Positions 1 through 64,000 of a stretch of 64,000 bases of DNA are shown here, one piece after another. The position numbers and the translations under genes were made by a program. The stretch covers positions 1 to 64,000 of the forward strand of contig LURN01000077.1 of assembly GCA_001628405.1 (NCBI GenBank), read 5' to 3'. The stretch comes from Candidatus Thioglobus sp. REDSEA-S12_B1 (GTDB lineage: Bacteria > Pseudomonadota > Gammaproteobacteria > PS1 > Pseudothioglobaceae). Each line of letters begins with the position of its first letter. The first letter of the stretch is position 1. Under the pieces are notes generated by a model, which searched no databases, was not told the origin of the DNA, and worked only from the letters and a program-made list of their open reading frames with translations.

Positions 1-979
1 CTTGAATCTTTTGGCCGTAAGCATGTGTAATTCTATCTAAAACAATTGCTAATAAGACAATCGCTAGTCCTGCTTCAGTCGCCTTTCCAACATTAAGCTG
101 CTGTAGCCCTAACAGGACTTCATCTCCAAGGCCTCTTGTACCAATCATTGAGGCAATAACGACCATAGCTAGCGCCATCATCGTACATTGGTTGATTCCT
201 TGCATAATATTTGGAAGTGCTAATGGCAACTGAACACCAAGTAACTTTTGTTTTTTGCTTGCACCAAAGGCTTCGGCTGCTTCTATCACTTCGGTATCAA
301 CTAGAGTAATGCCAAGATCAGTTAATCTTACTAATGGCGGGACTGCGTAGATTACTGTTGCAATAATAGCAGGAACGGCTCCTAAGCCAAAAAGCATAAT
401 GCCAGGAATAAGGTAACAGAAACTAGGAATTGTCTGCATTAAGTCCAGAACTGGAAGTATTGCATTTCGTACCCTGTTACTTCGAGACATGGTAATTCCT
501 AGAGGAATGCCAATAATGATGCAAATAAGAATTCCAATGATCATTATTGATGTCGTTTCAATTGCTTTATCCCAAAACTTTGGGTGAAGGAAGCCAATAA
601 AAAATGTACAAATACCAACAAAAACTGTAGTCCCTAGTTTTCTTCCACTAGAGAAAAATACAATTGCGACTACAAGTGCAATGACCAGTGGCCATGGCAT
701 CATGATTAAAAATTTCTTTAGTGAAAGAATTGCACCAAGTAAAAAATTATTCACCATTTCAAAGTAAATTCCATACTCTTCATTGAAGACCTTAAATCCA
801 TCATTGATCCATTTCATTAGAGGAATATCAAGCCACTTTGGCCAATCATTCAACCAACTCAGATCTGAAAAAAGCTCCATAACGCTGTCTGGCTTCCTTC
901 TTGATGAGTTGTAACTCGTTATGAGAAGCCAAACAAAAATAATTGGAAAAGTTAAGTACGTGAGTAGTTTTCTAATCAT
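1..979 (-). CDS. proW: ABC transporter permease, glycine betaine/proline (ProW/OpuAB type), partial
   Basis: Inner-membrane permease of a quaternary-amine/osmolyte ABC importer. I translated the minus strand from ATG at 979: 326 codons are open to the window edge, so the C-terminus is missing. The N-terminal part is a long cytoplasmic/periplasmic stretch ending near Trp-rich 'MPWPL', followed by several hydrophobic segments. The ABC permease EAA signature is visible (EAAEAFGASKKQKLLGVQLP), as is the 'MIGTRGLGDEVL' region usual in ProW. The gene follows proX on the same strand, with a strong hairpin between them that may lower its expression. The proV ATPase is not in the window and may lie beyond the edge. 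Substrate class (betaine, choline, proline) is inferred from the family. Confidence 0.9.
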   Translation of the reverse strand, partial: MIRKLLTYLTFPIIFVWLLITSYNSSRRKPDSVMELFSDLSWLNDWPKWLDIPLMKWINDGFKVFNEEYGIYFEMVNNFLLGAILSLKKFLIMMPWPLVIALVVAIVFFSSGRKLGTTVFVGICTFFIGFLHPKFWDKAIETTSIMIIGILICIIIGIPLGITMSRSNRVRNAILPVLDLMQTIPSFCYLIPGIMLFGLGAVPAIIATVIYAVPPLVRLTDLGITLVDTEVIEAAEAFGASKKQKLLGVQLPLALPNIMQGINQCTMMALAMVVIASMIGTRGLGDEVLLGLQQLNVGKATEAGLAIVLLAIVLDRITHAYGQKIQ

Positions 980-993
980 AGTGAACTATTATG

Positions 994-1024
994 AAAAAAA
1001 GAGCTCACGAGTGAGCTCTTTTTT
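994..1024. terminator. Bidirectional intrinsic terminator/attenuator between proX and proW
   Basis: A perfect inverted repeat GAGCTCAC (1001-1008) / GTGAGCTC (1011-1018) is flanked by an A-run (994-1000) and a T-run (1019-1024), so each strand yields a GC-containing stem followed by U residues. It lies just after the restored proX stop (1043) and before the proW start (979). It would therefore cap the proX transcript and allow only read-through into proW, a common way to make more binding protein than permease. Confidence 0.75.
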
Positions 1025-1042
1025 AATTGTGTTAAATAATAC

Positions 1043-1917
1043 TTACAGCGCTGCCGAAACTTTAGCGGCAACTTCAGCTGATACCCACGATTTCCAATCG
1101 TCGTTATTTTCTAGGTATTCAAGTGCAGTGACATGTCTCTATATTCAGTTGCACAAGTAGCGGTATATGCATCTTTACCGTTTGCCTTGATATTCTCAAC
1201 AACTTCAGACATTGCATTCCAGCATGCCTCGTTGAAAGGAGGCTCTTTAAGTCTCACTAAATCAACCTTGCCCATGAGACCTGTTGGCGCCCAGTAGTAT
1301 GTAAAGATTGGTTGCTTTTTAGCAAAAGCACCTGCGATAGCAGCATCTAAAGCACCACCTGAACCTGGATCAAAGTTAGTGTAGTAATTATCTAATCCAT
1401 ATACTTTTTGTTTTACATAGTTTACTGTATAGCAAGTCCATCCTGAAATACAGCTTGTCATTCTTCCTTTAGATGGATCTTCTGGATCTGTGAATAATGC
1501 TGCAACTTCAGGGTTAAGCATATCTAAAACAGTTTTTAAGTTGTATTTATCTGCTGTCGCTTTATCAACATAGAATGCTTGCTGAGAATCAGGTGTATTA
1601 ATACCAATATTTCTGATAATCCCAGCCTCTTCAACTGGGTCATAGTTTCCTACAATATTGTCATACCAGAGCTCAGTAACAATGTCTAATTGACCATCAT
1701 AGTGAGCAGCCATAATCGGAGTTGTACTTCCTTTAGTGACCTCTACATCACAACCATAACCATGCTCTAGAATAAAGCCAACAATTGCAGTATGAACGTT
1801 TGCACTACTCCAGTCAAAATCAGCTAAACGAGCTTTTCCACAGTCAGCGCTTACAACTCCTGGCGCCATAGCGATGGAAATAGCGGATACAGCTAATAAT
1901 TTATTTATTAGTTTCAT
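1043..1917 (-). CDS. proX: Glycine betaine/proline ABC transporter substrate-binding protein (ProX/OpuAC), frameshifted near the C-terminus
   Basis: Periplasmic binding protein feeding the ProW permease. The start at 1917 is preceded by a strong AAGGAGAG ribosome site. An N-terminal signal peptide (MKLINKLLAVSAISIAMAPG, cut near VSA/DC) leads into an OpuAC-type domain. The uninterrupted frame stops at 1111 after 268 codons with an atypical tail (MSLHLNT). Shifting frame at about 1127-1141 restores a family-like ending (ALEYLENNDDWKSWVSAEVA...) that stops at 1043. The total length of 875 bases is one base short of a whole number of codons. The gene therefore appears to carry a single-base deletion, either real or a sequencing error. 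Functional assignment is secure; exact ligand is not. Confidence 0.85.
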
Positions 1918-1941
1918 TTTCTCTCCTTAGATTTAAAAATA

Positions 1942-1964
1942 AATCCACTAAAAAAAAGTGGATT
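1942..1964 (-). promoter_or_regulatory. Stem-loop in the proX leader
   Basis: AATCCACT (1942-1949) and AGTGGATT (1957-1964) form an 8-bp perfect stem with a 7-base homopolymer loop. It lies about 25 bases upstream of the proX start and just upstream of its Shine-Dalgarno. On the minus strand it is followed by TATTTTT, so it could terminate read-through from the upstream tauE-like gene or stabilise the proX messenger. Next to it (about 1965-1981) is a short direct repeat of TTAACTTAA-like sequence. Function is inference. Confidence 0.45.
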
Positions 1965-2104
1965 AACTTAAGTTTAACTTAATTCATGTGATATTGAAAT
2001 ATTATTTCGACAATTTTGTATTTTTTTTTCGTCAAAAATACTATATTTGTTAAAAAATATTACTTGGTAATATAATGCATCTTTATATAGGGTATTTTGA
2101 CTTG

Positions 2105-2686
2105 TTAGAATAATAAAACCAACCCTGCAAGAAAGATGAGACCCAAAATAACCTTTTTGAATAGTTCTTCGTCTATAAATGAATAGATCTTAACACCAAT
2201 CAGAGAGAGGTTGACCCAGATTGTAGGAAGTATCCCACCGAGAGCAGCAAATCCACCCAGTATCCCGCTGATAAAGCCGACTAATTTATCAAGTGAAGGA
2301 CTACTTGTAAAGTTGATAAATATGTTATTACTTCTAAATTTCCAGATCGAAAAGAGAACCAAAATAAATCCAACAGTTGTTTTGAAAATTGTTGGCTCAG
2401 TTAATGTTAGTAGGACTAGTCCAGTTGGTATTCCGATGACTCCAAAAATTACAAATGATTTGAGTTTTGAGAAGTCTAGAGTTTTACGTAGCTTATAGAT
2501 TGGGAGAGCAGAGACAAATAAACAGGAGATAATGTTTAATGAAATTGCAGCTGATGGTTCAAGTATATGAAGCCAAAAAGCGTTCAGCACAATTCCACTT
2601 CCAAAGCCTGTTGCACCTTGAACAACACCTGCTAAGAATGCACCAAAGAGCAATATCAATTGAAAAATTACTGGATCTGCAGTCAA
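2105..2686 (-). CDS. TauE/SafE-family permease, apparently internally shortened
   Basis: Integral membrane protein of the sulfite-exporter TauE/SafE family (DUF81), which exports or imports small sulfur or organic anions. The N-terminal repeat is typical (GAFLAGVVQGATGFGSGIV) and the second repeat begins normally (GFISGILGGFAALGGILPTIWV). The chain then jumps within about 12 residues to the usual last helix (EELFKKVILGLIFLAGLVLL). At 193 residues it is some 50 short of the family norm, suggesting an in-frame loss around 2180-2205. The start is a TTG at 2686 with no clear ribosome site and an in-frame stop immediately upstream. Possibly non-functional. Confidence 0.7.
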   Translation of the reverse strand: MTADPVIFQLILLFGAFLAGVVQGATGFGSGIVLNAFWLHILEPSAAISLNIISCLFVSALPIYKLRKTLDFSKLKSFVIFGVIGIPTGLVLLTLTEPTIFKTTVGFILVLFSIWKFRSNNIFINFTSSPSLDKLVGFISGILGGFAALGGILPTIWVNLSLIGVKIYSFIDEELFKKVILGLIFLAGLVLLF

Positions 2687-2814
2687 GGTAATAAATTAGT
2701 TTATTGGATGGCTCCAAGTTTATAGATTATTTTGGTATTATTTTTTTGTTTTCAATAAATTAATCATCGAAGGCACTATTATCTATCCAATGAAAGACTA
2801 TCTCGTCATAATCA

Positions 2815-4455
2815 ATGGATGAATTCGACTACATCGTTGTGGGCGCTGGCTCTGCTGGCTGTGTAATAGCTAATAGATTAAGTCAAGATTCATCAAACAA
2901 GGTTTTACTCTTGGAGGCTGGAGGCTCAGATCGTCGCTTCTTTATCCAGATGCCGATAGGGTATGGCGTTACTTATCACCAAAAGAAAGTCAACTGGATG
3001 TATTCAACTGAACCTAGTCCTGAAGCAGACAATAAACCAAGTTATTGGCCAAGAGGTAAGGTGATGGGAGGCTCCAGTTCAATCAATGCGATGGTTTATG
3101 TTCGAGGAAATCCAAAGGATTTTGATGAATGGTCAGAAGCAGGAAATCCAGGCTGGTCATACGAAGAAGTATTGCCCTATTTCAAGAAAATGGAATCTTG
3201 GCAAAATGGTGCTGATAAATTTAGAGGTGGTGATGGGCCCCTATATGTATCTGAAGTATCAAGCCAGTTGCATCCTCTTTGTGATAATTTTTTGTCTGCT
3301 GCTGAAGAAATAGGCATCAGATTAAATCCTGATATGAATGGCAAGAACCAAGAAGGAGTTGGAAATTATCAGATTACTACTCATAAGGGTCAGCGAATGT
3401 CTTCCTCTAGGGCGTACTTGTGGCCAATAAGGGGTCGATCCAATCTCAAAATTGTTAAGAATGCCATGGTGACCAGAATACTTATTAAAAACAAAAAGGC
3501 ATATGGAGTCGAATACTTGAAGTCAGGCAATACTGTTAAGGTGGCTGCATTGCGCGAGGTGATATTGAGTGCAGGATCAATTAACTCACCTCAATTATTG
3601 CAACTCTCAGGAATTGGGCCTAAAGAAGTTTTAGAATCAGCTTCTGTCCGGATGATTCATGATAGCCCTGCAGTAGGTAAAAACCTTCAAGACCATCTAG
3701 GGGTGAGTTATTTTTATAAAAGTAAGGTGCCCACACTGAATGACCAGTTAAGGCCAGTCTTGGGAAAGATTTTTCAAGGCCTGAGATATATATTAACTAG
3801 AACTGGTCCACTGAGCTTGAGTGTCAACCAGTCGGGTGGATTCATCAGAACTCGAGAGGGTCTCAAAAAGCCTAACATCCAGCTCTACTTTTCACCCGTG
3901 AGTTACTCTCTTGAATCACCAGATAGAAGAGCAATGATGAGTCCAGATCCATTTTCAGCAATGCTCCTTGGAATTTCGAATTGCAGTCCGCAATCAAGAG
4001 GTACTGTGAGTCTGAGAAGTAGTGATCCACTAAAGCCACCGATCATTAAGCCTAACTACCTTTCCCATGAGGATGATGTAAAGGACCTATTAGATGGAGT
4101 AAAAGTGTTAAGAAAGTTAGCAAAAACTGATAGCTTTAGAGCGGTTATAGGAGAGGAATTTATGCCAGGGTCAGATTGCCAAACAGACGAGGAAATGATT
4201 GAGCACATCAAGGATACAGTGTGGACTGTATTCCACCCATCAAGTACCTGCAGGATGGGCCCTGATCCCAAAAGTGATGTTGTTGATAGCCAGCTGAAAG
4301 TCTATGGCATAGAGGCATTGAGAGTTGCTGACGCATCGATATTCCCGCAACTGATCTGTGGTAATATCAATGCAGCCACAATTATGGTTGGTGAAAAAGC
4401 ATCAGATTTAATTTTGAATGATCATAGAGCAAAGCATGAAGATTATCAGCATTGA
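2815..4455 (+). CDS. GMC-family FAD oxidoreductase (choline/alcohol dehydrogenase-like)
   Basis: Flavoprotein of the glucose-methanol-choline family, oxidising an alcohol to an aldehyde. The 546-residue length is normal. Visible marks: the N-terminal FAD Rossmann motif (VVGAGSAGCVIANRL), GMC signature 1 around residues 82-100 (PRGKVMGGSSSINAMVYVRG), signature 2 (SAGSINSPQLLQLSGIGP), and the C-terminal catalytic region (HPSSTCRMGP, then CGNINAATIMVGEKA). BetA and AlkJ belong to this family, but substrate cannot be decided from sequence. The 3' end overlaps the next gene, so the two are probably co-transcribed. An earlier ATG at 2790 is out of frame. The TATTAT at 2777-2782 may be the -10 box. 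Confidence 0.85.
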   Translation: MDEFDYIVVGAGSAGCVIANRLSQDSSNKVLLLEAGGSDRRFFIQMPIGYGVTYHQKKVNWMYSTEPSPEADNKPSYWPRGKVMGGSSSINAMVYVRGNPKDFDEWSEAGNPGWSYEEVLPYFKKMESWQNGADKFRGGDGPLYVSEVSSQLHPLCDNFLSAAEEIGIRLNPDMNGKNQEGVGNYQITTHKGQRMSSSRAYLWPIRGRSNLKIVKNAMVTRILIKNKKAYGVEYLKSGNTVKVAALREVILSAGSINSPQLLQLSGIGPKEVLESASVRMIHDSPAVGKNLQDHLGVSYFYKSKVPTLNDQLRPVLGKIFQGLRYILTRTGPLSLSVNQSGGFIRTREGLKKPNIQLYFSPVSYSLESPDRRAMMSPDPFSAMLLGISNCSPQSRGTVSLRSSDPLKPPIIKPNYLSHEDDVKDLLDGVKVLRKLAKTDSFRAVIGEEFMPGSDCQTDEEMIEHIKDTVWTVFHPSSTCRMGPDPKSDVVDSQLKVYGIEALRVADASIFPQLICGNINAATIMVGEKASDLILNDHRAKHEDYQH

Positions 4456-5545
4456 AACATTTACTAATGAGTATGTTGGATTGGTTCGTTTGAGAACTGA
4501 TGAGGGGGATGAGGGCTGGGGGCAAACCTCAACCTATAACAGCGAAATAACTGCTCAGGTGGTTCATCTGCAGGTTGCTCCCCATGTTTTGGGTATGAGT
4601 GGGATTGACATTCCTGAAGTCAATAGAGAGGTATTGGAGAGAGAGCACAAGTTTCCGGGAACTTATCTCTATAGGGCTCTGTGTGGAATAGATACAGCAC
4701 TTTGGGACATTAAGGCTAAAAGAGCAAAGCAAAGTGTCTGCCAACTTATTGGAGGAAGTCCTAATTCGATTCCAGTTTACGCATCTAGCATGCAACGTGA
4801 GATTACTCCAGAGGCTGAAGCACAAAGGTTTTTAAAGCTAAAAGAAGAGAATGGTTATTTTGCATTTAAGTTCAGAATTGGTAAAGAGTGTGGACATGAT
4901 CTAGATCAGTGGCCTGGTCGAACTGAGTCAATCATAAAAGAAGTAAGAAAGGTATTGGGCGATGAGGCCATTTTGCTTGTTGATGCAAATAGTTGTTACA
5001 GTCCCAAAAAAGCTATAGAGGTAGGACGGATGCTTGAGGATTATGGTGTCAGTCATTTTGAAGAACCATGTCCATATTGGAAGCCAGATTGGACTCGTGA
5101 AGTGACTGATGCGTTAGAGATTGATGTGAGTGGCGGAGAGCAGGACAATGATTTGCGGGTTTGGATGCATATGATTGACACTAGAGTTGTTGATATTGTT
5201 CAGCCAGATATTTGTTACTTGGGAGGAGTCACCAGAACACTAGAGGTTGCTAAAATGGCTGAAAAAATGAATATTCCTGTTACCCTTCATGCGGCTAATC
5301 TTTCATTAGTGACTCTTTTTTCTGCTCATGTGATGGGTTCAATTAAAAATCCTGGAAAGTATTTAGAGTTCTCGATTGAAGGCCTGGACTATTACCCATG
5401 GCAGGATAAAATCTTTACTCCAGATTTTAAGATTGTCGATGGATATCTAGAGATGCCCCACAAGCCTGGCTGGGGAATTGAAATTAATAGGGAGTGGCTA
5501 TCTCTAGCTAAACACAAGGTAAGCTTTACTGGGTCTCGCTTTTAA
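4436..5545 (+). CDS. Mandelate racemase/muconate lactonizing enzyme family (enolase superfamily) protein
   Basis: Metal-dependent enzyme that abstracts a proton alpha to a carboxylate, typically a sugar-acid dehydratase or racemase. From ATG 4436 it is 369 residues and begins MKIISIETF, the usual start for the family; another ATG lies at 4418. Three magnesium ligands can be recognised in VDAN, FEEPCP and SGGEQ, followed by DIVQPDICYLGGVTR and the barrel-end LHAANLS. The usual K-x-K base motif reads KFRIG. The gene overlaps the GMC oxidoreductase by 20 bases, which implies a shared pathway (alcohol or aldose oxidation, then acid-sugar dehydration). The actual substrate is unknown. Confidence 0.8.
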   Translation: MKIISIETFTNEYVGLVRLRTDEGDEGWGQTSTYNSEITAQVVHLQVAPHVLGMSGIDIPEVNREVLEREHKFPGTYLYRALCGIDTALWDIKAKRAKQSVCQLIGGSPNSIPVYASSMQREITPEAEAQRFLKLKEENGYFAFKFRIGKECGHDLDQWPGRTESIIKEVRKVLGDEAILLVDANSCYSPKKAIEVGRMLEDYGVSHFEEPCPYWKPDWTREVTDALEIDVSGGEQDNDLRVWMHMIDTRVVDIVQPDICYLGGVTRTLEVAKMAEKMNIPVTLHAANLSLVTLFSAHVMGSIKNPGKYLEFSIEGLDYYPWQDKIFTPDFKIVDGYLEMPHKPGWGIEINREWLSLAKHKVSFTGSRF

Positions 5546-5606
5546 TTATCAATTGAAACTCATTTTTGCGGCTTGAGTGGCCTTTTTTTTAGTCTTTAAA
5601 ATACTG

Positions 5607-5612
5607 TATAAT
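5607..5612 (+). promoter_or_regulatory. -10 box upstream of tig
   Basis: A perfect TATAAT lies 37 bases upstream of the tig start, in the 103-base gap after the enolase-superfamily gene. No convincing -35 hexamer is seen at the expected distance (T-rich there). It would drive the tig-clpP-clpX group. Confidence 0.5.
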
Positions 5613-5648
5613 TCCCCTTTTTTTAATATGTTACGGATTTAAAAATAG

Positions 5649-6947
5649 ATGAAGACATCACTTACTACACTCGAGGGGCTTAAAAGATCTCTTAAAGTTG
5701 AATTGCCAGTTGAAACGTTCAATCAAAAAACAGAACAAATTATTAAGGGTCTAGCAACTAAGGTTCGCATTGATGGCTTCAGAAAGGGCAAGATTCCTGC
5801 AAATATATTGCGTCAGAGATTTGGTGCAAGTGCAAAATCAGATGCTGCTACTGAAATGGTCAGCGAGACCTTAGAAGATGCATTAAAGGACGCTGACGTT
5901 GTTCCAGCTGCGCAGCCATCTCTAACAAATATTGATACTGAAAATTCTGAGAGTTTAATTTACACAATAGAATTTGAGGTCTATCCAGAGATTAAATTAA
6001 ATTCTTTATCTAGTCTAAAAATTGAGCAGGTAACGTCTAAAGTTACAGAAGAGGATGAGGAGCGCGCATTGCAGGACCTTCAAGATAGATCGACAGAGTA
6101 TAAAAGTGTTAAACGTAAATCCAAGGAAGGTGACCGTTTAGTTATTGACTTTGAAGGGTTGATGGATGGAGAGCCTTTTGAAGGCGGTGCCGCAGAAGGA
6201 TTTGAAATTATTTTGGGAAGAGGCGCAATGATAGAGGGCTTTGAGCAAGGGCTTATTGATGTTGCTTCAGGTAAAAATGTTGAGGTGAATGCAGCATTCC
6301 CAGAAGATTATCATGTAGAGAATTTAGCTGGTAGGGAGGCTGTATTCAAAGTTAAAGTTAATGAAGTTGGTTCTCCTATTGAGCTTAAAAGGGATGATGA
6401 ATTTGCTAAGAAATTTGGTGAAAAAGACTTCGAGACAATGAAATCTAGAATGAGCAGTCAAATGAAGTTGGAGCTAGATTCGAGACTAGTTCAGCAAAAC
6501 AAAGACACTGCATTTTCAGCTCTTCTTGAGGCGAACGATTTTGAAGTACCAGAGGGAAGCGTTTCCTCCGAGGCATTGAGGCTTCAGCAAGATATGGAAT
6601 CACGCATGGAGCAGCAAGGAATGCCCTCAAAGGGTAAGCTTCCAGCTGAGATGTTTAATGAAGAGGCCACCCGAAGGGTTAAGCTTGGTCTATTGATTAA
6701 TAAAATTGCAACTGATTCCGAAATAACGGCCGAGAAAGACTTAGTTGATGCTAAACTTAAAGAAATGTCTCTACAATATGGTGAAAGTGCTCAGCAGATG
6801 ATTGATTGGTACAATACTGACCCTTCACGTCTTGCTAATATTGAGTCAATTGTTGTTGAAGATTTGGTTGCTAAACATATTGCAGATAAGGCAAAGGTTA
6901 CTTCAACTGAAAAAAACTTTTTAGAAATAATGAATACCCAAAATTAA
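5649..6947 (+). CDS. tig: Trigger factor, ribosome-associated chaperone/prolyl isomerase
   Basis: Folds nascent chains at the ribosome exit tunnel. The 432-residue length is usual. The N-terminal ribosome-binding domain carries the signature loop ([10 protein letters not shown], about residues 39-48). A central FKBP-type isomerase domain follows ([20 protein letters not shown], then [12 protein letters not shown]), then a helical C-terminal chaperone domain. The start is supported by the family-like opening and the -10 box upstream. It is first in a group with clpP (1-base gap) and clpX, the classical proteobacterial order. Confidence 0.97.
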
Positions 6948-6948
6948 T

Positions 6949-7545
6949 ATGACAATTCAAAATTTAAATCAAATCCCTATGGTTATCGAGAGCTCTGGTA
7001 GAGGCGAGAGGGCTTATGATATCTATTCAAGGCTTTTAAAAGAGCGAGTAGTTTTTTTGGTTGGGCCTGTTGAAGATTACACTGCTAATGTTGTTGTAGC
7101 TCAGCTTCTTTTTTTAGAGTCTGAGAACCCAGACAAAGATATTCATTTGTACATTAATTCCCCGGGCGGCTCTGTCACTGCAGGTTTGGCTATTTACGAT
7201 ACAATGCAATTTATCAAGCCTGATATATCAACTTTGTGTATTGGTCAAGCAGCCAGTATGGGCGCTTTATTACTTACCGCTGGCGCTAAGGGCAAAAGGT
7301 TTGCGCTGCCGCATGCTAGATGTATGATACACCAACCCCTAGGAGGATTTTCTGGTCAGGCTAGTGACATCGATATACATGCTCAGGAAATTTTGAAGGT
7401 CAGGGACAACCTGAATTCAATTCTTAAGGAACATACGGGGCAAAGTTTAAAGAATATTCAGAAAGATACTGACCGTGATAATTTCATGTCTGCTAGTGAA
7501 TCTGCTAAATATGGACTTATTGATAAAGTTATTAATAAACGTTAA
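6949..7545 (+). CDS. clpP: ATP-dependent Clp protease proteolytic subunit
   Basis: Serine peptidase that forms the double-heptamer chamber served by ClpX. It is 198 residues. The nucleophile Ser is in [11 protein letters not shown], the catalytic His in [10 protein letters not shown], and the Asp in the [10 protein letters not shown] region. The oxyanion-hole motif SPGGSV is present. There is almost no gap after tig and 12 bases before clpX, so the three are co-transcribed. Confidence 0.97.
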
Positions 7546-7557
7546 TAAAGCATACTG

Positions 7558-8823
7558 ATGGATCAAAAAACAGAAGATCTTAGCTGTTCATTTTGCTCAA
7601 AAAATAAGGATGAGGTCTCTCGCTTAATAGCTGGTCCAGGTGTCTATATATGTGATGAATGTATTGATTCTTGCTATAACCTAATTCAAGAACAAACAAT
7701 TAAGGATAAGAAAGATCAGCATCAGGATTGGAATTACACACCAAAGGATTTGTTCAGTTCACTTAATAAATATGTGATTGGTCAGTCACATGCCAAAAAG
7801 GTTCTTTCTGTTGCGGTTTATAATCACTATAAAAGGCTTAGATCAAATTATGTTTCGAATGATGTCGAGCTTGATAAGTCTAATATATTACTAATAGGTC
7901 CAACTGGGAGCGGGAAAACACTTCTAGCCCAATCGCTAGCTAGATTTTTAGATGTGCCTTTTGCTGTGGCTGATGCAACTACACTTACTGAGGCTGGCTA
8001 TGTTGGGGATGATGTTGAAAATGTTATAAAAAGGCTACTTTCTAAATGTGATTTTGATCCAGAGAGGGCTGAGCAAGGCATTATATTTATTGATGAAATA
8101 GATAAAATATCACGTCGTTCTGATTCTCCTTCAATTACCAGAGACGTCTCTGGAGAGGGGGTTCAGCAAGCGATGCTCAAATTGATTGAGGGAACGATTG
8201 CCTCTGTTCCACCTCAGGGTGGAAGAAAGCACCCAAATCAGGAAACCATCGATGTCGATACTTCTAAGATATTATTTATTTGTGGCGGTGCTTTTGATGG
8301 TCTTGGAAAGGTTATTGATAGGAGAGTAGAAAAAGCTACTGGAATCGGTTTTTCTGCAAAGGTTAAGGATGAAGGCGATAAAAAGACTTTGACAGAACTT
8401 TACAAGTTTTTAGAGCCAGATGATTTAGTAAAATTTGGACTCATTCCTGAGCTGGTTGGTCGTTTAGCTGTCCATACCTCTCTTGATGAGCTTGATGAAG
8501 AAGCTTTGATAGAGATCCTTACTAAGCCAAAGAACTCAGTGGTCAAGCAGTTTCAAGAATTTTTCGCGATTGAGGGTGTTAAACTTTCAATTAGAAAAAA
8601 TGCCCTAGTCGCAATTGCTAGATTGGCTCTTAAAAGAAAGACAGGTGCAAGAGGTTTAAGAGCAATCATGGAGGATCTGCTTCTTGAAACAATGTATGAA
8701 ATACCTTCTACTCCGACAGCAAAGGAGGTTGTTGTTGATAAAGCAGTTGTGGAGGGTTCAAAGCAGCCCGTAATTCTTCATGAGTCGAATAGCAAGAAAC
8801 GCAATATTCGTAAAGCAAGTTAA
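7558..8823 (+). CDS. clpX: Clp protease ATP-binding subunit ClpX
   Basis: AAA+ unfoldase partner of ClpP, 421 residues. The N-terminal zinc-binding domain has four cysteines (CSFCSK ... CDECIDSC). Walker A is [12 protein letters not shown], Walker B is [10 protein letters not shown]. The ClpP-docking loop is visible as ATGIGFSA, followed by the sensor-2 [11 protein letters not shown]. Stands 12 bases after clpP. Confidence 0.97.
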
Positions 8824-8856
8824 TGATTTTAGTTTTTATATGATTAAAAATTAATT

Positions 8857-10188
8857 ATGTCTATGGAGTTGTTTGATCGCCAAAAGGAAGCCGTTGGCCA
8901 GGGTGAACGAACGATTCTTGTTCATGTTGAACTCACTTCATCCAACCACTCGCCTGGGAGTGTCGAGGAATTTGAGCAGCTAGCTGAATCCTCAGGACTC
9001 AATATAGTTGACACATTAAATATCAAAAGAAGCTCTACAAAGGCGCAGTTTTTTATTGGAACAGGTAAGGTTGATGAGCTGGCGAAACTAGTCAATGAGA
9101 ATGAAATCGAGCTCGTTATCTTTTCATTGCAATTGTCACCCTCGCAAGAACGTAACTTGGAAAAAGCCTTAAAGTGCCAGGTGATGGATAGAACCGGACT
9201 AATACTTGATATTTTTGCATTAAGGGCAAGCTCTTTTGAGGGAAAACTTCAAGTTGAATTAGCTCAACTAAAGCATCTCTCAACACGACTCGTTAGAGGT
9301 TGGACTCACCTTGAGAGGCAGAAAGGAGGTATTGGACTTCGTGGACCTGGTGAAACTCAATTAGAAACTGATAAGCGGCTGATATCTCTAAGGATTAAAA
9401 ATATCAATAAGCGCCTTTCAAAAGTCCATAAGCAACATGATTTAGGGCGTAAATCAAGGGTAAAAAATCAATTACCTATGATTTCCCTCGCAGGTTATAC
9501 AAATGCTGGTAAATCGACCTTATTTAACTTGCTTACCAAGTCAGAGGTTTATGCCGACGACAAGCTTTTTGCTACCTTAGATTCTACTATCAGAAGAGTC
9601 ATGCTACCAGCTTCTGGAGAGGCGGTAATTGCTGATACAGTTGGGTTTATTCAAGACTTGCCCCATGAACTAATTGAGGCATTTAAATCAACTTTGGAGG
9701 AAACACGTCAGGCTAATGTTCTTCTTCATGTCGTTGATGCTTCTGATCCAAATAGTAGAGATAAAATTGAGCAAGTTGAAGAAATCATTGAACAAATTGA
9801 TGCTGAGAAAATTCCCAGAATCATTGTGATGAATAAGATTGATGATATCAATGATTTTCACCCAAGAATTGATAAAGACAATGAGGGGAATATTTATCGT
9901 GTATGGCTTTCAGCTCATACAGGTGAAGGTGTTGATCTACTTTATGAGGCTCTTTCTCAAAGTTTAAGTGGGATGATGACTTTTGCAAGTATTAAATTAG
10001 ACGTTCAGTCTGCTTATATAAGAAGTGAAATTCATAAAGTTGGATTTATTAAAAAAGAAATAATGAATGAATTTGGACAGTGGCTACTTGAAATTAACGT
10101 CACTAGTCACTATCTAGAAAGATTATTAGATAAGCAAGGTGTTTCATTATTATGGAAGCAGAAGTCTCAACAGAGTCAAATGGCATAG
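8857..10188 (+). CDS. hflX: GTPase HflX, ribosome-splitting/rescue factor
   Basis: Translational GTPase that binds the 50S subunit and splits stalled ribosomes. It is 443 residues: an N-terminal HflX domain (ILVHVEL opening, then QVELAQLKHLSTRLVRGWTH), a Gly-rich linker (GGIGLRGPGETQLETDKR), the G domain with G1 GYTNAGKSTLF, G3 DTVGFI and G4 MNKID, and a C-terminal tail. The start may be 8857 or the ATG at 8863. It sits between clpX and lon, not beside hfq as in enterics, and its 3' end overlaps lon by 37 bases. Confidence 0.95.
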   Translation: MSMELFDRQKEAVGQGERTILVHVELTSSNHSPGSVEEFEQLAESSGLNIVDTLNIKRSSTKAQFFIGTGKVDELAKLVNENEIELVIFSLQLSPSQERNLEKALKCQVMDRTGLILDIFALRASSFEGKLQVELAQLKHLSTRLVRGWTHLERQKGGIGLRGPGETQLETDKRLISLRIKNINKRLSKVHKQHDLGRKSRVKNQLPMISLAGYTNAGKSTLFNLLTKSEVYADDKLFATLDSTIRRVMLPASGEAVIADTVGFIQDLPHELIEAFKSTLEETRQANVLLHVVDASDPNSRDKIEQVEEIIEQIDAEKIPRIIVMNKIDDINDFHPRIDKDNEGNIYRVWLSAHTGEGVDLLYEALSQSLSGMMTFASIKLDVQSAYIRSEIHKVGFIKKEIMNEFGQWLLEINVTSHYLERLLDKQGVSLLWKQKSQQSQMA

Positions 10189-12488
10189 TCCAACAATCGA
10201 TACCTCTTTTGCCGCTCAGAGATGTGGTGGTTTTTCCTCATACCGTTATTCCCTTATTCATAGGTAGAAAGTCTTCTGTCAAGGCAATTACACAAGCTAT
10301 GGAGGCAGATAAAAATGTATTCCTAGCAACTCAAAAAGATGAAACAATTGAGGAGCCAACTAATGACGAGCTTCACAAGGTTGGCACACTAGCAACAATC
10401 CTTCAACTTCTGAAGCTGCCTGACGGAACGATTAAGGTTCTTGTTGAAGGCGTTAAACGCAGCAAAATAGAAGAGTTTGTTGACTTAGGAGATTACACAG
10501 AGGTTGTCCTCAGTGACTGCACTTTGAGTTTCGATGATGATACAGAAATTAAAGCCATGATGCGCCTTGCTCTTGAGAATTTTGAAAAATATATCAAGTT
10601 GAGTAAAAAAATTCCTGAAGAGGTATATAAGGTTCTTAAAGAAATTGATGATATAGAGAGATTTAGTGATGTAATCATTGCAAATTTAAGTCTTAAAGTT
10701 GATGAAAAGCAGAGCCTTCTTGAAAGTAGCCAAGCTAAAGATAGGCTTGAAACTATTCTTTCTATCCTTGAGGGTGAGTTAGATGTCTTAGGTGCTGAAC
10801 AGAAGATTCAAAACAGAGTTCGTAAGCAAATGGAGTCTAACCAGAGGGATTATTATTTGAATGAACAAATGAAATCCATTCAAAAAGAGCTTGGAACACT
10901 TGATGATGAAAATGAAATCGAAGAACTCCAAAATAATATCAATAAGGCGAGAATGCCTAAAGAGGCAAAGAACAAAGCACAAAGTGAGCTAAATAAACTC
11001 CAAAGAATGTCATCTCAGTCTTCTGATGCGTCAATTATTAGAACTTATATTGAAAATTTATGTTCAGTCCCATGGAGTAAAAAAACTAAAACAAATAAAG
11101 ATTTGGTTAAGGCTCAAAAAATTCTTGACGAGGATCATTATGGACTAGATAAAGTCAAAGAGAGGATTATGGAGCATCTTGCTGTTCAGAGTCGAGTTAC
11201 TCACAATAAGGCAAACATTCTTTGTTTAGTTGGGCCTCCGGGAGTTGGTAAAACTTCACTAGGAGAATCCATAGCAAAATCAGTGAATCGAAAGTATGTT
11301 CGAATGGCGCTTGGTGGCGTTAGAGACGAAGCTGAAATACGTGGACACAGAAGGACATACATTGGTGCAATGCCCGGTTCAATTGTTCAAAAAATGCAAA
11401 AGGTTAAGGTAAAGAATCCATTATTTTTACTTGACGAGATTGATAAGATGGCTTCTGACTTTAGGGGTGACCCAAGTTCAGCTATGCTTGAGGTATTAGA
11501 TCCAGAGCAAAATCATACATTCAATGACCATTACCTAGAGGTTGATTATGACTTGTCACAAGTGATGTTTGTTGCAACTGCCAACTCATTGAACCTTCCA
11601 GAGGCATTGGTTGATAGAATGGAGATAATCCAGTTGTCTGGATACACTGAAGATGAGAAGCTTGAGATTGCAAAAAGACACTTGATCGCTAAGCAAATGA
11701 AAAACAATGGGATTAAGAGTTCAGAAATAGTTTTTAAAGATTCGGCAATCATGGACATTATTCGCTACTACACTAGAGAGGCAGGTGTAAGAAACCTTGA
11801 TCGTGAGATTGGCAGTATTTGCAGAAAGGTTGTTAAAGATGTCACTCTAAAAAAACGCAAAACAAAAGCTATTATTAACTCAAAAAGCCTACCAAAGTTT
11901 TTAGGTATGAAGAAATTTAGATTTGGATTGGCTGAGGAGCATAACCAAATTGGCGAGGTAACTGGATTGGCTTGGACATCGGTTGGTGGAGATTTGTTGA
12001 CTATTGAAGCTTCTTCATACAAAGGAAAGGGAAAGTTAAACTATACAGGGCAACTAGGCGATGTTATGAAGGAGTCAATACAGGCCGCAATGTCGGTTAC
12101 TAGATTGCGTGCTGATTCCTTAGGAATTGCCGATGATTTCCATGAAAAGCTTGATATTCATATTCATGTCCCCGATGGATCTACTCCGAAAGATGGTCCT
12201 AGTGCTGGTGCAGCAATGTGCACTGCTTTAGTTTCAGTTTTGACTGGTAGAAAAGTTAAGGCAGCTGTCGCAATGACTGGAGAGATTACTCTTCGAGGTG
12301 AGATCACTCCAATTGGAGGACTTAAAGAAAAGCTTCTTGCAGCTATGCGCGGTGGTATCAAAACAGTTATTATCCCTGAGGATAATGAGAGAGAGCTTTC
12401 TGAAGTACCTGAAAAAATCAAAAGCAAGCTTGAAATTATTAAAGTTAAATGGATTGATCAAGTGCTAGACATTGCACTTGAGAAATAA
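10152..12488 (+). CDS. lon: ATP-dependent protease Lon
   Basis: Homohexameric AAA+ serine protease that degrades misfolded and regulatory proteins; 778 residues. The N-terminal substrate domain opens with PLLPLRDVVVFPHTVIPLF. A coiled region precedes the ATPase domain, which has Walker A GPPGVGKTSLG and Walker B LFLLDEIDKM. The C-terminal protease domain holds the Ser-Lys dyad: Ser in PKDGPSAGAAM and Lys in GGLKEKLLAAMRGG. The start ATG lies 37 bases inside hflX, in another frame, so translation is probably coupled. The hupB gene that often follows lon is absent; rsmB converges instead. Confidence 0.97.
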   Translation: MEAEVSTESNGIVQQSIPLLPLRDVVVFPHTVIPLFIGRKSSVKAITQAMEADKNVFLATQKDETIEEPTNDELHKVGTLATILQLLKLPDGTIKVLVEGVKRSKIEEFVDLGDYTEVVLSDCTLSFDDDTEIKAMMRLALENFEKYIKLSKKIPEEVYKVLKEIDDIERFSDVIIANLSLKVDEKQSLLESSQAKDRLETILSILEGELDVLGAEQKIQNRVRKQMESNQRDYYLNEQMKSIQKELGTLDDENEIEELQNNINKARMPKEAKNKAQSELNKLQRMSSQSSDASIIRTYIENLCSVPWSKKTKTNKDLVKAQKILDEDHYGLDKVKERIMEHLAVQSRVTHNKANILCLVGPPGVGKTSLGESIAKSVNRKYVRMALGGVRDEAEIRGHRRTYIGAMPGSIVQKMQKVKVKNPLFLLDEIDKMASDFRGDPSSAMLEVLDPEQNHTFNDHYLEVDYDLSQVMFVATANSLNLPEALVDRMEIIQLSGYTEDEKLEIAKRHLIAKQMKNNGIKSSEIVFKDSAIMDIIRYYTREAGVRNLDREIGSICRKVVKDVTLKKRKTKAIINSKSLPKFLGMKKFRFGLAEEHNQIGEVTGLAWTSVGGDLLTIEASSYKGKGKLNYTGQLGDVMKESIQAAMSVTRLRADSLGIADDFHEKLDIHIHVPDGSTPKDGPSAGAAMCTALVSVLTGRKVKAAVAMTGEITLRGEITPIGGLKEKLLAAMRGGIKTVIIPEDNERELSEVPEKIKSKLEIIKVKWIDQVLDIALEK

Positions 12489-12500
12489 TTAGTCACCAAA

Positions 12501-13769
12501 TCAAATTTGTTTGACTAGTTGAGCATAATAAAAACCATCATGGTTGTTATGAGGCAATTGTTGACTGCCAGTTGTTTTAAATCCCCAAGAAAGATTTATT
12601 TCTTCAATTTTTGCATCAGATGTTTTTTCTAAAAATCTATTGATTTGATTCTCATTTTCCTCTTTTAATATCGAACATGTAGCATATAAAAGTTTCCCTC
12701 CTGGTTTTAGCATTGTCCAAAGATTCTCAAGAATAGATGACTGAGTTTCAATGATTTGACCTAGATCTTTTGGTTTTCTTAAAAGCTTAATATCCGGGTG
12801 TCTTCTAATAACTCCAGTTCCTGTACATGGTGCATCTAATAAGATACTATCAAATTTTTTTTGATTCCACCAGTCCTTTTTTGTGGCATCGCCAGAAACC
12901 ACCTTAACGTTTTTAACCTTCATTCGAGTAAGATTTTCTCTAACTCGCTTTAATCTCATTTCATCAAAATCTAAAGCTATTATTTCTGAATCTGGAGCAA
13001 GTTCTGCAAGATGGGTTGTTTTTCCTCCCGGTGCGCAGCAAGCATCTAAAATTGAGTCATTTTTTTTGGGCGACATGAGATATCCAGCCAATTGTGCAGA
13101 TACATCTTGAACATAGCATGAGCCTTTTTCAAAATCAGGTAGTTTATCAACACTAATAGCTTCCCTTAGGGTCAATGACTGTTCAGATATCTCAGAAGAA
13201 TAAGAATCAATATTTTGACCCATCAGTTTCTTTTTATAGTTTTCTCTTCCAATAGATGGATGAACTCTAATACTCATTGGAGCTTGTTTATTATTTTCTA
13301 TGAAAATATTTTCATAATTCTCTGGATAGTCTTTTTTTATTTTTTTTACAAGCCAGCTTGGGTGTGAATAATGGCTTGAATCAAGAATTACTTTTTGATC
13401 CCTATCAATGCCCCTGAGGATTGCGTTAATTAAGCCTTTTGCCCATGTTTTATCAATTATCTTTGCTACTTCCACTGTTTCATTGATTGCTGCGTGTCTG
13501 GAAATATCGGTATAAATTATTTGGTAAGCACCAAGCACCATCAAGCAATGCAGATCAAGATTTTTCTTTTCTAATGGCTTATCGAGTCGAGGAGTTATGA
13601 TGTCATTGAGGTGATGATAAAACCTAATCGATCCAAATGCCAAAGATTTTGCAAATGAAATGTCTAGCTGATTGACTGGAAAAAGTGCTTCAGACAAAGA
13701 ACGCTTCTGTAAAACTACTTCGCAAATAGCTTTATGTGCAATGACTCTGGCGTTATTTTTATCGGGCAA
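12501..13769 (-). CDS. rsmB: 16S rRNA (cytosine967-C5)-methyltransferase
   Basis: Methylates C967 of 16S rRNA using SAM; 422 residues. An N-terminal NusB-like RNA-binding domain (about 1-130) precedes a Rossmann methyltransferase domain with motif I DACCAPGGKTTHLAEL, and two catalytic-type cysteines in DAPCTGTG and YATCSI. The likely start is a TTG at 13769, since no ATG is near and the homology begins at once. It overlaps the end of dsbC by 11 bases, so the two are co-transcribed. The 3' end converges on lon with 12 bases between stops. Confidence 0.93.
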   Translation of the reverse strand: MPDKNNARVIAHKAICEVVLQKRSLSEALFPVNQLDISFAKSLAFGSIRFYHHLNDIITPRLDKPLEKKNLDLHCLMVLGAYQIIYTDISRHAAINETVEVAKIIDKTWAKGLINAILRGIDRDQKVILDSSHYSHPSWLVKKIKKDYPENYENIFIENNKQAPMSIRVHPSIGRENYKKKLMGQNIDSYSSEISEQSLTLREAISVDKLPDFEKGSCYVQDVSAQLAGYLMSPKKNDSILDACCAPGGKTTHLAELAPDSEIIALDFDEMRLKRVRENLTRMKVKNVKVVSGDATKKDWWNQKKFDSILLDAPCTGTGVIRRHPDIKLLRKPKDLGQIIETQSSILENLWTMLKPGGKLLYATCSILKEENENQINRFLEKTSDAKIEEINLSWGFKTTGSQQLPHNNHDGFYYAQLVKQI

Positions 13770-14478
13770 TTGTTTGTAAAATTCTATTTAACAAATCGTT
13801 TGGAGGCAGGTAACCCGGCAAATTTGTACCATTTTCAAAAAATATTGATGGCGTTCCATTAACACCTAATTGCTTTGAGATTGCCAGTTGTTCAGCAACC
13901 GGGTTTATACAATCCGGACTATCTGGTAGATATCGTTTAGTTTTATAGTCATGGATGGCGAGTGCCTTGTCTTCTGCACACCAGATTTTTTCCATGGCAC
14001 TTTGAGCATTTGGATGAAGTTGCTCTAAAGGAGATGCTAGATACTTGACGGTAATACCTAGTTTATTCATTTCATTCATATTGGCATGCAATTTAGCACA
14101 GTAAGGGCAGTCAACATCGGTAAAGACGTTGATTACATATTTTTCATCTTTAGCCTTAAAGATTATCTTGTCGTCATCACTGATACTTTCTAAAATTCCG
14201 AGCTTAATCGAATTAATCCGATTTGTAGAAATATTAGTCATTTGTTCTAAGTCTGTTACTGCGCCCTGAACCACATACTTACCATCTGTCGAAATATACA
14301 TTACTTCAATCCAAGGATCAGTGAGCACGACCTCATAAAAACCCTCTAATTCTGAAGCACTAATATTTTCTGCTTTAATTTCAGGAAAAAATGGCTTTAG
14401 TTTGTCTACAATCATGCTGACCTCTGCCAGTGCAAAGTTAGTTAAAAATATTAAAGTGACAGCTATTAACTTTTTCAT
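13759..14478 (-). CDS. dsbC: Thiol:disulfide interchange protein, DsbC/DsbG family
   Basis: Periplasmic disulfide isomerase. The 239-residue precursor has a signal peptide (MKKLIAVTLIFLTNFALA), an N-terminal dimerisation domain, and a thioredoxin-fold domain with the active site DVDCPYCAKLH. E. coli DsbC has CGYC, so the Pro makes the dipeptide thioredoxin-unlike and slightly different in redox potential. The cis-Pro region GTPSIFFENG is present. It is the first gene of a two-gene minus unit with rsmB and diverges from pepA. Confidence 0.9.
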   Translation of the reverse strand: MKKLIAVTLIFLTNFALAEVSMIVDKLKPFFPEIKAENISASELEGFYEVVLTDPWIEVMYISTDGKYVVQGAVTDLEQMTNISTNRINSIKLGILESISDDDKIIFKAKDEKYVINVFTDVDCPYCAKLHANMNEMNKLGITVKYLASPLEQLHPNAQSAMEKIWCAEDKALAIHDYKTKRYLPDSPDCINPVAEQLAISKQLGVNGTPSIFFENGTNLPGYLPPNDLLNRILQTIAR

Positions 14479-14536
14479 ATAAGAAACCGATGATTAAAGG
14501 AGTAAATTTTACAGTTTTTTGGTAGAATACCGGGAT

Positions 14537-14542
14537 TATAAT
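14537..14542 (+). promoter_or_regulatory. -10 box upstream of pepA
   Basis: TATAAT ends only 14 bases before the pepA start, in the 78-base divergent gap with dsbC. The predicted leader is therefore only several bases long, close to leaderless, although GGAA at 14547-14550 could be a short ribosome site. The -35 zone is T-rich and degenerate. Confidence 0.45.
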
Positions 14543-14556
14543 TCTCGGAACTAGAT

Positions 14557-15984
14557 ATGGACTTTTTCGTTACTCATCAGGCTGTTGATCACTACAGTGG
14601 TGACTGCTCAGTTGCCTTTGCTTCAAAGGACAAATCAAATGACAACAGAATTATTCAGACTTATTTAGATCTTCACCGATTTGAGCCAAAACTAGCGAAT
14701 ACTCTAATGCTTGGAAATGTAGAAGGTTATAAGTCTAGAAGAGTTCTAGTGGTTGGCTTAGGAGAATTGCCTCTTACTAAGAAAAACTTCATTAAGGCGT
14801 TAAAATCACTCTCATCAGCAATGAGTAATTCAAAGGTGAAAAATGTGGTCATTCCTAGTGTCGAGGTTGAGGGTGCTGATGAGTCGTGGATTCAAATTTC
14901 AATTGCTAGGGTTCTGAAGAACGAGAGTTATAAGGTTAACAAGGTTGGTGTAAAGGAAGAAAAAAGTGATATTCTCCTCGAGGCGGTTAATATATATTCA
15001 AAAAATAATGGTGCTTCAGAAATACAGAAAGGAGTGGCTATTGCTAATGGAATGGCGCTTACAAGAGAACTAGGTGACTTGCCTCCAAATATCTGTACTC
15101 CAACTTACATTGCCGATACTGCCAAATCAATTGCAAAAACTTATGGGCTAGAATGTGAGATTTTAGAGGAATCTGATATGGAGTCTCTCGGAATGCACTC
15201 CTTACTCTCAGTCTCCAAAGGCTCCTCTCAACCTGGAAAATTAATCAGTTTAAAATATTCGAATGCGGGAAATGATGCCCCTATCGTACTAGTAGGAAAA
15301 GGGGTAACCTTTGATAGTGGGGGAATTTCTTTAAAGCCTGGCTCAGGAATGGACGAAATGAAGTACGATATGTGCGGTGCAGCTTCAGTTCTAGGAACAA
15401 TGAGTGCTATTGCTGAAATGAATCTTAAAGTTAATTTAATCGTTGTTGTGCCTGCAGTAGAAAATATGCCTGCTCATAATGCTTCTAAACCTGGCGATGT
15501 AGTAAAAAGTATGTCAGGACAAACTATTGAAATACTTAATACTGATGCAGAAGGTCGACTCATATTGTGTGATGCTTTAACTTATTGTGAAAAATATAAA
15601 CCAAAAACGGTTATTGATATTGCCACACTAACTGGAGCCGTTATTATTGCATTAGGAAAACACCATTCTGGCGTGATGTCAAATGATCAAGATCTTGCAG
15701 ATGCCTTGAAAATTTCAGGTGAATCTGCCCAAGATACTGTTTGGCAGCTTCCACTTGACGAAGAATACGATGACCAACTCAAATCTAATTTCGCAGATAT
15801 GGCGAATATTGGTGGTAGAGAGGCAGGTACAGTAACCGCAGGGTGTTTTCTAGCTCGTTATACAAAAAAATATTCCTGGGCTCATATTGATATTGCAGGA
15901 ACTGCATGGCTCGGAGGATCTAAAAAAGGTGCCACTGGACGTCCTGTGCCATTATTGACTCAGTATATTATGGATCAAGTTTAG
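14557..15984 (+). CDS. pepA: Leucyl aminopeptidase (cytosol aminopeptidase, M17)
   Basis: Hexameric two-metal aminopeptidase, in some bacteria also a DNA-binding factor. It is 475 residues, slightly shorter than the E. coli protein. The N-terminal macro-like domain is divergent. The C-terminal catalytic domain is typical: VGKGVTFDSGGISLKP (metal-binding Lys and Asp) and the M17 signature NTDAEGRLILCDAL. It starts a co-directional run with ppnP, pabC and mltG. Confidence 0.95.
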   Translation: MDFFVTHQAVDHYSGDCSVAFASKDKSNDNRIIQTYLDLHRFEPKLANTLMLGNVEGYKSRRVLVVGLGELPLTKKNFIKALKSLSSAMSNSKVKNVVIPSVEVEGADESWIQISIARVLKNESYKVNKVGVKEEKSDILLEAVNIYSKNNGASEIQKGVAIANGMALTRELGDLPPNICTPTYIADTAKSIAKTYGLECEILEESDMESLGMHSLLSVSKGSSQPGKLISLKYSNAGNDAPIVLVGKGVTFDSGGISLKPGSGMDEMKYDMCGAASVLGTMSAIAEMNLKVNLIVVVPAVENMPAHNASKPGDVVKSMSGQTIEILNTDAEGRLILCDALTYCEKYKPKTVIDIATLTGAVIIALGKHHSGVMSNDQDLADALKISGESAQDTVWQLPLDEEYDDQLKSNFADMANIGGREAGTVTAGCFLARYTKKYSWAHIDIAGTAWLGGSKKGATGRPVPLLTQYIMDQV

Positions 15985-15994
15985 GAATCAAGTT

Positions 15995-16306
15995 ATGAGC
16001 TCATTTAAAGACGTAGAAATTATAAAAGCTGCTAACATTTATTTTGAAGGCAAAGTCACTAGTAGAGTTATAAAGTTTAATGATGAAAGCACCAAAACTC
16101 TTGGAATTATGATGCCAGGTGAGTTCGAATTTTCTACTGAAAAGCATGAACTTATGGAGATCCTCGCTGGTGAGCTAAGTGTTTTACTTCCAGGGGATGA
16201 ACATTGGCAAACTATAAAGGGCGGAGATTCATTTGAAGTTCCTGCACAAAGCATTTTTAAGTTAAAAGTTAAATCAGTTGTTGATTATTGCTGTTCATAT
16301 TCTTAA
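15995..16306 (+). CDS. ppnP: Pyrimidine/purine nucleoside phosphorylase PpnP (DUF1255, cupin fold)
   Basis: Small cupin-fold phosphorolytic enzyme acting on several nucleosides, 103 residues, usual length. The family pattern is clear: NIYFEGKVTSRVI, LGIMMPGEFEFST, ELMEILAGELSVLLPG and GDSFEVPAQSIFKLKV. It lies 10 bases after pepA. Confidence 0.93.
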   Translation: MSSFKDVEIIKAANIYFEGKVTSRVIKFNDESTKTLGIMMPGEFEFSTEKHELMEILAGELSVLLPGDEHWQTIKGGDSFEVPAQSIFKLKVKSVVDYCCSYS

Positions 16307-16320
16307 CTTGAATAGTATCT

Positions 16321-16326
16321 TATAAT
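16321..16326 (+). promoter_or_regulatory. Possible -10 box for pabC
   Basis: A perfect TATAAT falls in the 33-base gap between ppnP and pabC, 13 bases before the pabC start. There is no good -35 hexamer. It could give an additional start for pabC-mltG-tmk-holB. Confidence 0.3.
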
Positions 16327-16339
16327 GCTCTAATAGGAT

Positions 16340-17173
16340 ATGGATTCAATTGTACTCATCAATGGTCAAGAGCAGTCAGATATAAGTATTTATAACCGCA
16401 ATGTTCAATACGGCGATGGTTTATTCGAGACTTGTGTTGCTAAAGATAATCAAATATTATTTTGGGAAAAGCATCTCTTAAGGCTAGAAGAAGGTTGTGA
16501 GAGGCTAAAAATAAAAAAAATAGAAGAATCAACTTGGCTAAAAGATATTAAAAAGGCCTTTGGTTTATCTGCACATAAAAATTGCGTCATTAAATTAATT
16601 CTCTCTCGAGGAAATTCCCAAAGAGGCTACAGCTATCCTAGTGATATCATGCCGGTTAGAGTTGTCATTCTCTCAGAGATGAAAAAAACTCTAGAAAAGA
16701 AATCATTCTCCCTTGAGTATGCTCAAAGTGGCTACCATTCAAATCCAAATTTAGCCGGCATTAAGCATTGCAACAGAATTGAGCAGATTTTGGCTAGAGC
16801 AACGTTAAAAGAGGACGAGGCAATTATGCTAGATGAAAATCAAAACATCATATCTGTCACTCAAGGAAATATATATTTTATTTTTGCGCAAAAGCTATTG
16901 ACGCCAAAGCTTGATAGGTGCGGTGTGATTGGAAGTCGAAGATCACTAATTTTGGAGATTGCCAAATCAATTGATCTTAATGTCGAAGAGGGGAATATCT
17001 CAACGACGGATGTAAAAAATGCAGATGAAGCATTTATTTCAAATAGCATTATTGGTATACAGTCGGTCAGTTCAATAGAGAATCATCAGCTACCAAATAG
17101 ATTCTTGACAGATAAGATTAAAGCAGCATTTGAATCTGAGACTCAAGATATCAAATCTTGGACATGTATCTAA
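16340..17173 (+). CDS. pabC: Aminodeoxychorismate lyase
   Basis: PLP fold-type IV enzyme that converts 4-amino-4-deoxychorismate to p-aminobenzoate and pyruvate in folate synthesis. It is 277 residues. The opening SIYNRNVQYGDGLFETC is characteristic, the PLP Lys is in AGIKHCNRIEQ, and TQGNIYFIF is the conserved cofactor region. Its neighbours mltG-tmk-holB follow in the order known from gammaproteobacteria. It overlaps the start of mltG. Confidence 0.94.
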   Translation: MDSIVLINGQEQSDISIYNRNVQYGDGLFETCVAKDNQILFWEKHLLRLEEGCERLKIKKIEESTWLKDIKKAFGLSAHKNCVIKLILSRGNSQRGYSYPSDIMPVRVVILSEMKKTLEKKSFSLEYAQSGYHSNPNLAGIKHCNRIEQILARATLKEDEAIMLDENQNIISVTQGNIYFIFAQKLLTPKLDRCGVIGSRRSLILEIAKSIDLNVEEGNISTTDVKNADEAFISNSIIGIQSVSSIENHQLPNRFLTDKIKAAFESETQDIKSWTCI

Positions 17174-18147
17174 TAACTAAGGGCAAAATCCTTTCACGAT
17201 CTATAGCTTCAGTTCTTTTACTATTATTCTTTGCATGGATACTTACATCGAAGGATATTCTGCTTATCCAGCCCCAAATTTTTCAGGTTAAGCCCGGGTC
17301 CTCAATGGGTCAAGTAGCTCAGGAGCTTAGTGATAAAAAAATTATAAAATCAAAGAGGTTTTTTACATCACTCAGCAGACTTCTCAATGCAAACAATAAG
17401 TTAAAGTCTGGTTATTATGAATTGCAGCCAGAAACCAGTGTTTTTGATTTTATAGAACAAATTTCTAAAGGTGATGTTCTTAAAACCAAAATTACCTTGA
17501 TTGAAGGAAAAACTATTCAGCATTACTTTAATCAATTAAGCGAAGATCCATCTGTAACAGTTAGGGGTTCTTTAGATAATGTCATGGATTCAATTGGCGT
17601 TCAAAAACCTTATGATGGGTGGTTTTATCCTGAAACTTATATTTTTAATTATGGAGAAAGCATTGAGAATGTTCTCAAAAAATCTCATGAAACTATGAAA
17701 TCTAAATTGATGGAGTTATGGGAAGAGAGGGATAAAAGTGTGCCACTAGATTCGCCATATCAAGCAATCATTTTAGCCTCATTAATTGAAAATGAAACTG
17801 CACTCGATTATGAAAAGCCATTAATATCTAGTGTATTTATTGGGAGATTGAACTTAAATATGAGACTACAAACAGACCCAACTGTTATTTATGCATTGGG
17901 TGAGCAATACAAACCGCCATTAACTCGAAGTGATTTACAGTTTGACCATCCGTATAATACTTATCGTATTAAAGGCCTGCCTCCAGGCGCCATTTCTTCT
18001 GTAGGCTATAAGTCTCTTTATGCAGCTCTTCATCCAGCCAAGGGCAATGACCTCTACTTTGTTTCAAAAAAGGACGGAAGTCACGCCTTTGCTTCAACTT
18101 ATGATGATCATAAAGAGAATATCAAGAAGTACTTAAAGGCTAACTAG
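17164..18147 (+). CDS. mltG: Endolytic murein transglycosylase MltG (YceG-like)
   Basis: Inner-membrane lytic transglycosylase that cuts nascent glycan strands. From the ATG at 17164 it is 327 residues; a TTG at 17158 would add two. One N-terminal transmembrane helix (SIASVLLLLFFAWILT) is followed by a LysM-like domain (VKPGSSMGQVAQEL) and the YceG domain with the catalytic Glu in LIENET and the RLQTDPTVIYALG and PYNTYRIKGLPPGAI motifs. Overlaps pabC by about 10 bases. Confidence 0.94.
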   Translation: MYLITKGKILSRSIASVLLLLFFAWILTSKDILLIQPQIFQVKPGSSMGQVAQELSDKKIIKSKRFFTSLSRLLNANNKLKSGYYELQPETSVFDFIEQISKGDVLKTKITLIEGKTIQHYFNQLSEDPSVTVRGSLDNVMDSIGVQKPYDGWFYPETYIFNYGESIENVLKKSHETMKSKLMELWEERDKSVPLDSPYQAIILASLIENETALDYEKPLISSVFIGRLNLNMRLQTDPTVIYALGEQYKPPLTRSDLQFDHPYNTYRIKGLPPGAISSVGYKSLYAALHPAKGNDLYFVSKKDGSHAFASTYDDHKENIKKYLKAN

Positions 18148-18163
18148 TTTAAAATTATCAGGT

Positions 18164-18781
18164 ATGACAAAGGGAAAGTTTATCACTATTGATGGCGTTG
18201 AAGGTGCTGGTAAAAGTACACAAATAGACCTTATTTGTAGCTATTTGCATCAAAAAGGTATTGAAGTTGTCAGAACTCGAGAACCAGGAGGAACCGCAGT
18301 TGGAGAGAAAATCCGGTCTGTTTTGCTTGATGTAGAAAATCAAGAAATGCACAGTGATACCGAGCTACTATTGATGTTTAGTTCCCGAAATGAGTTGATT
18401 CAAAATAAAATCATACCAGCCTTGAATGAAGGTTTTTGGGTTGTGAGTGATCGCTTTACTGATGCTTCATTCGCTTATCAAGGTGGCGGAAGAATGCTTA
18501 ATTTAGATCGCATTGATAAACTAGCAGATTGGGTTCTAGGCGACTTTAAGCCAGATCTGACTCTCCTTCTGGATGTTAGTGTTGAGGTTGGCATGGAGAG
18601 AATAGAGTCTCGTGCAGCCAAAGATAGGATTGAGCTCGAAGAGAGAGCTTTTTTTGAGCGCGTAAGATCAGTCTTTGTAAGCAGATCTGAAGCCTTCCCT
18701 GATCGCATTAAATTGATAGATGCAAATGACTCGGTTGAGGGCATTCAATCTAAAATTAGGGCATATATAGATCTACTATGA
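18164..18781 (+). CDS. tmk: Thymidylate kinase
   Basis: Phosphorylates dTMP to dTDP. It is 205 residues with P-loop GVEGAGKSTQ, the DR(Y/F) motif SDRFTDASFAYQGGGR, and the dTMP-binding TREPGGT. It ends with an ATGA overlap into holB. Confidence 0.96.
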   Translation: MTKGKFITIDGVEGAGKSTQIDLICSYLHQKGIEVVRTREPGGTAVGEKIRSVLLDVENQEMHSDTELLLMFSSRNELIQNKIIPALNEGFWVVSDRFTDASFAYQGGGRMLNLDRIDKLADWVLGDFKPDLTLLLDVSVEVGMERIESRAAKDRIELEERAFFERVRSVFVSRSEAFPDRIKLIDANDSVEGIQSKIRAYIDLL

Positions 18782-19818
18782 TGTTTCCTTGGCATAAGAA
18801 AGCAAGTGATAAGCTGGAAAAAATGATTGAACAAAATCATCTTCCACACGCGCTACTAATTACAGGTGTTGAAAAAATTGGCAAATTTAATTTCACCCAA
18901 AATTTGATTAAAAAATTAGTATGTTCAAATTCATCTTGCAATCAGTGTGAGCTTTGTACAGCCTTAAATAATGATGACCCCTTGCTTGAGCTTGACCATA
19001 GTGTATTAATTCGACGCTCTCATTATCCAAATTTAATCTATTGCAGAACTGAGCTGAATGACTCTGGATCAATGTCAAAGGACATTAGAGTGGATCAAAT
19101 AAGAGCTTTTTGTGAATCGTTAGGTAAAACTGCTGAAACGCTTCAAATTGGGGTCATCTTTTATGCAGATCAAATGAACAACAATGCAGCTAACAGTCTT
19201 TTAAAGACCCTTGAGGAGCCTCGAAAGAATACATTGATTATATTGCTTGCTCATAATATTGATAGACTTCCAGCGACAATTTTGTCTAGGTGTCAAAGTG
19301 TTCACATTAACCCCTCCTATGAAAATGAAACTGCTCAGTGGCTTGCAAATCAAATTGGTGAAGATACTAGGGCTGATTTTGATCCTATGCAGTTGTTAGA
19401 CAGCGCACATGGAGTTCCTCATAAGGCGCTAGATGATTTAGAGGGAGACTTTTATTTTCAATATCAGAGTTGGCAAAATTTGCTGCTAGAAATTGCACTG
19501 AGTCCTACGAAAATTAAAAATACTGAAATATTCTCTGACAATGAGCTAGATGTATTGAAATGTCTTCAACACCTTATTAATGAGGGGATTAAAATTAAAG
19601 TTTTAAATCACGATGGCGCTAATCTTGAGCTCAATAAAGTTATTGAGAAAACTTCATTCAATCATTTATTTAGGCTTTTAGATGATACCAATCGAGCAAT
19701 TTCACTTTCACAAACAACAGTTAATATTAAATTATTATTGGATAATATACTGGTTGTATGGTCACACATCACCAATTTAAGCAAGTATCCGGCTATAACA
19801 AATTTTCAGGAGCATTAA
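18778..19818 (+). CDS. holB: DNA polymerase III delta' subunit
   Basis: Clamp-loader subunit, 346 residues. The N-terminal AAA+ fold has four zinc cysteines ([12 protein letters not shown], about residues 45-56) and the SRC motif ([11 protein letters not shown]). There is no functional P-loop, as is normal for delta'. The motif [14 protein letters not shown] is diagnostic. It overlaps tmk by 4 bases and its stop shares a base with the hemL start. Confidence 0.94.
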
Positions 19819-21101
19819 TGAAACAATCTTCCATTTTATTTAGAGAGGCTAAAGAGTATATTCCTGGCGGTGTCAACTCACCTGTCAGGGCCTTTAATGG
19901 TGTGGGCGGTAACCCTGTGTTTTTTGAGAGGGGTGAGGGTGCTTATCTTTTTGACGTAGATGGAAATTCCTACATTGATTATGTCGGGTCTTGGGGGCCA
20001 ATGATTTTAGGACATTCTAACCCTGTCATTATTGATGCGGTAAAGGCTGTACTAGATAAAGGCTTAGGTTTTGGAGCTCCAACAGAAATTGAGACATCTC
20101 TTGCAAAAAAAGTGTGTCAAATAATGCCTTCAATTGAACTCGTGCGAATGGTGAGCTCAGGTACAGAAGCAACTATGAGCGCAATAAGATTAGCTAGGGG
20201 ATACACGAATCGTGACAAAATTTTGAAATTTGAAGGTTGTTATCATGGACATTCTGATTCCCTGCTTGTGAAAGCTGGCTCTGGAGCATTAACTTTGGGT
20301 GTGCCTACATCTCCTGGAGTGCCAGCAGATTTAGCTCAACATACTTTGACGCTTGAGTTCAATAATTTAGAGCTCGTTGAAGATTTATTTTCGAAGATGG
20401 GTGAGGAGATTGGCTGCATAATTGTCGAGCCAATTGCCGGCAATATGAACTGTATTCCGCCCAAAGAGGGTTTCTTGCAAGGTCTTCGAGAGATTTGTGA
20501 TCAATATGGCACAGTTCTTATTTTTGATGAAGTGATGACAGGGTTTAGGGTTGCCTTAGGTGGGGCTCAACAGGTCTATAATGTTTCACCTGACTTGACA
20601 GCTCTGGGTAAAGTGATCGGCGGTGGACTCCCTGTTGCGGCTTTTGGTGGTAAGAGAGAAATTATGAATCATATAGCTCCGCTTGGCCCTGTTTATCAGG
20701 CTGGGACACTCTCTGGCAATCCGCTCTCAATGGCATCTGGAATAGCTATGCTAACTGCCCTTGAATCTGATAAATCTTTTTATGAAAATTTGGGTCTTAG
20801 AGCTTCTAAACTGGTTGATGGGATTGTTGCCGAAGCGAAATCTAATGATATTCCAATGACAAGTAATTATGTTGGGGGCATGTTTGGGCTATTTTTTAGT
20901 ACAGAAGACAAAGTCACTAATTTTTCACAGGCATCGAGTTGTGATATTGAGCTTTTTAAAAAGTTTTATAACGCTATGCTCAAAAATGGCATCTACCTTG
21001 CGCCTTCAGCATATGAGGCTGGTTTTTTATCAATAGCCCATACAGATGAAGATATTAATAAAACAATAGAGACAGCTTCTGCTGTTTTTTCTTCACTATG
21101 A
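19818..21101 (+). CDS. hemL: Glutamate-1-semialdehyde 2,1-aminomutase
   Basis: PLP enzyme making 5-aminolevulinate for heme by the C5 route; 427 residues from the ATG at 19818, which overlaps the holB stop (TAATG). The open frame extends 20 codons further upstream, but the family begins at [23 protein letters not shown]. The PLP Lys is in [18 protein letters not shown], preceded by the DEVMTGFR motif. Confidence 0.96.
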
Positions 21102-21694
21102 GTTTAGTTACTGTCGGCGCTGAACTCTTATCAGCTAAAGAAAAACTTCAGAATTTTAAAAACAATGTGACTGTCTTTGGCTCTGCACGAATTGAGTCGT
21201 CGGACCCTTTATATATTGATGCTTATGAACTGGGTAAAAAATTGTCTGATTCTGGTTATAACGTCTTTACTGGAGGCGGTCCGGGCATCATGAGTGCAGC
21301 GAATAAAGGAGCTTATGAGGGCAAATCAAAAAGTATTGGGTTAAACATTGAGTTACCTAAAGAACAATCAAGCAACCCTTATTTGGATGAAAACATTACA
21401 TTTAACTATTTTTTTTCAAGAAAAGTGATGTTGGTGAAGTACTCTAGTGCATGTATTTATTTTCCAGGTGGTTATGGAACTGCAGATGAGCTAATGGAGG
21501 TTCTGACGCTAATGCAAACTAGGAAAATGAAGAAAATGCCTATCGTTTTATATGATTCAGGATTTTGGAACTCCCTTCTATCTTGGATAAAACTTACGGT
21601 TGATAAATCCTATGTCAATCAAGAGCATTTTGAATTAATTAGAGTTGTTGACTCTATTGAAGACATTATGAATATTGTGGAGTCAGAAGTATGA
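21098..21694 (+). CDS. LOG-family protein (TIGR00730-type nucleotide-monophosphate phosphoribohydrolase-like)
   Basis: Rossmann-fold protein of 198 residues with the two family motifs: [18 protein letters not shown] and [15 protein letters not shown]. Relatives cleave cytokinin-type nucleotides or AMP/IMP; some are mis-named lysine decarboxylases. It overlaps hemL and the following HAD gene by 4 bases each, so the three are translationally linked. Physiological substrate unknown. Confidence 0.88.
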
Positions 21695-22347
21695 CTGTAG
21701 CGATTTTTGATTTAGATAATACTCTTATTGGCGGTGATAGTGATTACCTATGGGGAGAATTCTTATGTGATGAAGGCATTATCACTGACCGTGAGTCTTT
21801 TCAAAAGATGAATGATTATTTTTATCATCAGTATGAAATAGGTGAGCTCGATATTTATGCTTGGGCCGAGTTCAGTTTTAAAGTGTTAACAGAGTTCTCT
21901 TTCGATGAACTTAGCGGTCTACGCCAAAAATTTGTCGATACAAAAATCAAGCCAATCTTTCTCGAGAAAGCTCAAAGTTGCATTAATGGTCATAAAGAGA
22001 ATGGTCATCAAGTTCTTGTAATCACAGCATCCAATACTTTTATTACGAAACCTGTCGTTGAAATGTACGGTATTGAACATTTGCTTGCAACTGAACCAGA
22101 ATTTAAATCAGGAAGGTTCACTGGAAAAGTTTCTGGTATTCCATGTTTTCAATCTGGAAAGATTGATAATTTAATGCCATGGCTTGAAAAAAATAATGAG
22201 AGCTTGATTGGTTCTTATTTTTATTCAGACTCTCATAATGATCTTCCCCTTTTGGAGTTGGTTGACAATCCAATTGCAGTCAATAGTGATGAGATCCTAA
22301 CTTCTGCTGCCCATGAGAATGGATGGCAAGTTTTTGACTGGCGTTAG
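21691..22347 (+). CDS. HAD-IB family hydrolase (SerB-like phosphatase)
   Basis: Haloacid-dehalogenase phosphatase of 218 residues. Motif I is FDLDNTLIGGDSD (nucleophile and acid/base Asp pair), motif II is VITASNTF, and motif IV is YSDSHNDLPLLELV. The insert arrangement resembles TIGR01490 HAD-IB proteins related to phosphoserine phosphatase. It ends the co-directional run that began at pepA, facing the sulfur module with a 1-base gap. Confidence 0.88.
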   Translation: MTVAIFDLDNTLIGGDSDYLWGEFLCDEGIITDRESFQKMNDYFYHQYEIGELDIYAWAEFSFKVLTEFSFDELSGLRQKFVDTKIKPIFLEKAQSCINGHKENGHQVLVITASNTFITKPVVEMYGIEHLLATEPEFKSGRFTGKVSGIPCFQSGKIDNLMPWLEKNNESLIGSYFYSDSHNDLPLLELVDNPIAVNSDEILTSAAHENGWQVFDWR

Positions 22348-22348
22348 T

Positions 22349-22864
22349 CTAAATAAATAAATCTTGGTTGGAGTTTTGGGCAACATCAAGATAGGTGGCA
22401 GCTCCAGCGAACTCAATACCCTCAATAAAATCCTCTCTGGAGAAGCCAAACATTCCCATAGTCATCTCACAAGCGATAAACTTTACTCCCATTTCAATAC
22501 ATATTTCACGAAGTTCTTCAATAGTAGCCATACCATTATTTTTAAAAGTTTTTTTCATCATTCTCGTAGCAAAAAACTCTAAACCAGGAATATTCCAAAA
22601 TACGTTGGGAATTTTGGGGCCAAAATCAATAGATTGAAACCACTTAGGGCCAAAGGGCATCTTCATCGGCATATCAGGATTACCTTGAGGTGAAATCCTA
22701 AGGTGTGATAGGTCTTTAAGCAACAGGTTTAAGCCATAGAAAGTACAAAAAACAGTGACCTTTTTGCCCATTGCGATTCCAGTTGAGGCTAATATAAAGG
22801 GCGGGTATGCCCAGTCTAGTGTGCCTTTTGATGCAATCAGCGTCATTTCATTTGATTCAGACAT
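22349..22864 (-). CDS. DsrE/DsrF/DrsH-like (DsrE2-type) sulfur-carrier protein
   Basis: 171-residue protein of the DsrE2-like family (COG2210). Members work with TusA and rhodanese in moving sulfane sulfur in sulfur oxidisers. It opens with a core Rossmann-like strand region (MTLIASKGTLDWAYPPFILAS). The likely sulfur-carrying Cys is in ACEMTMGMFGF near residue 133. It follows tusA by 8 bases, which strongly supports a partner role. No rhodanese or Dsr genes are in the window. Confidence 0.87.
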   Translation of the reverse strand: MSESNEMTLIASKGTLDWAYPPFILASTGIAMGKKVTVFCTFYGLNLLLKDLSHLRISPQGNPDMPMKMPFGPKWFQSIDFGPKIPNVFWNIPGLEFFATRMMKKTFKNNGMATIEELREICIEMGVKFIACEMTMGMFGFSREDFIEGIEFAGAATYLDVAQNSNQDLFI

Positions 22865-22872
22865 AATGAAGA

Positions 22873-23097
22873 CTATTTTTTTTCGATATTAAAAATGATT
22901 TTGTTGCCTTCATCTCTTTGAGAGAGTAACTTATGACCGAGCTGATTACAAAAGGCAATAAAATCTTTTTTTGAACCTTGGTCAGTACAAATAACCTCTA
23001 TCACCTCTTTTGATTTCATTGAGGCGAGTGCTTGCTTAGTTTTTAAAATTGGCATTGGGCATGCATAACCACACATATCTAGAGTTTGATTTGTCAT
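22873..23097 (-). CDS. tusA: TusA-family sulfurtransferase
   Basis: 74-residue sulfur carrier with the C-P-x-P active-site motif (GYACPMPILKTKQAL, about residues 11-25). It resembles the TusA proteins linked to DsrE2 in sulfur oxidisers, rather than necessarily the tRNA-thiolation TusA of E. coli. Lies between the YeeE/YedE pair (46-base gap) and dsrE2 (8-base gap). Confidence 0.92.
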   Translation of the reverse strand: MTNQTLDMCGYACPMPILKTKQALASMKSKEVIEVICTDQGSKKDFIAFCNQLGHKLLSQRDEGNKIIFNIEKK

Positions 23098-23143
23098 GAG
23101 TTCAACCTAAATTGAAGTAGGAATATTTTAGTTGGAAAAAGAC

Positions 23144-23554
23144 TTATTTAACAATATTTTTTTTGGCCAAGACTCCAACTGCCATAGATATCAAGAATAC
23201 AATTGCAATTGGATCAAAGGTCGCAACTGCTGCAATCGCAGGCCCAGGGCAGAGCCCTACCAGCCCCCAACCTATTCCGAATAGAGCAGAGCCAACAATG
23301 ATTTTGTTGTCAATTTTTTGATTCTTCGGAAGATTAATTTGATTGCCCAAGGCAGAAGTCTCTTTATTTTTTAACAGAAAAAAGAATGGGCCGGCAACCA
23401 GAATAGCACCTCCCATTACAAACATAAGAGAGGCATCCCAGTTATGAGTGATACTTAAAAATCCTATCACTTTCTCGGGATTAGTCATTCCAGATATAAC
23501 AAGACCGACGCCAAAAATTACACCTGAGACCAAGGAAATTAATTTATCTTTCAT
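23144..23554 (-). CDS. YeeE/YedE-family (DUF6691) membrane protein, C-terminal-half type
   Basis: 136-residue membrane protein with three or four hydrophobic segments. The conserved Cys lies in GWGLVGLCPGPAIAAV; in the larger YeeE/YedE (TsuA) thiosulfate transporters equivalent cysteines relay thiosulfate. It overlaps its paired gene by an ATGA, so the two probably form one heteromeric channel (PmpA/PmpB type) for a sulfur species. Confidence 0.88.
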   Translation of the reverse strand: MKDKLISLVSGVIFGVGLVISGMTNPEKVIGFLSITHNWDASLMFVMGGAILVAGPFFFLLKNKETSALGNQINLPKNQKIDNKIIVGSALFGIGWGLVGLCPGPAIAAVATFDPIAIVFLISMAVGVLAKKNIVK

Positions 23555-23982
23555 AAATAAATTCCCAATTGCTGAAGAATAAATACCGTAATCATTCCTG
23601 TTGCCAGAAAAATTACAGTCGCTATCATTGAACTAACTGAGAGTCTGCCAATGCCGCAAATGCCATGACCAGAGGTGCAACCACCTCCGAGCCTTGTGCC
23701 AAAACCAACCAAAAAACCACCAGGAATAATCAATAGGTAGGAGCTGGTTATTTCAAATGCTATTGGCCTATCGGGCAAAATCAAATAGTAGATTAGAAAT
23801 GGACCAATGACTAATCCAATTAAGAATAGGGCATTTGAGGCTCTTTTTGATGAATTTGTAATGGTGTTTTCGAAAATACCACTAATACCAGCCAACCTTC
23901 CTGTGGCGTAGAAATATAGCACCACTGAGAGCCCTATTATTACTCCTCCGATAAGTGCGCTGACAGGTGTAAAGTTATGCAT
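23551..23982 (-). CDS. YeeE/YedE-family membrane protein, N-terminal-half type
   Basis: 143-residue membrane protein. The family motif GGGCTSGHGICGIGRLS holds two conserved cysteines, and there are four hydrophobic stretches. Followed by its partner with a 4-base overlap, then tusA and dsrE2. Together they look like an import-and-carry route for thiosulfate or sulfane sulfur. Confidence 0.9.
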   Translation of the reverse strand: MHNFTPVSALIGGVIIGLSVVLYFYATGRLAGISGIFENTITNSSKRASNALFLIGLVIGPFLIYYLILPDRPIAFEITSSYLLIIPGGFLVGFGTRLGGGCTSGHGICGIGRLSVSSMIATVIFLATGMITVFILQQLGIYL

Positions 23983-24056
23983 TCTGAATTTAAGTTAATA
24001 TCAATAAATTCAATAATAGCAGAATTTAAAGATACAAATAAATAAAGTGAGATAGG

Positions 24057-24473
24057 CTAATCGGAGAACTTTGAATAATAATATCTTCTCAATTTAGGCC
24101 TTGAGACTATATGCAAAACTAAAGCCATAATGAACAGAAGGATTACTGTTATGTATTCACTTACCGCAACATCATTTCTAATGCCAAGAACTAAAAGCGA
24201 GACCGTAAAAATCTTTAGGATAGTATCTAAAAACTGAATCGGGTATAACTGCTTAGCTTCAGAAAACAAGTATTTAAATGAGTAATAAGCAAAGGTTAAT
24301 AAAATGGTAACTCTTACCGCAGCCATTCGATGGTATGGTATCTCACTTCCTTCAGAAATATAGAAGGGAAAATAAAGTGCAACACCATAAACTGCAGCTA
24401 TAGATGCACCCACACTCCAGATACAAAGAAATGCAATGATAAGTTTTGCTAGAAATTTTATAAACCTTTTCAT
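24057..24473 (-). CDS. Hypothetical small membrane protein
   Basis: 138 residues with about four predicted transmembrane segments (FLAKLIIAFLCIWSVGASI..., MAAVRVTILLTFAYYSFKYL, FTVSLLVLGI, YITVILLFIMALVLHIV) and a basic C-terminus (RPKLRRYYYSKF). I do not recognise a family. It is on the same strand, 74 bases upstream of the YeeE/YedE pair, and could belong to that module, but spacing alone is weak evidence. Confidence 0.6.
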   Translation of the reverse strand: MKRFIKFLAKLIIAFLCIWSVGASIAAVYGVALYFPFYISEGSEIPYHRMAAVRVTILLTFAYYSFKYLFSEAKQLYPIQFLDTILKIFTVSLLVLGIRNDVAVSEYITVILLFIMALVLHIVSRPKLRRYYYSKFSD

Positions 24474-24582
24474 TTTGAGATAGCGAAGTCCAATATTAAT
24501 AATCCAGAATTATTATCTTATGGCCTTTTTTTTAATAGGGCTAGTGACCGACCTATAACAGATTGAAAAAACTTAATTTTTT

Positions 24583-25245
24583 TTATGATTTTAGTATGTT
24601 AACACCATTTTGTGAGCCTAAGAGAAGAATATCAGCGCCACGATTTGCAAATAATCCATTAGTAACGACCCCAACAATATTGTTAAGTCGATTCTCCAGG
24701 TTTTTTGGGTCATCAATTTCTAGTCCATGAATATCAAGAATTAGATTTCCATTATCTGTAGTTAACTCTTCTCTTAATACTGGATTCCCACCAATTGAAT
24801 TTATGATTTGATACTTTACATAGTTTGCTGACATTGGAATCACTTCAATCGGCAAAGGAAACTTGCCAAGAGAGTCCACAAGTTTTGAATCATCTGCAAT
24901 GCATACAAATTGATTTGCCACTGCTGCAACAATTTTTTCTCTAGTCAAGGCACCTCCTCCACCTTTAATTAGATTGAGATTGTGATCAGACTCATCAGCG
25001 CCATCAATATAGACCGAAATCTCATCAACAGCATTTAGGTTAACGACAGGTATGCCATTTCTTTTAAGTCTATTAGCCGTATCTATTGAACTTGCAACTG
25101 CACCCTTGATAGAGTCTTTCATACTCGATAGATGATCAATAAAAAAATTTGCTGTAGAGCCTGTTCCAACGCCTATAATAGTTCCGGGAGTGATATATTG
25201 AAGTGCGGCCTTGGCAACCTCATTTTTTAATTCATCTTGGGTCAT
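24583..25245 (-). CDS. rpiA: Ribose-5-phosphate isomerase A
   Basis: Interconverts ribose 5-phosphate and ribulose 5-phosphate; 220 residues from the ATG at 25245, which has a GGAG ribosome site 6 bases upstream. The open frame extends 22 codons further, but those residues are not family-like. Motifs: [35 protein letters not shown]. The start region diverges from rdgB with only 37 bases between start codons. Confidence 0.95.
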
Positions 25246-25282
25246 ATTATCTCCATCTTTGTATTCAAAATTATTATACACG

Positions 25283-25870
25283 ATGAAAAAAATTATCCTT
25301 GCGACTGGCAATCTTGGAAAGGTTAGAGAATTAAGTGCAATGCTTAATGGCCATTATAGTGTTGTATCTCAAAAAGAGATGCTGGTTGAGGAAGTCCCTG
25401 AAACTGGAAGCTCTTTTATTGAAAACGCTTTAATAAAGGCTAGAAATGCTGCATCTCAGACTGGACTGCCTGCTATAGCAGACGATTCTGGGTTGGAGGT
25501 TAATGCTCTTGGTGGCGAGCCTGGTATCTACTCTGCAAGATACGCCGGAGAAGGAGCATCAGATGAGGAGAATTTAAATAAAATTTTAATAAATATGGAG
25601 CATCACGATAATCGAAGAGCCCATTTTTGTTGTGCAATGGTTTTTGTTAAAAGTGCAGAGGATTCAAATCCAATTATTGTTGAGAGACGATGGAAAGGTG
25701 AGATTTTGAGAGAACCAATAGGATCAAATGGCTTTGGATATGACCCCATCTTCTATTTAAAGGAGTTAGATTGCAGCTCAGCTCAACTCGAACCAGAAGT
25801 AAAAAACAAAATATCCCATCGTGGTCTTGCACTCAATGATTTATTAAAAGAGTTGATAGACGTTGGATAA
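25283..25870 (+). CDS. rdgB: Non-canonical purine NTP pyrophosphatase (RdgB/HAM1)
   Basis: Removes XTP/ITP from the nucleotide pool; 195 residues from ATG 25283 ([20 protein letters not shown] is the diagnostic opening, so the longer frame is rejected). [21 protein letters not shown] and [12 protein letters not shown] are the substrate and metal-binding segments. It overlaps hemW by 8 bases. Confidence 0.95.
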
Positions 25871-26996
25871 ACTTCTTAAACTGCCCCCACTTTCCCTTTA
25901 CATTCACTATCCTTGGTGCTTGAAAAAATGTCCATACTGTGACTTTAACTCTCATGAGGGAAGAATTCAAGATGGCTATATCAATGCGCTCCTGATGGAT
26001 TTGGACAGCGATTTAAAATATTTGCAAAATAGAACAATTAGTTCTGTTTTTATTGGGGGCGGTACTCCGAGTTTGATGAGCTTAAAAGATGCCAGTGATT
26101 TATTTTCTGGTTTAAGAGATAGGCTAGAATTTTCATCTGACATTGAAATCACATTAGAGGCAAATCCGGGAACATTTGAAGCTGAAAAATTTGCCGAATA
26201 CAGAAATTTAGGAATCAATCGATTATCAATTGGAGTTCAATCTTTCGATGACAGGCAGCTGAAATTTTTAGGCAGAATCCATAGTGAAGAGGAGGCTAGA
26301 TCCGCAATTATAGAAGCACAAAATGTGGGTTTTGATAACCTAAATATCGATCTGATGTATGGCCTAAATGGACAAAGCGTTGAGGCGTGTATTGAAGATG
26401 TGAAAAAAGCAATAAATTTAAATCCTAGCCATATCTCCTTCTACCAGCTAACTCTTGAGCCAAATACATTGTTCCATAAGTACCCACCTGACCTTCCTTC
26501 AGATGAAGACATTTGGAAAATTGGTGAAACAGGTGCAGAGCTTTTGAATCAAAGCGGATTTCAGCGGTATGAAGTTTCTGCCTATAGTGAATTACCATCT
26601 AGGCACAATATGAATTATTGGGAATTTGGTGATTATATTGGAATTGGTGCTGGAGCTCATGGAAAGATAACAAATATCGCTACAAATGAAATAGTGAGAA
26701 CTGTGAAAGTGAAATCTCCAAAAGACTACTTAATTTCAGTGAAGAAAAATCATCATAAATCAAGTATCAAGCCTATAGAAAATTTAGCTTTTGAGTTTAT
26801 GCTAAATAGTCTGAGGTTAATTGATGGCTTTCAACCAGAGCTTTACGAATCCAGAACAGGGCAATCTATTGAGCTATTAAATTCCCAAATGAGAAAGGCT
26901 CAAAACTTAGGCCTAATAGATATCGAGAATCATTGGATAAGGCCAACCAACAAAGGTATGAGCTTTCTAAATGATCTGCAGGAAATCTTTTTATAA
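25863..26996 (+). CDS. hemW: Radical SAM heme chaperone HemW (coproporphyrinogen III oxidase-like)
   Basis: Radical SAM protein with the [4Fe-4S] motif CLKKCPYCDFN near residues 19-28 and the HemW lineage features SVFIGGGTPSLM and GVQSFDD. The CxxxCxxC lacks the extra Cys of true HemN, so it is more likely the heme-insertion factor HemW. The start is a TTG at 25863, inside the end of rdgB; the homology begins immediately, so the non-ATG start is credible. 377 residues. Confidence 0.92.
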   Translation: MDKLLKLPPLSLYIHYPWCLKKCPYCDFNSHEGRIQDGYINALLMDLDSDLKYLQNRTISSVFIGGGTPSLMSLKDASDLFSGLRDRLEFSSDIEITLEANPGTFEAEKFAEYRNLGINRLSIGVQSFDDRQLKFLGRIHSEEEARSAIIEAQNVGFDNLNIDLMYGLNGQSVEACIEDVKKAINLNPSHISFYQLTLEPNTLFHKYPPDLPSDEDIWKIGETGAELLNQSGFQRYEVSAYSELPSRHNMNYWEFGDYIGIGAGAHGKITNIATNEIVRTVKVKSPKDYLISVKKNHHKSSIKPIENLAFEFMLNSLRLIDGFQPELYESRTGQSIELLNSQMRKAQNLGLIDIENHWIRPTNKGMSFLNDLQEIFL

Positions 26997-27113
26997 AAAA
27001 TATCGAATCGGTTAAATTGACTTTAATTTACAGACTTAATGTAAGTTCTTAACATTAAAAAAAGAGTAAAGACTGTCAAAAGGCTTCATGGCTGTTAAAA
27101 TACTCGCAAGTTT

Positions 27114-27119
27114 TATAAT
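27114..27119 (+). promoter_or_regulatory. -10 box upstream of argB
   Basis: A perfect TATAAT ends 11 bases before the argB start, in the 134-base gap after hemW. The -35 region is poor. A 7-bp inverted repeat TTAATGT/ACATTAA lies about 60 bases further upstream (27036-27058) and could be an operator. Confidence 0.45.
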
Positions 27120-27124
27120 GTTAG

Positions 27125-28854
<1,730 letters not shown>

Positions 28855-28868
<14 letters not shown>

Positions 28869-29499
28869 TCTAAAAAAAGTTAAATCCAGAATTGATTCGG
28901 TTCAATCAAGTCAACATGTAGAGCTAATTGCTGTGAGTAAAACTCGCTCAATAAATGAAATTCAAGAGGCTGTTGATGCGGGTCAAATCCACTTTGGAGA
29001 GAATTACCTCCAAGAGTCAATAGATAAAATTGAACACTTTGAAGGGAATGGATTGGTCTGGCATTTTATTGGACCCATCCAATCCAATAAAACGACCTCC
29101 ATTGCAAATCACTTTGATTGGGTTCATAGTGTCGACAGAATTAAAATTGCAAAAAGACTAAGTGATCAAAGAAACCCTAGTCTAGGCCTGCTCAATATTT
29201 TGATTCAAGTGAATGTGGACAAAGAGGAGACAAAGTCTGGCGTTTACATTGAAGAAATAGATGAGATTGTCTCAGAATTATCCACACTTCCTAATCTTTC
29301 TTTAAGGGGGTTTATGACGATACCCAAACCCGAGAATTCAGAAAGCAGCTTTGAAGAAATGAAACGCTTAATCTCCAAATATCCTGAACTTGATTCTCTA
29401 TCAATGGGTATGTCGTCTGATCTTGAAGTTGCAATAGAGAATGGCGCAAACCTGGTTAGAGTAGGGACTGATATTTTTGGACCAAGAAGTTATAATTAG
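28855..29499 (+). CDS. yggS: YggS-family pyridoxal-phosphate homeostasis protein
   Basis: PLP-binding barrel protein (PLPBP/YggS) of 214 residues from ATG 28855. The PLP Lys is in LIAVSKTRSINEIQ; further motifs are FGENYLQE, WHFIGPIQSNKT and LSMGMSSDLEVAI. It overlaps the pyrK stop by 14 bases. The longer upstream frame is not family-like. Confidence 0.94.
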
Positions 29500-29530
29500 T
29501 ATTTTTTAGTCGATTATTGAAGGCAGATTT

Positions 29531-30022
29531 ATGAAGGTAAGATTAATGATTACGGGCGGCACGATCGATAAGTTTTATAACCAGTCAAATGGCGAGTTAG
29601 AATTTGACAAGACTCATTTTCCTGAAATGATTAAGAGAGCCAGAATAGAAGTCGAGATCATTCCAGAAGAGCTCCTACTTATTGATAGTCTAGATATGAT
29701 TGATAAGGACCGTGAATTAATTTTAGACCGCTGTAAAAAATGTGATGAGGATTTCATACTAATAACCCATGGAACTGACACGATGTGTGATACTGCTAAA
29801 CTACTAGGTGAGAGTGGAATCAATAAGACAATTGTTTTATTTGGTTCTATGGTTCCTTATGCAGTGAATAATTCAGATGCATTATTTAACTTTGGCTGTG
29901 CCCTAGGGTCTCTTCAGTTGTTAGAATCTGGAGTCTATGTGGCAATGAATGGAAGGACTTTACCCTGGAGTGATGTCGAAAAAAATAGAGACTTAGGGGT
30001 TTTTGTACCCTTGGGCCAATAA
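29531..30022 (+). CDS. Asparaginase-domain protein (N-terminal domain only)
   Basis: 163 residues corresponding only to the N-terminal half of type I/II L-asparaginases. The two catalytic Thr motifs are present (ITGGTIDK near residue 8 and THGTDTM), as is a downstream FGSMVPY segment. The C-terminal dimerisation domain is absent and the frame ends with a normal stop, so it looks like a native short form rather than a truncation. Activity as an asparaginase is uncertain. Confidence 0.8.
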   Translation: MKVRLMITGGTIDKFYNQSNGELEFDKTHFPEMIKRARIEVEIIPEELLLIDSLDMIDKDRELILDRCKKCDEDFILITHGTDTMCDTAKLLGESGINKTIVLFGSMVPYAVNNSDALFNFGCALGSLQLLESGVYVAMNGRTLPWSDVEKNRDLGVFVPLGQ

Positions 30023-30028
30023 GCTTTG

Positions 30029-30490
30029 CTACTGAAGGCTATCCAGCATATACTGAACAGTCACCTTAATCTCATTATCAGTACAGTCCATACAGGTTCC
30101 TCTTGCTGGCATACCGCCCTTGCCTGCAATTGCAGAGGCAGTGAGCTTGTCTAGGCCAAGGTCAATTCTTGATGACCAGTCTGCCAGAGCAGCATATTTT
30201 GGTGCACCCATAACCCCTGAATTATGGCATCCAGCACATTTGCTGTTGTAAATTTCTTCCCCTGAGCGCTCTGCAGTTTCTGTGCTCTCAGCAGACGCAA
30301 CCATTGTGCTTGTATCTACTCGAACTTCTCCTACAGGTTTAATCCTTTCAAGAACGGAATTATCAACTATTGTATTGCTATGAGACGAGTCACTGCCCAT
30401 AGAGGTAAGTGACTTATAGCCAATGAAAATCATGGCAAGCGCCCAAACGATTAGCATTAGTTTTGTTGAACCTGTTGTACCTTGACTCAT
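30029..30490 (-). CDS. Cytochrome c5-type monoheme c cytochrome
   Basis: 153 residues with an N-terminal membrane anchor or uncleaved signal (LMLIVWALAMIFIGY), a linker, and a C-terminal heme domain with CAGCH (about residues 85-89) and the distal Met in GMPARG. The CMDC pair near the end is the extra disulfide typical of cytochrome c5. Electron carrier on the periplasmic face. It diverges from yhdP. Confidence 0.9.
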   Translation of the reverse strand: MSQGTTGSTKLMLIVWALAMIFIGYKSLTSMGSDSSHSNTIVDNSVLERIKPVGEVRVDTSTMVASAESTETAERSGEEIYNSKCAGCHNSGVMGAPKYAALADWSSRIDLGLDKLTASAIAGKGGMPARGTCMDCTDNEIKVTVQYMLDSLQ

Positions 30491-30571
30491 GACCTCTTCC
30501 CTTAGATTAGATTAAATTCCGCAATATTATACATTTGGTTATAATAACTTGCAGTTGATTGCAACAAAAAT

Positions 30572-33091
30572 ATGTTAAAAAAAACCCTCCTAAGAAGCCT
30601 CAATATTTTAAAGATTAGTACTTGGGTTACCGCATTGATTGCCTTAGCATTATTAGCAGTCGTGGCTTTCTTTATTTTATTTCCACAAACCATCAAAGGT
30701 CAGATTGAAAATCGCCTCTCCCAGGTCAGTGGGCTGGATATTAGTATTGAAAAAATATCTTTAGAGTTTCAAGAGAATGAACTATTGCTTGCTGTCAAAG
30801 AGCTCCAAGTTAGTGCAGAAGGCCTAAAGCCCATTGCAAAAATAGATGTGCTCAGGTGGAATGTCAATCTTAGGGCACTCTATGAGGGCATTGAAATACC
30901 AGGGCATCTCGATATCAATGAGTTATCAATTGACACCTCTTATATCGATGAGTATGTTGGAATTATTAATACGGATGGAGTATTGTCTAACATCGGTATT
31001 TCAGGATTGCTTGCACTTAAATCACTCTCAATCAACCGAACCAAGCTGATTGGGGAGCAGTCATTAGATCTTGCCCCAATGGACCTCAAAAGAAATGAAC
31101 AGAAAATCAGTTTATCTATGAGAGATGAGTCAATCTTTAGCAGCTCTCAAGTTCCTAAGCTGAGTAATGCTGTAAGGATTAATACCAGTATTGATGTCGC
31201 TAAAGCACGAGAGGATCGAGAAGCCGTAATACCCTTTACAATAAACAATGAGGACTTTAATCTTTCAGCGCAGGTCAAAATTTTCAATGAACAAGATCAG
31301 GTATATCTTGACTTTGAAAGTTATATAGATCAAATTGAAGTCTCTAAGATTAGTCAAAATATTCCTGATTCTCTGGCTGATTCAAAGGGTGCAAGGTGGA
31401 TAGAAACGGTTTTAACTGATGGCCTGCTAACGGACATTATGCTTACAACTCGCTTCAACATGTCTGGTGAGATAGAGGCGCCGAATACTAAATTTTCTGC
31501 GAACCTGAGCGATGCAACAATTAGCGCAAGTGAAAAGTGGCCTTCCATTAAAAATATAAACGCCAAAGTTAATTTTTCAAATGATTACCTGAACATTGTT
31601 GGAAATCAAGCGAACGTTGAAGATATTGAATTAAGTTATCTAAGTATCACTACTAGAGATTTCAATGAGCCTGAAGCAACTCTCTCTGTGAATGCAAGAT
31701 TTAACTCACAGAGCGAAGAAGTAGAGACGTTCATTAAGAAATCTTCAGTTTCTGAAAAAATTAAATCCTATCTTGACGAGTTTGACTTAAAAGGCAGGCT
31801 TTGGGGCAATGTCAATATGGTTGCTCCACTTCAAAGAGATAATGAGCAAAAGCTGAAGCTAAGTTTTGACATGTTTGCCTCAGATAATGTATTAACTCTT
31901 TTAGATGGAAAAATTAAGGTGGATGAGTTTAATTCGCAGATTTCATTTAATGACGGGTTAATTAAAACAAAAGGCAAAGGCTTAATTGGTAAAGAGCTTT
32001 TTCAAATTTCATTAAACCCAAAAGATTGGATTAATGAGCAAAAAACAGGCGCAAGAGTTAAGCTCAGTCATTTAGAAACCGCAACCGATGTTTATATTAG
32101 AAGAAATGTGAACGAGGAATGGGATAGTGTGGTCAGCTCTGAAAGTTTGGATGCTAAGATTTCAGTATCCACTGATGATAAAGGTAAATTACTTGTTGCC
32201 GTTAGCGACTTGAATGTTTCAAGTGCAGACAGTATTGAAAACTGGAAGCTATCTCCCAAATTTTTTCCGAGTTTGCATTTGAGCGCAAAAAATTCTAAGG
32301 TGAATGATAAAGAAATACCAAATTTTGAAGCTGACCTCGTAAACCATGAATACGTTATGGAAATAAAAAATTTAGTTTTTGAAAATATTGGCCTTAGTGA
32401 TGAAGACCTGGTTTTTAATGGAAGTTGGCTCAATGGTAAAACCGCCCTTAGAGCCAAGGCATCAAATGACAACTTATCGACTTTCTTAGATAAGTTTGGA
32501 GTTGACGAGCCAGTTATTGGTGGCAGCTTTAATGTCGACTTAAGGCTCTACTGTGATTGCCAACCATGGGAAGTTTCTCTAGAAAAAATAACTGGATATA
32601 TGCAAGCTGATGTTGCAGAAGGGGTCTTTACTAATCAAGACCCTAATCTCTTCAAACTTCTCTCTTATATTAACTTAGAGTCAATCGCAAATAGGCTCAG
32701 ACTTTCGAGGGACGAGCTCAGAGAGCAGGGTTATGTCTACGATCAAATCAATGCCAAATTATTGTTTAATCAAGGGGTTGCAAAGGTAGACTACTTTTTA
32801 GTTGAGAGCGAAGAGAGTGATATCGAATTGACTGGAAGTGTTGATGTAATAAAAAGAGATTATAATTTAGCGGCGAATGTACAACCGGCACTAGCAGATA
32901 CCATACCTTTGGCCACTTACTTAGCAGGTGGAGGTCTTGCAGGACTTGGAGTTTGGGCAGCTGACAAGATGCTTTTTGGGGGCGAGGTAATTAGTGGGCT
33001 TTTGGATAACGCAATTGAAGTCACCTTTATTATTTCTGGACCATGGTCCGAGCCAGTTATTGAACAATTAGATGGAGTTAAAGTTTTATGA
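30572..33091 (+). CDS. yhdP: YhdP-family (AsmA-like, DUF3971) envelope lipid-transport protein
   Basis: Inner-membrane-anchored, mostly periplasmic bridge protein of the AsmA-like superfamily, implicated in phospholipid transfer to the outer membrane. It has one N-terminal transmembrane helix (about residues 17-37) and then long beta-rich repeats. The C-terminal AsmA_2 region is visible (LFKLLSYINLESIANRLRLS, then a DTIPLATYLAGGG segment). At 839 residues it is clearly shorter than the E. coli protein (about 1,270). The 4-base overlap with tldD matches the E. coli yhdP-tldD arrangement. Confidence 0.88.
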   Translation: MLKKTLLRSLNILKISTWVTALIALALLAVVAFFILFPQTIKGQIENRLSQVSGLDISIEKISLEFQENELLLAVKELQVSAEGLKPIAKIDVLRWNVNLRALYEGIEIPGHLDINELSIDTSYIDEYVGIINTDGVLSNIGISGLLALKSLSINRTKLIGEQSLDLAPMDLKRNEQKISLSMRDESIFSSSQVPKLSNAVRINTSIDVAKAREDREAVIPFTINNEDFNLSAQVKIFNEQDQVYLDFESYIDQIEVSKISQNIPDSLADSKGARWIETVLTDGLLTDIMLTTRFNMSGEIEAPNTKFSANLSDATISASEKWPSIKNINAKVNFSNDYLNIVGNQANVEDIELSYLSITTRDFNEPEATLSVNARFNSQSEEVETFIKKSSVSEKIKSYLDEFDLKGRLWGNVNMVAPLQRDNEQKLKLSFDMFASDNVLTLLDGKIKVDEFNSQISFNDGLIKTKGKGLIGKELFQISLNPKDWINEQKTGARVKLSHLETATDVYIRRNVNEEWDSVVSSESLDAKISVSTDDKGKLLVAVSDLNVSSADSIENWKLSPKFFPSLHLSAKNSKVNDKEIPNFEADLVNHEYVMEIKNLVFENIGLSDEDLVFNGSWLNGKTALRAKASNDNLSTFLDKFGVDEPVIGGSFNVDLRLYCDCQPWEVSLEKITGYMQADVAEGVFTNQDPNLFKLLSYINLESIANRLRLSRDELREQGYVYDQINAKLLFNQGVAKVDYFLVESEESDIELTGSVDVIKRDYNLAANVQPALADTIPLATYLAGGGLAGLGVWAADKMLFGGEVISGLLDNAIEVTFIISGPWSEPVIEQLDGVKVL

Positions 33092-34506
33092 TAAACGAGT
33101 TACTTAACGATCACAAAATCAATGAAGCGGAGGTTTTTAATTTATTGAGTTCAATGGCGGATAATGGCTCAGATTATTCAGATTTGTTTTTTCAACACTC
33201 GATCGCTGAGTCATGGGTTCTTGACGAAGGAATTGTAAAAGATGGTTCATATAATATTACTCATGGTGTTGGAGCTAGATGTGTATTAGGCGATCAAACA
33301 GGTTTTTCTTATTCGGATGACCTTAATCTAAAGGCGATCAAAGGGGCTGTAGATTTTGCAAAAGGCATCTCAAATGATAAATCAACTAAGGCGCCTGAAA
33401 TATTGAAGAGTACAAGATACCCCTCTAAGTACGCTGCAATAAGCCCTCTTGATAGTTTGTCATCTAAGCAAAAAGTTGATTTACTCAGACAGATTGATTC
33501 TATGGCAAGAAAAGAGCCTAAGGTTGTTCAAGTCAACGCGTCTCTCTCGGGTGCTTATACCGAAGTTTTAATTGCGTCGACTGATGGCGTTTATCAAGTG
33601 GATTGCAGACCTATGGTGAGAGTAAACGTCTCAGTAATCGTAGAGCATAATGGCAGAATCGAGCAGGGCTCAACCGGCGGCGGTGGGAGATATGATTATA
33701 GTTACTTTGCAAAAAACTCTTTAGCTGAAACATACACTAAAGAGGCCATTCGTTTAGCACTGGTTGCGCTTGACTCCAAAGATGCCCCTGCTGGGAAAAT
33801 GCCGGTGATTCTTGGTTCTGGATGGCCTGGAGTGCTGCTACATGAAGCTATAGGTCACGGACTAGAGGGCGATTTTAATCGCAAGGGTAGCTCAGTTTTT
33901 AGTGGCAGAATTGGTGAAAAGGTGGCGAGTGATAAGTGCACAATTGTTGACAATGGCGCAATAGAAAATCGTCGCGGTAGTTTAACGATTGATGATGAAG
34001 GAACGCCTACTCAGGAAACAACTTTAATTGAAAATGGAATTCTTAAAGGCTACATGATGGATAAAATGAACGGTCGCCTTATGAATAAGCCGAGCACCGG
34101 AAACGGTAGGCGAGAGTCCTACGCACACATTCCGATGCCGCGAATGACTAACACCTATATGCTCAACGGTGAAGACAAATTTGAAGATATGATTGCATCG
34201 GTTGACGATGGTATTTATGCCAAAAACTTTGATGGCGGGCAAGTCGATATCACATCTGGAAAGTTTGTGTTTTCAGCTAATGAGGCATACTTAGTTAAAA
34301 ATGGAAAAATCACAACCCCCATCAAGGGAGCTACCCTTATCGGTGCTGGAGATGAAGTGCTTCATCAAATCTCAATGGTTGGCGATGATCTCAAACTAGA
34401 TCCGGGTATTGGTGTTTGCGGAAAAGATGGACAAAGCGTTCCAGTCGGAGTGGGGCAGCCGAGTCTCAAAGTTGACACTTTAACCGTAGGCGGAACACAG
34501 CTATAA
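33088..34506 (+). CDS. tldD: Metalloprotease TldD
   Basis: Zinc peptidase of the TldD/TldE (PmbA) heterodimer that trims unfolded or modified peptides. It is 472 residues with the metal motif HEAIGHGLEGDF and a family-typical C-terminus (GICGKDGQSVPVGVGQPSL-like). No tldE/pmbA is in the window. Linked to yhdP by an overlap. Confidence 0.95.
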   Translation: MINELLNDHKINEAEVFNLLSSMADNGSDYSDLFFQHSIAESWVLDEGIVKDGSYNITHGVGARCVLGDQTGFSYSDDLNLKAIKGAVDFAKGISNDKSTKAPEILKSTRYPSKYAAISPLDSLSSKQKVDLLRQIDSMARKEPKVVQVNASLSGAYTEVLIASTDGVYQVDCRPMVRVNVSVIVEHNGRIEQGSTGGGGRYDYSYFAKNSLAETYTKEAIRLALVALDSKDAPAGKMPVILGSGWPGVLLHEAIGHGLEGDFNRKGSSVFSGRIGEKVASDKCTIVDNGAIENRRGSLTIDDEGTPTQETTLIENGILKGYMMDKMNGRLMNKPSTGNGRRESYAHIPMPRMTNTYMLNGEDKFEDMIASVDDGIYAKNFDGGQVDITSGKFVFSANEAYLVKNGKITTPIKGATLIGAGDEVLHQISMVGDDLKLDPGIGVCGKDGQSVPVGVGQPSLKVDTLTVGGTQL

Positions 34507-34566
34507 ATAGTTGACTTTGACTATAAATTTAGTGCTTTTTAACTAGCTGTTTTAAGATAATCTTGG

Positions 34567-34572
34567 TATAAT
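34567..34572 (+). promoter_or_regulatory. Extended -10 promoter for the nuo operon
   Basis: TGGTATAAT (34564-34572) is a TGnTATAAT extended -10 element, 28 bases before the nuoA start, in the 93-base gap after tldD. An extended -10 does not need a strong -35, which fits the degenerate upstream sequence. This is the only obvious promoter before the 14-kb nuo operon. Confidence 0.6.
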
Positions 34573-34599
34573 ACTGCGCTGTTTAGTTGAGGATAAACA

Positions 34600-34956
34600 A
34601 TGCTCGAAAATTATTTACCTATCATCGTCTTTATTTTCCTAGGAATTGCCTTTGGAGTAGGGCTTACAGTGGTTGGATACCTTCTAGGTCCGAGTGATCC
34701 AAGTGATGAGAAAAACTCACAATTTGAGTGTGGATTTCCGGCTTTCGATGACTCCCGTATGCACTTTAATATCCGCTATTACCTTGTTGCTATTTTGTTT
34801 GTCCTGTTTGACCTTGAGGTTGCCTTTTTCATCCCTTGGGCAGTTGTTCAGTCTGAGCTTGGATGGTTTGGTTTCATTTCAATGTCTATATTTTTGCTAC
34901 TTCTTGTAGTCGGTTTCATATTTGAGTGGAAAAAAGGGGCTTTAGAGTGGGAATAA
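34600..34956 (+). CDS. nuoA: NADH-quinone oxidoreductase subunit A
   Basis: Membrane subunit of complex I, 118 residues, three transmembrane helices. Motifs: QFECGFPAFDDSRMHFNIRYYL (shared by the family; conserved Cys of the quinone loop) and FDLEVAFFIPWA. First gene of a complete-order nuoA-N operon. Confidence 0.96.
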   Translation: MLENYLPIIVFIFLGIAFGVGLTVVGYLLGPSDPSDEKNSQFECGFPAFDDSRMHFNIRYYLVAILFVLFDLEVAFFIPWAVVQSELGWFGFISMSIFLLLLVVGFIFEWKKGALEWE

Positions 34957-34968
34957 TAAGGAGTCACT

Positions 34969-35448
34969 ATGGCTATTGAAGGCTTAATGAAAGAAGGCTT
35001 TGTTACAACCTCGTTGGATAAAGTCATTAATTGGGCAAGAACAGGTTCTCTTTGGCCAATGACATTTGGTCTAGCTTGCTGCGCAGTTGAAATGATGGAA
35101 GCAGGTTCATCCAGATACGACCTTGACCGTTTTGGAATAGTTTTTAGGCCGACTCCACGCCAATCAGATTTAATGATTGTCGCTGGAACACTAACAAACA
35201 AAATGGCTCCAGCCCTTCGAAAGGTTTATGATCAGATGCCGGAGCCAAAATATGTTTTGTCCATGGGTTCATGCGCAAATGGTGGTGGCTATTATCACTA
35301 TTCATATGCAGTAGTCAGAGGCTGTGATCGAATTGTTCCTGTTGACGTCTATGTCCCAGGCTGCCCTCCAACTGCTGAGGCCTTGCTCTATGGAATTCTT
35401 CAATTACAGGACAAGATTCGAAGAACAAACACGATAGCTCGAACCTAG
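34969..35448 (+). CDS. nuoB: NADH-quinone oxidoreductase subunit B
   Basis: Carries the terminal [4Fe-4S] cluster N2 that reduces quinone; 159 residues. Ligand cysteines are in [19 protein letters not shown] and [10 protein letters not shown]. Confidence 0.97.
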
Positions 35449-35451
35449 GTT

Positions 35452-36066
35452 ATGAAAGAATTAAAACAAAAATTATCCAAAGCGTTTGGTAAAAAAAATG
35501 TGAGTGAGTCTTTTAATGAACTCACACTCAATATCAAGAGTGAAGATGTTTTGGAGGTTTGTCAAAAGCTTAAAGATGAATTTCAATTCGAGATATTGAT
35601 GGATCTATGTGGCATCGATTATTTAACCTATGGAGAGTCCGACTGGAATGGAAATGCCAGCTCATCAGGATTTGGAAGGGCGCGTCAGGCACAAAAGTCA
35701 ACTAACCAAAAAGATCAGCGTTTTGGTGTTGTTTACCACCTGCTATCTGTTTCAAATAACCAAAGGCTCAGAGTAAAAGCACTTCTCTCTTCTGAGAACT
35801 TAATGATTCAATCTGTTACCAAGATTTGGAATTGTGCCGACTGGTTTGAAAGAGAGGCTTTTGATTTATTTGGAATTTTGTTTGAAAACCATAATGACCT
35901 GAGAAGAATATTGACTGATTATGGCTTTGTTGGACACCCACTTAGAAAAGATTTCCCATTGATCGGTGAAGTTGAGATGCGTTATGACGAAGAATTAGGA
36001 AGAGTTGTTTATGAGCCAGTCAGTATTGAGCCTAATGTCAATGTACCAAGGGTAATAAGGAAGTAA
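35452..36066 (+). CDS. nuoC: NADH-quinone oxidoreductase subunit C
   Basis: Peripheral-arm 30-kDa subunit, 204 residues, with the family segment [12 protein letters not shown]-like ([19 protein letters not shown]) and [20 protein letters not shown]. It is separate from nuoD (2-base gap), unlike the fused nuoCD of E. coli. Confidence 0.95.
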
Positions 36067-36068
36067 GT

Positions 36069-37322
36069 ATGTCTGAGATGAAGAACTACACCCTCAACTT
36101 TGGTCCACAGCATCCTGCGGCTCATGGAGTTTTAAGACTTATTCTAGAGTTAGATGGTGAGGTTGTTGAGAGAGCAGATCCGCATATAGGGCTGTTGCAT
36201 AGAGGAACAGAAAAATTAGCTGAGTCCAAGCCATACAATCAATCAATTGGATATATGGATCGTCTTGATTATGTTTCTATGATGTGTAATGAGCATGCAT
36301 ATGTAATGGGTATCGAAAAGATGCTTGGAATAAAGGTGCCTGAGCGTGCTGAATATATCAGAGTGATGTTTGATGAGATAACTCGAATCATGAATCATTT
36401 GATGTGGGTTGGAACGCACGGCTTAGATGTTGGTGCAATGAGTGTGTTTTTATATGCTTTCCGCGAGCGTGAAGCGCTGATTGATTGCTATGAGGCTGTC
36501 AGTGGATCAAGAATGCATGCGACCTATTATAGGCCAGGCGGAGTCTACAGAGACTTACCTGACAAGATGCCACAGTATCTTGACTCAAAACTAAGGTCTA
36601 AAGAAAAACTTGAGAAAATTAATGAGAATCGACAAGGGTCACTTCTTGATTTTATTGAAGATTTTGCAAAGAATTTTCCAAAAAGTATTCAGCAATATTC
36701 TGATCTACTAACGGATAACAGAATTTGGAAACAAAGACTCGTTAATATTGCAATTGTATCGCCAGAGAGAGCTATGCAGCTTGGTTTTACTGGGGCCATG
36801 TTAAGAGGATCAGGGGTAGAATGGGATATTCGTAAAAATGAACCCTACTCAGTCTATGACCAACTAGATTTTGAAGTTCCTGTTGGAGTGACAGGTGATT
36901 GTTATGATCGTTATTTGGTTCGTATGGAAGAAATGCGCCAATCAACTCGCATAATTAATCAATGTGTTGCATGGCTTAAAGCAAATCCAGGTCCTGTCAT
37001 GTCAGATGATCATAAGGTAACACCTCCTAATCGCGAAGATATGAAGGGTGATATGGAGTCACTCATTCACCACTTTAAACTATTCACAGAGGGTTATTGT
37101 TTACCTGAGGGCGAAACATACACAGCAGTAGAGGCGCCTAAGGGAGAGTTTGGTGTTTATCTTGTTTCAGATGGAGCGAATAAGCCTTATCGTGTAAAGA
37201 TTAGGGCGCCTGGATTCGCTCATCTTGCGGCAATGGATGAAATGGCTAAGGGGCATATGTTATCTGATGTGGTCACCATTATTGGTTCACAAGATATCGT
37301 TTTTGGTGAGGTTGATAGATGA
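36069..37322 (+). CDS. nuoD: NADH-quinone oxidoreductase subunit D
   Basis: 49-kDa quinone-site subunit, 417 residues. Opening [14 protein letters not shown] and [14 protein letters not shown] contain the His and Tyr-loop region for quinone; the C-terminus [11 protein letters not shown] is typical. Ends with an ATGA overlap into nuoE. Confidence 0.97.
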
Positions 37323-37792
37323 TTTCAAATGAAGCAAAAAAAGAAATTGACTTCTGGGTTTCAAAATATCCTGAAGGGCGAGAAAGTTCGGCAGTAATGC
37401 AGGCCTTAACTATAGTTCAAAAAGAAAATGGTGGAAGCTTGAATTCAGAACTAATTAACGACGTTGCTGAATATCTAGAGATGCCTGCAATCAGCGTTCA
37501 AGAGGTTGCAACATTCTATGAAAATTACAATCATAAGCCAGTTGGCAAGCACGTGTTGCGTTTCTGTCACAATATCTCTTGCATGCTGAATGGCTCAGAT
37601 GAATTGATCTCTTATTTGGAAGATAAGCTTGGAGTAAAAACTGGCGAAGTCAGTAAAGATGGCTTAGTTAGCGTGAAAAAGGTTGAATGTTTAGGGGCTT
37701 GTGTAGGTGGACCAATGTGTCAAATTGGCGACCAATATCACGAGCATTTAACTAAGGATAAATTAGACAACATTTTGGAAAATTTAACATGA
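37319..37792 (+). CDS. nuoE: NADH-quinone oxidoreductase subunit E
   Basis: 24-kDa subunit with a thioredoxin-like [2Fe-2S] domain (cluster N1a), 157 residues. Ligands are in CHNISCML and [11 protein letters not shown]. Overlaps nuoD and nuoF by four bases each. Confidence 0.96.
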
Positions 37793-39090
37793 ATGAAGTT
37801 TGTTTTAAAAACTTAGATAAAGAAAACCCGGCAAGTATTGCAACGTATGAGGCAAATGGCGGCTATAAAGTTTGGCGAAAAATTCTTAATGGTGGTTTTA
37901 CGCCTGACGAAATCATACAAGAATTGAAGACCTCAGGTTTAAGAGGTCGAGGCGGCGCTGGTTTCCCCACTGGACTCAAGTGGAGTTTTATGCCACGAAA
38001 TCAAGAAGGACAGAAATACGTCGTTTGTAATTCTGATGAGGGTGAGCCTGGAACATGTCATGATCGTGATATTCTCAGATACAACCCACACTCAGTTATT
38101 GAAGGAATGGCGATCGCTGGATTTGTGATGAATGCAACGGTTGGATATAACTATATCCGTGGTGAATTCATGGAGCCTTACTATCGCTTTGAAGAAGCAC
38201 TTAAGGATGCCTATGAGGCTGGATTGTTAGGAAAAAATCTTCTAGGTAGTGACGTTTCTTTTGACTTATACACTCATCTCGGAGCTGGCGCTTATATTTG
38301 TGGTGAAGAGACCGCGCTCCTTGAGTCACTTGAGGGTAAAAAAGGTCAACCAAGATTTAAGCCCCCTTTTCCAGCCAATGTAGGTTTATTTGGAAAGCCA
38401 ACAACAATTAATAACACCGAAACCTTTGCCTCTGTCCCAGAAATCCTCTCAAGAGGTGGTCAATGGTTTGCTGATCTAGGTGTTGAGAATTCTGGTGGTA
38501 CTAAGTGTTTTTCAGTAACAGGAAGTGTTAAAAACCCTGCAAACTTTGAAGTTCCTATGGGCACACCTTTCTCCAAGTTGCTCGAGCTAGCTGGAGGTTT
38601 GAAAGAGGGGCGAAAGCTAAAAGCAGTGATTCCTGGAGGTTCGTCAACGCCGGTTCTTCCAGCTGAGACAGCCATGAATATGACCATGGATTACGACAGT
38701 ATTGCCAATGCAGGATCAATGCTCGGAGCTGGCTCAGTTATCGTGATGGATGACACAACTTGCATGGTTAAGACACTCACTCGTCTAGCCCACTTTTATT
38801 ACGATGAGTCTTGCGGTCAGTGCACACCTTGCAGAGAGGGGACTGGATGGCTTTACAGAATGCTACAAAGAATTCTTGACGGAAACGGAAAAGAAGAGGA
38901 CCTAGATTTACTTCTCTCGGTTGGAGAAAAAATTATGGGAAACACAATCTGCGCTCTTGGAGATGCAGCAGCTACTCCGGTTGAGAGTTTCATCAAGCAC
39001 TTTAGAGATGAGTTTGAATACTATATTCAGAATGGAAGGAGTATGGTTGAAGAGGAACATAACTTAGTTGAGGAAGAGGCAAGTGTCTGA
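37789..39090 (+). CDS. nuoF: NADH-quinone oxidoreductase subunit F
   Basis: NADH- and FMN-binding 51-kDa subunit, 433 residues. NADH loop [16 protein letters not shown] site [10 protein letters not shown], and [4Fe-4S] N3 ligands in [12 protein letters not shown] plus a distal Cys ([10 protein letters not shown]). Confidence 0.97.
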
Positions 39091-41323
39091 TATTGAAATT
39101 GAAATTGATGGTCAACTTGTCAGAGCAAATCAAGGCGATTCTATCATCAATATTGCTGATAGAGAAGGTATAGAGGTCCCTCGTTTTTGCTACCACAAAA
39201 AGCTATCCGTTGCTGCAAACTGCAGAATGTGCTTGGTTGATGTTGAAGGCGTTCCAAAAGCGCAGCCCGCATGCTCGACACCTGCAGCCAATGGAATGAA
39301 AATCCATACAAAAAATGATAAAGCAAAGTTTGCCCAAAAAGCAGTCATGGAATTCTTGCTTATCAACCACCCATTGGATTGTCCAATTTGTGATCAAGGA
39401 GGAGAATGCGAACTCCAAGATGTTGCAATGGAGTATGGTTCAGACGTTTCAAAATTCAATGAAGGAAAAAGAATAGTTCCCGACAAGGGTATTGGTGCAC
39501 TCATCCAAACCGATATGACTCGATGTATTCACTGTACAAGGTGCGTTAGATTTGGCGCTGAAGTTGCAGGAATTGTTGAGATGGGAGGAACCGGAAGAGG
39601 CGAAGGCGTGAAAATTGAGCCTTTCTTAACCGAAGGGATTCAATCAGAGTTATCAGGAAATATGATTGATGTCTGTCCAGTTGGCGCTCTAACCTCGAAG
39701 CCATTTAGGTATGAGGCCAGAACTTGGCAAATGAATGCGGTCCAGAGCGTTGCTCGTCATGACTTGGTTGGGTCAAACATCTATACTCAGAGCTACAGGG
39801 GTAAAGTTAAGAGAGTGGTTGCTAGAGACAATGACTCTATCAATGAAACGTGGATTTCTGACAGGGATCGTTTTTCATATGAGGGCTTAAACCACGAAAG
39901 TCGCGCGCTCAAACCCAAAGTTAAGATTGATGGCCTGTGGCAAGAAACGGATTGGCAGGAAGCTCTTAAATTCGCAATAGATGGAATTAAAAATAATGCA
40001 AATAGTTCTGAACAGTTCGGCGTTTTATCATCAAAGTACGCCTCATTAGAAGAGTTCTACTTATTGCAAAAATTAGCCCGCAACTTTGGTACAGAAAATA
40101 TTGACTTCAGGCTAGATCAAGCACAATTAAGTAATGCGAGCTCGTTAGAATCAACAATAACTTTGTCAGAAATTGAATCCATTGATCACGCTTTAATTGT
40201 GGGCTCTTATACTCGATTAGAGCAGCCCATGATTAACCATAGAATCAGGAAAGCAACGCTTAATGGAGCCTCGGTTAATACAATCAATAGTAAGAAGTTT
40301 GATTTTAATTATAAAACTGGGCTCGATGTTTTGACTTCACCTCAAAAGTTAAGGGCAACACTTCAATCTGTTCTCAAGGCAATTCATAATAAGACGAATA
40401 AAGATGCTCCTAGTTTCTTGTCTCAGGTCAGTCCCGAAGATATTCACAATAAAATAGCAGATGATTTAATAGAATCGAAAAATGGAGTTATTGTATTGGG
40501 CGAGCATCTAAACAGTAACTTAGACTCTATTGCAATTACAAGTCTTATTGAGCAAATTGCATCAGCCGCTGATTTAAAAATTGCAAACATAACTTTGTCA
40601 GGCAACTCTCTTTCAGCTGAAAAGGTAGGGTTTATGCCTGATGAAAAAGGAATGAGTGCTGCGTCTATGTTTAACGAGAGCACTAAGGCTTTCCTACTCA
40701 TGGATGTCGACTTAGAGTATGACTTTTTCGACTCAAAGTCAGCACAAGATTGCTTTAATCAAGAAGATGTGTTTGTTGTTGCGCTCAGCAGTTTTGAGAA
40801 TCAGTCATTGTTGAATGGCGCAGATGTTATTCTGCCTATGGCCTCATACTATGAAACTTCCGGTACTCACATTAATTTCGATGGCCAGGCGCAATCATTT
40901 AGTGCGTCAGTTAAAAGTCCAGGTGACTCAAAGCCAGGATGGAAGATTATTAAGGTGATGGCTGATTTATTTGAACTAGAGGGTTTTGATTATATTGATT
41001 CTACTCAGGTCAAAGAGCAAGCTCTTCAGTTATCAAGAAATAAATCAAGTTTTAAGGATGTAGATTTTGAGAATTTTGATGATTCTCAAATCACAACTCA
41101 CTGGCAATACACTCCATATGTAACTGACAGCGTCACTCGAAGAGCTTCAGCACTTCAAAAAACCAACATTGGAATGATTGACAGCGCATTTGTATCTGAA
41201 GCTACTGCAAAGAAGCTTGGTATTGGCAATGATGATCTGTACTTAGGCGTTCCAGTTTCCATTGTAGACTCGGTCGCTGAGGATTATGTTTTTGTTCATA
41301 CGAATCAGGCTAGAAAGGCATAG
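39083..41323 (+). CDS. nuoG: NADH-quinone oxidoreductase subunit G
   Basis: 75-kDa subunit with several clusters, 746 residues. I choose the GTG at 39083, which overlaps the nuoF stop and has an AGGAAGAGG ribosome site 4 bases upstream; an in-frame TTG at 39068 is less likely. N-terminal [2Fe-2S] ligands in CYHKKL and NCRMCLVD, the [14 protein letters not shown] [4Fe-4S] segment, and [10 protein letters not shown]. The C-terminal molybdopterin-oxidoreductase-like domain is divergent. Confidence 0.95.
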
Positions 41324-41335
41324 GGGGTAGCGAGT

Positions 41336-42403
41336 ATGTGGCAATCATTTGTAGACCTTACCCACCAGTTGATACCTTGGTTCGATGGCGGTCTGGCCGA
41401 TATCTTAATTATTGTCATTAAAGGTTTGGCTCTTATTTTCCCTCTCATTATTATGATGGCTTATATGACCTATGCAGAGAGAAAAGTAATCGGCTTCATG
41501 CAGCTTAGGATTGGGCCAAATCGTGTAGGTCCTTTTGGCCTACTGCAGCCTTTTGCCGACGTCTTTAAAATGCTATTTAAAGAAGTCATTTTTCCATCAA
41601 AATCAAACATCTACCTCTTTTTACTCGCCCCTGTTTTAGCTTTTGTGCCTGCAGTTGCAGTATGGGCAGTAGTGCCACTAGGTGAGGATTTCTATATAGC
41701 CAATATTGATGTGAGCCTTCTCTATGTTATGGCGATAGGATCTGTCGGTGTCTATGGTATTGTTTTGGCTGGATGGGCTTCAAACTCTAAGTACCCACTT
41801 CTTGGAGCGCTCAGAAGTACAGCTCTCCTCATCTCATATGAGCTGGTCATTGGCTTCGTGCTTGTCACAGTGGTCATGGTTGCGAGCTCAGTCAATCTTA
41901 ATACGGTTGTTGAAAGCCAGTCTGGAGGAATTTTGAATTGGTACTGGATTCCATTATTCCCCATGATGGTGGTTTTTTGGATTGGTGCTCTGGTTGAAAC
42001 CAATAGAGCCCCTTTCGATGTTGTTGAAGGTGAGTCTGAGATTGTGGGTGGAACTCATGTAGAGTACTCAGGCATGCCATTTGCGCTATTTTTTATGGCT
42101 GAATACTTCAACATGATTTTCATGGCATTGCTGGCTGTTCTTATGTTTTTTGGAGGATGGCATTCTCCATTTGATGGCATTCCTGTTCTTGAAGGTTTAT
42201 TTGCATTTGTCCCTGATTTGATTTGGGTGCTGGTGAAGATGAGTTTCTTCCTGTTTTTGTATTTTTGGATACGCGCCTCCTTCCCAAGATTCAGATACGA
42301 CCAGATTATGAGGCTTTGCTGGAAAGTTTTCTTGCCACTGACAATTGTTTGGATATTCGTTGTTGCTTTGATGACACAATTAGGACTCGGGCCTTGGTTT
42401 TAA
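41336..42403 (+). CDS. nuoH: NADH-quinone oxidoreductase subunit H
   Basis: Membrane heel subunit that shapes the quinone tunnel, 355 residues, about eight helices. Motifs: MAYMTYAERKVIGFMQLRIG, NRVGPFGLLQPFADVFKM and ETNRAPFDVVEGESEIVGG. Confidence 0.97.
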   Translation: MWQSFVDLTHQLIPWFDGGLADILIIVIKGLALIFPLIIMMAYMTYAERKVIGFMQLRIGPNRVGPFGLLQPFADVFKMLFKEVIFPSKSNIYLFLLAPVLAFVPAVAVWAVVPLGEDFYIANIDVSLLYVMAIGSVGVYGIVLAGWASNSKYPLLGALRSTALLISYELVIGFVLVTVVMVASSVNLNTVVESQSGGILNWYWIPLFPMMVVFWIGALVETNRAPFDVVEGESEIVGGTHVEYSGMPFALFFMAEYFNMIFMALLAVLMFFGGWHSPFDGIPVLEGLFAFVPDLIWVLVKMSFFLFLYFWIRASFPRFRYDQIMRLCWKVFLPLTIVWIFVVALMTQLGLGPWF

Positions 42404-42415
42404 GGAGATAGAGAT

Positions 42416-42907
42416 ATGAAGAAAAAGTTAAAAAAATTAGTAAATGACTTTAGTCTCGGTGAACTTCGTACAGGACTAAAGGTAACCAGTAAAGAGTTTG
42501 TTAATAATAAGATTACGGTTCAATTTCCTGAGGAGAGAACTCCAATTTCACCCAGATTTAGGGGTCTTCATGCTCTTCGTCGCTACCCAAACGGAGAAGA
42601 GCGCTGCATTGCATGTAAGCTTTGTGAGGCTGTCTGTCCTGCAAATGCGATAACAATTGATTCTGAGATGAGAGAGGATGGTACTCGAAGAACAACGCAA
42701 TATGACATCGACTTATTTAAATGTATTTTTTGTGGCTTCTGTGAGGAGGCATGTCCCGTTGATGCTATCGTTGAAACTCATATTTTCGATTATGCTTTTG
42801 AGTCAAGAGAAGGAAGCATTATTGACAAAAAAGCTCTTTTAGAGATTGGTGATAAAAACGAGAGCGCGATTAGCAAGGCTAAAGAAGAAGACTCGAAGTA
42901 TAGGTAA
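42416..42907 (+). CDS. nuoI: NADH-quinone oxidoreductase subunit I
   Basis: TYKY subunit with two [4Fe-4S] clusters N6a/N6b, 163 residues. Ligands [12 protein letters not shown] and [12 protein letters not shown]. Starts 12 bases after nuoH with a GGAG ribosome site. Confidence 0.97.
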
Positions 42908-42914
42908 GAAAATT

Positions 42915-43529
42915 ATGGAATTTACATCAATCTTATTTTACGTTTTCTCGCTCTTTTTTGTGGGTAGCTCTTTAGTGATGATTACTTCAAGAAATACTGC
43001 CAAAGCTGCTCTCTGGTTGATTCTAACCTTTTTCAGTGCTGCAAGTCTTTGGCTTCTGCTTGAGGCAGAGTTTTTAGCTATCACACTAATACTCATTTAT
43101 GTAGGCGCTGTGATGGTTCTGTTTATGTTTGTTATCAAGATGCTTGATACTGAGGCATCAACACTTCGAGCGCAATTTACTCGCTACTTACCTCTAGGAA
43201 TTTTTGTATCTTTGGTTGTCATTGTGCAAATGGCTTTGGTTTTAAATGCTGGACCATTTGATCTAGAGACAGTTGGCTTGCCAGATAAGCATGGACCTTC
43301 ATACAGCAATATTACCGCAATCGCTCAGCAGCTCTATACCATCTATGTTTACCCATTTGAGTTGGCAGCTATTCTCCTGCTAATTGCCATTATTGCAGCC
43401 ATTACCTTGGTCCATAGAACTCAAGTGAATAGCAAGAAACAGAACATCACTGAACAAATTAGTGTTCAAGCTGAGGACAGGATGAGATTTGCCTCATTTA
43501 AAAAAAATTCAACTAAGGAGTCCAAATGA
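42915..43529 (+). CDS. nuoJ: NADH-quinone oxidoreductase subunit J
   Basis: Membrane subunit of 204 residues from ATG 42915; the frame is open further upstream within nuoI, but that part is hydrophilic and not family-like. Five hydrophobic segments, with [16 protein letters not shown]-type conserved helix ([19 protein letters not shown]). Confidence 0.94.
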
Positions 43530-43831
43530 TCGCTTTATCAGACTATTTGATTCTTAGCTCCATTGTTTTTTGCATCGGTCTTGCTGGAATTTTTATAAAC
43601 AGAACCAACATCATCATGATCTTGATGTGTGTCGAGTTAATTTTGGCAGCTGTTAACACCAACTTTATCGCTTTCTCATTCTATGGGTCTGATTTGGCTG
43701 GGCAAATATTTGTATTCTTTATTTTGACAGTTGCTGCTGCAGAGGTAGCTATCGGTCTTGCAATTTTGACTTTGATGTACAGAAATCGTGGCTCAATTGA
43801 CATCGATGTAACTAACACTTTGAAGGGATAG
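43526..43831 (+). CDS. nuoK: NADH-quinone oxidoreductase subunit K
   Basis: 101-residue three-helix subunit with conserved Glu residues in the membrane ([11 protein letters not shown] and [11 protein letters not shown]). Overlaps nuoJ by ATGA and directly abuts nuoL. Confidence 0.96.
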
Positions 43832-43833
43832 TG

Positions 43834-45707
43834 ATGCTAAATATTTATTTAACAATTGTTCTAGCACCTCTTGTTGGCGCTGTCTTAGTTGGTCTTGCAG
43901 GCAATAGGCTCGGAAGACAGCTTTCCCATTCAATCACTATTTTGGGTGTTGCTGTTTCGACTGTTTTGTCGCTTTATGTCTTTAATCATCACGTTTTAAA
44001 CAATGGAGATGTTTTCAACCAAAATATTTACACTTGGATGCAGATTGGTGGTCTTAATATTAGCGTTGGTTTCTTGGTAGACAACCTTACCTCAGTGATG
44101 TTAGTTGTTGTCTCGTTCGTCTCCTTAATGGTGCATATCTACACCATAGGCTATATGCATGAGGACAAGGGTTATACCAAGTTTTTTAGCTATATTTCAT
44201 TGTTCACATTTGCCATGTTCACACTGGTCATCTCAAACAACTTTATGCAGTTATTTTTTGGTTGGGAAGCTGTTGGACTAGTCTCTTATCTTCTTATTGG
44301 ATTTTGGCATCACAAAGAGTCAGCTATCGAGGCAAATTTAAAAGCTTTTCTTGTAAACCGCGTAGGAGACTTCGGTTTCCTTTTAGGTATCGCATTTGTA
44401 CTGATGTTTTTTGGTACGCTTGACTATGCAGAAGCATTCAGTCAAAAAGATCAAATTATTGATCAGACTCTCTTTGGCGGTTTTTCTGCAATCACCGTTA
44501 TTTGTCTTCTTTTGTTTGTTGGAGCAATGGGTAAGTCTGCTCAAGTTCCACTTCATGTCTGGCTTCCAGGCTCAATGGAGGGCCCAACTCCAATATCAGC
44601 TTTAATACATGCAGCAACTATGGTTACCGCTGGAATATTTATGGTTTCGAGAATGTCGCCATTATTTGAGCTCAGTGATGTTGCGCTAACAGTGGTCATG
44701 GTTATCGGTGCAGTGACTGCATTATTCATGGGTTTACTAGGAATTGTTCAAAACGACATTAAAAGAGTGGTGGCCTATTCGACCCTTTCTCAGCTTGGCT
44801 ATATGACGGTTGCTCTAGGCGTGAGTGCATACTCTGTAGCAATATTTCATTTGATGACTCATGCATTTTTCAAGGCCCTGCTTTTCTTGGCTGCAGGTTC
44901 AGTTATTGTTGCTCTTCATCATGAGCAGGATATAAGAAAAATGGGTGGACTTAGAAAAAAAATGCCAATCACTTACATCACCTCATTGCTAGGAACACTG
45001 GCTTTAATTGGCTTTCCAGGCTTTGCAGGCTTTTATTCGAAAGATTCTATAGTTTAAGACTTCTGTTTCTAGTTTTTCATGGCGAATCTAGAGTTGATAG
45101 CCATACTGAAGAGCATCTCCATGAGACCGGTGCATCGATTACTGTCCCGCTCATCCTTCTGGCGATTCCTTCAGTGGTCATTGGATACCTGACAATAGAG
45201 CCAATGCTATTCGGCGGCTGGCTAGATAATTCGATAACTATTGACGCTTCTCATCAGGCGCTTGCAGAACTTAAGGGACATTTTTATTCCGCTTTTGCTC
45301 TCCTCACTCATTCAGTTGTAACGCCACCATTCTGGATGATGGTTGGTGGTGCAGTTTCGGCTTGGGTATTTTGTCTATATCGACCGGATTGGGCAGACCA
45401 AATTCAATCGAGATTCAAAAGAACCAATTATGTTCTCAATTCACTTTATGGTTTTGATAGGTTGAATGATATTGTCTTTGTCAAAGGTTCTGTCAAGCTT
45501 GGAAACCTACTCTGGAAGATTTCAGATATGACTCTGATTGATAAAGTTATTGTTAATGGTAGTGCCAAACTTGCGCGCTATTTAGGTGTCTTAATTAGAC
45601 CCGTACAGACGGGATACGTTTACCACTATGCATTCTTCATGATTGTCAGTTTAATGCTTGTCCTAGGCTGGGTGCTTATAGCCTCAGATTTTTCATTTTT
45701 TAGTTAG
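43834..45707 (+). pseudogene. nuoL: NADH-quinone oxidoreductase subunit L, disrupted by an internal deletion
   Basis: Antiporter-like proton-pumping subunit. The first part, from ATG 43834 (a GTG at 43831 is also possible), reads normally to GFAGFYSKDSI, then meets a stop at 45055. A second frame resumes at 45048 with YSLRLLFLVFHGESR and continues to a normal NuoL C-terminus at 45707. In relatives about 25-28 residues separate these two segments, so roughly 80 bases (3n+1) are missing at 45046-45050. The junction TCTAT looks like microhomology. As written, the product lacks the lateral-helix C-terminal third. All other nuo genes are intact, so this is either a recent mutation or an assembly error. 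Confidence 0.9.
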
Positions 45708-45715
45708 GTAGAGTT

Positions 45716-47263
45716 ATGGATTCATTGCTTAGTATTTTGATTTGGCTGCCTATTCTAGGAGGTGGCTCAGTCCTTTTGATTGGAAATGATCGTGGCTCTC
45801 TTGCAAAATGGACGAGTGCAGTAATATCAGTATTGGTTTTCATTCTATCTCTCAATTTATTTTTAGATTTTGATACCTCGACTTCAGCAATGCAGTTTGT
45901 TGAAAAAGCAAGTTGGATATCTCAATTCAATATTTTTTATCATCTTGGTGTTGATGGAATTTCAATGCCATTGATTATCTTAACTACCTTTTCAACAATA
46001 TTGGTCATCATTGCTGGATGGGAAGTGATTCAAAATAGAATAGCAGACTATATGGCTGCATTTCTAATGATGGAAGGAATCATCATCGGTGTTTTCTCAG
46101 CTATGGACTCAATGCTGTATTACGTTTTTTGGGAGGCGTCCTTAATCCCAATGTTATTAATTATTGGTGTTTGGGGTGGGCAAAACAGAGTTTATGCAGC
46201 AATTAAATTCTTTTTGTATACCTTTCTTGGGTCAGTATTTATGCTGGTTTCATTAATATACATGTACAACCTTGGTGGCTCATTTGCAATTTCTGATATG
46301 CATGCCCTGCCATTGACACTAGCTCAGCAAAGCTGGATTTTCTGGGCCTTTTTTCTTGCATTTGCTGTTAAAGTTCCGATGTTCCCAGTTCATACTTGGC
46401 TTCCGGATGCGCATGTTCAGGCGCCTACAGGGGGCTCAGTGATTCTGGCGGCTATAATGCTTAAGATGGGTGGTTATGGATTCTTTAGATTCTCTCTTCC
46501 AATAACGCCAGATGCATCATCATATTTTGCTTTTGTAGTCATTGTGCTTTCATTGATTGCTATTGTCTATATTGGTTTTGTTGCTTTAGTCCAAAAGGAT
46601 ATGAAGAAATTGATTGCCTACTCTTCAATCTCGCATATGGGGTTTGTTACTCTGGGTGTGTTTGCATTATTTTCAATTATGAAGATGGATTCAAATGGAG
46701 AGCTCATATCAATTGCTGGTGCAAGCATAGAGAGCGCCTACCTTGGTCTAGAAGGGGCAATGATTCAAATGGTTTCACATGGATTTATATCTGCAGCTAT
46801 GTTCCTAGTGGTCGGTGTACTTTATGACCGACTGCATTCAAGAGAGATTTCGACATACGGAGGCGTTGTCAACTCAATGCCTAAATTTACAGGATTTGCA
46901 GTTCTGTTTGCGATGGCAAATGCAGGACTTCCTGGAACCTCAGGTTTCGTTGGTGAGTTTATGGTAATTCTGGGTGCGCTTCAAGCGAACTTTTGGTATG
47001 CATTTTTAGCGGCAATGACTTTAATAGTTGGTGCGGCTTATACATTGTGGATGGTTAAACGCGTCTTTTGGGGGCCAGTGAATAATCCTGAGGTTAATAG
47101 TCTAAGTGATATTAACGCTAGAGAGTTTAGTATTCTCGCAATACTCGCAGTTGCGGTTTTATGGATGGGAGTCTATCCTCAGCCAGTGATTGAGGTGATG
47201 CACGTTAGTATAGCCAACCTTTTGGAGCAGGCACTTACAACTAAAATACCGGGCATATTATGA
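45716..47263 (+). CDS. nuoM: NADH-quinone oxidoreductase subunit M
   Basis: Antiporter-like subunit, 515 residues, about 14 helices. Conserved Glu in YYVFWEASLIPM, Lys in AFAVKVPMFPVHTWLPDAH, and QKDMKKLIAYSSISHMGFV. Ends with a short overlap into nuoN. Confidence 0.96.
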   Translation: MDSLLSILIWLPILGGGSVLLIGNDRGSLAKWTSAVISVLVFILSLNLFLDFDTSTSAMQFVEKASWISQFNIFYHLGVDGISMPLIILTTFSTILVIIAGWEVIQNRIADYMAAFLMMEGIIIGVFSAMDSMLYYVFWEASLIPMLLIIGVWGGQNRVYAAIKFFLYTFLGSVFMLVSLIYMYNLGGSFAISDMHALPLTLAQQSWIFWAFFLAFAVKVPMFPVHTWLPDAHVQAPTGGSVILAAIMLKMGGYGFFRFSLPITPDASSYFAFVVIVLSLIAIVYIGFVALVQKDMKKLIAYSSISHMGFVTLGVFALFSIMKMDSNGELISIAGASIESAYLGLEGAMIQMVSHGFISAAMFLVVGVLYDRLHSREISTYGGVVNSMPKFTGFAVLFAMANAGLPGTSGFVGEFMVILGALQANFWYAFLAAMTLIVGAAYTLWMVKRVFWGPVNNPEVNSLSDINAREFSILAILAVAVLWMGVYPQPVIEVMHVSIANLLEQALTTKIPGIL

Positions 47264-48708
47264 TGAATTTTAACTTTAATATTTCAGAGCTTGTGTTTGT
47301 GATGCCAGAGCTATTTTTGTTGGCTGCAATCTCCTCGATTCTTTTGTTTGATCTTTATGTCAAGGAAGAGTTCAAAAAGTATACGTATCATCTGTCTCAG
47401 GCAGCCCTCCTAGTTACAGGCTTATTGGCATTTAACTTAATTGGAGAGAGTGCAACCATATTCTCTGGAACGTTCGTGCTCGATACATTGGGATCGACCT
47501 TCAAAGTCTTTATCGCTGGTTTTTCTATTATTGCATTGGTCTATTCAAGACAATATCTGAGTGTTCATGGTCTTCTTAGAAATGAGTATTTTATCCTTGC
47601 ACTTATGTCAATCCTAGGAATGCTAGTCATGGTATCTGGGCATAGCCTTCTAACTTTATATCTTGGCCTTGAGATCATGTCTCTTTCCTTATATGCTTTA
47701 ATAGCAACTGCAAGGGACAGGGCTTTTGCAATTGAGGCTGCACTTAAATATTTTGTCCTAGGTGCAATAGCATCTGGCCTATTGCTCTACGGTATGTCCA
47801 TGATTTATGGAATAACCGGGAACCTTGATATTGCTCAGATAGCTAGCTTTGCAAGTCTCGCTACATTAGAGCCTCAAGAAACACTTATCCTTAATTTTGG
47901 TCTAGTTTTCTTGGTGATTGGTGTTGCATTCAAGCTTGGAGCGGTGCCTTTCCATATGTGGGTTCCAGATGTCTATCAAGGCTCACCAACCTCGGTCACA
48001 ATGTTTTTATCAACGGTTCCAAAGTTAGCCGCTGTAGCTCTTTTAGTTCGTCTTTTAATTGATGGTTTGAGTGATTTCCAGCACTACTGGGCAGATCTGT
48101 TTATGATTCTCGCTGTTCTCTCAATTGCAGTTGGCTCGCTTGTTGCACTGACTCAGGTCAACATCAAGAGAATGCTTGCATACTCAACGATATCACATAT
48201 TGGGTTTGTACTTCTTGGCTTTGTTACTGGCGTTTTAGAAGGTTATGGCTCAGCAGTATTTTATGTTTTTGCATATATTCTAATGAGTTTAGCTGCCTTC
48301 GGATCGATCATAGTTTTAAATCGAAGTGGCTTTGAAGCAGACCAAATTTCAGACTTTAAAGGACTGAGTAAGCATTCGCCATGGTTTGCTTTAATCATGC
48401 TTGTTGTAATGCTCTCGATGGCAGGAGTCCCTCCATTTATAGGTTTTTATTCAAAACTATTTATTCTCCAGCAAGTGGTTTCCGAGGGATATGTCATTCT
48501 CGCTGTCATCGCAGTTATTTTTGCAGTCATCAGTGCCTATTACTATTTGCAAATTATTAAAACGATGTACTTCGATGATGCAGATAAAGAAATAGTTGTG
48601 TCAGCTCCTTTTGATTTGAAAGCAGTTTTGTCTGTAAATGGCGTGCTCATTCTAGTTATTGGTTTGATGCCTAGTTATTGGATGAATCTATCAGTTTCAC
48701 TCTTTTAA
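47260..48708 (+). CDS. nuoN: NADH-quinone oxidoreductase subunit N
   Basis: Last gene of the operon, antiporter-like subunit of 482 residues. Conserved GLEIMSLSLYALIA, KLGAVPFHMWVPDVYQG and QVNIKRMLAYSTISHIGFVL. No clear terminator follows. Confidence 0.96.
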   Translation: MMNFNFNISELVFVMPELFLLAAISSILLFDLYVKEEFKKYTYHLSQAALLVTGLLAFNLIGESATIFSGTFVLDTLGSTFKVFIAGFSIIALVYSRQYLSVHGLLRNEYFILALMSILGMLVMVSGHSLLTLYLGLEIMSLSLYALIATARDRAFAIEAALKYFVLGAIASGLLLYGMSMIYGITGNLDIAQIASFASLATLEPQETLILNFGLVFLVIGVAFKLGAVPFHMWVPDVYQGSPTSVTMFLSTVPKLAAVALLVRLLIDGLSDFQHYWADLFMILAVLSIAVGSLVALTQVNIKRMLAYSTISHIGFVLLGFVTGVLEGYGSAVFYVFAYILMSLAAFGSIIVLNRSGFEADQISDFKGLSKHSPWFALIMLVVMLSMAGVPPFIGFYSKLFILQQVVSEGYVILAVIAVIFAVISAYYYLQIIKTMYFDDADKEIVVSAPFDLKAVLSVNGVLILVIGLMPSYWMNLSVSLF

Positions 48709-48748
48709 GTGGACTAGGTTTATATTAGATTTTCTGTAGAATGGCTTT

Positions 48749-49459
48749 ATGATTATTGCGCATCGTGGAGTCTCATTTACATTACCCGAGAATTCGATTC
48801 CAGCTTTCGAGGCATCTTGGCAGTTTGATGTTGACGGAATCGAAGGTGATTTCCATCTGACTAAAGATGGCGAAATTGTTTGTATTCACGATGATGACAC
48901 TCAGAGGGTTTGCAAGACTAAGGAAATCATTCATCAATCAACCCTTCAAGATTTAAAAAAGTTAGAGCTCTACCATGAGGGCGATTCTAGTCTCAATATA
49001 AAAATTCCCACACTAGCTGAAGTTATCAAGACTGTTCCAGAGGGAAAGAAAATTTTCATTGAGATCAAGTGTGGTCCTGAAATTCTCACTCCGCTTTTGA
49101 ATCAGCTTTCCCATTCTGAAATGAGTTCAGATGACATAGTGATTATTTCATTTCATTCTGAAGTGATAAAAGAGTTAAAGGCTTTGAACCCAGTTTTCAA
49201 AGCATTTTTTCTCTATTCTTGTGAGGATGGTCGAGATATAGATGGATTGATTGATGAGGCTATAAATATAAATGCCAATGGAATCTCAACCGACAATGAA
49301 TCTTCAAAATTATTTGTGGATAAAGTCATTGATGCAGGCTTAGAGTATCACTCATGGACGATAGATGATGCTGATGTCGCAATAAAGTTAATCGAGTGGG
49401 GGGCAAGTTCAATTACTACTAATGATCCTGAATCAATCATTAACAGGATTCAGGGTTAA
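48749..49459 (+). CDS. Glycerophosphodiester phosphodiesterase (GDPD/UgpQ-like)
   Basis: Cytoplasmic 236-residue TIM-barrel enzyme that splits glycerophosphodiesters to glycerol 3-phosphate and an alcohol. Catalytic His pair in IIAHRGVSFTLPENS and EIVCIHDDDTQR, metal Glu in GIEGDFHLTKDG and FIEIKCG. There is no signal peptide, so it acts on imported or internal substrates. A TAGAAT at 48737-48742 may be a -10 box very close to the start. Confidence 0.92.
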   Translation: MIIAHRGVSFTLPENSIPAFEASWQFDVDGIEGDFHLTKDGEIVCIHDDDTQRVCKTKEIIHQSTLQDLKKLELYHEGDSSLNIKIPTLAEVIKTVPEGKKIFIEIKCGPEILTPLLNQLSHSEMSSDDIVIISFHSEVIKELKALNPVFKAFFLYSCEDGRDIDGLIDEAININANGISTDNESSKLFVDKVIDAGLEYHSWTIDDADVAIKLIEWGASSITTNDPESIINRIQG

Positions 49460-49473
49460 ATTAAATTTATTCC

Positions 49474-49503
49474 TTGACGTTCTCTCTTCAAGAGACTTAA
49501 AAT
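49474..49503 (+). promoter_or_regulatory. Promoter of the EamA permease with an internal palindrome
   Basis: TTGACG (49474-49479) and TAAAAT (49498-49503) are separated by 18 bases. Between them lies a 6-bp-arm palindrome TCTCTT-c-AAGAGA (49483-49495), well placed for a repressor. Start codon GTG follows at 49538. Confidence 0.5.
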
Positions 49504-49537
49504 GCAGGCTCTTATCATTTATGATTCTTAACTGACT

Positions 49538-50404
49538 GTGTCTAATAATCTATCGGCAAGTGTTATCACGGCAATACTGGCAGCATTCTTTTTCTCTCTT
49601 GCCGCTACAGTAGTCCCGTATTTTTATGGAGTAGGTGGAACAGTATTCCTCCTTCTTTCGGTTCGATATGTCAGCACTTTTATTTTTGCAAGCATCCTAA
49701 ACAAGTCCCCCAAAAAAGCCAAAAGTAAATCAGCTCATACTCGGCTCATCTTGATCAGTCTGTTTCAAGCTCTATTTATTTCATCTTACATGTATTCAAT
49801 CAAATTAATTCCACTGAGTCTTGCTGTAGTCGTGATTTATACGTTTCCTATCATCACCTTTTTTGTAAATTCTCTCATCAAAAGTCGATCCATTGATTTT
49901 TTATCAGTTGCGGCGCTCTTAGTATCGCTATTTGGTATTTGGGTTTTGGTTCAGGGAGACTCAAGTGATTGGAATTTATGGGGTGTTTTTTGGGGGCTTG
50001 TGGCCTCGTGTGCCCAAGTCACAGTCAACATTTTATCGAGGCATAAAAGTGTTGAATCTGGCTGGGGGCTTGTTAAATACATTACAGTCTTGCCTGCTTT
50101 AATATTTGTATCTGTCTATTTTATTGTGACTTCAGATCCAATTTCTTCGGTATCCTCAGAGATGCTGATGTGGAGCATTCTTTCTGCTATGGGTATGAGT
50201 GGAGGGTTTTATTTTTTCTTTAAATCAATTTCTCTGATTGGCCCTGTTAGAACATCCAATGTGATGTATTTAGAGCCAGTATTTACTATTCTTTTAGGTG
50301 TAATGCTCCTGCAGGATGCCCTTGGAATGAGTCAGTGGATCGGTATGTTTATCATCTTTATTGCAACCATTTCTCTTGAGCGTTGGGGTAAAAAGTATAA
50401 TTAG
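49538..50404 (+). CDS. EamA-family (DMT) transporter
   Basis: Ten-helix drug/metabolite transporter of 288 residues with two EamA repeats (roughly 1-140 and 145-288). Typical end-of-repeat motifs: LAVVIYTFPIITFF and VMYLEPVFTILLGVMLLQD. The start is a GTG at 49538. Substrate unknown; 32 bases before the acetoacetyl-CoA synthetase gene. Confidence 0.85.
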   Translation: MSNNLSASVITAILAAFFFSLAATVVPYFYGVGGTVFLLLSVRYVSTFIFASILNKSPKKAKSKSAHTRLILISLFQALFISSYMYSIKLIPLSLAVVVIYTFPIITFFVNSLIKSRSIDFLSVAALLVSLFGIWVLVQGDSSDWNLWGVFWGLVASCAQVTVNILSRHKSVESGWGLVKYITVLPALIFVSVYFIVTSDPISSVSSEMLMWSILSAMGMSGGFYFFFKSISLIGPVRTSNVMYLEPVFTILLGVMLLQDALGMSQWIGMFIIFIATISLERWGKKYN

Positions 50405-50436
50405 AACAACCATCGGTATTGTTTGAGGAGGAATCA

Positions 50437-52380
50437 GTGAGTTCACCGATTTGGAAACCAAATAAGTCGCAAATTTCAAACGCGAATATCACCAAATTTT
50501 TAAGTTATGTGAGTCAGAATACAAATATCGAGCTCAATAATTATTGGGAATTACATCAGTATTCGATTGATTTCTCGGAGGAGTTTTGGCGATTAGTCGC
50601 AGATTATTGTGGTGCGATTGGCGATTTTTCACCCCCTGTGCGAGTGGGCGAATCGATGATTGATACTAAATGGTTTCCTGAAGCGTCCTTAAATTTTGCT
50701 GAAACTATGCTGGCACGTCGTGACAAGGCAGATGCGATTGTTTTTCGTGGTGAGAACAAGATTGAATTGCGTCTTTCATTTGCAGACCTCTATTTGCAGG
50801 TTGCCAAAGTTCAAGCTCACATGAGAGACTGTGGAGTTAGCGAAGGTGATCGTGTTGCAGCTTTTCTGCCCAATCATCCTGCGGCGATCATTGGTATGCT
50901 TGCAGCGACCTCAATTGGGGCGATTTGGTCTAGCTGTTCCCCCGATTTTGGCAAGCAAGGAGTTTTAGATCGTTTTGGACAGATTGAACCTAAGATGATT
51001 TTCGTTGTTGATGGCTATTATTACAATGGAAAAGCACATGACACAATTGAGAGGGTTAAGTCATTTTTAGATGATTTGCCTTCGATTGAAAATATCGTAA
51101 TGGTTGAATATATTCAATCTTATCAAGGAGATATTCAAAACTGCTCAACACTTTCAGAGATTCTATCAAGCCGTCAAGATAATGAAGTAGACTTTTTGCG
51201 TGTTCCCTTTGATCATCCACTTTGTATACTCTACTCCTCAGGCACGACGGGTGCGCCTAAATGCATAGTTCACGGCCACGGGGGTACACTTTTACAGCAC
51301 CTTAAAGAGCTTCAGCTACATGCTGATGTTCGTGAAGATGATCGCGTATTTTACTTCACTACCTGCTCATGGATGATGTGGAACTGGTTGGTTTCAGCTT
51401 TAGCGAGCAAGGCTACGGTAATGCTATATGATGGATCACCATTTTATCCAGGGGCAAAGGCGCTTTGGGACTTTGCTGAGGCTGAAAAATTTACGTTATT
51501 TGGTACTTCAGCTAAATATATTGAAGCATTACAAAAGGTAAACTTCTCCCCAAAATCTCAGCACAATCTTGAATCGCTTCGTGGTATGGCTTCAACCGGA
51601 TCACCGCTCTCTGCAGAAGGTTATGATTTTGTGTATTCTGAGATTAAAGATGATCTGCATCTCGCATCAATCTCTGGGGGTACAGATATTGTCTCATGCT
51701 TTGTTTTGGGTGTGCCGACCCTTCCGGTTTATCGAGGGGAAATACAAGCTCCTGGGCTTGGCATGAATGTGCAAGTTTGGAATGATGGAGGCGAATCCGT
51801 TCATAAAGAGCGTGGTGAGCTCATTTGCGCACAATCATTCCCATCTCGCCCGGTTTTCTTTTGGAAGGATGTGGAGGGCCAGAAATATCATTCTGCCTAC
51901 TATGAGCATTTTCCAAATGTATGGGCTCATGGTGATTTTGCAGAGATCACAGAGCATGGCGGCGTTGTGATTTATGGGCGTTCTGATGCGGTCCTTAATC
52001 CTGGCGGTGTGCGCATTGGTACGGCTGAGATTTACCGTCAAGTAGATAAAGTTGAGGCGGTACTTGAGAGTATTGTGATTGGACAGGAATGGAAAAACGA
52101 TGTTCGTGTTGTGCTGTTTGTGAAGATGCGCGAGGGTCAAGAGCTTACAGATGATCTCATTAAGGAGATTAAGTCGGTTATTCGCAGAGAGTGTACACCG
52201 AGACATGTTCCAGCTAAGATATTAGAAGTTGGTGATATTCCAAGAACAAAATCTGGAAAAATCGTAGAGATTTCGGTTCGTGATATAGTGCATGGGCGTG
52301 AAATTAAAAACAAGGAGTCTCTTGCAAACCCTGAGGCTCTAGAGTTCTTTAAAAACAGAGAAGAGATTTCATCAATTTGA
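50437..52380 (+). CDS. Acetoacetate-CoA ligase (acetoacetyl-CoA synthetase)
   Basis: ANL-superfamily acyl-CoA synthetase activating acetoacetate; 647 residues from GTG 50437, which has a GAGGAGG ribosome site (an in-frame TTG lies at 50419). The AMP-binding P-loop is ILYSSGTTGAPKCIVHG; the A10 Lys is in IPRTKSGKIVE. Tryptophan-rich TTCSWMMWNWL is typical of acetoacetyl/acetyl-CoA synthetases. Of 30 arginine codons I count 24 CGN and only 6 AGA/AGG, whereas the flanking glycerate kinase has 7 of 10 AGA/AGG. That shift suggests acquisition from another genome. Confidence 0.9.
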   Translation: MSSPIWKPNKSQISNANITKFLSYVSQNTNIELNNYWELHQYSIDFSEEFWRLVADYCGAIGDFSPPVRVGESMIDTKWFPEASLNFAETMLARRDKADAIVFRGENKIELRLSFADLYLQVAKVQAHMRDCGVSEGDRVAAFLPNHPAAIIGMLAATSIGAIWSSCSPDFGKQGVLDRFGQIEPKMIFVVDGYYYNGKAHDTIERVKSFLDDLPSIENIVMVEYIQSYQGDIQNCSTLSEILSSRQDNEVDFLRVPFDHPLCILYSSGTTGAPKCIVHGHGGTLLQHLKELQLHADVREDDRVFYFTTCSWMMWNWLVSALASKATVMLYDGSPFYPGAKALWDFAEAEKFTLFGTSAKYIEALQKVNFSPKSQHNLESLRGMASTGSPLSAEGYDFVYSEIKDDLHLASISGGTDIVSCFVLGVPTLPVYRGEIQAPGLGMNVQVWNDGGESVHKERGELICAQSFPSRPVFFWKDVEGQKYHSAYYEHFPNVWAHGDFAEITEHGGVVIYGRSDAVLNPGGVRIGTAEIYRQVDKVEAVLESIVIGQEWKNDVRVVLFVKMREGQELTDDLIKEIKSVIRRECTPRHVPAKILEVGDIPRTKSGKIVEISVRDIVHGREIKNKESLANPEALEFFKNREEISSI

Positions 52381-52403
52381 GATATCTTAATTAATTCTCC
52401 ATT

Positions 52404-53540
52404 ATGAAAATAGTCATAGCTCCTGATTCTTTTAAAGAAACGCTCTCCGCATTTGAGGTTGCCAGTGCTATTGAGTCAGGTTTTCAAAATGTTTTCCCTG
52501 AGGCTGAAATCATCAAGATTCCAATCGCTGATGGTGGCGAAGGAACCGTTGATGCAATGGTCAGAGCAACTAATGGGAGTTTTGAGTTTTCAGAGGTTGA
52601 AGGACCAATGGGTGATAACACAAGAGCTAAATGGGGGATGCTTGGAAACTCAAAAACTGCTGTGATTGAAATTGCAGAAGCATGTGGCTTACATTTAGTC
52701 TCAGCAAACAAAAGAAATCCAATGGCAGCATCCAGTTATGGAGTCGGACAGCTTGTAATCGCTGCGTTAGATAAGGGAGCAAAAAAAATCATTATTGGAC
52801 TTGGCGGAAGCTCTACAAATGATGGAGGATATGGTTTTTTAAGGGCAATAGGTGTTCAGTTTTTGGATTCTAAAGGCAATGAATTGAATGGCCATTTTGA
52901 AACTTTAAGTTTGTTATCTGATATTAATCTCAGTCATATAGATAAACGAATAATGAATACATCCATCGAGATAGCCTGTGATGTTGATAATCCGCTTCTT
53001 GGACACCAAGGCGCCACTAGAGTTTTTGCAGCTCAAAAAGGAGCTAGTAATAAAATGATTGAAGAGCTAGAGTCAATCATGACTCACTATTATGAGGTCA
53101 TCTCAGGTCAGTTAAAGAGTCAGGCACGTGATCAGCCTGGGTTTGGTGCTGCTGGCGGGCTAGGCTTTGGTATTTCAGCTTTTTCAAATTCAGAGCTTAA
53201 GAGTGGAATTAGTATTGTGCTTGAGACGCTCAACTTTAATCAGTATTTATTGAATGCAGATTTAGTCATAACTGGTGAGGGTCGGATTGACAGTCAAAGC
53301 GAAAGAGGCAAGGCTCCAATTGGCGTTATTAATTATGCAAATCAATTGAACTGTAGAGTTTTCGTCATTGCAGGTTCAGTTGACGATCCAAAAGTTTTTA
53401 ATCAAAAATTCAATGTGACTAATTCGTACGGGATTGTTAATGAAAAGTTTTCAATAGAAAAGGCTTTTGAGGACCCATATGGGTGCCTTAAAAATGTCTC
53501 TCAAAAAGCTGCAGAGGATTTCAAAGCCTTAGTAACCTAG
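52404..53540 (+). CDS. Glycerate kinase (GlxK/GarK family)
   Basis: Class-I glycerate kinase of 378 residues, phosphorylating D-glycerate to a phosphoglycerate. Opening IAPDSFKETLSAFEVASAI, then PIADGGEGTVDAM, and nucleotide motif GLGGSSTNDGGYGFL, with VITGEGRIDSQSERGKAP near the end. Its 3' end overlaps by 12 bases the end of the convergent hydroxyacid dehydrogenase, a possible hydroxypyruvate-to-glycerate partner. Confidence 0.93.
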   Translation: MKIVIAPDSFKETLSAFEVASAIESGFQNVFPEAEIIKIPIADGGEGTVDAMVRATNGSFEFSEVEGPMGDNTRAKWGMLGNSKTAVIEIAEACGLHLVSANKRNPMAASSYGVGQLVIAALDKGAKKIIIGLGGSSTNDGGYGFLRAIGVQFLDSKGNELNGHFETLSLLSDINLSHIDKRIMNTSIEIACDVDNPLLGHQGATRVFAAQKGASNKMIEELESIMTHYYEVISGQLKSQARDQPGFGAAGGLGFGISAFSNSELKSGISIVLETLNFNQYLLNADLVITGEGRIDSQSERGKAPIGVINYANQLNCRVFVIAGSVDDPKVFNQKFNVTNSYGIVNEKFSIEKAFEDPYGCLKNVSQKAAEDFKALVT

Positions 53541-54557
53541 CTCAGGGTTAACGAGATTGTTCAGACTCTCATTCGCGATGTATCTTTGCATATTCATCAT
53601 CACCAAATCGAGCGTAAGCGGAATATAGGTATCGCCATCATCAGCAGAGATATGAGGCATAACCATAAGGTTAGGGGTAGCCCATAGCTCTGATTCTGAT
53701 GGAAGAGGTTCAGGGTCAAATACGTCAATGATTGCTGCCTTTACGTGGCCAGAATTCAAGTTGTCAACCAGAGCATCATAGTCCATTGTTGCAGCTCTAC
53801 CAACATTAATAATTCCGACGCCAGGCTTCATTAATGATTGACGTCTTTTATCAAGAAGGTTTGATGTTTCCTTAGTGTTCGGAATTGATATAAATATATA
53901 ATCAGCAAGTGGAAGCACTTCATCGAGTTCATTTTGAGAGACCATTTGATCAACATCATCAAGATCTTTTCCGTGACGACTAACCCCAATTACATTCATT
54001 CCAAGTAGCTTGCACTTTTGAGCTGCCGCATAACCAATATTTCCAACACCAATAACGAGTAGAGTTTTTCCCGCGATGGGAGAGGAATATAACGACTCCC
54101 AATGATTACTTTGTTGGTTTCTGACTATTTCAGGAATATGAGTGTGGAGCATCAAAACACTCATCAGCCCAAACTCTCCAGCCTTCGCCGAATGAACCCC
54201 TCTGTTATTTACGACAGATACATTTTCAGGAACCCAATCCATCGGACATAAATGCTCAACACCTGCCCCAATAATGTGTATCCACTTTAAATTAGGTGCG
54301 ATCTCCGATAGATTTTCAGTTGGAAAATCCCAGCATACTAAGACCTCAGCAGTTTTCATGGATTCATAAAAGTTATCAAGGTCCCAGTCAAAAACAGGAT
54401 CAATCTTACCTTTTAAGTCTGGAAATCTTTCAATCGCATCTCTGTATCTTTCTTCAGTGATCGCGAACACACTCTCACCTTCAATCGTAGGAGGGAATGA
54501 ATCAGGGTCGGCGTGATTGCTCTTAAAGTGGACTCTAATTTTTTTATTACTCGGCAT
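53529..54557 (-). CDS. D-2-hydroxyacid dehydrogenase, NAD(P)-dependent
   Basis: 342-residue enzyme reducing a 2-oxoacid such as glyoxylate or hydroxypyruvate. NAD fold motif VIGVGNIGYAAAQKCK; catalytic Arg in INVGRAA, Glu in FDPEPLP and His in MPHISAD. It starts 11 bases after the Rieske oxygenase on the same strand, so it is likely in its operon. Substrate not decided. Confidence 0.9.
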   Translation of the reverse strand: MPSNKKIRVHFKSNHADPDSFPPTIEGESVFAITEERYRDAIERFPDLKGKIDPVFDWDLDNFYESMKTAEVLVCWDFPTENLSEIAPNLKWIHIIGAGVEHLCPMDWVPENVSVVNNRGVHSAKAGEFGLMSVLMLHTHIPEIVRNQQSNHWESLYSSPIAGKTLLVIGVGNIGYAAAQKCKLLGMNVIGVSRHGKDLDDVDQMVSQNELDEVLPLADYIFISIPNTKETSNLLDKRRQSLMKPGVGIINVGRAATMDYDALVDNLNSGHVKAAIIDVFDPEPLPSESELWATPNLMVMPHISADDGDTYIPLTLDLVMMNMQRYIANESLNNLVNPELGY

Positions 54558-54568
54558 AGTTTTTTGGT

Positions 54569-55978
54569 CTATGAGTTCTCTCTTGATTGAATTTCAACTA
54601 GTTTATTAGAGACAATTTCGATTCTCTCTTTTTCAGTTTTTCCATCAACCTCGAATTGAATTTTAATGAATTCCTTGGCAAGTTTACTAAATAAACTATC
54701 CTCATCCTCATCAATTTTTGGGATGTTAATAACAGAATCACCGCCGTAAGTTGGTATTGGCGATTCTTTTAAATCGGTCACTTTGTAGGGTTCTTTGCCA
54801 TCAGCAAGGCTTCTGATTTGTTCTCTTATTCTTTGTCTCATCATAGCAACTCCCTGGTCACTAGCAACAAGGTTTTCATTTTTATGGATGTTAATTGGCC
54901 CCATCCCCTCGCAAGCTTCTCTATCTGCTGGGAATCTTTGACGCTCCTCATAAGGTCTATCAAAAATTTCTCCCTGTTCTATCAGCTCAGGCCCTTCTGG
55001 AGTATTGTATTCTGGTGGATCGCCACGGTCGCCAAAATTAGCCCAGGCATAGCAAATTGTTGTTTCGTCATCTATTGGCACAACCCATCTAGTAAATGAA
55101 CTTCGACCATAGAGTATTTCTTTTGTGCCATCAGCCTGGAAAGCAGATCCAGCTTGAGTAAAGTTGGGCAGTACAACCTCGTTAATTCTAAACCATACAT
55201 TATCACCGACCCTTCGTGTGTTGCATCCAAGAATCCAACTATCTCTCTCGACAAATTCAATTTGTCCCACTTCTCCAAAGCCTTCTGAGAACTGCTGCCG
55301 ACTCATATTTGAGTGTAGAAATGAGGTATGAATTGGATCGACAATAGCATCAAGTACTTGAAGCCAGTTACATTCAAATGGTGCTTTGTAGGGAACCATT
55401 TCCATGTCATCAAAATTTAAACTATCATACATTGGGAACTCAGGTTTCTGATCAATTGGGCCAAGATAGGCAAATATCAGCCCTTTAAATTCATGTGTTG
55501 GATAGGCTCCAAGTCGAACCTTCTCCTTGATAATTTCTTGTGTGTGCTCTGACTGACCAGGTACTTCTAGAATTGAACCATCAACATCAAAATGCCAACC
55601 GTGATAACAACAACTAATTCCATTAGTTTGACAAATTCCAAACTCAAGAGAGGCTTGGCGATGCGGACAGTGTTTATGAACCAAACCTAGCTGCTTACTT
55701 TTATCACGAAATAAAACTAATTCTTCACCCAAGATTTTGATTGCTACAGGGAGGTCAGCAAGTTCTGATGAGATAAAAATAGGGTGCCAATATCTTCTTA
55801 AATACTCTCCGGCTTTGGTGCCTGGACCAATGCGTGTAATTTCATCATCAACCTCTTTAGATTGCTTTATTTCATAGCCAGAAAAGCCATTTAATTCAAC
55901 CTCTATTTTATTTTTTTGATTATCCAAATGTCCAAGCCTGTTTAAAAAATAGTAAATTTTTTGCACAAATAATACCAA
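54569..55978 (-). CDS. Rieske [2Fe-2S] non-heme iron oxygenase, phthalate 4,5-dioxygenase-like
   Basis: Oxygenase component of about 469 residues from a TTG at 55978. No ATG is close and family homology starts only near residue 44, so the start is uncertain (another TTG lies at about 55927). Rieske ligands are Cys104/His106 (CPHR) and Cys123/His126 (CCYHGW). The mononuclear iron site reads DAIVDPIHTSFLH. The bulky C-terminal region with RQRIREQIRSLADGK resembles phthalate/phenoxybenzoate-type oxygenases. A reductase partner is not found in the window. It is divergent from the second Rieske gene. Confidence 0.85.
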   Translation of the reverse strand: MVLFVQKIYYFLNRLGHLDNQKNKIEVELNGFSGYEIKQSKEVDDEITRIGPGTKAGEYLRRYWHPIFISSELADLPVAIKILGEELVLFRDKSKQLGLVHKHCPHRQASLEFGICQTNGISCCYHGWHFDVDGSILEVPGQSEHTQEIIKEKVRLGAYPTHEFKGLIFAYLGPIDQKPEFPMYDSLNFDDMEMVPYKAPFECNWLQVLDAIVDPIHTSFLHSNMSRQQFSEGFGEVGQIEFVERDSWILGCNTRRVGDNVWFRINEVVLPNFTQAGSAFQADGTKEILYGRSSFTRWVVPIDDETTICYAWANFGDRGDPPEYNTPEGPELIEQGEIFDRPYEERQRFPADREACEGMGPINIHKNENLVASDQGVAMMRQRIREQIRSLADGKEPYKVTDLKESPIPTYGGDSVINIPKIDEDEDSLFSKLAKEFIKIQFEVDGKTEKERIEIVSNKLVEIQSRENS

Positions 55979-56103
55979 ACATATTTACATATTATTCAAT
56001 TATTAAGTAAAAATTGCATTTATTAGTAATTAATTATTAAGTATTTACTAAATAAGTAATAATTAGGTCTATAATCTCAAATCTAAAATACTGAAATTAA
56101 AGT
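55979..56103. promoter_or_regulatory. Divergent control region between the two Rieske oxygenase genes
   Basis: 125 bases, very AT-rich. AATTATTAAGTA occurs twice in direct orientation (55998-56009 and 56032-56043, 34 bases apart, about three helical turns). A palindrome TTACT-AAATA-AGTAA (56045-56059) lies just upstream of a perfect -10 box TATAAT (56070-56075) serving the plus-strand gene. The layout suits a multi-site regulator such as the Lrp-family protein encoded 2 kb downstream. Binding is inference. Confidence 0.55.
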
Positions 56104-57204
56104 ATGGATAAATCAGTAATAAAAAATAATTTATCTTCATTTAACAAGAAGAGTGACCTAAAGCATGGACTCCCAAGCTGGGCATACACCAGCGATGAGT
56201 TTTTCGATGTTGAATGTAAAACCGTATTTACTAATAATTGGGTTTTTGCTGGATTTGTCCATGAATTCAAAGAGCCTGGGGATGCGATTCCCATTTCAGT
56301 TGCAGGGCAGCCAATCGTTCTGCTAAAAAATATTAATGGGAAAATTAACGCATTTCATAATGCTTGCTCTCATCGCTGTCTAAAGCTTATAGATGAGTCT
56401 TGTAATGTTGGTTCCATGCTTTCATGTCCCTATCATTCATGGACCTATAATTTGGATGGAGATCTTTGCGCCACCCCATTTTTTGGTGGTCGAGAGCATC
56501 AACCTGAAGGCTTTAACATGTCTGATCATGGACTTAAGACTGTAAAGACTGCAATCTGGAATGACTGGATTTTTGTTAATTTGAGTGATAATGCACAAGA
56601 TTTTGAAGAGTATGCAAGACCCTTAATTAATAATTTCAAAGATATTGATTTTCAAAACGTGACTCCTGTTGCAACTCTTGATTTTGGAGAAATAGCAACG
56701 AATTGGAAATTCCTTATGGAAAACTTTATTGAGCCTTACCATGTCCAGTTTGTTCACAGGACAACTACAAACCAGCCACTTGAAGATCACTACACAATTG
56801 TGGATGGTGTTTGCGTTGGAAGTGCAATTGACTTAGACGATGATGACAAGGTTGAAGGCAGTCTCTCGGTTAGCTCAAGATACTTGACATTATTTCCCAA
56901 TTTTATAATTGGGAGATATTTCCCTGACCAGATTGGCGTCTATCTAAATGTTCCACTGGATTCAGGCCATACCCTTCAAAAAAGAGTAATTTACACAACT
57001 GATGGTAAGACCATTTCAGATAAAAGTGTTGATGAGATTAAAAGATTATGGTGGGATGTTCACAAGGAAGATCATGCGATCTGTGAAAGAATGCAGCTTG
57101 GAAGATTGTCACCAGTATCAAAGGATGGAGGATTGTTATCCCCCAATTGGGAAGACAGCGTCAGAGCTTTTCAACAGATGATAGCTGATGCAGTAACGAA
57201 GTAA
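56104..57204 (+). CDS. Rieske non-heme iron oxygenase, quaternary-amine (GbcA/CntA-like) type
   Basis: 366-residue oxygenase alpha subunit. Rieske ligands are Cys88/His90 (CSHRC) and Cys108/His111 (CPYHSW). The mononuclear iron triad lies in NFIEPYHVQFVH, with a Glu (residue 210) where ring dioxygenases have the bridging Asp; that Glu is a feature of the quaternary-ammonium group. The C-terminus (KEDHAICERMQLGR, then FQQMIADAV) also fits that group. It likely N-demethylates or C-N cleaves a methylated amine. First of a five-gene plus-strand set. The reductase is not in the window, and substrate is not known. Confidence 0.85.
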   Translation: MDKSVIKNNLSSFNKKSDLKHGLPSWAYTSDEFFDVECKTVFTNNWVFAGFVHEFKEPGDAIPISVAGQPIVLLKNINGKINAFHNACSHRCLKLIDESCNVGSMLSCPYHSWTYNLDGDLCATPFFGGREHQPEGFNMSDHGLKTVKTAIWNDWIFVNLSDNAQDFEEYARPLINNFKDIDFQNVTPVATLDFGEIATNWKFLMENFIEPYHVQFVHRTTTNQPLEDHYTIVDGVCVGSAIDLDDDDKVEGSLSVSSRYLTLFPNFIIGRYFPDQIGVYLNVPLDSGHTLQKRVIYTTDGKTISDKSVDEIKRLWWDVHKEDHAICERMQLGRLSPVSKDGGLLSPNWEDSVRAFQQMIADAVTK

Positions 57205-57226
57205 TATTAATTAATGAGGAGTAATT

Positions 57227-57652
57227 ATGGCAAATGATAGTTTTAACAGTGAGTATAGGTTGGCGCATACGATGATGAGAGTGCTTGACCTGGATAAATC
57301 AATCGCATTTTATTGCGATATATTGGGTATGCAGGTTTTAAGAAAAACTGATTACCCAGGAGGACGCTATACAAATGCTTTTGTGGGCTATGGTCCAGAA
57401 AGAGAATTTCCAGCACTAGAATTAACCCATAACTGGGATCAAGAGGAGCATTATGATAAGGGTAATGGATGGGGCCATATTTGTATAGAGACACCCGATG
57501 TCTATAAAGCAGTCGAGGATCTAGAGGCGAGCGGAGCCAAGATTATTAGTCCAGCAAAACCGATGAATGCAGGAACAAGAATCCTTGCCTTCATAGAGGA
57601 TCCTGATGGTTATGTCGTTGAACTTAATGAAAAACTTGAATTAACTGAATAA
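57227..57652 (+). CDS. gloA: Glyoxalase I-like VOC-fold protein (lactoylglutathione lyase family)
   Basis: 141 residues with the classical glyoxalase I pattern: HTMMRVLDLDKSIAFYCDILGM, ALELTHNWD, GHICIETPDVYKA and DPDGYVVELNE. Metal-binding His and Glu residues are conserved in these. It may be the general methylglyoxal enzyme or, in this setting, a dedicated aldehyde-detoxifying step. A GAGGAG ribosome site precedes the start. Confidence 0.85.
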   Translation: MANDSFNSEYRLAHTMMRVLDLDKSIAFYCDILGMQVLRKTDYPGGRYTNAFVGYGPEREFPALELTHNWDQEEHYDKGNGWGHICIETPDVYKAVEDLEASGAKIISPAKPMNAGTRILAFIEDPDGYVVELNEKLELTE

Positions 57653-57658
57653 GGATAG

Positions 57659-58063
57659 ATGATGAAAGACAATAAACCAAAACTCTATAAGTTTAGTGAG
57701 ATTGAACATCGTCTCCATACCCTTGAGCCAGGTAAAAGCTACATAAAACCTTTTGTTACAAGTGCAGTAAGCGATACGATGTGCGGCGGTCTGAACTTTT
57801 TGAATGAGGTTTCTGTCCCATGGGAGCTGACCTGTGACGAGATTATTTACTGCATGGAAGGAACCTTTAGATTAACCTGTGATGGGGTTGCTTACGAGTG
57901 TAATCCTGGAGATGTTTTATATATCCCCAAAGATAATTCAATTGCTTATGAATGTGATGAAAAATGCATAATTTTTTATGCAGCTTACCCTCATGACTGG
58001 AAACAACAGGCAGGAATTACATTTGTTCCTGGAATTGATCCAGAGGACATGCCACAAAACTAG
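57659..58063 (+). CDS. Cupin-domain protein, EutQ-like
   Basis: 134 residues forming a single cupin barrel (GGGLNFL-type first motif GGLNFLNEVSVPWELTCDEIIY; second motif GDVLYIPKDNSIAYECDE). It resembles the ethanolamine-utilisation EutQ cupin family. There are several cysteines, and no standard two-His metal motif is obvious. Its position, six bases after the glyoxalase-like gene and before the Lrp regulator, suggests a role in the same amine pathway. Function unknown. Confidence 0.72.
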   Translation: MMKDNKPKLYKFSEIEHRLHTLEPGKSYIKPFVTSAVSDTMCGGLNFLNEVSVPWELTCDEIIYCMEGTFRLTCDGVAYECNPGDVLYIPKDNSIAYECDEKCIIFYAAYPHDWKQQAGITFVPGIDPEDMPQN

Positions 58064-58072
58064 AACATTATT

Positions 58073-58621
58073 ATGAGCAACTCAAGTAGTCGATTAATTA
58101 ATTTGAATCAAAATAATGATACCAATGCTGATTCGGGCACACCTTTGCCAACTAGAGACACACTCAAGGATAAATTAAACCAGCAAATCATTGATTTGCT
58201 AGAGTTGGATGGAAGATTGCCGTTTAAGGAAATTGCAAACACTCTAGATATATCAGAGGGCACTGTTAGAAATAGGGTCAATCGAATGAAGGATGCAGGA
58301 GTTCTTCAAATTAAGGCATTGGTTGATCGTTCGGCAATAAATTATTCAACTGATTCCATGCTCGGAATCAAGGTTGCGTCTAACTCGAGTCCTAGCCTAG
58401 TTGCTCAAAGGTTAGAAAGTTGTAATGAGATCGTATTTATTATGTGGGTCACCGGTCGATATGACTTGCTTGTCGAGATTGCATCCGAGAGCGACGACAC
58501 ATTAAGCAAATTTCTTGAAGAACACTGTTTTAATAATGATGATATTAAGGACGTTGAAGTGATGAAGGGTCTCGCAACATTTAAAAATCAGTTCTTGTTG
58601 AAGTCTCAAGAGAAAATTTGA
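58073..58621 (+). CDS. Lrp/AsnC-family transcriptional regulator
   Basis: 182 residues with an N-terminal winged helix-turn-helix (LLELDGRLPFKEIANTLDIS, then GTVRNRVNRM) and a C-terminal RAM effector domain (VTGRYDLLVEIASESDDTL). About 35 extra polar residues precede the HTH. It lies inside the amine cluster and is the natural candidate to bind the control region at 55979-56103 and sense an amino acid or glutamyl-amide. Confidence 0.88.
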   Translation: MSNSSSRLINLNQNNDTNADSGTPLPTRDTLKDKLNQQIIDLLELDGRLPFKEIANTLDISEGTVRNRVNRMKDAGVLQIKALVDRSAINYSTDSMLGIKVASNSSPSLVAQRLESCNEIVFIMWVTGRYDLLVEIASESDDTLSKFLEEHCFNNDDIKDVEVMKGLATFKNQFLLKSQEKI

Positions 58622-58654
58622 TATAAAAAAATAGAGAAAATAGAAGGAGAAAAT

Positions 58655-60073
58655 ATGAAAAAAATTTATCACACTAAGATGGAAGATGCTCTTCCCTCAA
58701 AAAAGCGTGTTGCAGAAGAAAAAGCAAGACTCGAAAAAGCCGGCGTTAAATATATTCTATCTTGCTGGATTGATATGCTTGGACTTCCGAAAACTAAACC
58801 AATCCCTTTTAGAGAGTTTGAAAACTTGTGTGCTGGTAAGGGCCCTCAATTTGCCGTTCATTCAGTTTCATTTGTGCCAGAGTTAGGGCCAAATGATTCA
58901 GATCAAATTCCTGTGCCTGACCTTGATAGTTTAGTAATTTGTCCTTGGGATAAGACATGTGTTTGGGTTTTTTCAGACTTATGGTGGGAGGGAGAGCCAT
59001 ACAATTTATGTCCTAGACAGACCCTCAAAAGAGCGATTCAAAATGCCGATGAAGCGGGTTACAAGGCTTATTGCGGTATCGAGCCAGAGTTCATTGCAAT
59101 GCGCTATGAAAACGGCCAGCCAGTCAAAGCGTTTGATGATGATCCATTACCTGGGGAGGGTCTTCGTCCAAGAAGACAGGCCTTTGGATATGATGTCGAA
59201 TACTCTATAGACTCGATGGAGTTCTTCAAAGAGCTCATTGATATTGTCAACGATCTAGGTTGGGAAATGAAGGATGTTGTTGCAGAGGGTGCTTACTCAC
59301 AATTCGAACTAGACTTCACATATACCGACGTACTCCAAATGGCAGACCGATTAGTATTCTTAAGAGTATTGCTCAAGGAAGTAGCTAAAAAATATGGAAT
59401 GTTCATCACCTTTATGCCCAAGCCAACAATTGGTGACTGGAGATCTGGTGCACACATTAATTTCAGTATGACAAGCACAAAGGATAATAAAAATATTTTT
59501 GAAGGAGAGAATGGAAAGTTCTCTGATCAAGCTTATCATGCGGTAGGTGGACTCATCAAACATGGCACTTCACTCACTGCGATAGCATGCTCGACGGTTA
59601 ATTCATACAATGGACTTGTTCCAATTGTTGGAGGATTTGAAGGAGGTGTTTACACTTGGGCGCCAACAACCATGGGCTATGGTGATAACAACCGATCATG
59701 CATGCTCAGACTACCCCAAAACCGTTTTTGTATCGAGAATCGTGCAGCTGATATGTGCATGAACCCATACTTATCTCTTGCAATGACAACTGCCTCAGTA
59801 ATAGATGGTATTAAAAATAAGATTGATCCTGGCGAGCCTTTGAATATTAATCTTTATACATTGAGTCCTGAAGAAATGGAGGCATCCAATATAAAATCAT
59901 TGCCTAGGAATCTTTTAGAGGCCATTGAGGCGCTCAATGAAGACGATTTTGCGAGAGAGGTTCTGGGAGATTCAATGCTTCTTCAATTTTTCTCTTACAA
60001 AAAAGATGAGTGGGATAGATATCATCAGGCGGTTACAGATTGGGAAGTTGAAGAGTTTTTGAGGCTCTATTAA
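58655..60073 (+). CDS. Glutamine-synthetase-like glutamate-amine ligase, first copy
   Basis: 472 residues of the glutamine synthetase fold. Metal-ligand positions can be aligned: Glu143/Glu145 (GIEPEF), Glu211, Glu218 and His267; the C-terminal Glu361/Arg363 (IENRAADMCMNPY) is present. In the H-x-H motif the second His is Asn (GAHINF), and the usual NSYKR reads NSYNG, so it is not a classical GlnA. It most likely glutamylates an amine, as GmaS, IpuC or PuuA do. An AAGGAG ribosome site lies 5 bases upstream. It is followed by a strong hairpin. Confidence 0.85.
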   Translation: MKKIYHTKMEDALPSKKRVAEEKARLEKAGVKYILSCWIDMLGLPKTKPIPFREFENLCAGKGPQFAVHSVSFVPELGPNDSDQIPVPDLDSLVICPWDKTCVWVFSDLWWEGEPYNLCPRQTLKRAIQNADEAGYKAYCGIEPEFIAMRYENGQPVKAFDDDPLPGEGLRPRRQAFGYDVEYSIDSMEFFKELIDIVNDLGWEMKDVVAEGAYSQFELDFTYTDVLQMADRLVFLRVLLKEVAKKYGMFITFMPKPTIGDWRSGAHINFSMTSTKDNKNIFEGENGKFSDQAYHAVGGLIKHGTSLTAIACSTVNSYNGLVPIVGGFEGGVYTWAPTTMGYGDNNRSCMLRLPQNRFCIENRAADMCMNPYLSLAMTTASVIDGIKNKIDPGEPLNINLYTLSPEEMEASNIKSLPRNLLEAIEALNEDDFAREVLGDSMLLQFFSYKKDEWDRYHQAVTDWEVEEFLRLY

Positions 60074-60124
60074 AGAAGAAAATTATTGCCAAAATGTAGT
60101 TCGTTTTTAATTTAAACTATCTTT

Positions 60125-60158
60125 TTTTTGAATTATTTCTAATTCAAAAACTTTTTTT
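60125..60158 (+). terminator. Intrinsic terminator/attenuator between the first ligase and mgsA
   Basis: An 11-bp perfect AT-rich stem (60125-60135 with 60140-60150, loop TTTC) is followed by C and seven T residues (60152-60158). It sits between the first glutamine-synthetase-like gene and mgsA, whose ribosome site begins only a few bases later. It could separate two transcription units or attenuate read-through. Confidence 0.7.
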
Positions 60159-60171
60159 ATTTGGAGAAAAT

Positions 60172-61065
60172 ATGTGTGGAATTGTTGGACTTTTTATTAA
60201 GAATCCTCAGCTTGAATCTCAACTTGGAGCTTTAGTTGCCCCTATGCTGAGTGAGATGACAGAGCGTGGACCTGATAGTGCTGGAATGGCAGTATATAGG
60301 GATCCAAATGAGAGTGGCTGTAAGGTCACTGTGCTAGCTCAAGAAGTCAATTTCGATTGGGAAAAGTTTCAAGAATCGGTTCATTCTAATTTTTCAGTAA
60401 TTAAGTTCTACCTGAATCAGAATCATGCAGTTCTTTCATTAGAGGCATCCCTCAATGAAGTAGAGGATTGGCTTCAATTGAATTGGAAACAATTGAGCGT
60501 TACAAGTGCTGGAAGTAATATTGAAATCTTTAAAGGGAAGGGTAATCCATCTGATTTTATCGAGCAATTTGATATTATAAACATGACAGGAACTCATGCT
60601 TTAGGGCATACAAGAATGGCTACAGAGAGCGCCATTACAACCGAGCATTCACATCCATTTTCAACAGGCCAAGATTTATGCTTGGTACACAATGGTTCAC
60701 TCTCAAATCATAACCGTCTGCGTGAGGTACTTAAACGAAATGGAGTTCAATTTAAAACCGATAACGATAGTGAGGTTGCTGCAGGTTATTTGAGTTGGCG
60801 TCTAAGTGAGGGCGATGACTTGGATGAAGCGTTGAATCATGCCATAGAGGATTTAGATGGTTTTTATACTTTTGCTATTGGCACTAAGGATGGTTTTGCA
60901 GTTATGAGAGATCCGATTGGGTGCAAACCAGCAATCATGGCAGAGACTGATGACTGGGCAGCAATGTCTTCAGAGTATCGGGCAATTGCAACATTACCAG
61001 GCGCTGAAAATGCACGCATCTGGGAGCCTGAACCAACCCAGATTTACAGTTGGAAGAGGAGTTAA
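60172..61065 (+). CDS. mgsA: N-methylglutamate synthase subunit A / GlxB-type glutamine amidotransferase
   Basis: 297 residues, a class II (Ntn) amidotransferase domain like the N-terminal part of glutamate synthase. Cys2 (MCGIVGLF) is the nucleophile; TERGPDSAGMA and GTHALGHTRMATES are the glutamine pocket. In the N-methylglutamate pathway the three glutamate-synthase domains are split into mgsA, mgsB and mgsC, in exactly this order. It carries an ATTTGGAGA ribosome site. Confidence 0.88.
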   Translation: MCGIVGLFIKNPQLESQLGALVAPMLSEMTERGPDSAGMAVYRDPNESGCKVTVLAQEVNFDWEKFQESVHSNFSVIKFYLNQNHAVLSLEASLNEVEDWLQLNWKQLSVTSAGSNIEIFKGKGNPSDFIEQFDIINMTGTHALGHTRMATESAITTEHSHPFSTGQDLCLVHNGSLSNHNRLREVLKRNGVQFKTDNDSEVAAGYLSWRLSEGDDLDEALNHAIEDLDGFYTFAIGTKDGFAVMRDPIGCKPAIMAETDDWAAMSSEYRAIATLPGAENARIWEPEPTQIYSWKRS

Positions 61066-61067
61066 AT

Positions 61068-61742
61068 ATGGCCATAATTGACCTGAATAAAAGCACGATT
61101 AGAGAGCTTAATGAAAAGTTACAAAGTGGATCTGCAGGTGATAAATTCATCGTAAATAATACTGTTGGAAAGCATGCCCTTTCTGTTGGACTCACTTCAG
61201 AAATTGATGTTGAGATTAATGGACATGTTGGATATTACTGCGCAGGAATGAATCAAGAGGCTTCTATAAAAATCAATGGAAATGCTGGTCCAGGACTTGC
61301 TGAAAATATGATGTCTGGAGAGGTTCGAGTAACAGGAAATGCATCTCAATATGCTGCTGCAACTGCTCATGGGGGGCTGCTTGTGATTGAGGGTGATGCT
61401 AGTTCCCGATGCGGAATCTCAATGAAGGGGGTCAATATCGTAGTTGGCGGTAATATTGGGCATATGAGTGCGTTCATGGCGCAGTCAGGAAGCCTGGTTG
61501 TATGCGGTGATGCAGGAGATGCTCTTGGAGACTCTATTTATGAGACCAAAATCTATGTCAGAGGAAAAGTTAAAAGCCTAGGGACAGATTGTATTGAAAA
61601 AGAAATGAAAAAAGAGCATAAAGAAGAATTGGCTAATCTTTTAAAGATGGCACAAATGAATTACAGTGTAGATGAGTTCCGTCGATATGGCTCCGCACGC
61701 AAATTATATAACTTTGACATTGACCAAGTCGGTGACTATTAA
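61068..61742 (+). CDS. mgsB: N-methylglutamate synthase subunit B / GlxC-type (GltB GXGXG domain)
   Basis: 224 residues from ATG 61068, equivalent to the C-terminal beta-helix domain of glutamate synthase. Gly-rich repeats are visible (INGNAGPGLAENMMSGEV, VVGGNIGHMSAFMAQSG, GDAGDALGDSIYETKIYV). Begins 2 bases after mgsA, so translation is coupled. Confidence 0.88.
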   Translation: MAIIDLNKSTIRELNEKLQSGSAGDKFIVNNTVGKHALSVGLTSEIDVEINGHVGYYCAGMNQEASIKINGNAGPGLAENMMSGEVRVTGNASQYAAATAHGGLLVIEGDASSRCGISMKGVNIVVGGNIGHMSAFMAQSGSLVVCGDAGDALGDSIYETKIYVRGKVKSLGTDCIEKEMKKEHKEELANLLKMAQMNYSVDEFRRYGSARKLYNFDIDQVGDY

Positions 61743-61753
61743 GGAGAAAAGAC

Positions 61754-63076
61754 ATGAGTAAAGACAATCCAACATTAATTGAGTCAGCTACTTTTCCCCG
61801 ACACGTTATAGCTGAAATTCAACGCGCAGCTAAAACTGGTATATATGATATCCGTGGTTTTGGTGCAAAAAGAGCTATCCCTACCTTTGACGATTTAGTT
61901 TTTTTAGGTGCCTCGACTTCACGCTATCCTTTGGAAGGCTATAGGGAGAAATGCACCACTGAAGTCATTCTTGGTAATCGGTTTGCGAAAAAACCAATTC
62001 ATTTAAAGACCCCAATCACGATTGCAGGAATGAGTTTTGGATCTCTCTCAGCTCAAGCTAAAGAATCCTTGGGACGGGGTGCAACGATTGCTGGAACGAG
62101 CACAACAACGGGTGATGGGGGGATGACTCCTGAAGAGAGAGGACATTCAAAAACTCTTGTCTATCAGTATCTTCCTTCTAGATACGGTATGAATCCTGAT
62201 GACTTAAGAAGAGCTGATGCAATCGAAATAGTTCTGGGTCAAGGAGCCAAGCCTGGCGGCGGCGGTATGCTTTTGGGTCAAAAGATTTCTCCGAGAGTTG
62301 CTCAAATGAGAGATTTACCAGAAGGTATTGATCAGCGTTCAGCTTGTCGCCATCCAGACTGGACAGGTCCAGATGATTTAGAAATAAAGATTCAAGAGCT
62401 CAGAGAAATCACAAATTGGGAAAAACCAATTTATGTAAAAGTTGGAGCAACCCGTGTATTTTACGATGTGACTTTGGCAGTTAAGGCGGGAGCGGACGTT
62501 GTAGTCGTTGATGGAATGCAGGGCGGAACTGCTGCTACTCAGGATGTTTTTATTGAGCATGTAGGGATTCCAACACTACCAGCAGTTCGAATGGCTGTAG
62601 AAGCTTTACAGGAAATGGATATGCATCGTAAAGTTCAATTGATTGTTTCTGGCGGCATAAGGAGTGGTGCTGATGTTGCAAAAGCTCTTGCGCTTGGTGC
62701 TGATGCGGTAGCAATTGGTACAGCAGCCTTGATAGCTTTGGGTGACCAGAGTCCTGAGTTTGATGAGGATTATAAAGCGATTGGGTCCGCAGCAGGATTT
62801 TGGGATGACTATCAACAAGGGAATGATCCTGCTGGAATTACAACACAAGACCCGGAGTTGGCAAAGCGATTAGATCCTAAATTAGGGGGTCGTCGCCTTG
62901 CTAATTATCTCAATGTGTTGACTCTGGAGCTGCAAACTTTAGCGCGAGCTTGTGGCAAAAGTCACGTGCATAATCTAGAGCCAGAAGATATGGTAGCATT
63001 AACGATGGAGGCTGCTGCAATGGCAGGAGTGCCATTAGCAGGTACCGAATGGATTCCAGGAAAGAAAGGGATTTAA
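61754..63076 (+). CDS. mgsC: N-methylglutamate synthase subunit C / GlxD-type FMN-binding glutamate synthase domain
   Basis: 440 residues with the FMN barrel of glutamate synthase: ITIAGMSFGSLSAQAKESLGRG, GQGAKPGGGGMLLG, and the phosphate site GGIRSGADVAKALALGADAVAIG. It transfers nitrogen or a methylated amine between glutamyl amide and 2-oxoglutarate-derived product, by family knowledge of Mgs. Eleven bases after mgsB. Confidence 0.9.
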   Translation: MSKDNPTLIESATFPRHVIAEIQRAAKTGIYDIRGFGAKRAIPTFDDLVFLGASTSRYPLEGYREKCTTEVILGNRFAKKPIHLKTPITIAGMSFGSLSAQAKESLGRGATIAGTSTTTGDGGMTPEERGHSKTLVYQYLPSRYGMNPDDLRRADAIEIVLGQGAKPGGGGMLLGQKISPRVAQMRDLPEGIDQRSACRHPDWTGPDDLEIKIQELREITNWEKPIYVKVGATRVFYDVTLAVKAGADVVVVDGMQGGTAATQDVFIEHVGIPTLPAVRMAVEALQEMDMHRKVQLIVSGGIRSGADVAKALALGADAVAIGTAALIALGDQSPEFDEDYKAIGSAAGFWDDYQQGNDPAGITTQDPELAKRLDPKLGGRRLANYLNVLTLELQTLARACGKSHVHNLEPEDMVALTMEAAAMAGVPLAGTEWIPGKKGI

Positions 63077-63118
63077 ATAGGGATAAATTTTTTTGATACA
63101 GAAAAGATAGGAGTTTTT

Positions 63119-64000
63119 ATGGCAACTAAACTTAGTAAAGTAGCTAAAGAAAAAGGGATTGAATATTTTCTAATAAGTTTCGTCGACTTATTTGGAAGTT
63201 TGCGTTCAAAACTGGTTCCAGCCAGAGCGATTGATGATATGCAAGAAGAAGGAGCTGGTTTTGCTGGTTTTGCAGCGTGGCTTGATATGACTCCTGCACA
63301 TCCAGATATGTTCGCTATTCCTGATCCAGATAGTTTAATTCAGCTGCCATGGAAGCCCGAAGTTGGATGGCTTGCCTCCGATTTATGGATGGATGGGAAG
63401 CCGGTAGAAGCCTCACCAAGAGTAGCATTAAAGAGACAGCTAGCAGAGGCTGAAAAGCTAGGTTACCGCATGAAAACTGGTGTTGAGTGTGAATATCACT
63501 TGATTAACGATGATGGCAGTGATATTGCAGATGACAAAGACCAGCAGAGCAAACCTTGTTATGATCAACAAGCCTTGATGCGCCAATATCCAGTGATTAA
63601 GCAAATTTGTGATTGCATGATTGAGCTTGGTTGGGGGCCTTATCAAAATGACCATGAGGATGCAAACGGTCAATTTGAGATGAACTGGGATTTTGATGAC
63701 GCACTCACCACTGCAGATCGACAAGTATTTTTTAAATTTATGGTGAAATCCATAGCAGAGCTGCATGGGATGCGAGCAACATTTATGCCAAAGCCTTTTA
63801 GTCATCTGACTGGTAATGGTTGCCACTCACATCTATCAATTTGGAGTCTTGATGGTTCAAAAAATTTATTTAATGGTGATGATGATAGCAGAGGGTTAGG
63901 ATTATCATCTCTTGCTTATCAGTTCTTAGGTGGTATTATGCACAGCGCTGATAAACTAACTGCAATCTTCAATCCAACCGTCAATAGCTATAAACGCATC
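63119..64000 (+). CDS. gmaS: Gamma-glutamylmethylamide synthetase / GlnT-type glutamine synthetase, second copy, partial
   Basis: 294 codons from ATG 63119 run open to the window end. Glutamine-synthetase fold of the type III (GlnT/GmaS) class: Glu123/Glu125 (GVECEY), Glu180, Glu187, His236/His238 (GNGCHSHLS) and NSYKRI at the very end. A GGAG ribosome site lies just upstream. Position after mgsABC matches both the methylamine clusters (gmaS) and rhizobial glxBCD-glnT. GmaS is favoured by the context of a methylated-amine oxygenase, but GlnT cannot be excluded. Confidence 0.87.
   Translation, partial: MATKLSKVAKEKGIEYFLISFVDLFGSLRSKLVPARAIDDMQEEGAGFAGFAAWLDMTPAHPDMFAIPDPDSLIQLPWKPEVGWLASDLWMDGKPVEASPRVALKRQLAEAEKLGYRMKTGVECEYHLINDDGSDIADDKDQQSKPCYDQQALMRQYPVIKQICDCMIELGWGPYQNDHEDANGQFEMNWDFDDALTTADRQVFFKFMVKSIAELHGMRATFMPKPFSHLTGNGCHSHLSIWSLDGSKNLFNGDDDSRGLGLSSLAYQFLGGIMHSADKLTAIFNPTVNSYKRI

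Follow-up and report, generated by a model that had tools for sequence, protein, structure and literature searches.

The locus at the end of the 64,000-nucleotide stretch analysed here (the window; contig LURN01000077.1 of Candidatus Thioglobus sp. REDSEA-S12_B1, affiliated with the Ca. Thioglobus/SUP05 group) consists of two modules, which the original prediction had merged into one amine-catabolism system. The first, GS2 with MgsABC, is, judged by sequence, an ordinary N-methylglutamate (NMG) module. The second is a separate conserved core centred on the glutamine synthetase (GS) family ligase GS1, and it comprises GS1, ABH, RieA, HADH, RieB, VOC, a cupin and Lrp. The features of the locus are as follows.

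52404..53540, + strand: GLK, glycerate kinase, convergent with HADH with a 12-base overlap; probable downstream partner
53529..54557, - strand: HADH, D-2-hydroxyacid dehydrogenase (PF02826)
54569..55978, - strand: RieA, Rieske oxygenase, probably of the phthalate/isophthalate-dioxygenase type (PF00355, LigXa_C)
55979..56103, no strand: divergent control region between RieA and RieB (ORF map)
56104..57204, + strand: RieB, GbcA/CntA-like Rieske oxygenase (best NCBIfam model GbcA)
57227..57652, + strand: VOC, glyoxalase-I-like protein (TIGR00068)
57659..58063, + strand: CUP, small EutQ-like cupin (PF06249)
58073..58621, + strand: LRP, Lrp/AsnC regulator (PF13404, PF01037)
58655..60073, + strand: GS1, glutamine-synthetase-family ligase with an apparently rebuilt acid pocket (TIGR03105 below cut-off; alignment)
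60172..61065, + strand: MgsA, glutamine-amidotransferase subunit of the NMG-synthase type (GATase_6/7; N-terminal MCGIVG)
61050..61742, + strand: MgsB, GXGXG subunit (PF01493)
61754..63076, + strand: MgsC, FMN/glutamate-synthase-domain subunit (PF01645)
63119..64000, ending at contig position 64,432, + strand: GS2, predicted GmaS (gamma-glutamylmethylamide synthetase; TIGR03105)
Contig positions 64,448-65,458, outside the window, after GS2: ABH, alpha/beta hydrolase (PRK07581)

The predicted genes are real, as every ORF of the cluster is open and intact in the ORF map and the translations, and the protein-family names given originally agree with the profile matches; the ORF map yields 11 genes instead of the 10 first counted. 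The genes assigned to positions 53529-64000 are indeed there, but these limits do not hold because neighbours continue past both ends (GLK on one side, ABH on the other). GS2 is truncated by the end of the window and has its full length of 437 amino acids on the contig. The starts of two genes are uncertain: judged by its orthologues, RieA may begin about 17 codons downstream of the TTG that opens its ORF, and MgsB has an alternative ATG six codons downstream. An Rfam search of positions 47000-64000, including the RieA-RieB control region, gives zero matches up to E = 1.

GS2 passes the GmaS-type model TIGR03105 (676.8 bits, cut-off 469.6) and matches the solved GmaS structure 7cql with 640.7 bits. 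The GATase, GXGXG and Glu_synthase domains of MgsABC follow each other in the expected order (for MgsB, PF01493 with 52.7 bits, above 32.5; for MgsC, PF01645 with 307.7 bits, above 20.4), and a three-subunit NMG synthase is predicted from these domains; the "split" MgsABC of the original prediction is the usual three-subunit form. The likeness to the GmaS-MgsABC-MgdABCD pathway lies in GS2 as GmaS and in the MgsABC domains. However, mgd is not adjacent here, the module is flanked by GS1 and ABH, which belong to a different set of genes, and the genome additionally carries a second ligase-synthase set, GS492-GlxBCD, located within 8 kb of the trimethylamine N-oxide (TMAO) demethylase gene, Tdm. 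In particular, the mgdABCD genes that were expected just past position 64000 are absent from the contig, which was examined to its end at 73,699. A SoxBDAG-type set is encoded on a separate contig of the genome, C38, with soxB above its cut-off (675.9 bits, 529.45), soxD and soxA below theirs (111.1 bits, 116.5; 1136.1 bits, 1164), and a soxG-like gene cut by the contig end (44.2 bits, 143.95); sarcosine oxidase and Mgd are indistinguishable from these scores. In this module, methylamine and glutamate would be converted to N-methylglutamate via GmaS and MgsABC, and N-methylglutamate would be oxidised to glutamate and a C1 unit by the SoxBDAG/Mgd-type complex encoded on the other contig.

GS1 fails the GmaS model (368.2 bits against 469.6) and forms its own clade (support 100/100), although it shares the fold of GmaS (Z about 41; the GS1 structure model, with a pLDDT of 71.8, supports the fold only). 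The metal- and ATP-binding residues E129, E131, E212, E220, H269, R344 and R359 (Salmonella positions) are retained in 78/78 GS1 sequences in the alignment, whereas R321 is replaced by glycine in all 78 and is arginine in 49/49 other GS-family sequences. Conversely, G265 is an arginine in all GS1 sequences, forming a Trp-Arg pair at positions 264-265, and D50 is lost. Position 321 presumably has a glutamate-binding role in GS enzymes, and the loss of D50, as in GmaS, is taken to fit an amine substrate other than ammonia. These substitutions suggest that the glutamate pocket of GS1 has been rebuilt, so that gamma-glutamyl ligase is only a candidate role. GS-family ligases and Rieske oxygenases also occur together in gamma-glutamylation routes, those of aniline (TdnQ) and 1-naphthylamine (NpaA1). 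In the comparison with NpaA1 (PDB 8wwu, 152.7 bits), GS1 is closer to GmaS (237.6 and 224 bits), and its glutamate pocket is changed. A scan of viral contigs for a virus-carried copy detected zero GS1 relatives.

The two Rieske oxygenases appear to be of different types. The best PDB matches of RieA are 9ina and 7v28, and its structure model (a weak one, with a pLDDT of 61.9 and a TMq of about 0.55) suggests that the closest relatives are phthalate/isophthalate dioxygenases. Given this likeness to aromatic-dicarboxylate enzymes, a plain betaine substrate fits poorly. RieB is similar to the GbcA/CntA monooxygenases in that its best NCBIfam model is GbcA and E210, within the motif NFIEPYH, is invariant (17/17 aligned) at the bridging position, where a glutamate presumably marks betaine/carnitine-type Rieske enzymes. 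It differs from them in that the score of 144.6 bits is far under the cut-off of 670, and the genome encodes a further GbcA-like protein (113.6 bits), whose gene lies close to that of an ABC permease on contig C9.

HADH matches PF02826 with 164.6 bits and reaches zero NCBIfam equivalog cut-offs; it adjoins RieA at 13/14 chosen RieA loci away from GS1. GLK (TIGR00045, 464.7 bits, above 168.45) adjoins HADH in 13 of the 16 genus loci that hold HADH. VOC passes TIGR00068 (140.9 bits, above 120) and falls under the cut-offs of two stricter models (123.9 against 246 and 92.7 against 165). ABH, missed in the original prediction, matches PRK07581 with 433.2 bits (above 332) and is the commonest GS1 neighbour in relatives (49/57 non-genus loci); Lrp is present in 33 non-genus loci. 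The cupin matches PF06249 (61.9 bits, above 21) and fails the EutQ equivalog (50.1 bits against 193), and no other eut gene was recognised among the genes read around the cluster, so that an ethanolamine pathway was rejected.

The cluster is conserved in relatives, so the refuting outcome named originally, conservation in none of them, did not occur. The core is found in the genus, in SAR324 and in Gamma- and Alphaproteobacteria, and remote bacteria from the ocean and from sponges carry it as well. Between the core proteins and their counterparts in many related genomes, sequence identity is about 43-100%, which excludes a chance arrangement. A match to RieA with at least 53% identity is present in 33/50 distant GS1 carriers, and GS1 is absent from 6/25 genus genomes. 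Genes neighbouring the distant loci were identified partly by eye, and some of them were then scored by model. Among 59 non-genus loci, many of which are truncated by contig ends, L045 from SAR324 is alone in having MgsABC close to GS1. Mgs is therefore not a regular neighbour of GS1, and Mgs with GmaS is an add-on to the core.

These observations bear on the pathway proposed originally, in which both ligases form gamma-glutamyl amides of (methyl)amines that MgsABC turns into N-alkylglutamates. The catalytic residues kept throughout GS1, the loss of D50 and the fold in common with GmaS are compatible with such a role. Nevertheless, with R321 lost and G265 replaced by arginine in all GS1 sequences, and with L045 the only non-genus locus in which MgsABC lies near GS1, this reading is very unlikely. 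A single pathway with interchangeable ligases disagrees also with the failure of GS1 in the GmaS model, the apparently rebuilt pocket, the add-on nature of Mgs and GmaS, the lack of an adjacent mgdABCD and the phthalate-like RieA. The link to methylated amines, by contrast, is upheld by GS2, by the MgsABC domains and by the distant core carriers, nearly all of which encode TMAO demethylase and GmaS.

Tdm is present in 43/50 distant GS1 carriers (41 over the cut-off) versus 6/185 class genomes (5 over the cut-off), and GmaS over the cut-off in 42/50 versus 18/185; these co-occurrences, counted without correction for relatedness or habitat, could in part be due to a common marine habitat and to kinship. 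PF11927 (HODM-alpha), taken here as the marker of the dimethylamine monooxygenase DmmDABC, is found in 0/16 genus genomes (this one included), 1/50 distant carriers and 1/8 other class genomes. To our knowledge, the TMAO/TMA route (Tmm, Tdm, DmmDABC) includes no Rieske or VOC enzyme. The core thus resembles that route in the presence of Tdm in nearly all distant carriers, and differs from it in the near absence of HODM-alpha from the genus and the distant carriers. SAR324 locus L045 combines, within 21 kb, the core with an OpuAC-type binding protein, an ABC ATPase, an Amt-like protein that scores under the Amt cut-off, MgsABC, a frameshifted GmaS and Tdm itself (1197 bits).

The core could replace DmmDABC, with GS1 forming an amide of dimethylamine, Rieske demethylation following and MgsABC completing the route. 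The carriers that possess Tdm, which makes dimethylamine, together with GmaS and, but for one in 50, no HODM-alpha are as this reading predicts, and in the available text of a study of SAR11 with tdm and gmaS the dimethylamine step is likewise missing (PMC5520151). However, the rarity of HODM has no matched control of GS1-less Tdm genomes, and HADH, VOC, the cupin, ABH and the importer would be left unexplained. GS492-GlxBCD, which lies within 8 kb of Tdm here and in 6/14 other Tdm regions examined, is a better candidate for the step, and the core is near Tdm only in L045 among 97 loci (80 genome-contig, 3 plasmid, 14 RieA). Among the GS1-less genus genomes, at least G002 and G003 (91% complete) carry Tdm, so the core is dispensable for TMAO use. 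With the altered glutamate pocket of GS1 also standing against it, a dimethylamine role is a long shot. By title, the literature search returned nothing relevant on dimethylglutamate or gamma-glutamyldimethylamide in bacteria. A 693-aa flavoprotein in L089, considered as a di-/trimethylamine dehydrogenase, was rejected, its best score being to a mycofactocin-type OYE model, below the cut-off.

Three neighbours of the core, the importer, GarR and glycerate kinase, are each limited to part of its carriers, and a search of the 59 non-genus genome-contig loci, most of which are 21 kb or shorter, found none of them. In cultured Rhodobacteraceae, the core is encoded together with an ABC importer: in Leisingera, which has five core enzymes and Lrp, an NMT1-type importer lies between GS1 and ABH, and in two further Rhodobacteraceae it adjoins GS1-ABH-Lrp. 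GarR is found beside HADH-RieA in L097/L109 and L164/L166.

NMT1-type proteins can bind heteroaromatics, and the importer, along with the aromatic-carboxylate type that the weak model suggests for RieA, is compatible with a pathway for homarine (N-methylpicolinate) or a related N-methylpyridinium carboxylate. Rieske attack on the ring and ring opening would lead to N-methylglutamate, to be oxidised by Mgd, and the NMG module would adjoin the core since both routes end in N-methylglutamate. The five enzymes and Lrp of Leisingera would also match homABCDER, which may be the name of the homarine operon. It is hard to see which step of such a route would need an ATP-dependent GS-type ligase, and this assignment is unlikely. 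The homarine catabolism pathway of Ferrer-Gonzalez et al. (2026, Nat Microbiol), as cited in the available text of PMC13390433, involves Mgd; it resembles the core in this and in the marine N-methylated substrate, likened by description, and that paper may describe the pathway of this very core.

Other neighbours point to a (methylated) guanidino compound, such as methylarginine or a guanidino acid, from which the core would release methylamines and urea. On the Rhodobacteraceae plasmids L164/L166, a DDAH/ADI-family protein, two ureohydrolases (one with 400.7 bits to 3-guanidinopropionase) and an enzyme of the 5-guanidino-2-oxopentanoate decarboxylase family (581.4 bits, above 500) are encoded near GS1, and in L069 two arginase-family genes with HypA and HypB lie beside Lrp-GS1, with close copies in L073. 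This arrangement is comparable to that of dimethylguanidine hydrolase operons as given in the available text of PMC11399263. Nonetheless, ureohydrolases occur in only 5/97 loci and an AruI-like enzyme with at least 41% identity in 4, the window cluster contains no ureohydrolase, and these genes look like a neighbouring operon. Furthermore, an Rfam search of the window stretch, L164, L165, L069 and L073 found no guanidine riboswitch or any other match, and a guanidino substrate is highly doubtful. A neighbouring PhyH protein was rejected as a methylguanidine hydroxylase, its best PDB match being EvdO2 with 41.1 bits.

The reading favoured here, plausible but still tentative, is a two-module locus in which the core catabolises an imported N-methylated compound, with nitrogen directed to methylamine and NMG and a C2-C3 fragment to glycerate. 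Beside the observed gene content, conservation, co-occurrence and pocket changes, we infer all of the reactions of the core, which might run as follows. The substrate, probably a carboxylated quaternary or tertiary amine, would undergo oxidative dealkylation by RieA and RieB, and its nitrogen would be released as a methylated amine and taken over by the NMG module or the TMAO/TMA route. The C2-C3 oxo-acid would be processed by VOC and HADH (GarR in some relatives) to glycerate, the substrate of glycerate kinase. GS1 would form an ATP-dependent amide, its acid partner held unlike glutamate in ordinary GS enzymes; in that branch ABH could also hydrolyse an amide or an ester, and Lrp may sense an intermediate. 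It is possible, if on the doubtful side, that GS1 represents the first GS branch in which the acid-pocket arginine has moved from 321 to 265, activating an acid other than L-glutamate and defining an undescribed marine pathway from a major N-methylated osmolyte to methylamine or N-methylglutamate and glycerate.

Both SUP05/Thioglobus and SAR324 are abundant in the ocean. According to the available text of PMC13390433, methylated amines make up an important share of the dissolved organic nitrogen of the sea. A gene set that is conserved, tracks the use of TMAO and methylamine and matches no pathway compared points to a gap in the methylated-amine cycle, either a step or a substrate. GS1 poses a clean biochemical question, as a widespread GS-family enzyme that keeps the catalytic residues and has lost an arginine that all comparison enzymes keep, and the named Rhodobacteraceae carriers, Leisingera thetidis and Alisedimentitalea scapharcae, make this question testable.

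The cluster lies on a contig of 73,699 bases (C75) in a 1.6-Mb genome of 77 contigs. The nearest relatives of the window among named records are genomes of uncultured gammaproteobacteria, Ca. Thioglobus and the SUP05 cluster, several of them placed in the Pseudothioglobaceae by tree labels. Eleven intact genes surround a divergent region, and two further genes extend the cluster at its ends.

52404-53540: glycerate kinase, an extra gene of the cluster
55979-56103: divergent region between oppositely oriented genes of the cluster
64,448-65,458 (contig coordinates): alpha/beta hydrolase (ABH), past the window end

The mgdABCD genes that the original prediction proposed to look for just past 64000 are not there: nothing similar is encoded before the end of C75. 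At 48749-50404 are genes for a phosphodiesterase of the GDPD family and a transporter of the EamA family. Most genus loci reaching that far have both of them at the border of the cluster, and EamA adjoins RieB, one of the two Rieske oxygenases, in the rearranged locus L035; these genes may be flanks or partners.

Orthologs of GS1, the first GS-family ligase, are present at 78-100% identity in 19 of the 25 genus genomes (own included), in three layouts: GS1-MgsABC-GS2-ABH, GS1-GS2-ABH (e.g., L035-L038 and L097) and GS1-ABH (L034). A search for GS1 relatives yielded 80 loci, 59 of them, by our sorting, outside the genus. In the 57 of these where GS1 itself was clustered, its neighbors, some masked by contig ends, are ABH (49), Lrp (33), RieB (28), the D-2-hydroxyacid dehydrogenase HADH (19), the second Rieske oxygenase RieA (18), VOC (17) and the cupin (12). 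MgsABC is found near GS1 in only one of the 59 loci (L045), so the core, which occurs elsewhere without the Mgs-GmaS module, most likely acquired that module. The single pathway of the original prediction, uniting both modules, appears improbable. RieA genes located away from GS1 are often still encoded in the genome (E <= 1e-100 in 36 of 50 genomes; at least 53% identity in 33 of 50), and HADH adjoins RieA at 13 of 14 chosen places of this kind, the exception being L117. In three genomes (L118, 2437-9892; L125; L128), genes near RieA-HADH encode a carboxylate-amine ligase of YbdK type, an M24 protein resembling DddP and a TauD-type oxygenase, joined in L118 by a CuyA-like enzyme; RieA may have a different ligase as its partner in these genomes.

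The two ligases differ in family assignment. GS2 exceeds the TIGR03105 cut-off (676.8 against 469.6) and matches the solved GmaS 7cql with 640.7 bits; GS1 scores 368.2, below the same cut-off, and its top solved relatives are 9qur (237.6) and 7cql (224). GS1 forms a single clade (100/100) on a long stem next to a GmaS-like 'b' clade (97/95), the long branches flagged by the program lying elsewhere in the tree. A GS-family alignment comprises 127 rows, which are not 127 independent genes because the total takes in seven copies of reference sequences and near-identical sequences from loci that overlap. All 78 GS1 rows retain the catalytic residues. In Salmonella numbering, these rows carry Trp-Arg at 264-265 and Gly at 321, as against an Arg at 321 and either Gly or Ala at 265 in all 49 other rows. 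R321 and G265 hold the substrate glutamate according to the GS literature, and we infer that the acid partner of GS1 is different or differently held.

Of the 50 distant GS1 carriers, 43 encode TMAO demethylase (Tdm), versus 6 of the 185 genomes of the class, our own among them. A GmaS-type ligase above the cut-off is encoded in 42 of 50 versus 18 of 185, one of the 18 (G167) being, judged by coordinates, itself a GS1 carrier (G086). The HODM-alpha family (PF11927) is present in 1 of the 50 distant carriers and none of 16 genus genomes. The distant carriers were picked by GS1 similarity, many are akin, and most are metagenome-assembled with completeness not given. In L045, 21 kb hold the core, MgsABC, a frameshift-broken GmaS, an Amt-like protein and Tdm. 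MgsA, MgsC and GmaS are fragmented in this SAR324 assembly (4981-7969, 16825-18142) within an intact core, which may be an assembly error. Three observations count against a strict tie between the core and Tdm: genus members G002 and G003 have Tdm without GS1; just one of the 97 loci has Tdm near the core; and in 6 of the 14 further genomes another ligase-synthase set, GS492-GlxBCD, is no more than 8 kb from Tdm.

In our genome, contig C9 encodes Tdm (1126 bits, cut-off 1100) with GS492, GlxBCD, ABC transporter genes, a second GbcA-like Rieske protein, soxB and soxA; on C38, soxB is above its cut-off, and soxD, soxA and soxG (cut by the contig end) are below theirs. GS492-GlxBCD sets occur near Tdm in several marine lineages, often beside a protein of 125-142 amino acids, whose L158 copy matched no Pfam or NCBIfam family.

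L104 (contig C9), 8406-13502: GS492-GlxB-GlxC-GlxD
L156, 3144-8308: the same set
L158, 5042-10155: the same set
L160, 1297-6403: the same set
L151, 8798-14030: the same set

This set could represent the unexplained dimethylamine step; a dimethylamine route for the core is given little probability.

In L069 (5585-9230) and L073, two arginase-family genes together with HypA and HypB immediately precede Lrp-GS1, an arrangement that resembles heteromeric nickel ureohydrolase operons; a guanidino compound as the core substrate seems a distant prospect. Eleven of the 97 loci have a PhyH-family oxygenase in the vicinity of GS1 (L082, 12702-13565, and ten others, 63-95% identical to the L082 copy).

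With respect to the carbon product, GarR adjoins HADH-RieA in L097 and L109 (one lineage) and on two Rhodobacteraceae plasmids, and glycerate kinase adjoins HADH in 13 of the 16 HADH-holding genus loci; these neighbors fit glyoxylate, hydroxypyruvate or tartronate-semialdehyde. The Leisingera thetidis genes run in the order Lrp, a hypothetical gene, RieB (57% identity to the window), gloA (68%), cupin (63%), GS1 (62%), three ABC genes and ABH (69%). In Alisedimentitalea scapharcae and strain M382, one group comprises GS1, ABH, Lrp and ABC genes related to these; RieA-HADH-GarR lies at a distance of 13-16 kb, and the stretch has no close counterpart of RieB, VOC or the cupin. The binding protein of this Rhodobacteraceae importer is of the NMT1 type; neither the window nor the remaining loci compared yielded such a protein.

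Searches of the open literature, with comparison to PMC13390433, PMC5520151, PMC12508155, PMC11399263, PMC12093977 and PMC9870897, found no description of the core gene set; the homarine-pathway paper was outside this comparison, and absence of the set from print is not claimed. A homarine-type pathway is unlikely, if less so than the other alternatives. The reading we tentatively favor, at somewhat below even confidence, is that the core acts, by reactions that are all predicted, on an N-methylated substrate and would yield a methylated amine and a C2-C3 acid.

Follow-up and report, generated by a model that had tools for sequence, protein, structure and literature searches.

Sequence evidence for a distinct family of ligase-like proteins with the glutamine synthetase fold, whose acid-side pocket is rebuilt and whose genes lie in a conserved cluster of catabolic appearance

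Gene organization of the ligase locus

The stretch of DNA analyzed here (64,000 nucleotides, hereafter referred to as the window) contains a series of co-directional genes with short gaps, which extends from position 56104 to contig base 65458, beyond the end of the window. In this order, it encodes a Rieske oxygenase, a VOC protein, an EutQ-like cupin, an Lrp regulator, a glutamine synthetase (GS)-like ligase, MgsA/B/C-like proteins, GmaS, and a MetX-like α/β-hydrolase. The Rieske protein is a glycine-betaine-monooxygenase-like (GbcA-like) α subunit (56104-57204, plus strand). It is followed on the same strand by the glyoxalase-like VOC protein (57227-57652), which scores 140.9 bits against the lactoylglutathione lyase model (cut-off 120 bits), the cupin (57659-58063), and the Lrp/AsnC-type regulator (58073-58621). 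The ligase gene (58655-60073, plus strand) was identified by translation, profiles, alignments, and tree. It encodes 472 amino acids, and its ATG start codon is preceded by a good ribosome-binding site (AGAAGGAG).

Downstream of the ligase gene, again on the plus strand, profiles identified a class II glutamine amidotransferase domain protein (MgsA-like, 60172-61065), a GXGXG-domain protein (MgsB-like, 61050-61742), and a glutamate-synthase-domain FMN protein (MgsC-like, 61754-63076). The next gene (63119-64000, on to contig base 64432, plus strand) encodes, by profile and tree, a γ-glutamylmethylamide synthetase (GmaS)/GlnT-type ligase. The initial annotation had ascribed standard motifs to this neighbor, and HSHLS and NSYKR are indeed present. 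Read past the end of the window, it scores 676.5 bits against TIGR03105 (cut-off 469.6). The MetX-like hydrolase gene lies beyond the window (contig 64448-65458, plus strand), and its product contains the GxSxxG serine as well as a candidate Asp and His. Upstream of the gene series, the minus strand carries genes for a second Rieske oxygenase of the LigXa type (54569-55978, by profile) and a D-2-hydroxyacid dehydrogenase-like protein (53529-54557, 57% identity to an annotated homologue).

A search of the window for a guanidine riboswitch or any other Rfam element found none, and the Rfam search of seven related loci found only one c-di-GMP riboswitch. Promoter and terminator scans gave about the same yield as shuffled sequence.

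Active-site residues of the ligase

The translation confirmed the two motif changes and the complete metal site reported in the initial annotation. The second His of the H-x-H-x-S motif is Asn (H267-I-N269-F-S271, HINFS), the segment NSYKR reads N316-S-Y-N-G320 (NSYNG), and none of the six metal ligands is lost (E143, E145, E211, E218, H267, and E361). Further changes became apparent in the alignments: a linked Gly-to-Arg replacement at position 263, Trp in place of N264, and an insertion in the flap. Codons 261-271 (DWRSGAHINFS; 59435-59467, plus strand) place W262 and R263 at N264 and G265 of the Escherichia coli enzyme, H267 at the metal, and N269 at H271. Codons 316-329 (NSYNGLVPIVGGFE; 59600-59641, plus strand) show the loss of the glutamate-binding Arg (G320) and a flap insertion of three residues (VGGFEGG), and retain the GS flap glutamate as E329.

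In Salmonella GSI, glutamate is contacted by E131, N264, G265, R321, and R359. Corresponding residues exist in PauA7 and a GlnA4 model; R321 corresponds to R290 in PauA7 and R325 in GlnA4 (PMC6529630). At the same position, Arg288 of RhGmaS binds glutamate, while GmaS His237 contacts adenine and Asp177 is catalytic (PMC7948447). In an archaeal GS, Gly246 and Arg303 are among the residues of the glutamate/metal site (PMC10799026). In our alignment, three of the five GSI contacts are replaced in the ligase, with W262, R263, and G320 at N264, G265, and R321, whereas E145 and R363 represent the retained contacts E131 and R359. Since the arginine of NSYKR binds glutamate in known enzymes, the distinctive change is on the acid side. 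Judged by these alignments, the acid side is rebuilt, and not simply the amine side; the predicted carboxyl-activation end of the pocket is intact, while the head-group end has lost one arginine (G320) and gained another elsewhere (R263). The initial annotation had placed the alteration in a nucleotide/amine pocket. This was mostly wrong, because Asn269 also occurs in genuine GS and the lost Arg is a glutamate ligand.

The amine has likely changed as well, since both the ammonium-binding Asp50 of GS and the GmaS Asp177 are absent: the alignment shows A67 at the first position, as in GmaS, and V209 at the second. With both aspartates replaced and yet the flap glutamate kept, the predicted active site fits neither the GS nor the GmaS catalytic set.

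Conservation and selection

Scanning 84,980 species genomes, we obtained 80 loci with relatives of the ligase, mostly 65-96% identical. The closest appear to stem from gammaproteobacteria of the SUP05/Candidatus Thioglobus type. HINFS, NSYNG, and the six metal ligands are invariant in all 77 near-full-length relatives (65-96% identical), as are N269, N319, G320, the segment D261-W262-R263-S264-G265-A266-H267, E329, R347, R352, and R363. In a wider set, W262, R263, N269, N319, and G320 are present in 84 of 84 distinct family sequences. Identity to the ligase is at least 63% for family members and at most 38% for other GS-like proteins.

We compared these sequences with 55 other GS-like proteins, which are not independent, being picked by similarity to the ligase or as paralogues or references; NpaA1/AtdA1, IpuC, and GlnA2-4 lie outside this direct alignment. 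All 55 have Arg at the position of G320, and 54 have Gly at that of R263. NSYNG is therefore a fixed trait of the family (N319 and G320 in 84/84). The His-to-Asn change by itself is common among GS-like proteins: Asn stands at the position of residue 269 in 19 of the 55, including the GS of Methanosarcina mazei, and it also occurs in relatives bearing NSYKR. This change is therefore of little diagnostic value, and we rejected it as a sign of new function. We also observed an apparently undescribed GS-like group (L106-L114 and L125) from several families of Gammaproteobacteria, which is related to the ligase family and combines GAHFN or GAHYN with NSYKR.

Where dS could be estimated, comparison with close relatives gave a dN/dS of about 0.02, with dS near saturation. 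This value supports strong purifying selection on the ligase. Together with the invariant catalytic residues, it rules out decay to a pseudogene, in agreement with the initial annotation.

Phylogenetic placement and predicted structure

With 301.8 bits against Pfam Gln-synt_C (PF00120; gathering threshold 24), the ligase belongs to the GS catalytic-domain superfamily. It stays below the cut-offs of the specific models: 368.2 versus 469.6 bits for TIGR03105 (type III/GmaS), 304.3 versus 429 for TIGR00653 (GS I GlnA), and 184.5 versus 650 for NF045547 (γ-glutamylputrescine synthetase). The residues agree with these scores, as V209 and G320 replace Asp177 and Arg288 of GmaS, and A67 and G320 replace Asp50 and R321 of GlnA. 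A phmmer comparison with the NpaA1-type GS-like enzymes for aniline and 1-naphthylamine gave 152.7 bits (fold Z 35).

In the maximum-likelihood tree, which the initial annotation had proposed as a check, the ligase family forms one clade (support 100/100, stem 1.09) outside the GlnA, PuuA, Rhodovulum GmaS, and Methylovorus GmaS clades; the neighbor at 63119 falls into the Rhodovulum GmaS clade. Membership of the ligase in GmaS, GlnA, or PuuA was rejected on the basis of cut-offs, residues, and this separate clade. In the tree, a plasmid-encoded Rhodococcus protein that carries NSYRR stands nearest to the family. This join is unsure, since both branches are long and the tree program flags it.

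The AlphaFold2 model of the ligase (mean pLDDT 76) fits the structures of GS and of GmaS equally well (Z about 41; 8oow, Z 40.9), and thereby confirms the predicted GS fold. Of the structural comparison also suggested in the initial annotation, the match of the fold thus held, whereas residues 255-262 and 314-335, i.e. both altered loops, are unreliable in the model (pLDDT <50).

Taken together, sequence comparisons identify the ligase as a member of a distinct, selected GS-fold family with a rebuilt acid-side pocket, encoded in a conserved cluster that looks catabolic. The new specificity put forward in the initial annotation is supported by the separate clade, the conserved operon, and purifying selection.

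Conservation of the gene neighborhood

Among 83 loci compared, the MetX-like gene accompanies the ligase in 70, the GbcA-like Rieske gene in 53, the Lrp gene in 52, the VOC gene in 40, the dehydrogenase-like gene in 37, and the cupin and LigXa-type genes in 35 each; these counts are lower bounds, since some contigs are short. The Rieske, VOC, cupin, and Lrp genes co-localize with the ligase gene in SUP05, SAR324, other gammaproteobacteria, and on roseobacter plasmids. A plasmid of Leisingera thetidis (ligase homologue WP_264214188.1) shows the order Rieske-VOC-cupin-ligase and also encodes the hydrolase and an ABC transporter. Outside SUP05, the MetX-like gene usually directly follows the ligase gene. 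An MgsA-like gene lies between the two in part of the SUP05 loci; apart from a single SAR324 locus, the MgsABC/GmaS insertion is restricted to loci of the SUP05 type. Several gammaproteobacterial loci additionally encode a GABA transaminase and succinate-semialdehyde dehydrogenase (SSADH) as well as a DAO oxidase that shares about 30% identity with PuuB. No Rieske oxygenase was found near the ligase copies L040, L057, L074, and L076. Oxidation may therefore not be an obligate next step.

Comparison with known systems

The best sequence matches of the ligase (33-35% identity) are GmaS/type III GlnT proteins (7CQL, 9QUR; TIGR03105), which share with it the GS fold, the lack of Asp50, and a marine methylated-amine setting. 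Unlike GmaS, the ligase lacks Arg288 and Asp177, possesses R263, W262, and the flap Glu, and falls below the cut-off into a clade of its own. With GS I (GlnA), it has the metal ligands, the phosphate arginines, and the equivalents of R359 and the flap Glu E327 in common, but it differs by the missing Asp50, the replacement of N264/G265/R321 by W/R/G, and the three-residue flap insertion.

NpaA1/AtdA1 (8WWU) is likewise a GS-like ligase encoded beside Rieske oxygenase genes, which points to a possibly shared pathway logic, although it is the weaker match and the partner hydrolase at our loci is MetX-like. The Puu pathway follows a similar ligase-oxidase-hydrolase logic, and the GABA transaminase, SSADH, and PuuB-like DAO oxidase genes recur at some loci of the ligase family. 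However, PuuA is only 26% identical to the ligase and keeps the equivalents of R321 and G265, and the Puu pathway has no Rieske protein and a PuuD-type hydrolase where the ligase loci encode another hydrolase. The Rhodococcus opacus pR1CP1 protein (WP_065493488.1) is 38% identical and carries MWGSGAHLN, but keeps NSYRR and the Gly; its gene is paired with one of the glutamyl-GABA-hydrolase type.

Possible function of the ligase

We propose, with just under an even chance of being right, that the ligase is an active GS-fold enzyme of its own family which serves as an ATP-dependent amide ligase in a catabolic operon. The sequence speaks for activity in that the metal site, the phosphate arginines, and the Glu-flap are all intact. 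As in known GS-like ligases, the enzyme would use ATP to convert a carboxylate to an acyl phosphate and couple it to an amine. The neighboring Rieske oxygenase(s) would then oxidize the amide, and the MetX-like protein, as a Ser-His-Asp hydrolase, would split it and release the oxidized product; this protein could instead be an acyltransferase. The overall route would be to conjugate, oxidize, and hydrolyze, with an unusual amide probably made while a nitrogen compound is broken down. Such routes are known for putrescine and for 1-naphthylamine/aniline (PMC11335346). The likeness to them concerns the possible way of working, and not membership.

With W, R, and G in place of N264, G265, and R321, the acid would be bound in another manner than known enzymes bind glutamate. 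Glutamate, bound via R263, seems to us to have a little less than an even chance of being this acid, and another, probably dicarboxylic, acid a little more. The reading that keeps glutamate sees the ligase as a γ-glutamyl amide synthetase for a new amine, in which R263 compensates for R321 as a carboxylate clamp. The characterized GS-like ligases compared use glutamate (PMC11335346, PMC7948447, PMC6529630), the Gly-to-Arg and Arg-to-Gly replacements are linked in 84 of 84 family sequences, as compensation predicts, and the amine site differs from those of GS and GmaS at A67 and V209. Nevertheless, PauA7, GlnA4, and GmaS switched their amine and still retain the R321 equivalent, and the N264-to-Trp replacement is an extra change on the acid side that speaks against an amine-only reading; we regard this explanation as possible but rather doubtful. 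More tentatively than the amide-ligase proposal as such, and short of an even chance, we suggest that the ligase does not use glutamate but recognizes a different carboxylic acid through R263 and W262, and that together with the MetX-like hydrolase and the Rieske oxygenases it defines an undescribed nitrogen-metabolite route of SUP05, SAR324, and roseobacters.

In the window and at several SUP05 loci, the gene directly precedes MgsABC and GmaS, and at one SAR324 locus it lies close to them. This arrangement would fit an isoform of GmaS or GS that ligates methylamine or ammonia and feeds the adjacent N-methylglutamate-synthase-type genes. But a full GmaS is already encoded next door, MgsABC and GmaS are absent near the ligase at most loci, and the cut-offs missed for TIGR03105, GlnA, and PuuA, the placement outside the GmaS clades, and the lack of Asp177 and Asp50 make this very improbable. 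A GS-like protein that had lost catalysis and served in sensing or as a scaffold would agree with the replaced glutamate contacts and the adjoining Lrp regulator. Against this explanation stand the conserved hydrolase partner and the invariance of the metal ligands, the phosphate arginines, the counterpart of R359, and the flap Glu, and we consider it quite unlikely. N-methylglutamate dehydrogenase takes part in the degradation of homarine, a marine compound (PMC13390433); the ligase operon might overlap with the published homarine pathway, or even be identical with it (Nat Microbiol 2026, as cited in PMC13390433).

It is usually the amine that distinguishes one family of the GS superfamily from another, whereas here residues for the acid are changed. 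This leads to a testable prediction, namely whether or not the requirement for glutamate was abandoned. Uncultured SUP05 and SAR324 bacteria commonly carry the gene, and its presence on plasmids of culturable roseobacters opens pathway and substrate to deletion and growth tests. Automatic annotation as "glutamine synthetase family protein" would mislead models of marine nitrogen use.

Additional gene clusters

Arginase-family genes flank the ligase at L053 and L057 (with HypA/HypB) and on two near-identical roseobacter plasmids. A guanidino compound as substrate is a lead only, since such genes are absent from most loci. In the marine MAG loci L053 (4588-8257) and L057 (4590-8276), two tandem arginase-family genes and HypA-/HypB-type nickel chaperone genes lie beside the Lrp and ligase genes. 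This set resembles those of nickel-dependent guanidine or metformin hydrolases; the surroundings also include genes for a PhyH dioxygenase and for a homocysteine methyltransferase. Upstream of the ligase on the roseobacter plasmid L090 (6209-14061), we found genes for a dimethylargininase-like protein, two arginase-family proteins, a carbamoylase/allantoate-amidohydrolase-type enzyme, and a betaine-type ABC transporter. A protein annotated as Xaa-Pro peptidase on this plasmid (22871-24133) scores 325 bits against the DMSP lyase DddP model, below the cut-off of 600.

The small genome from which the window derives (1.6 Mb) contains six arginase-family genes in total, four of them in tandem beside ABC transporter genes (contig C9; L149, 11648-15540). 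On the same contig, it also encodes a second GS-like protein followed by amidotransferase- and glutamate-synthase-type proteins (L148, 4406-9101), which reads as a paralogous ligase-Mgs set. Near this set are a Rieske gene, genes for betaine-type ABC transporters, and others resembling those of a sarcosine oxidase (identities partly assigned by eye).
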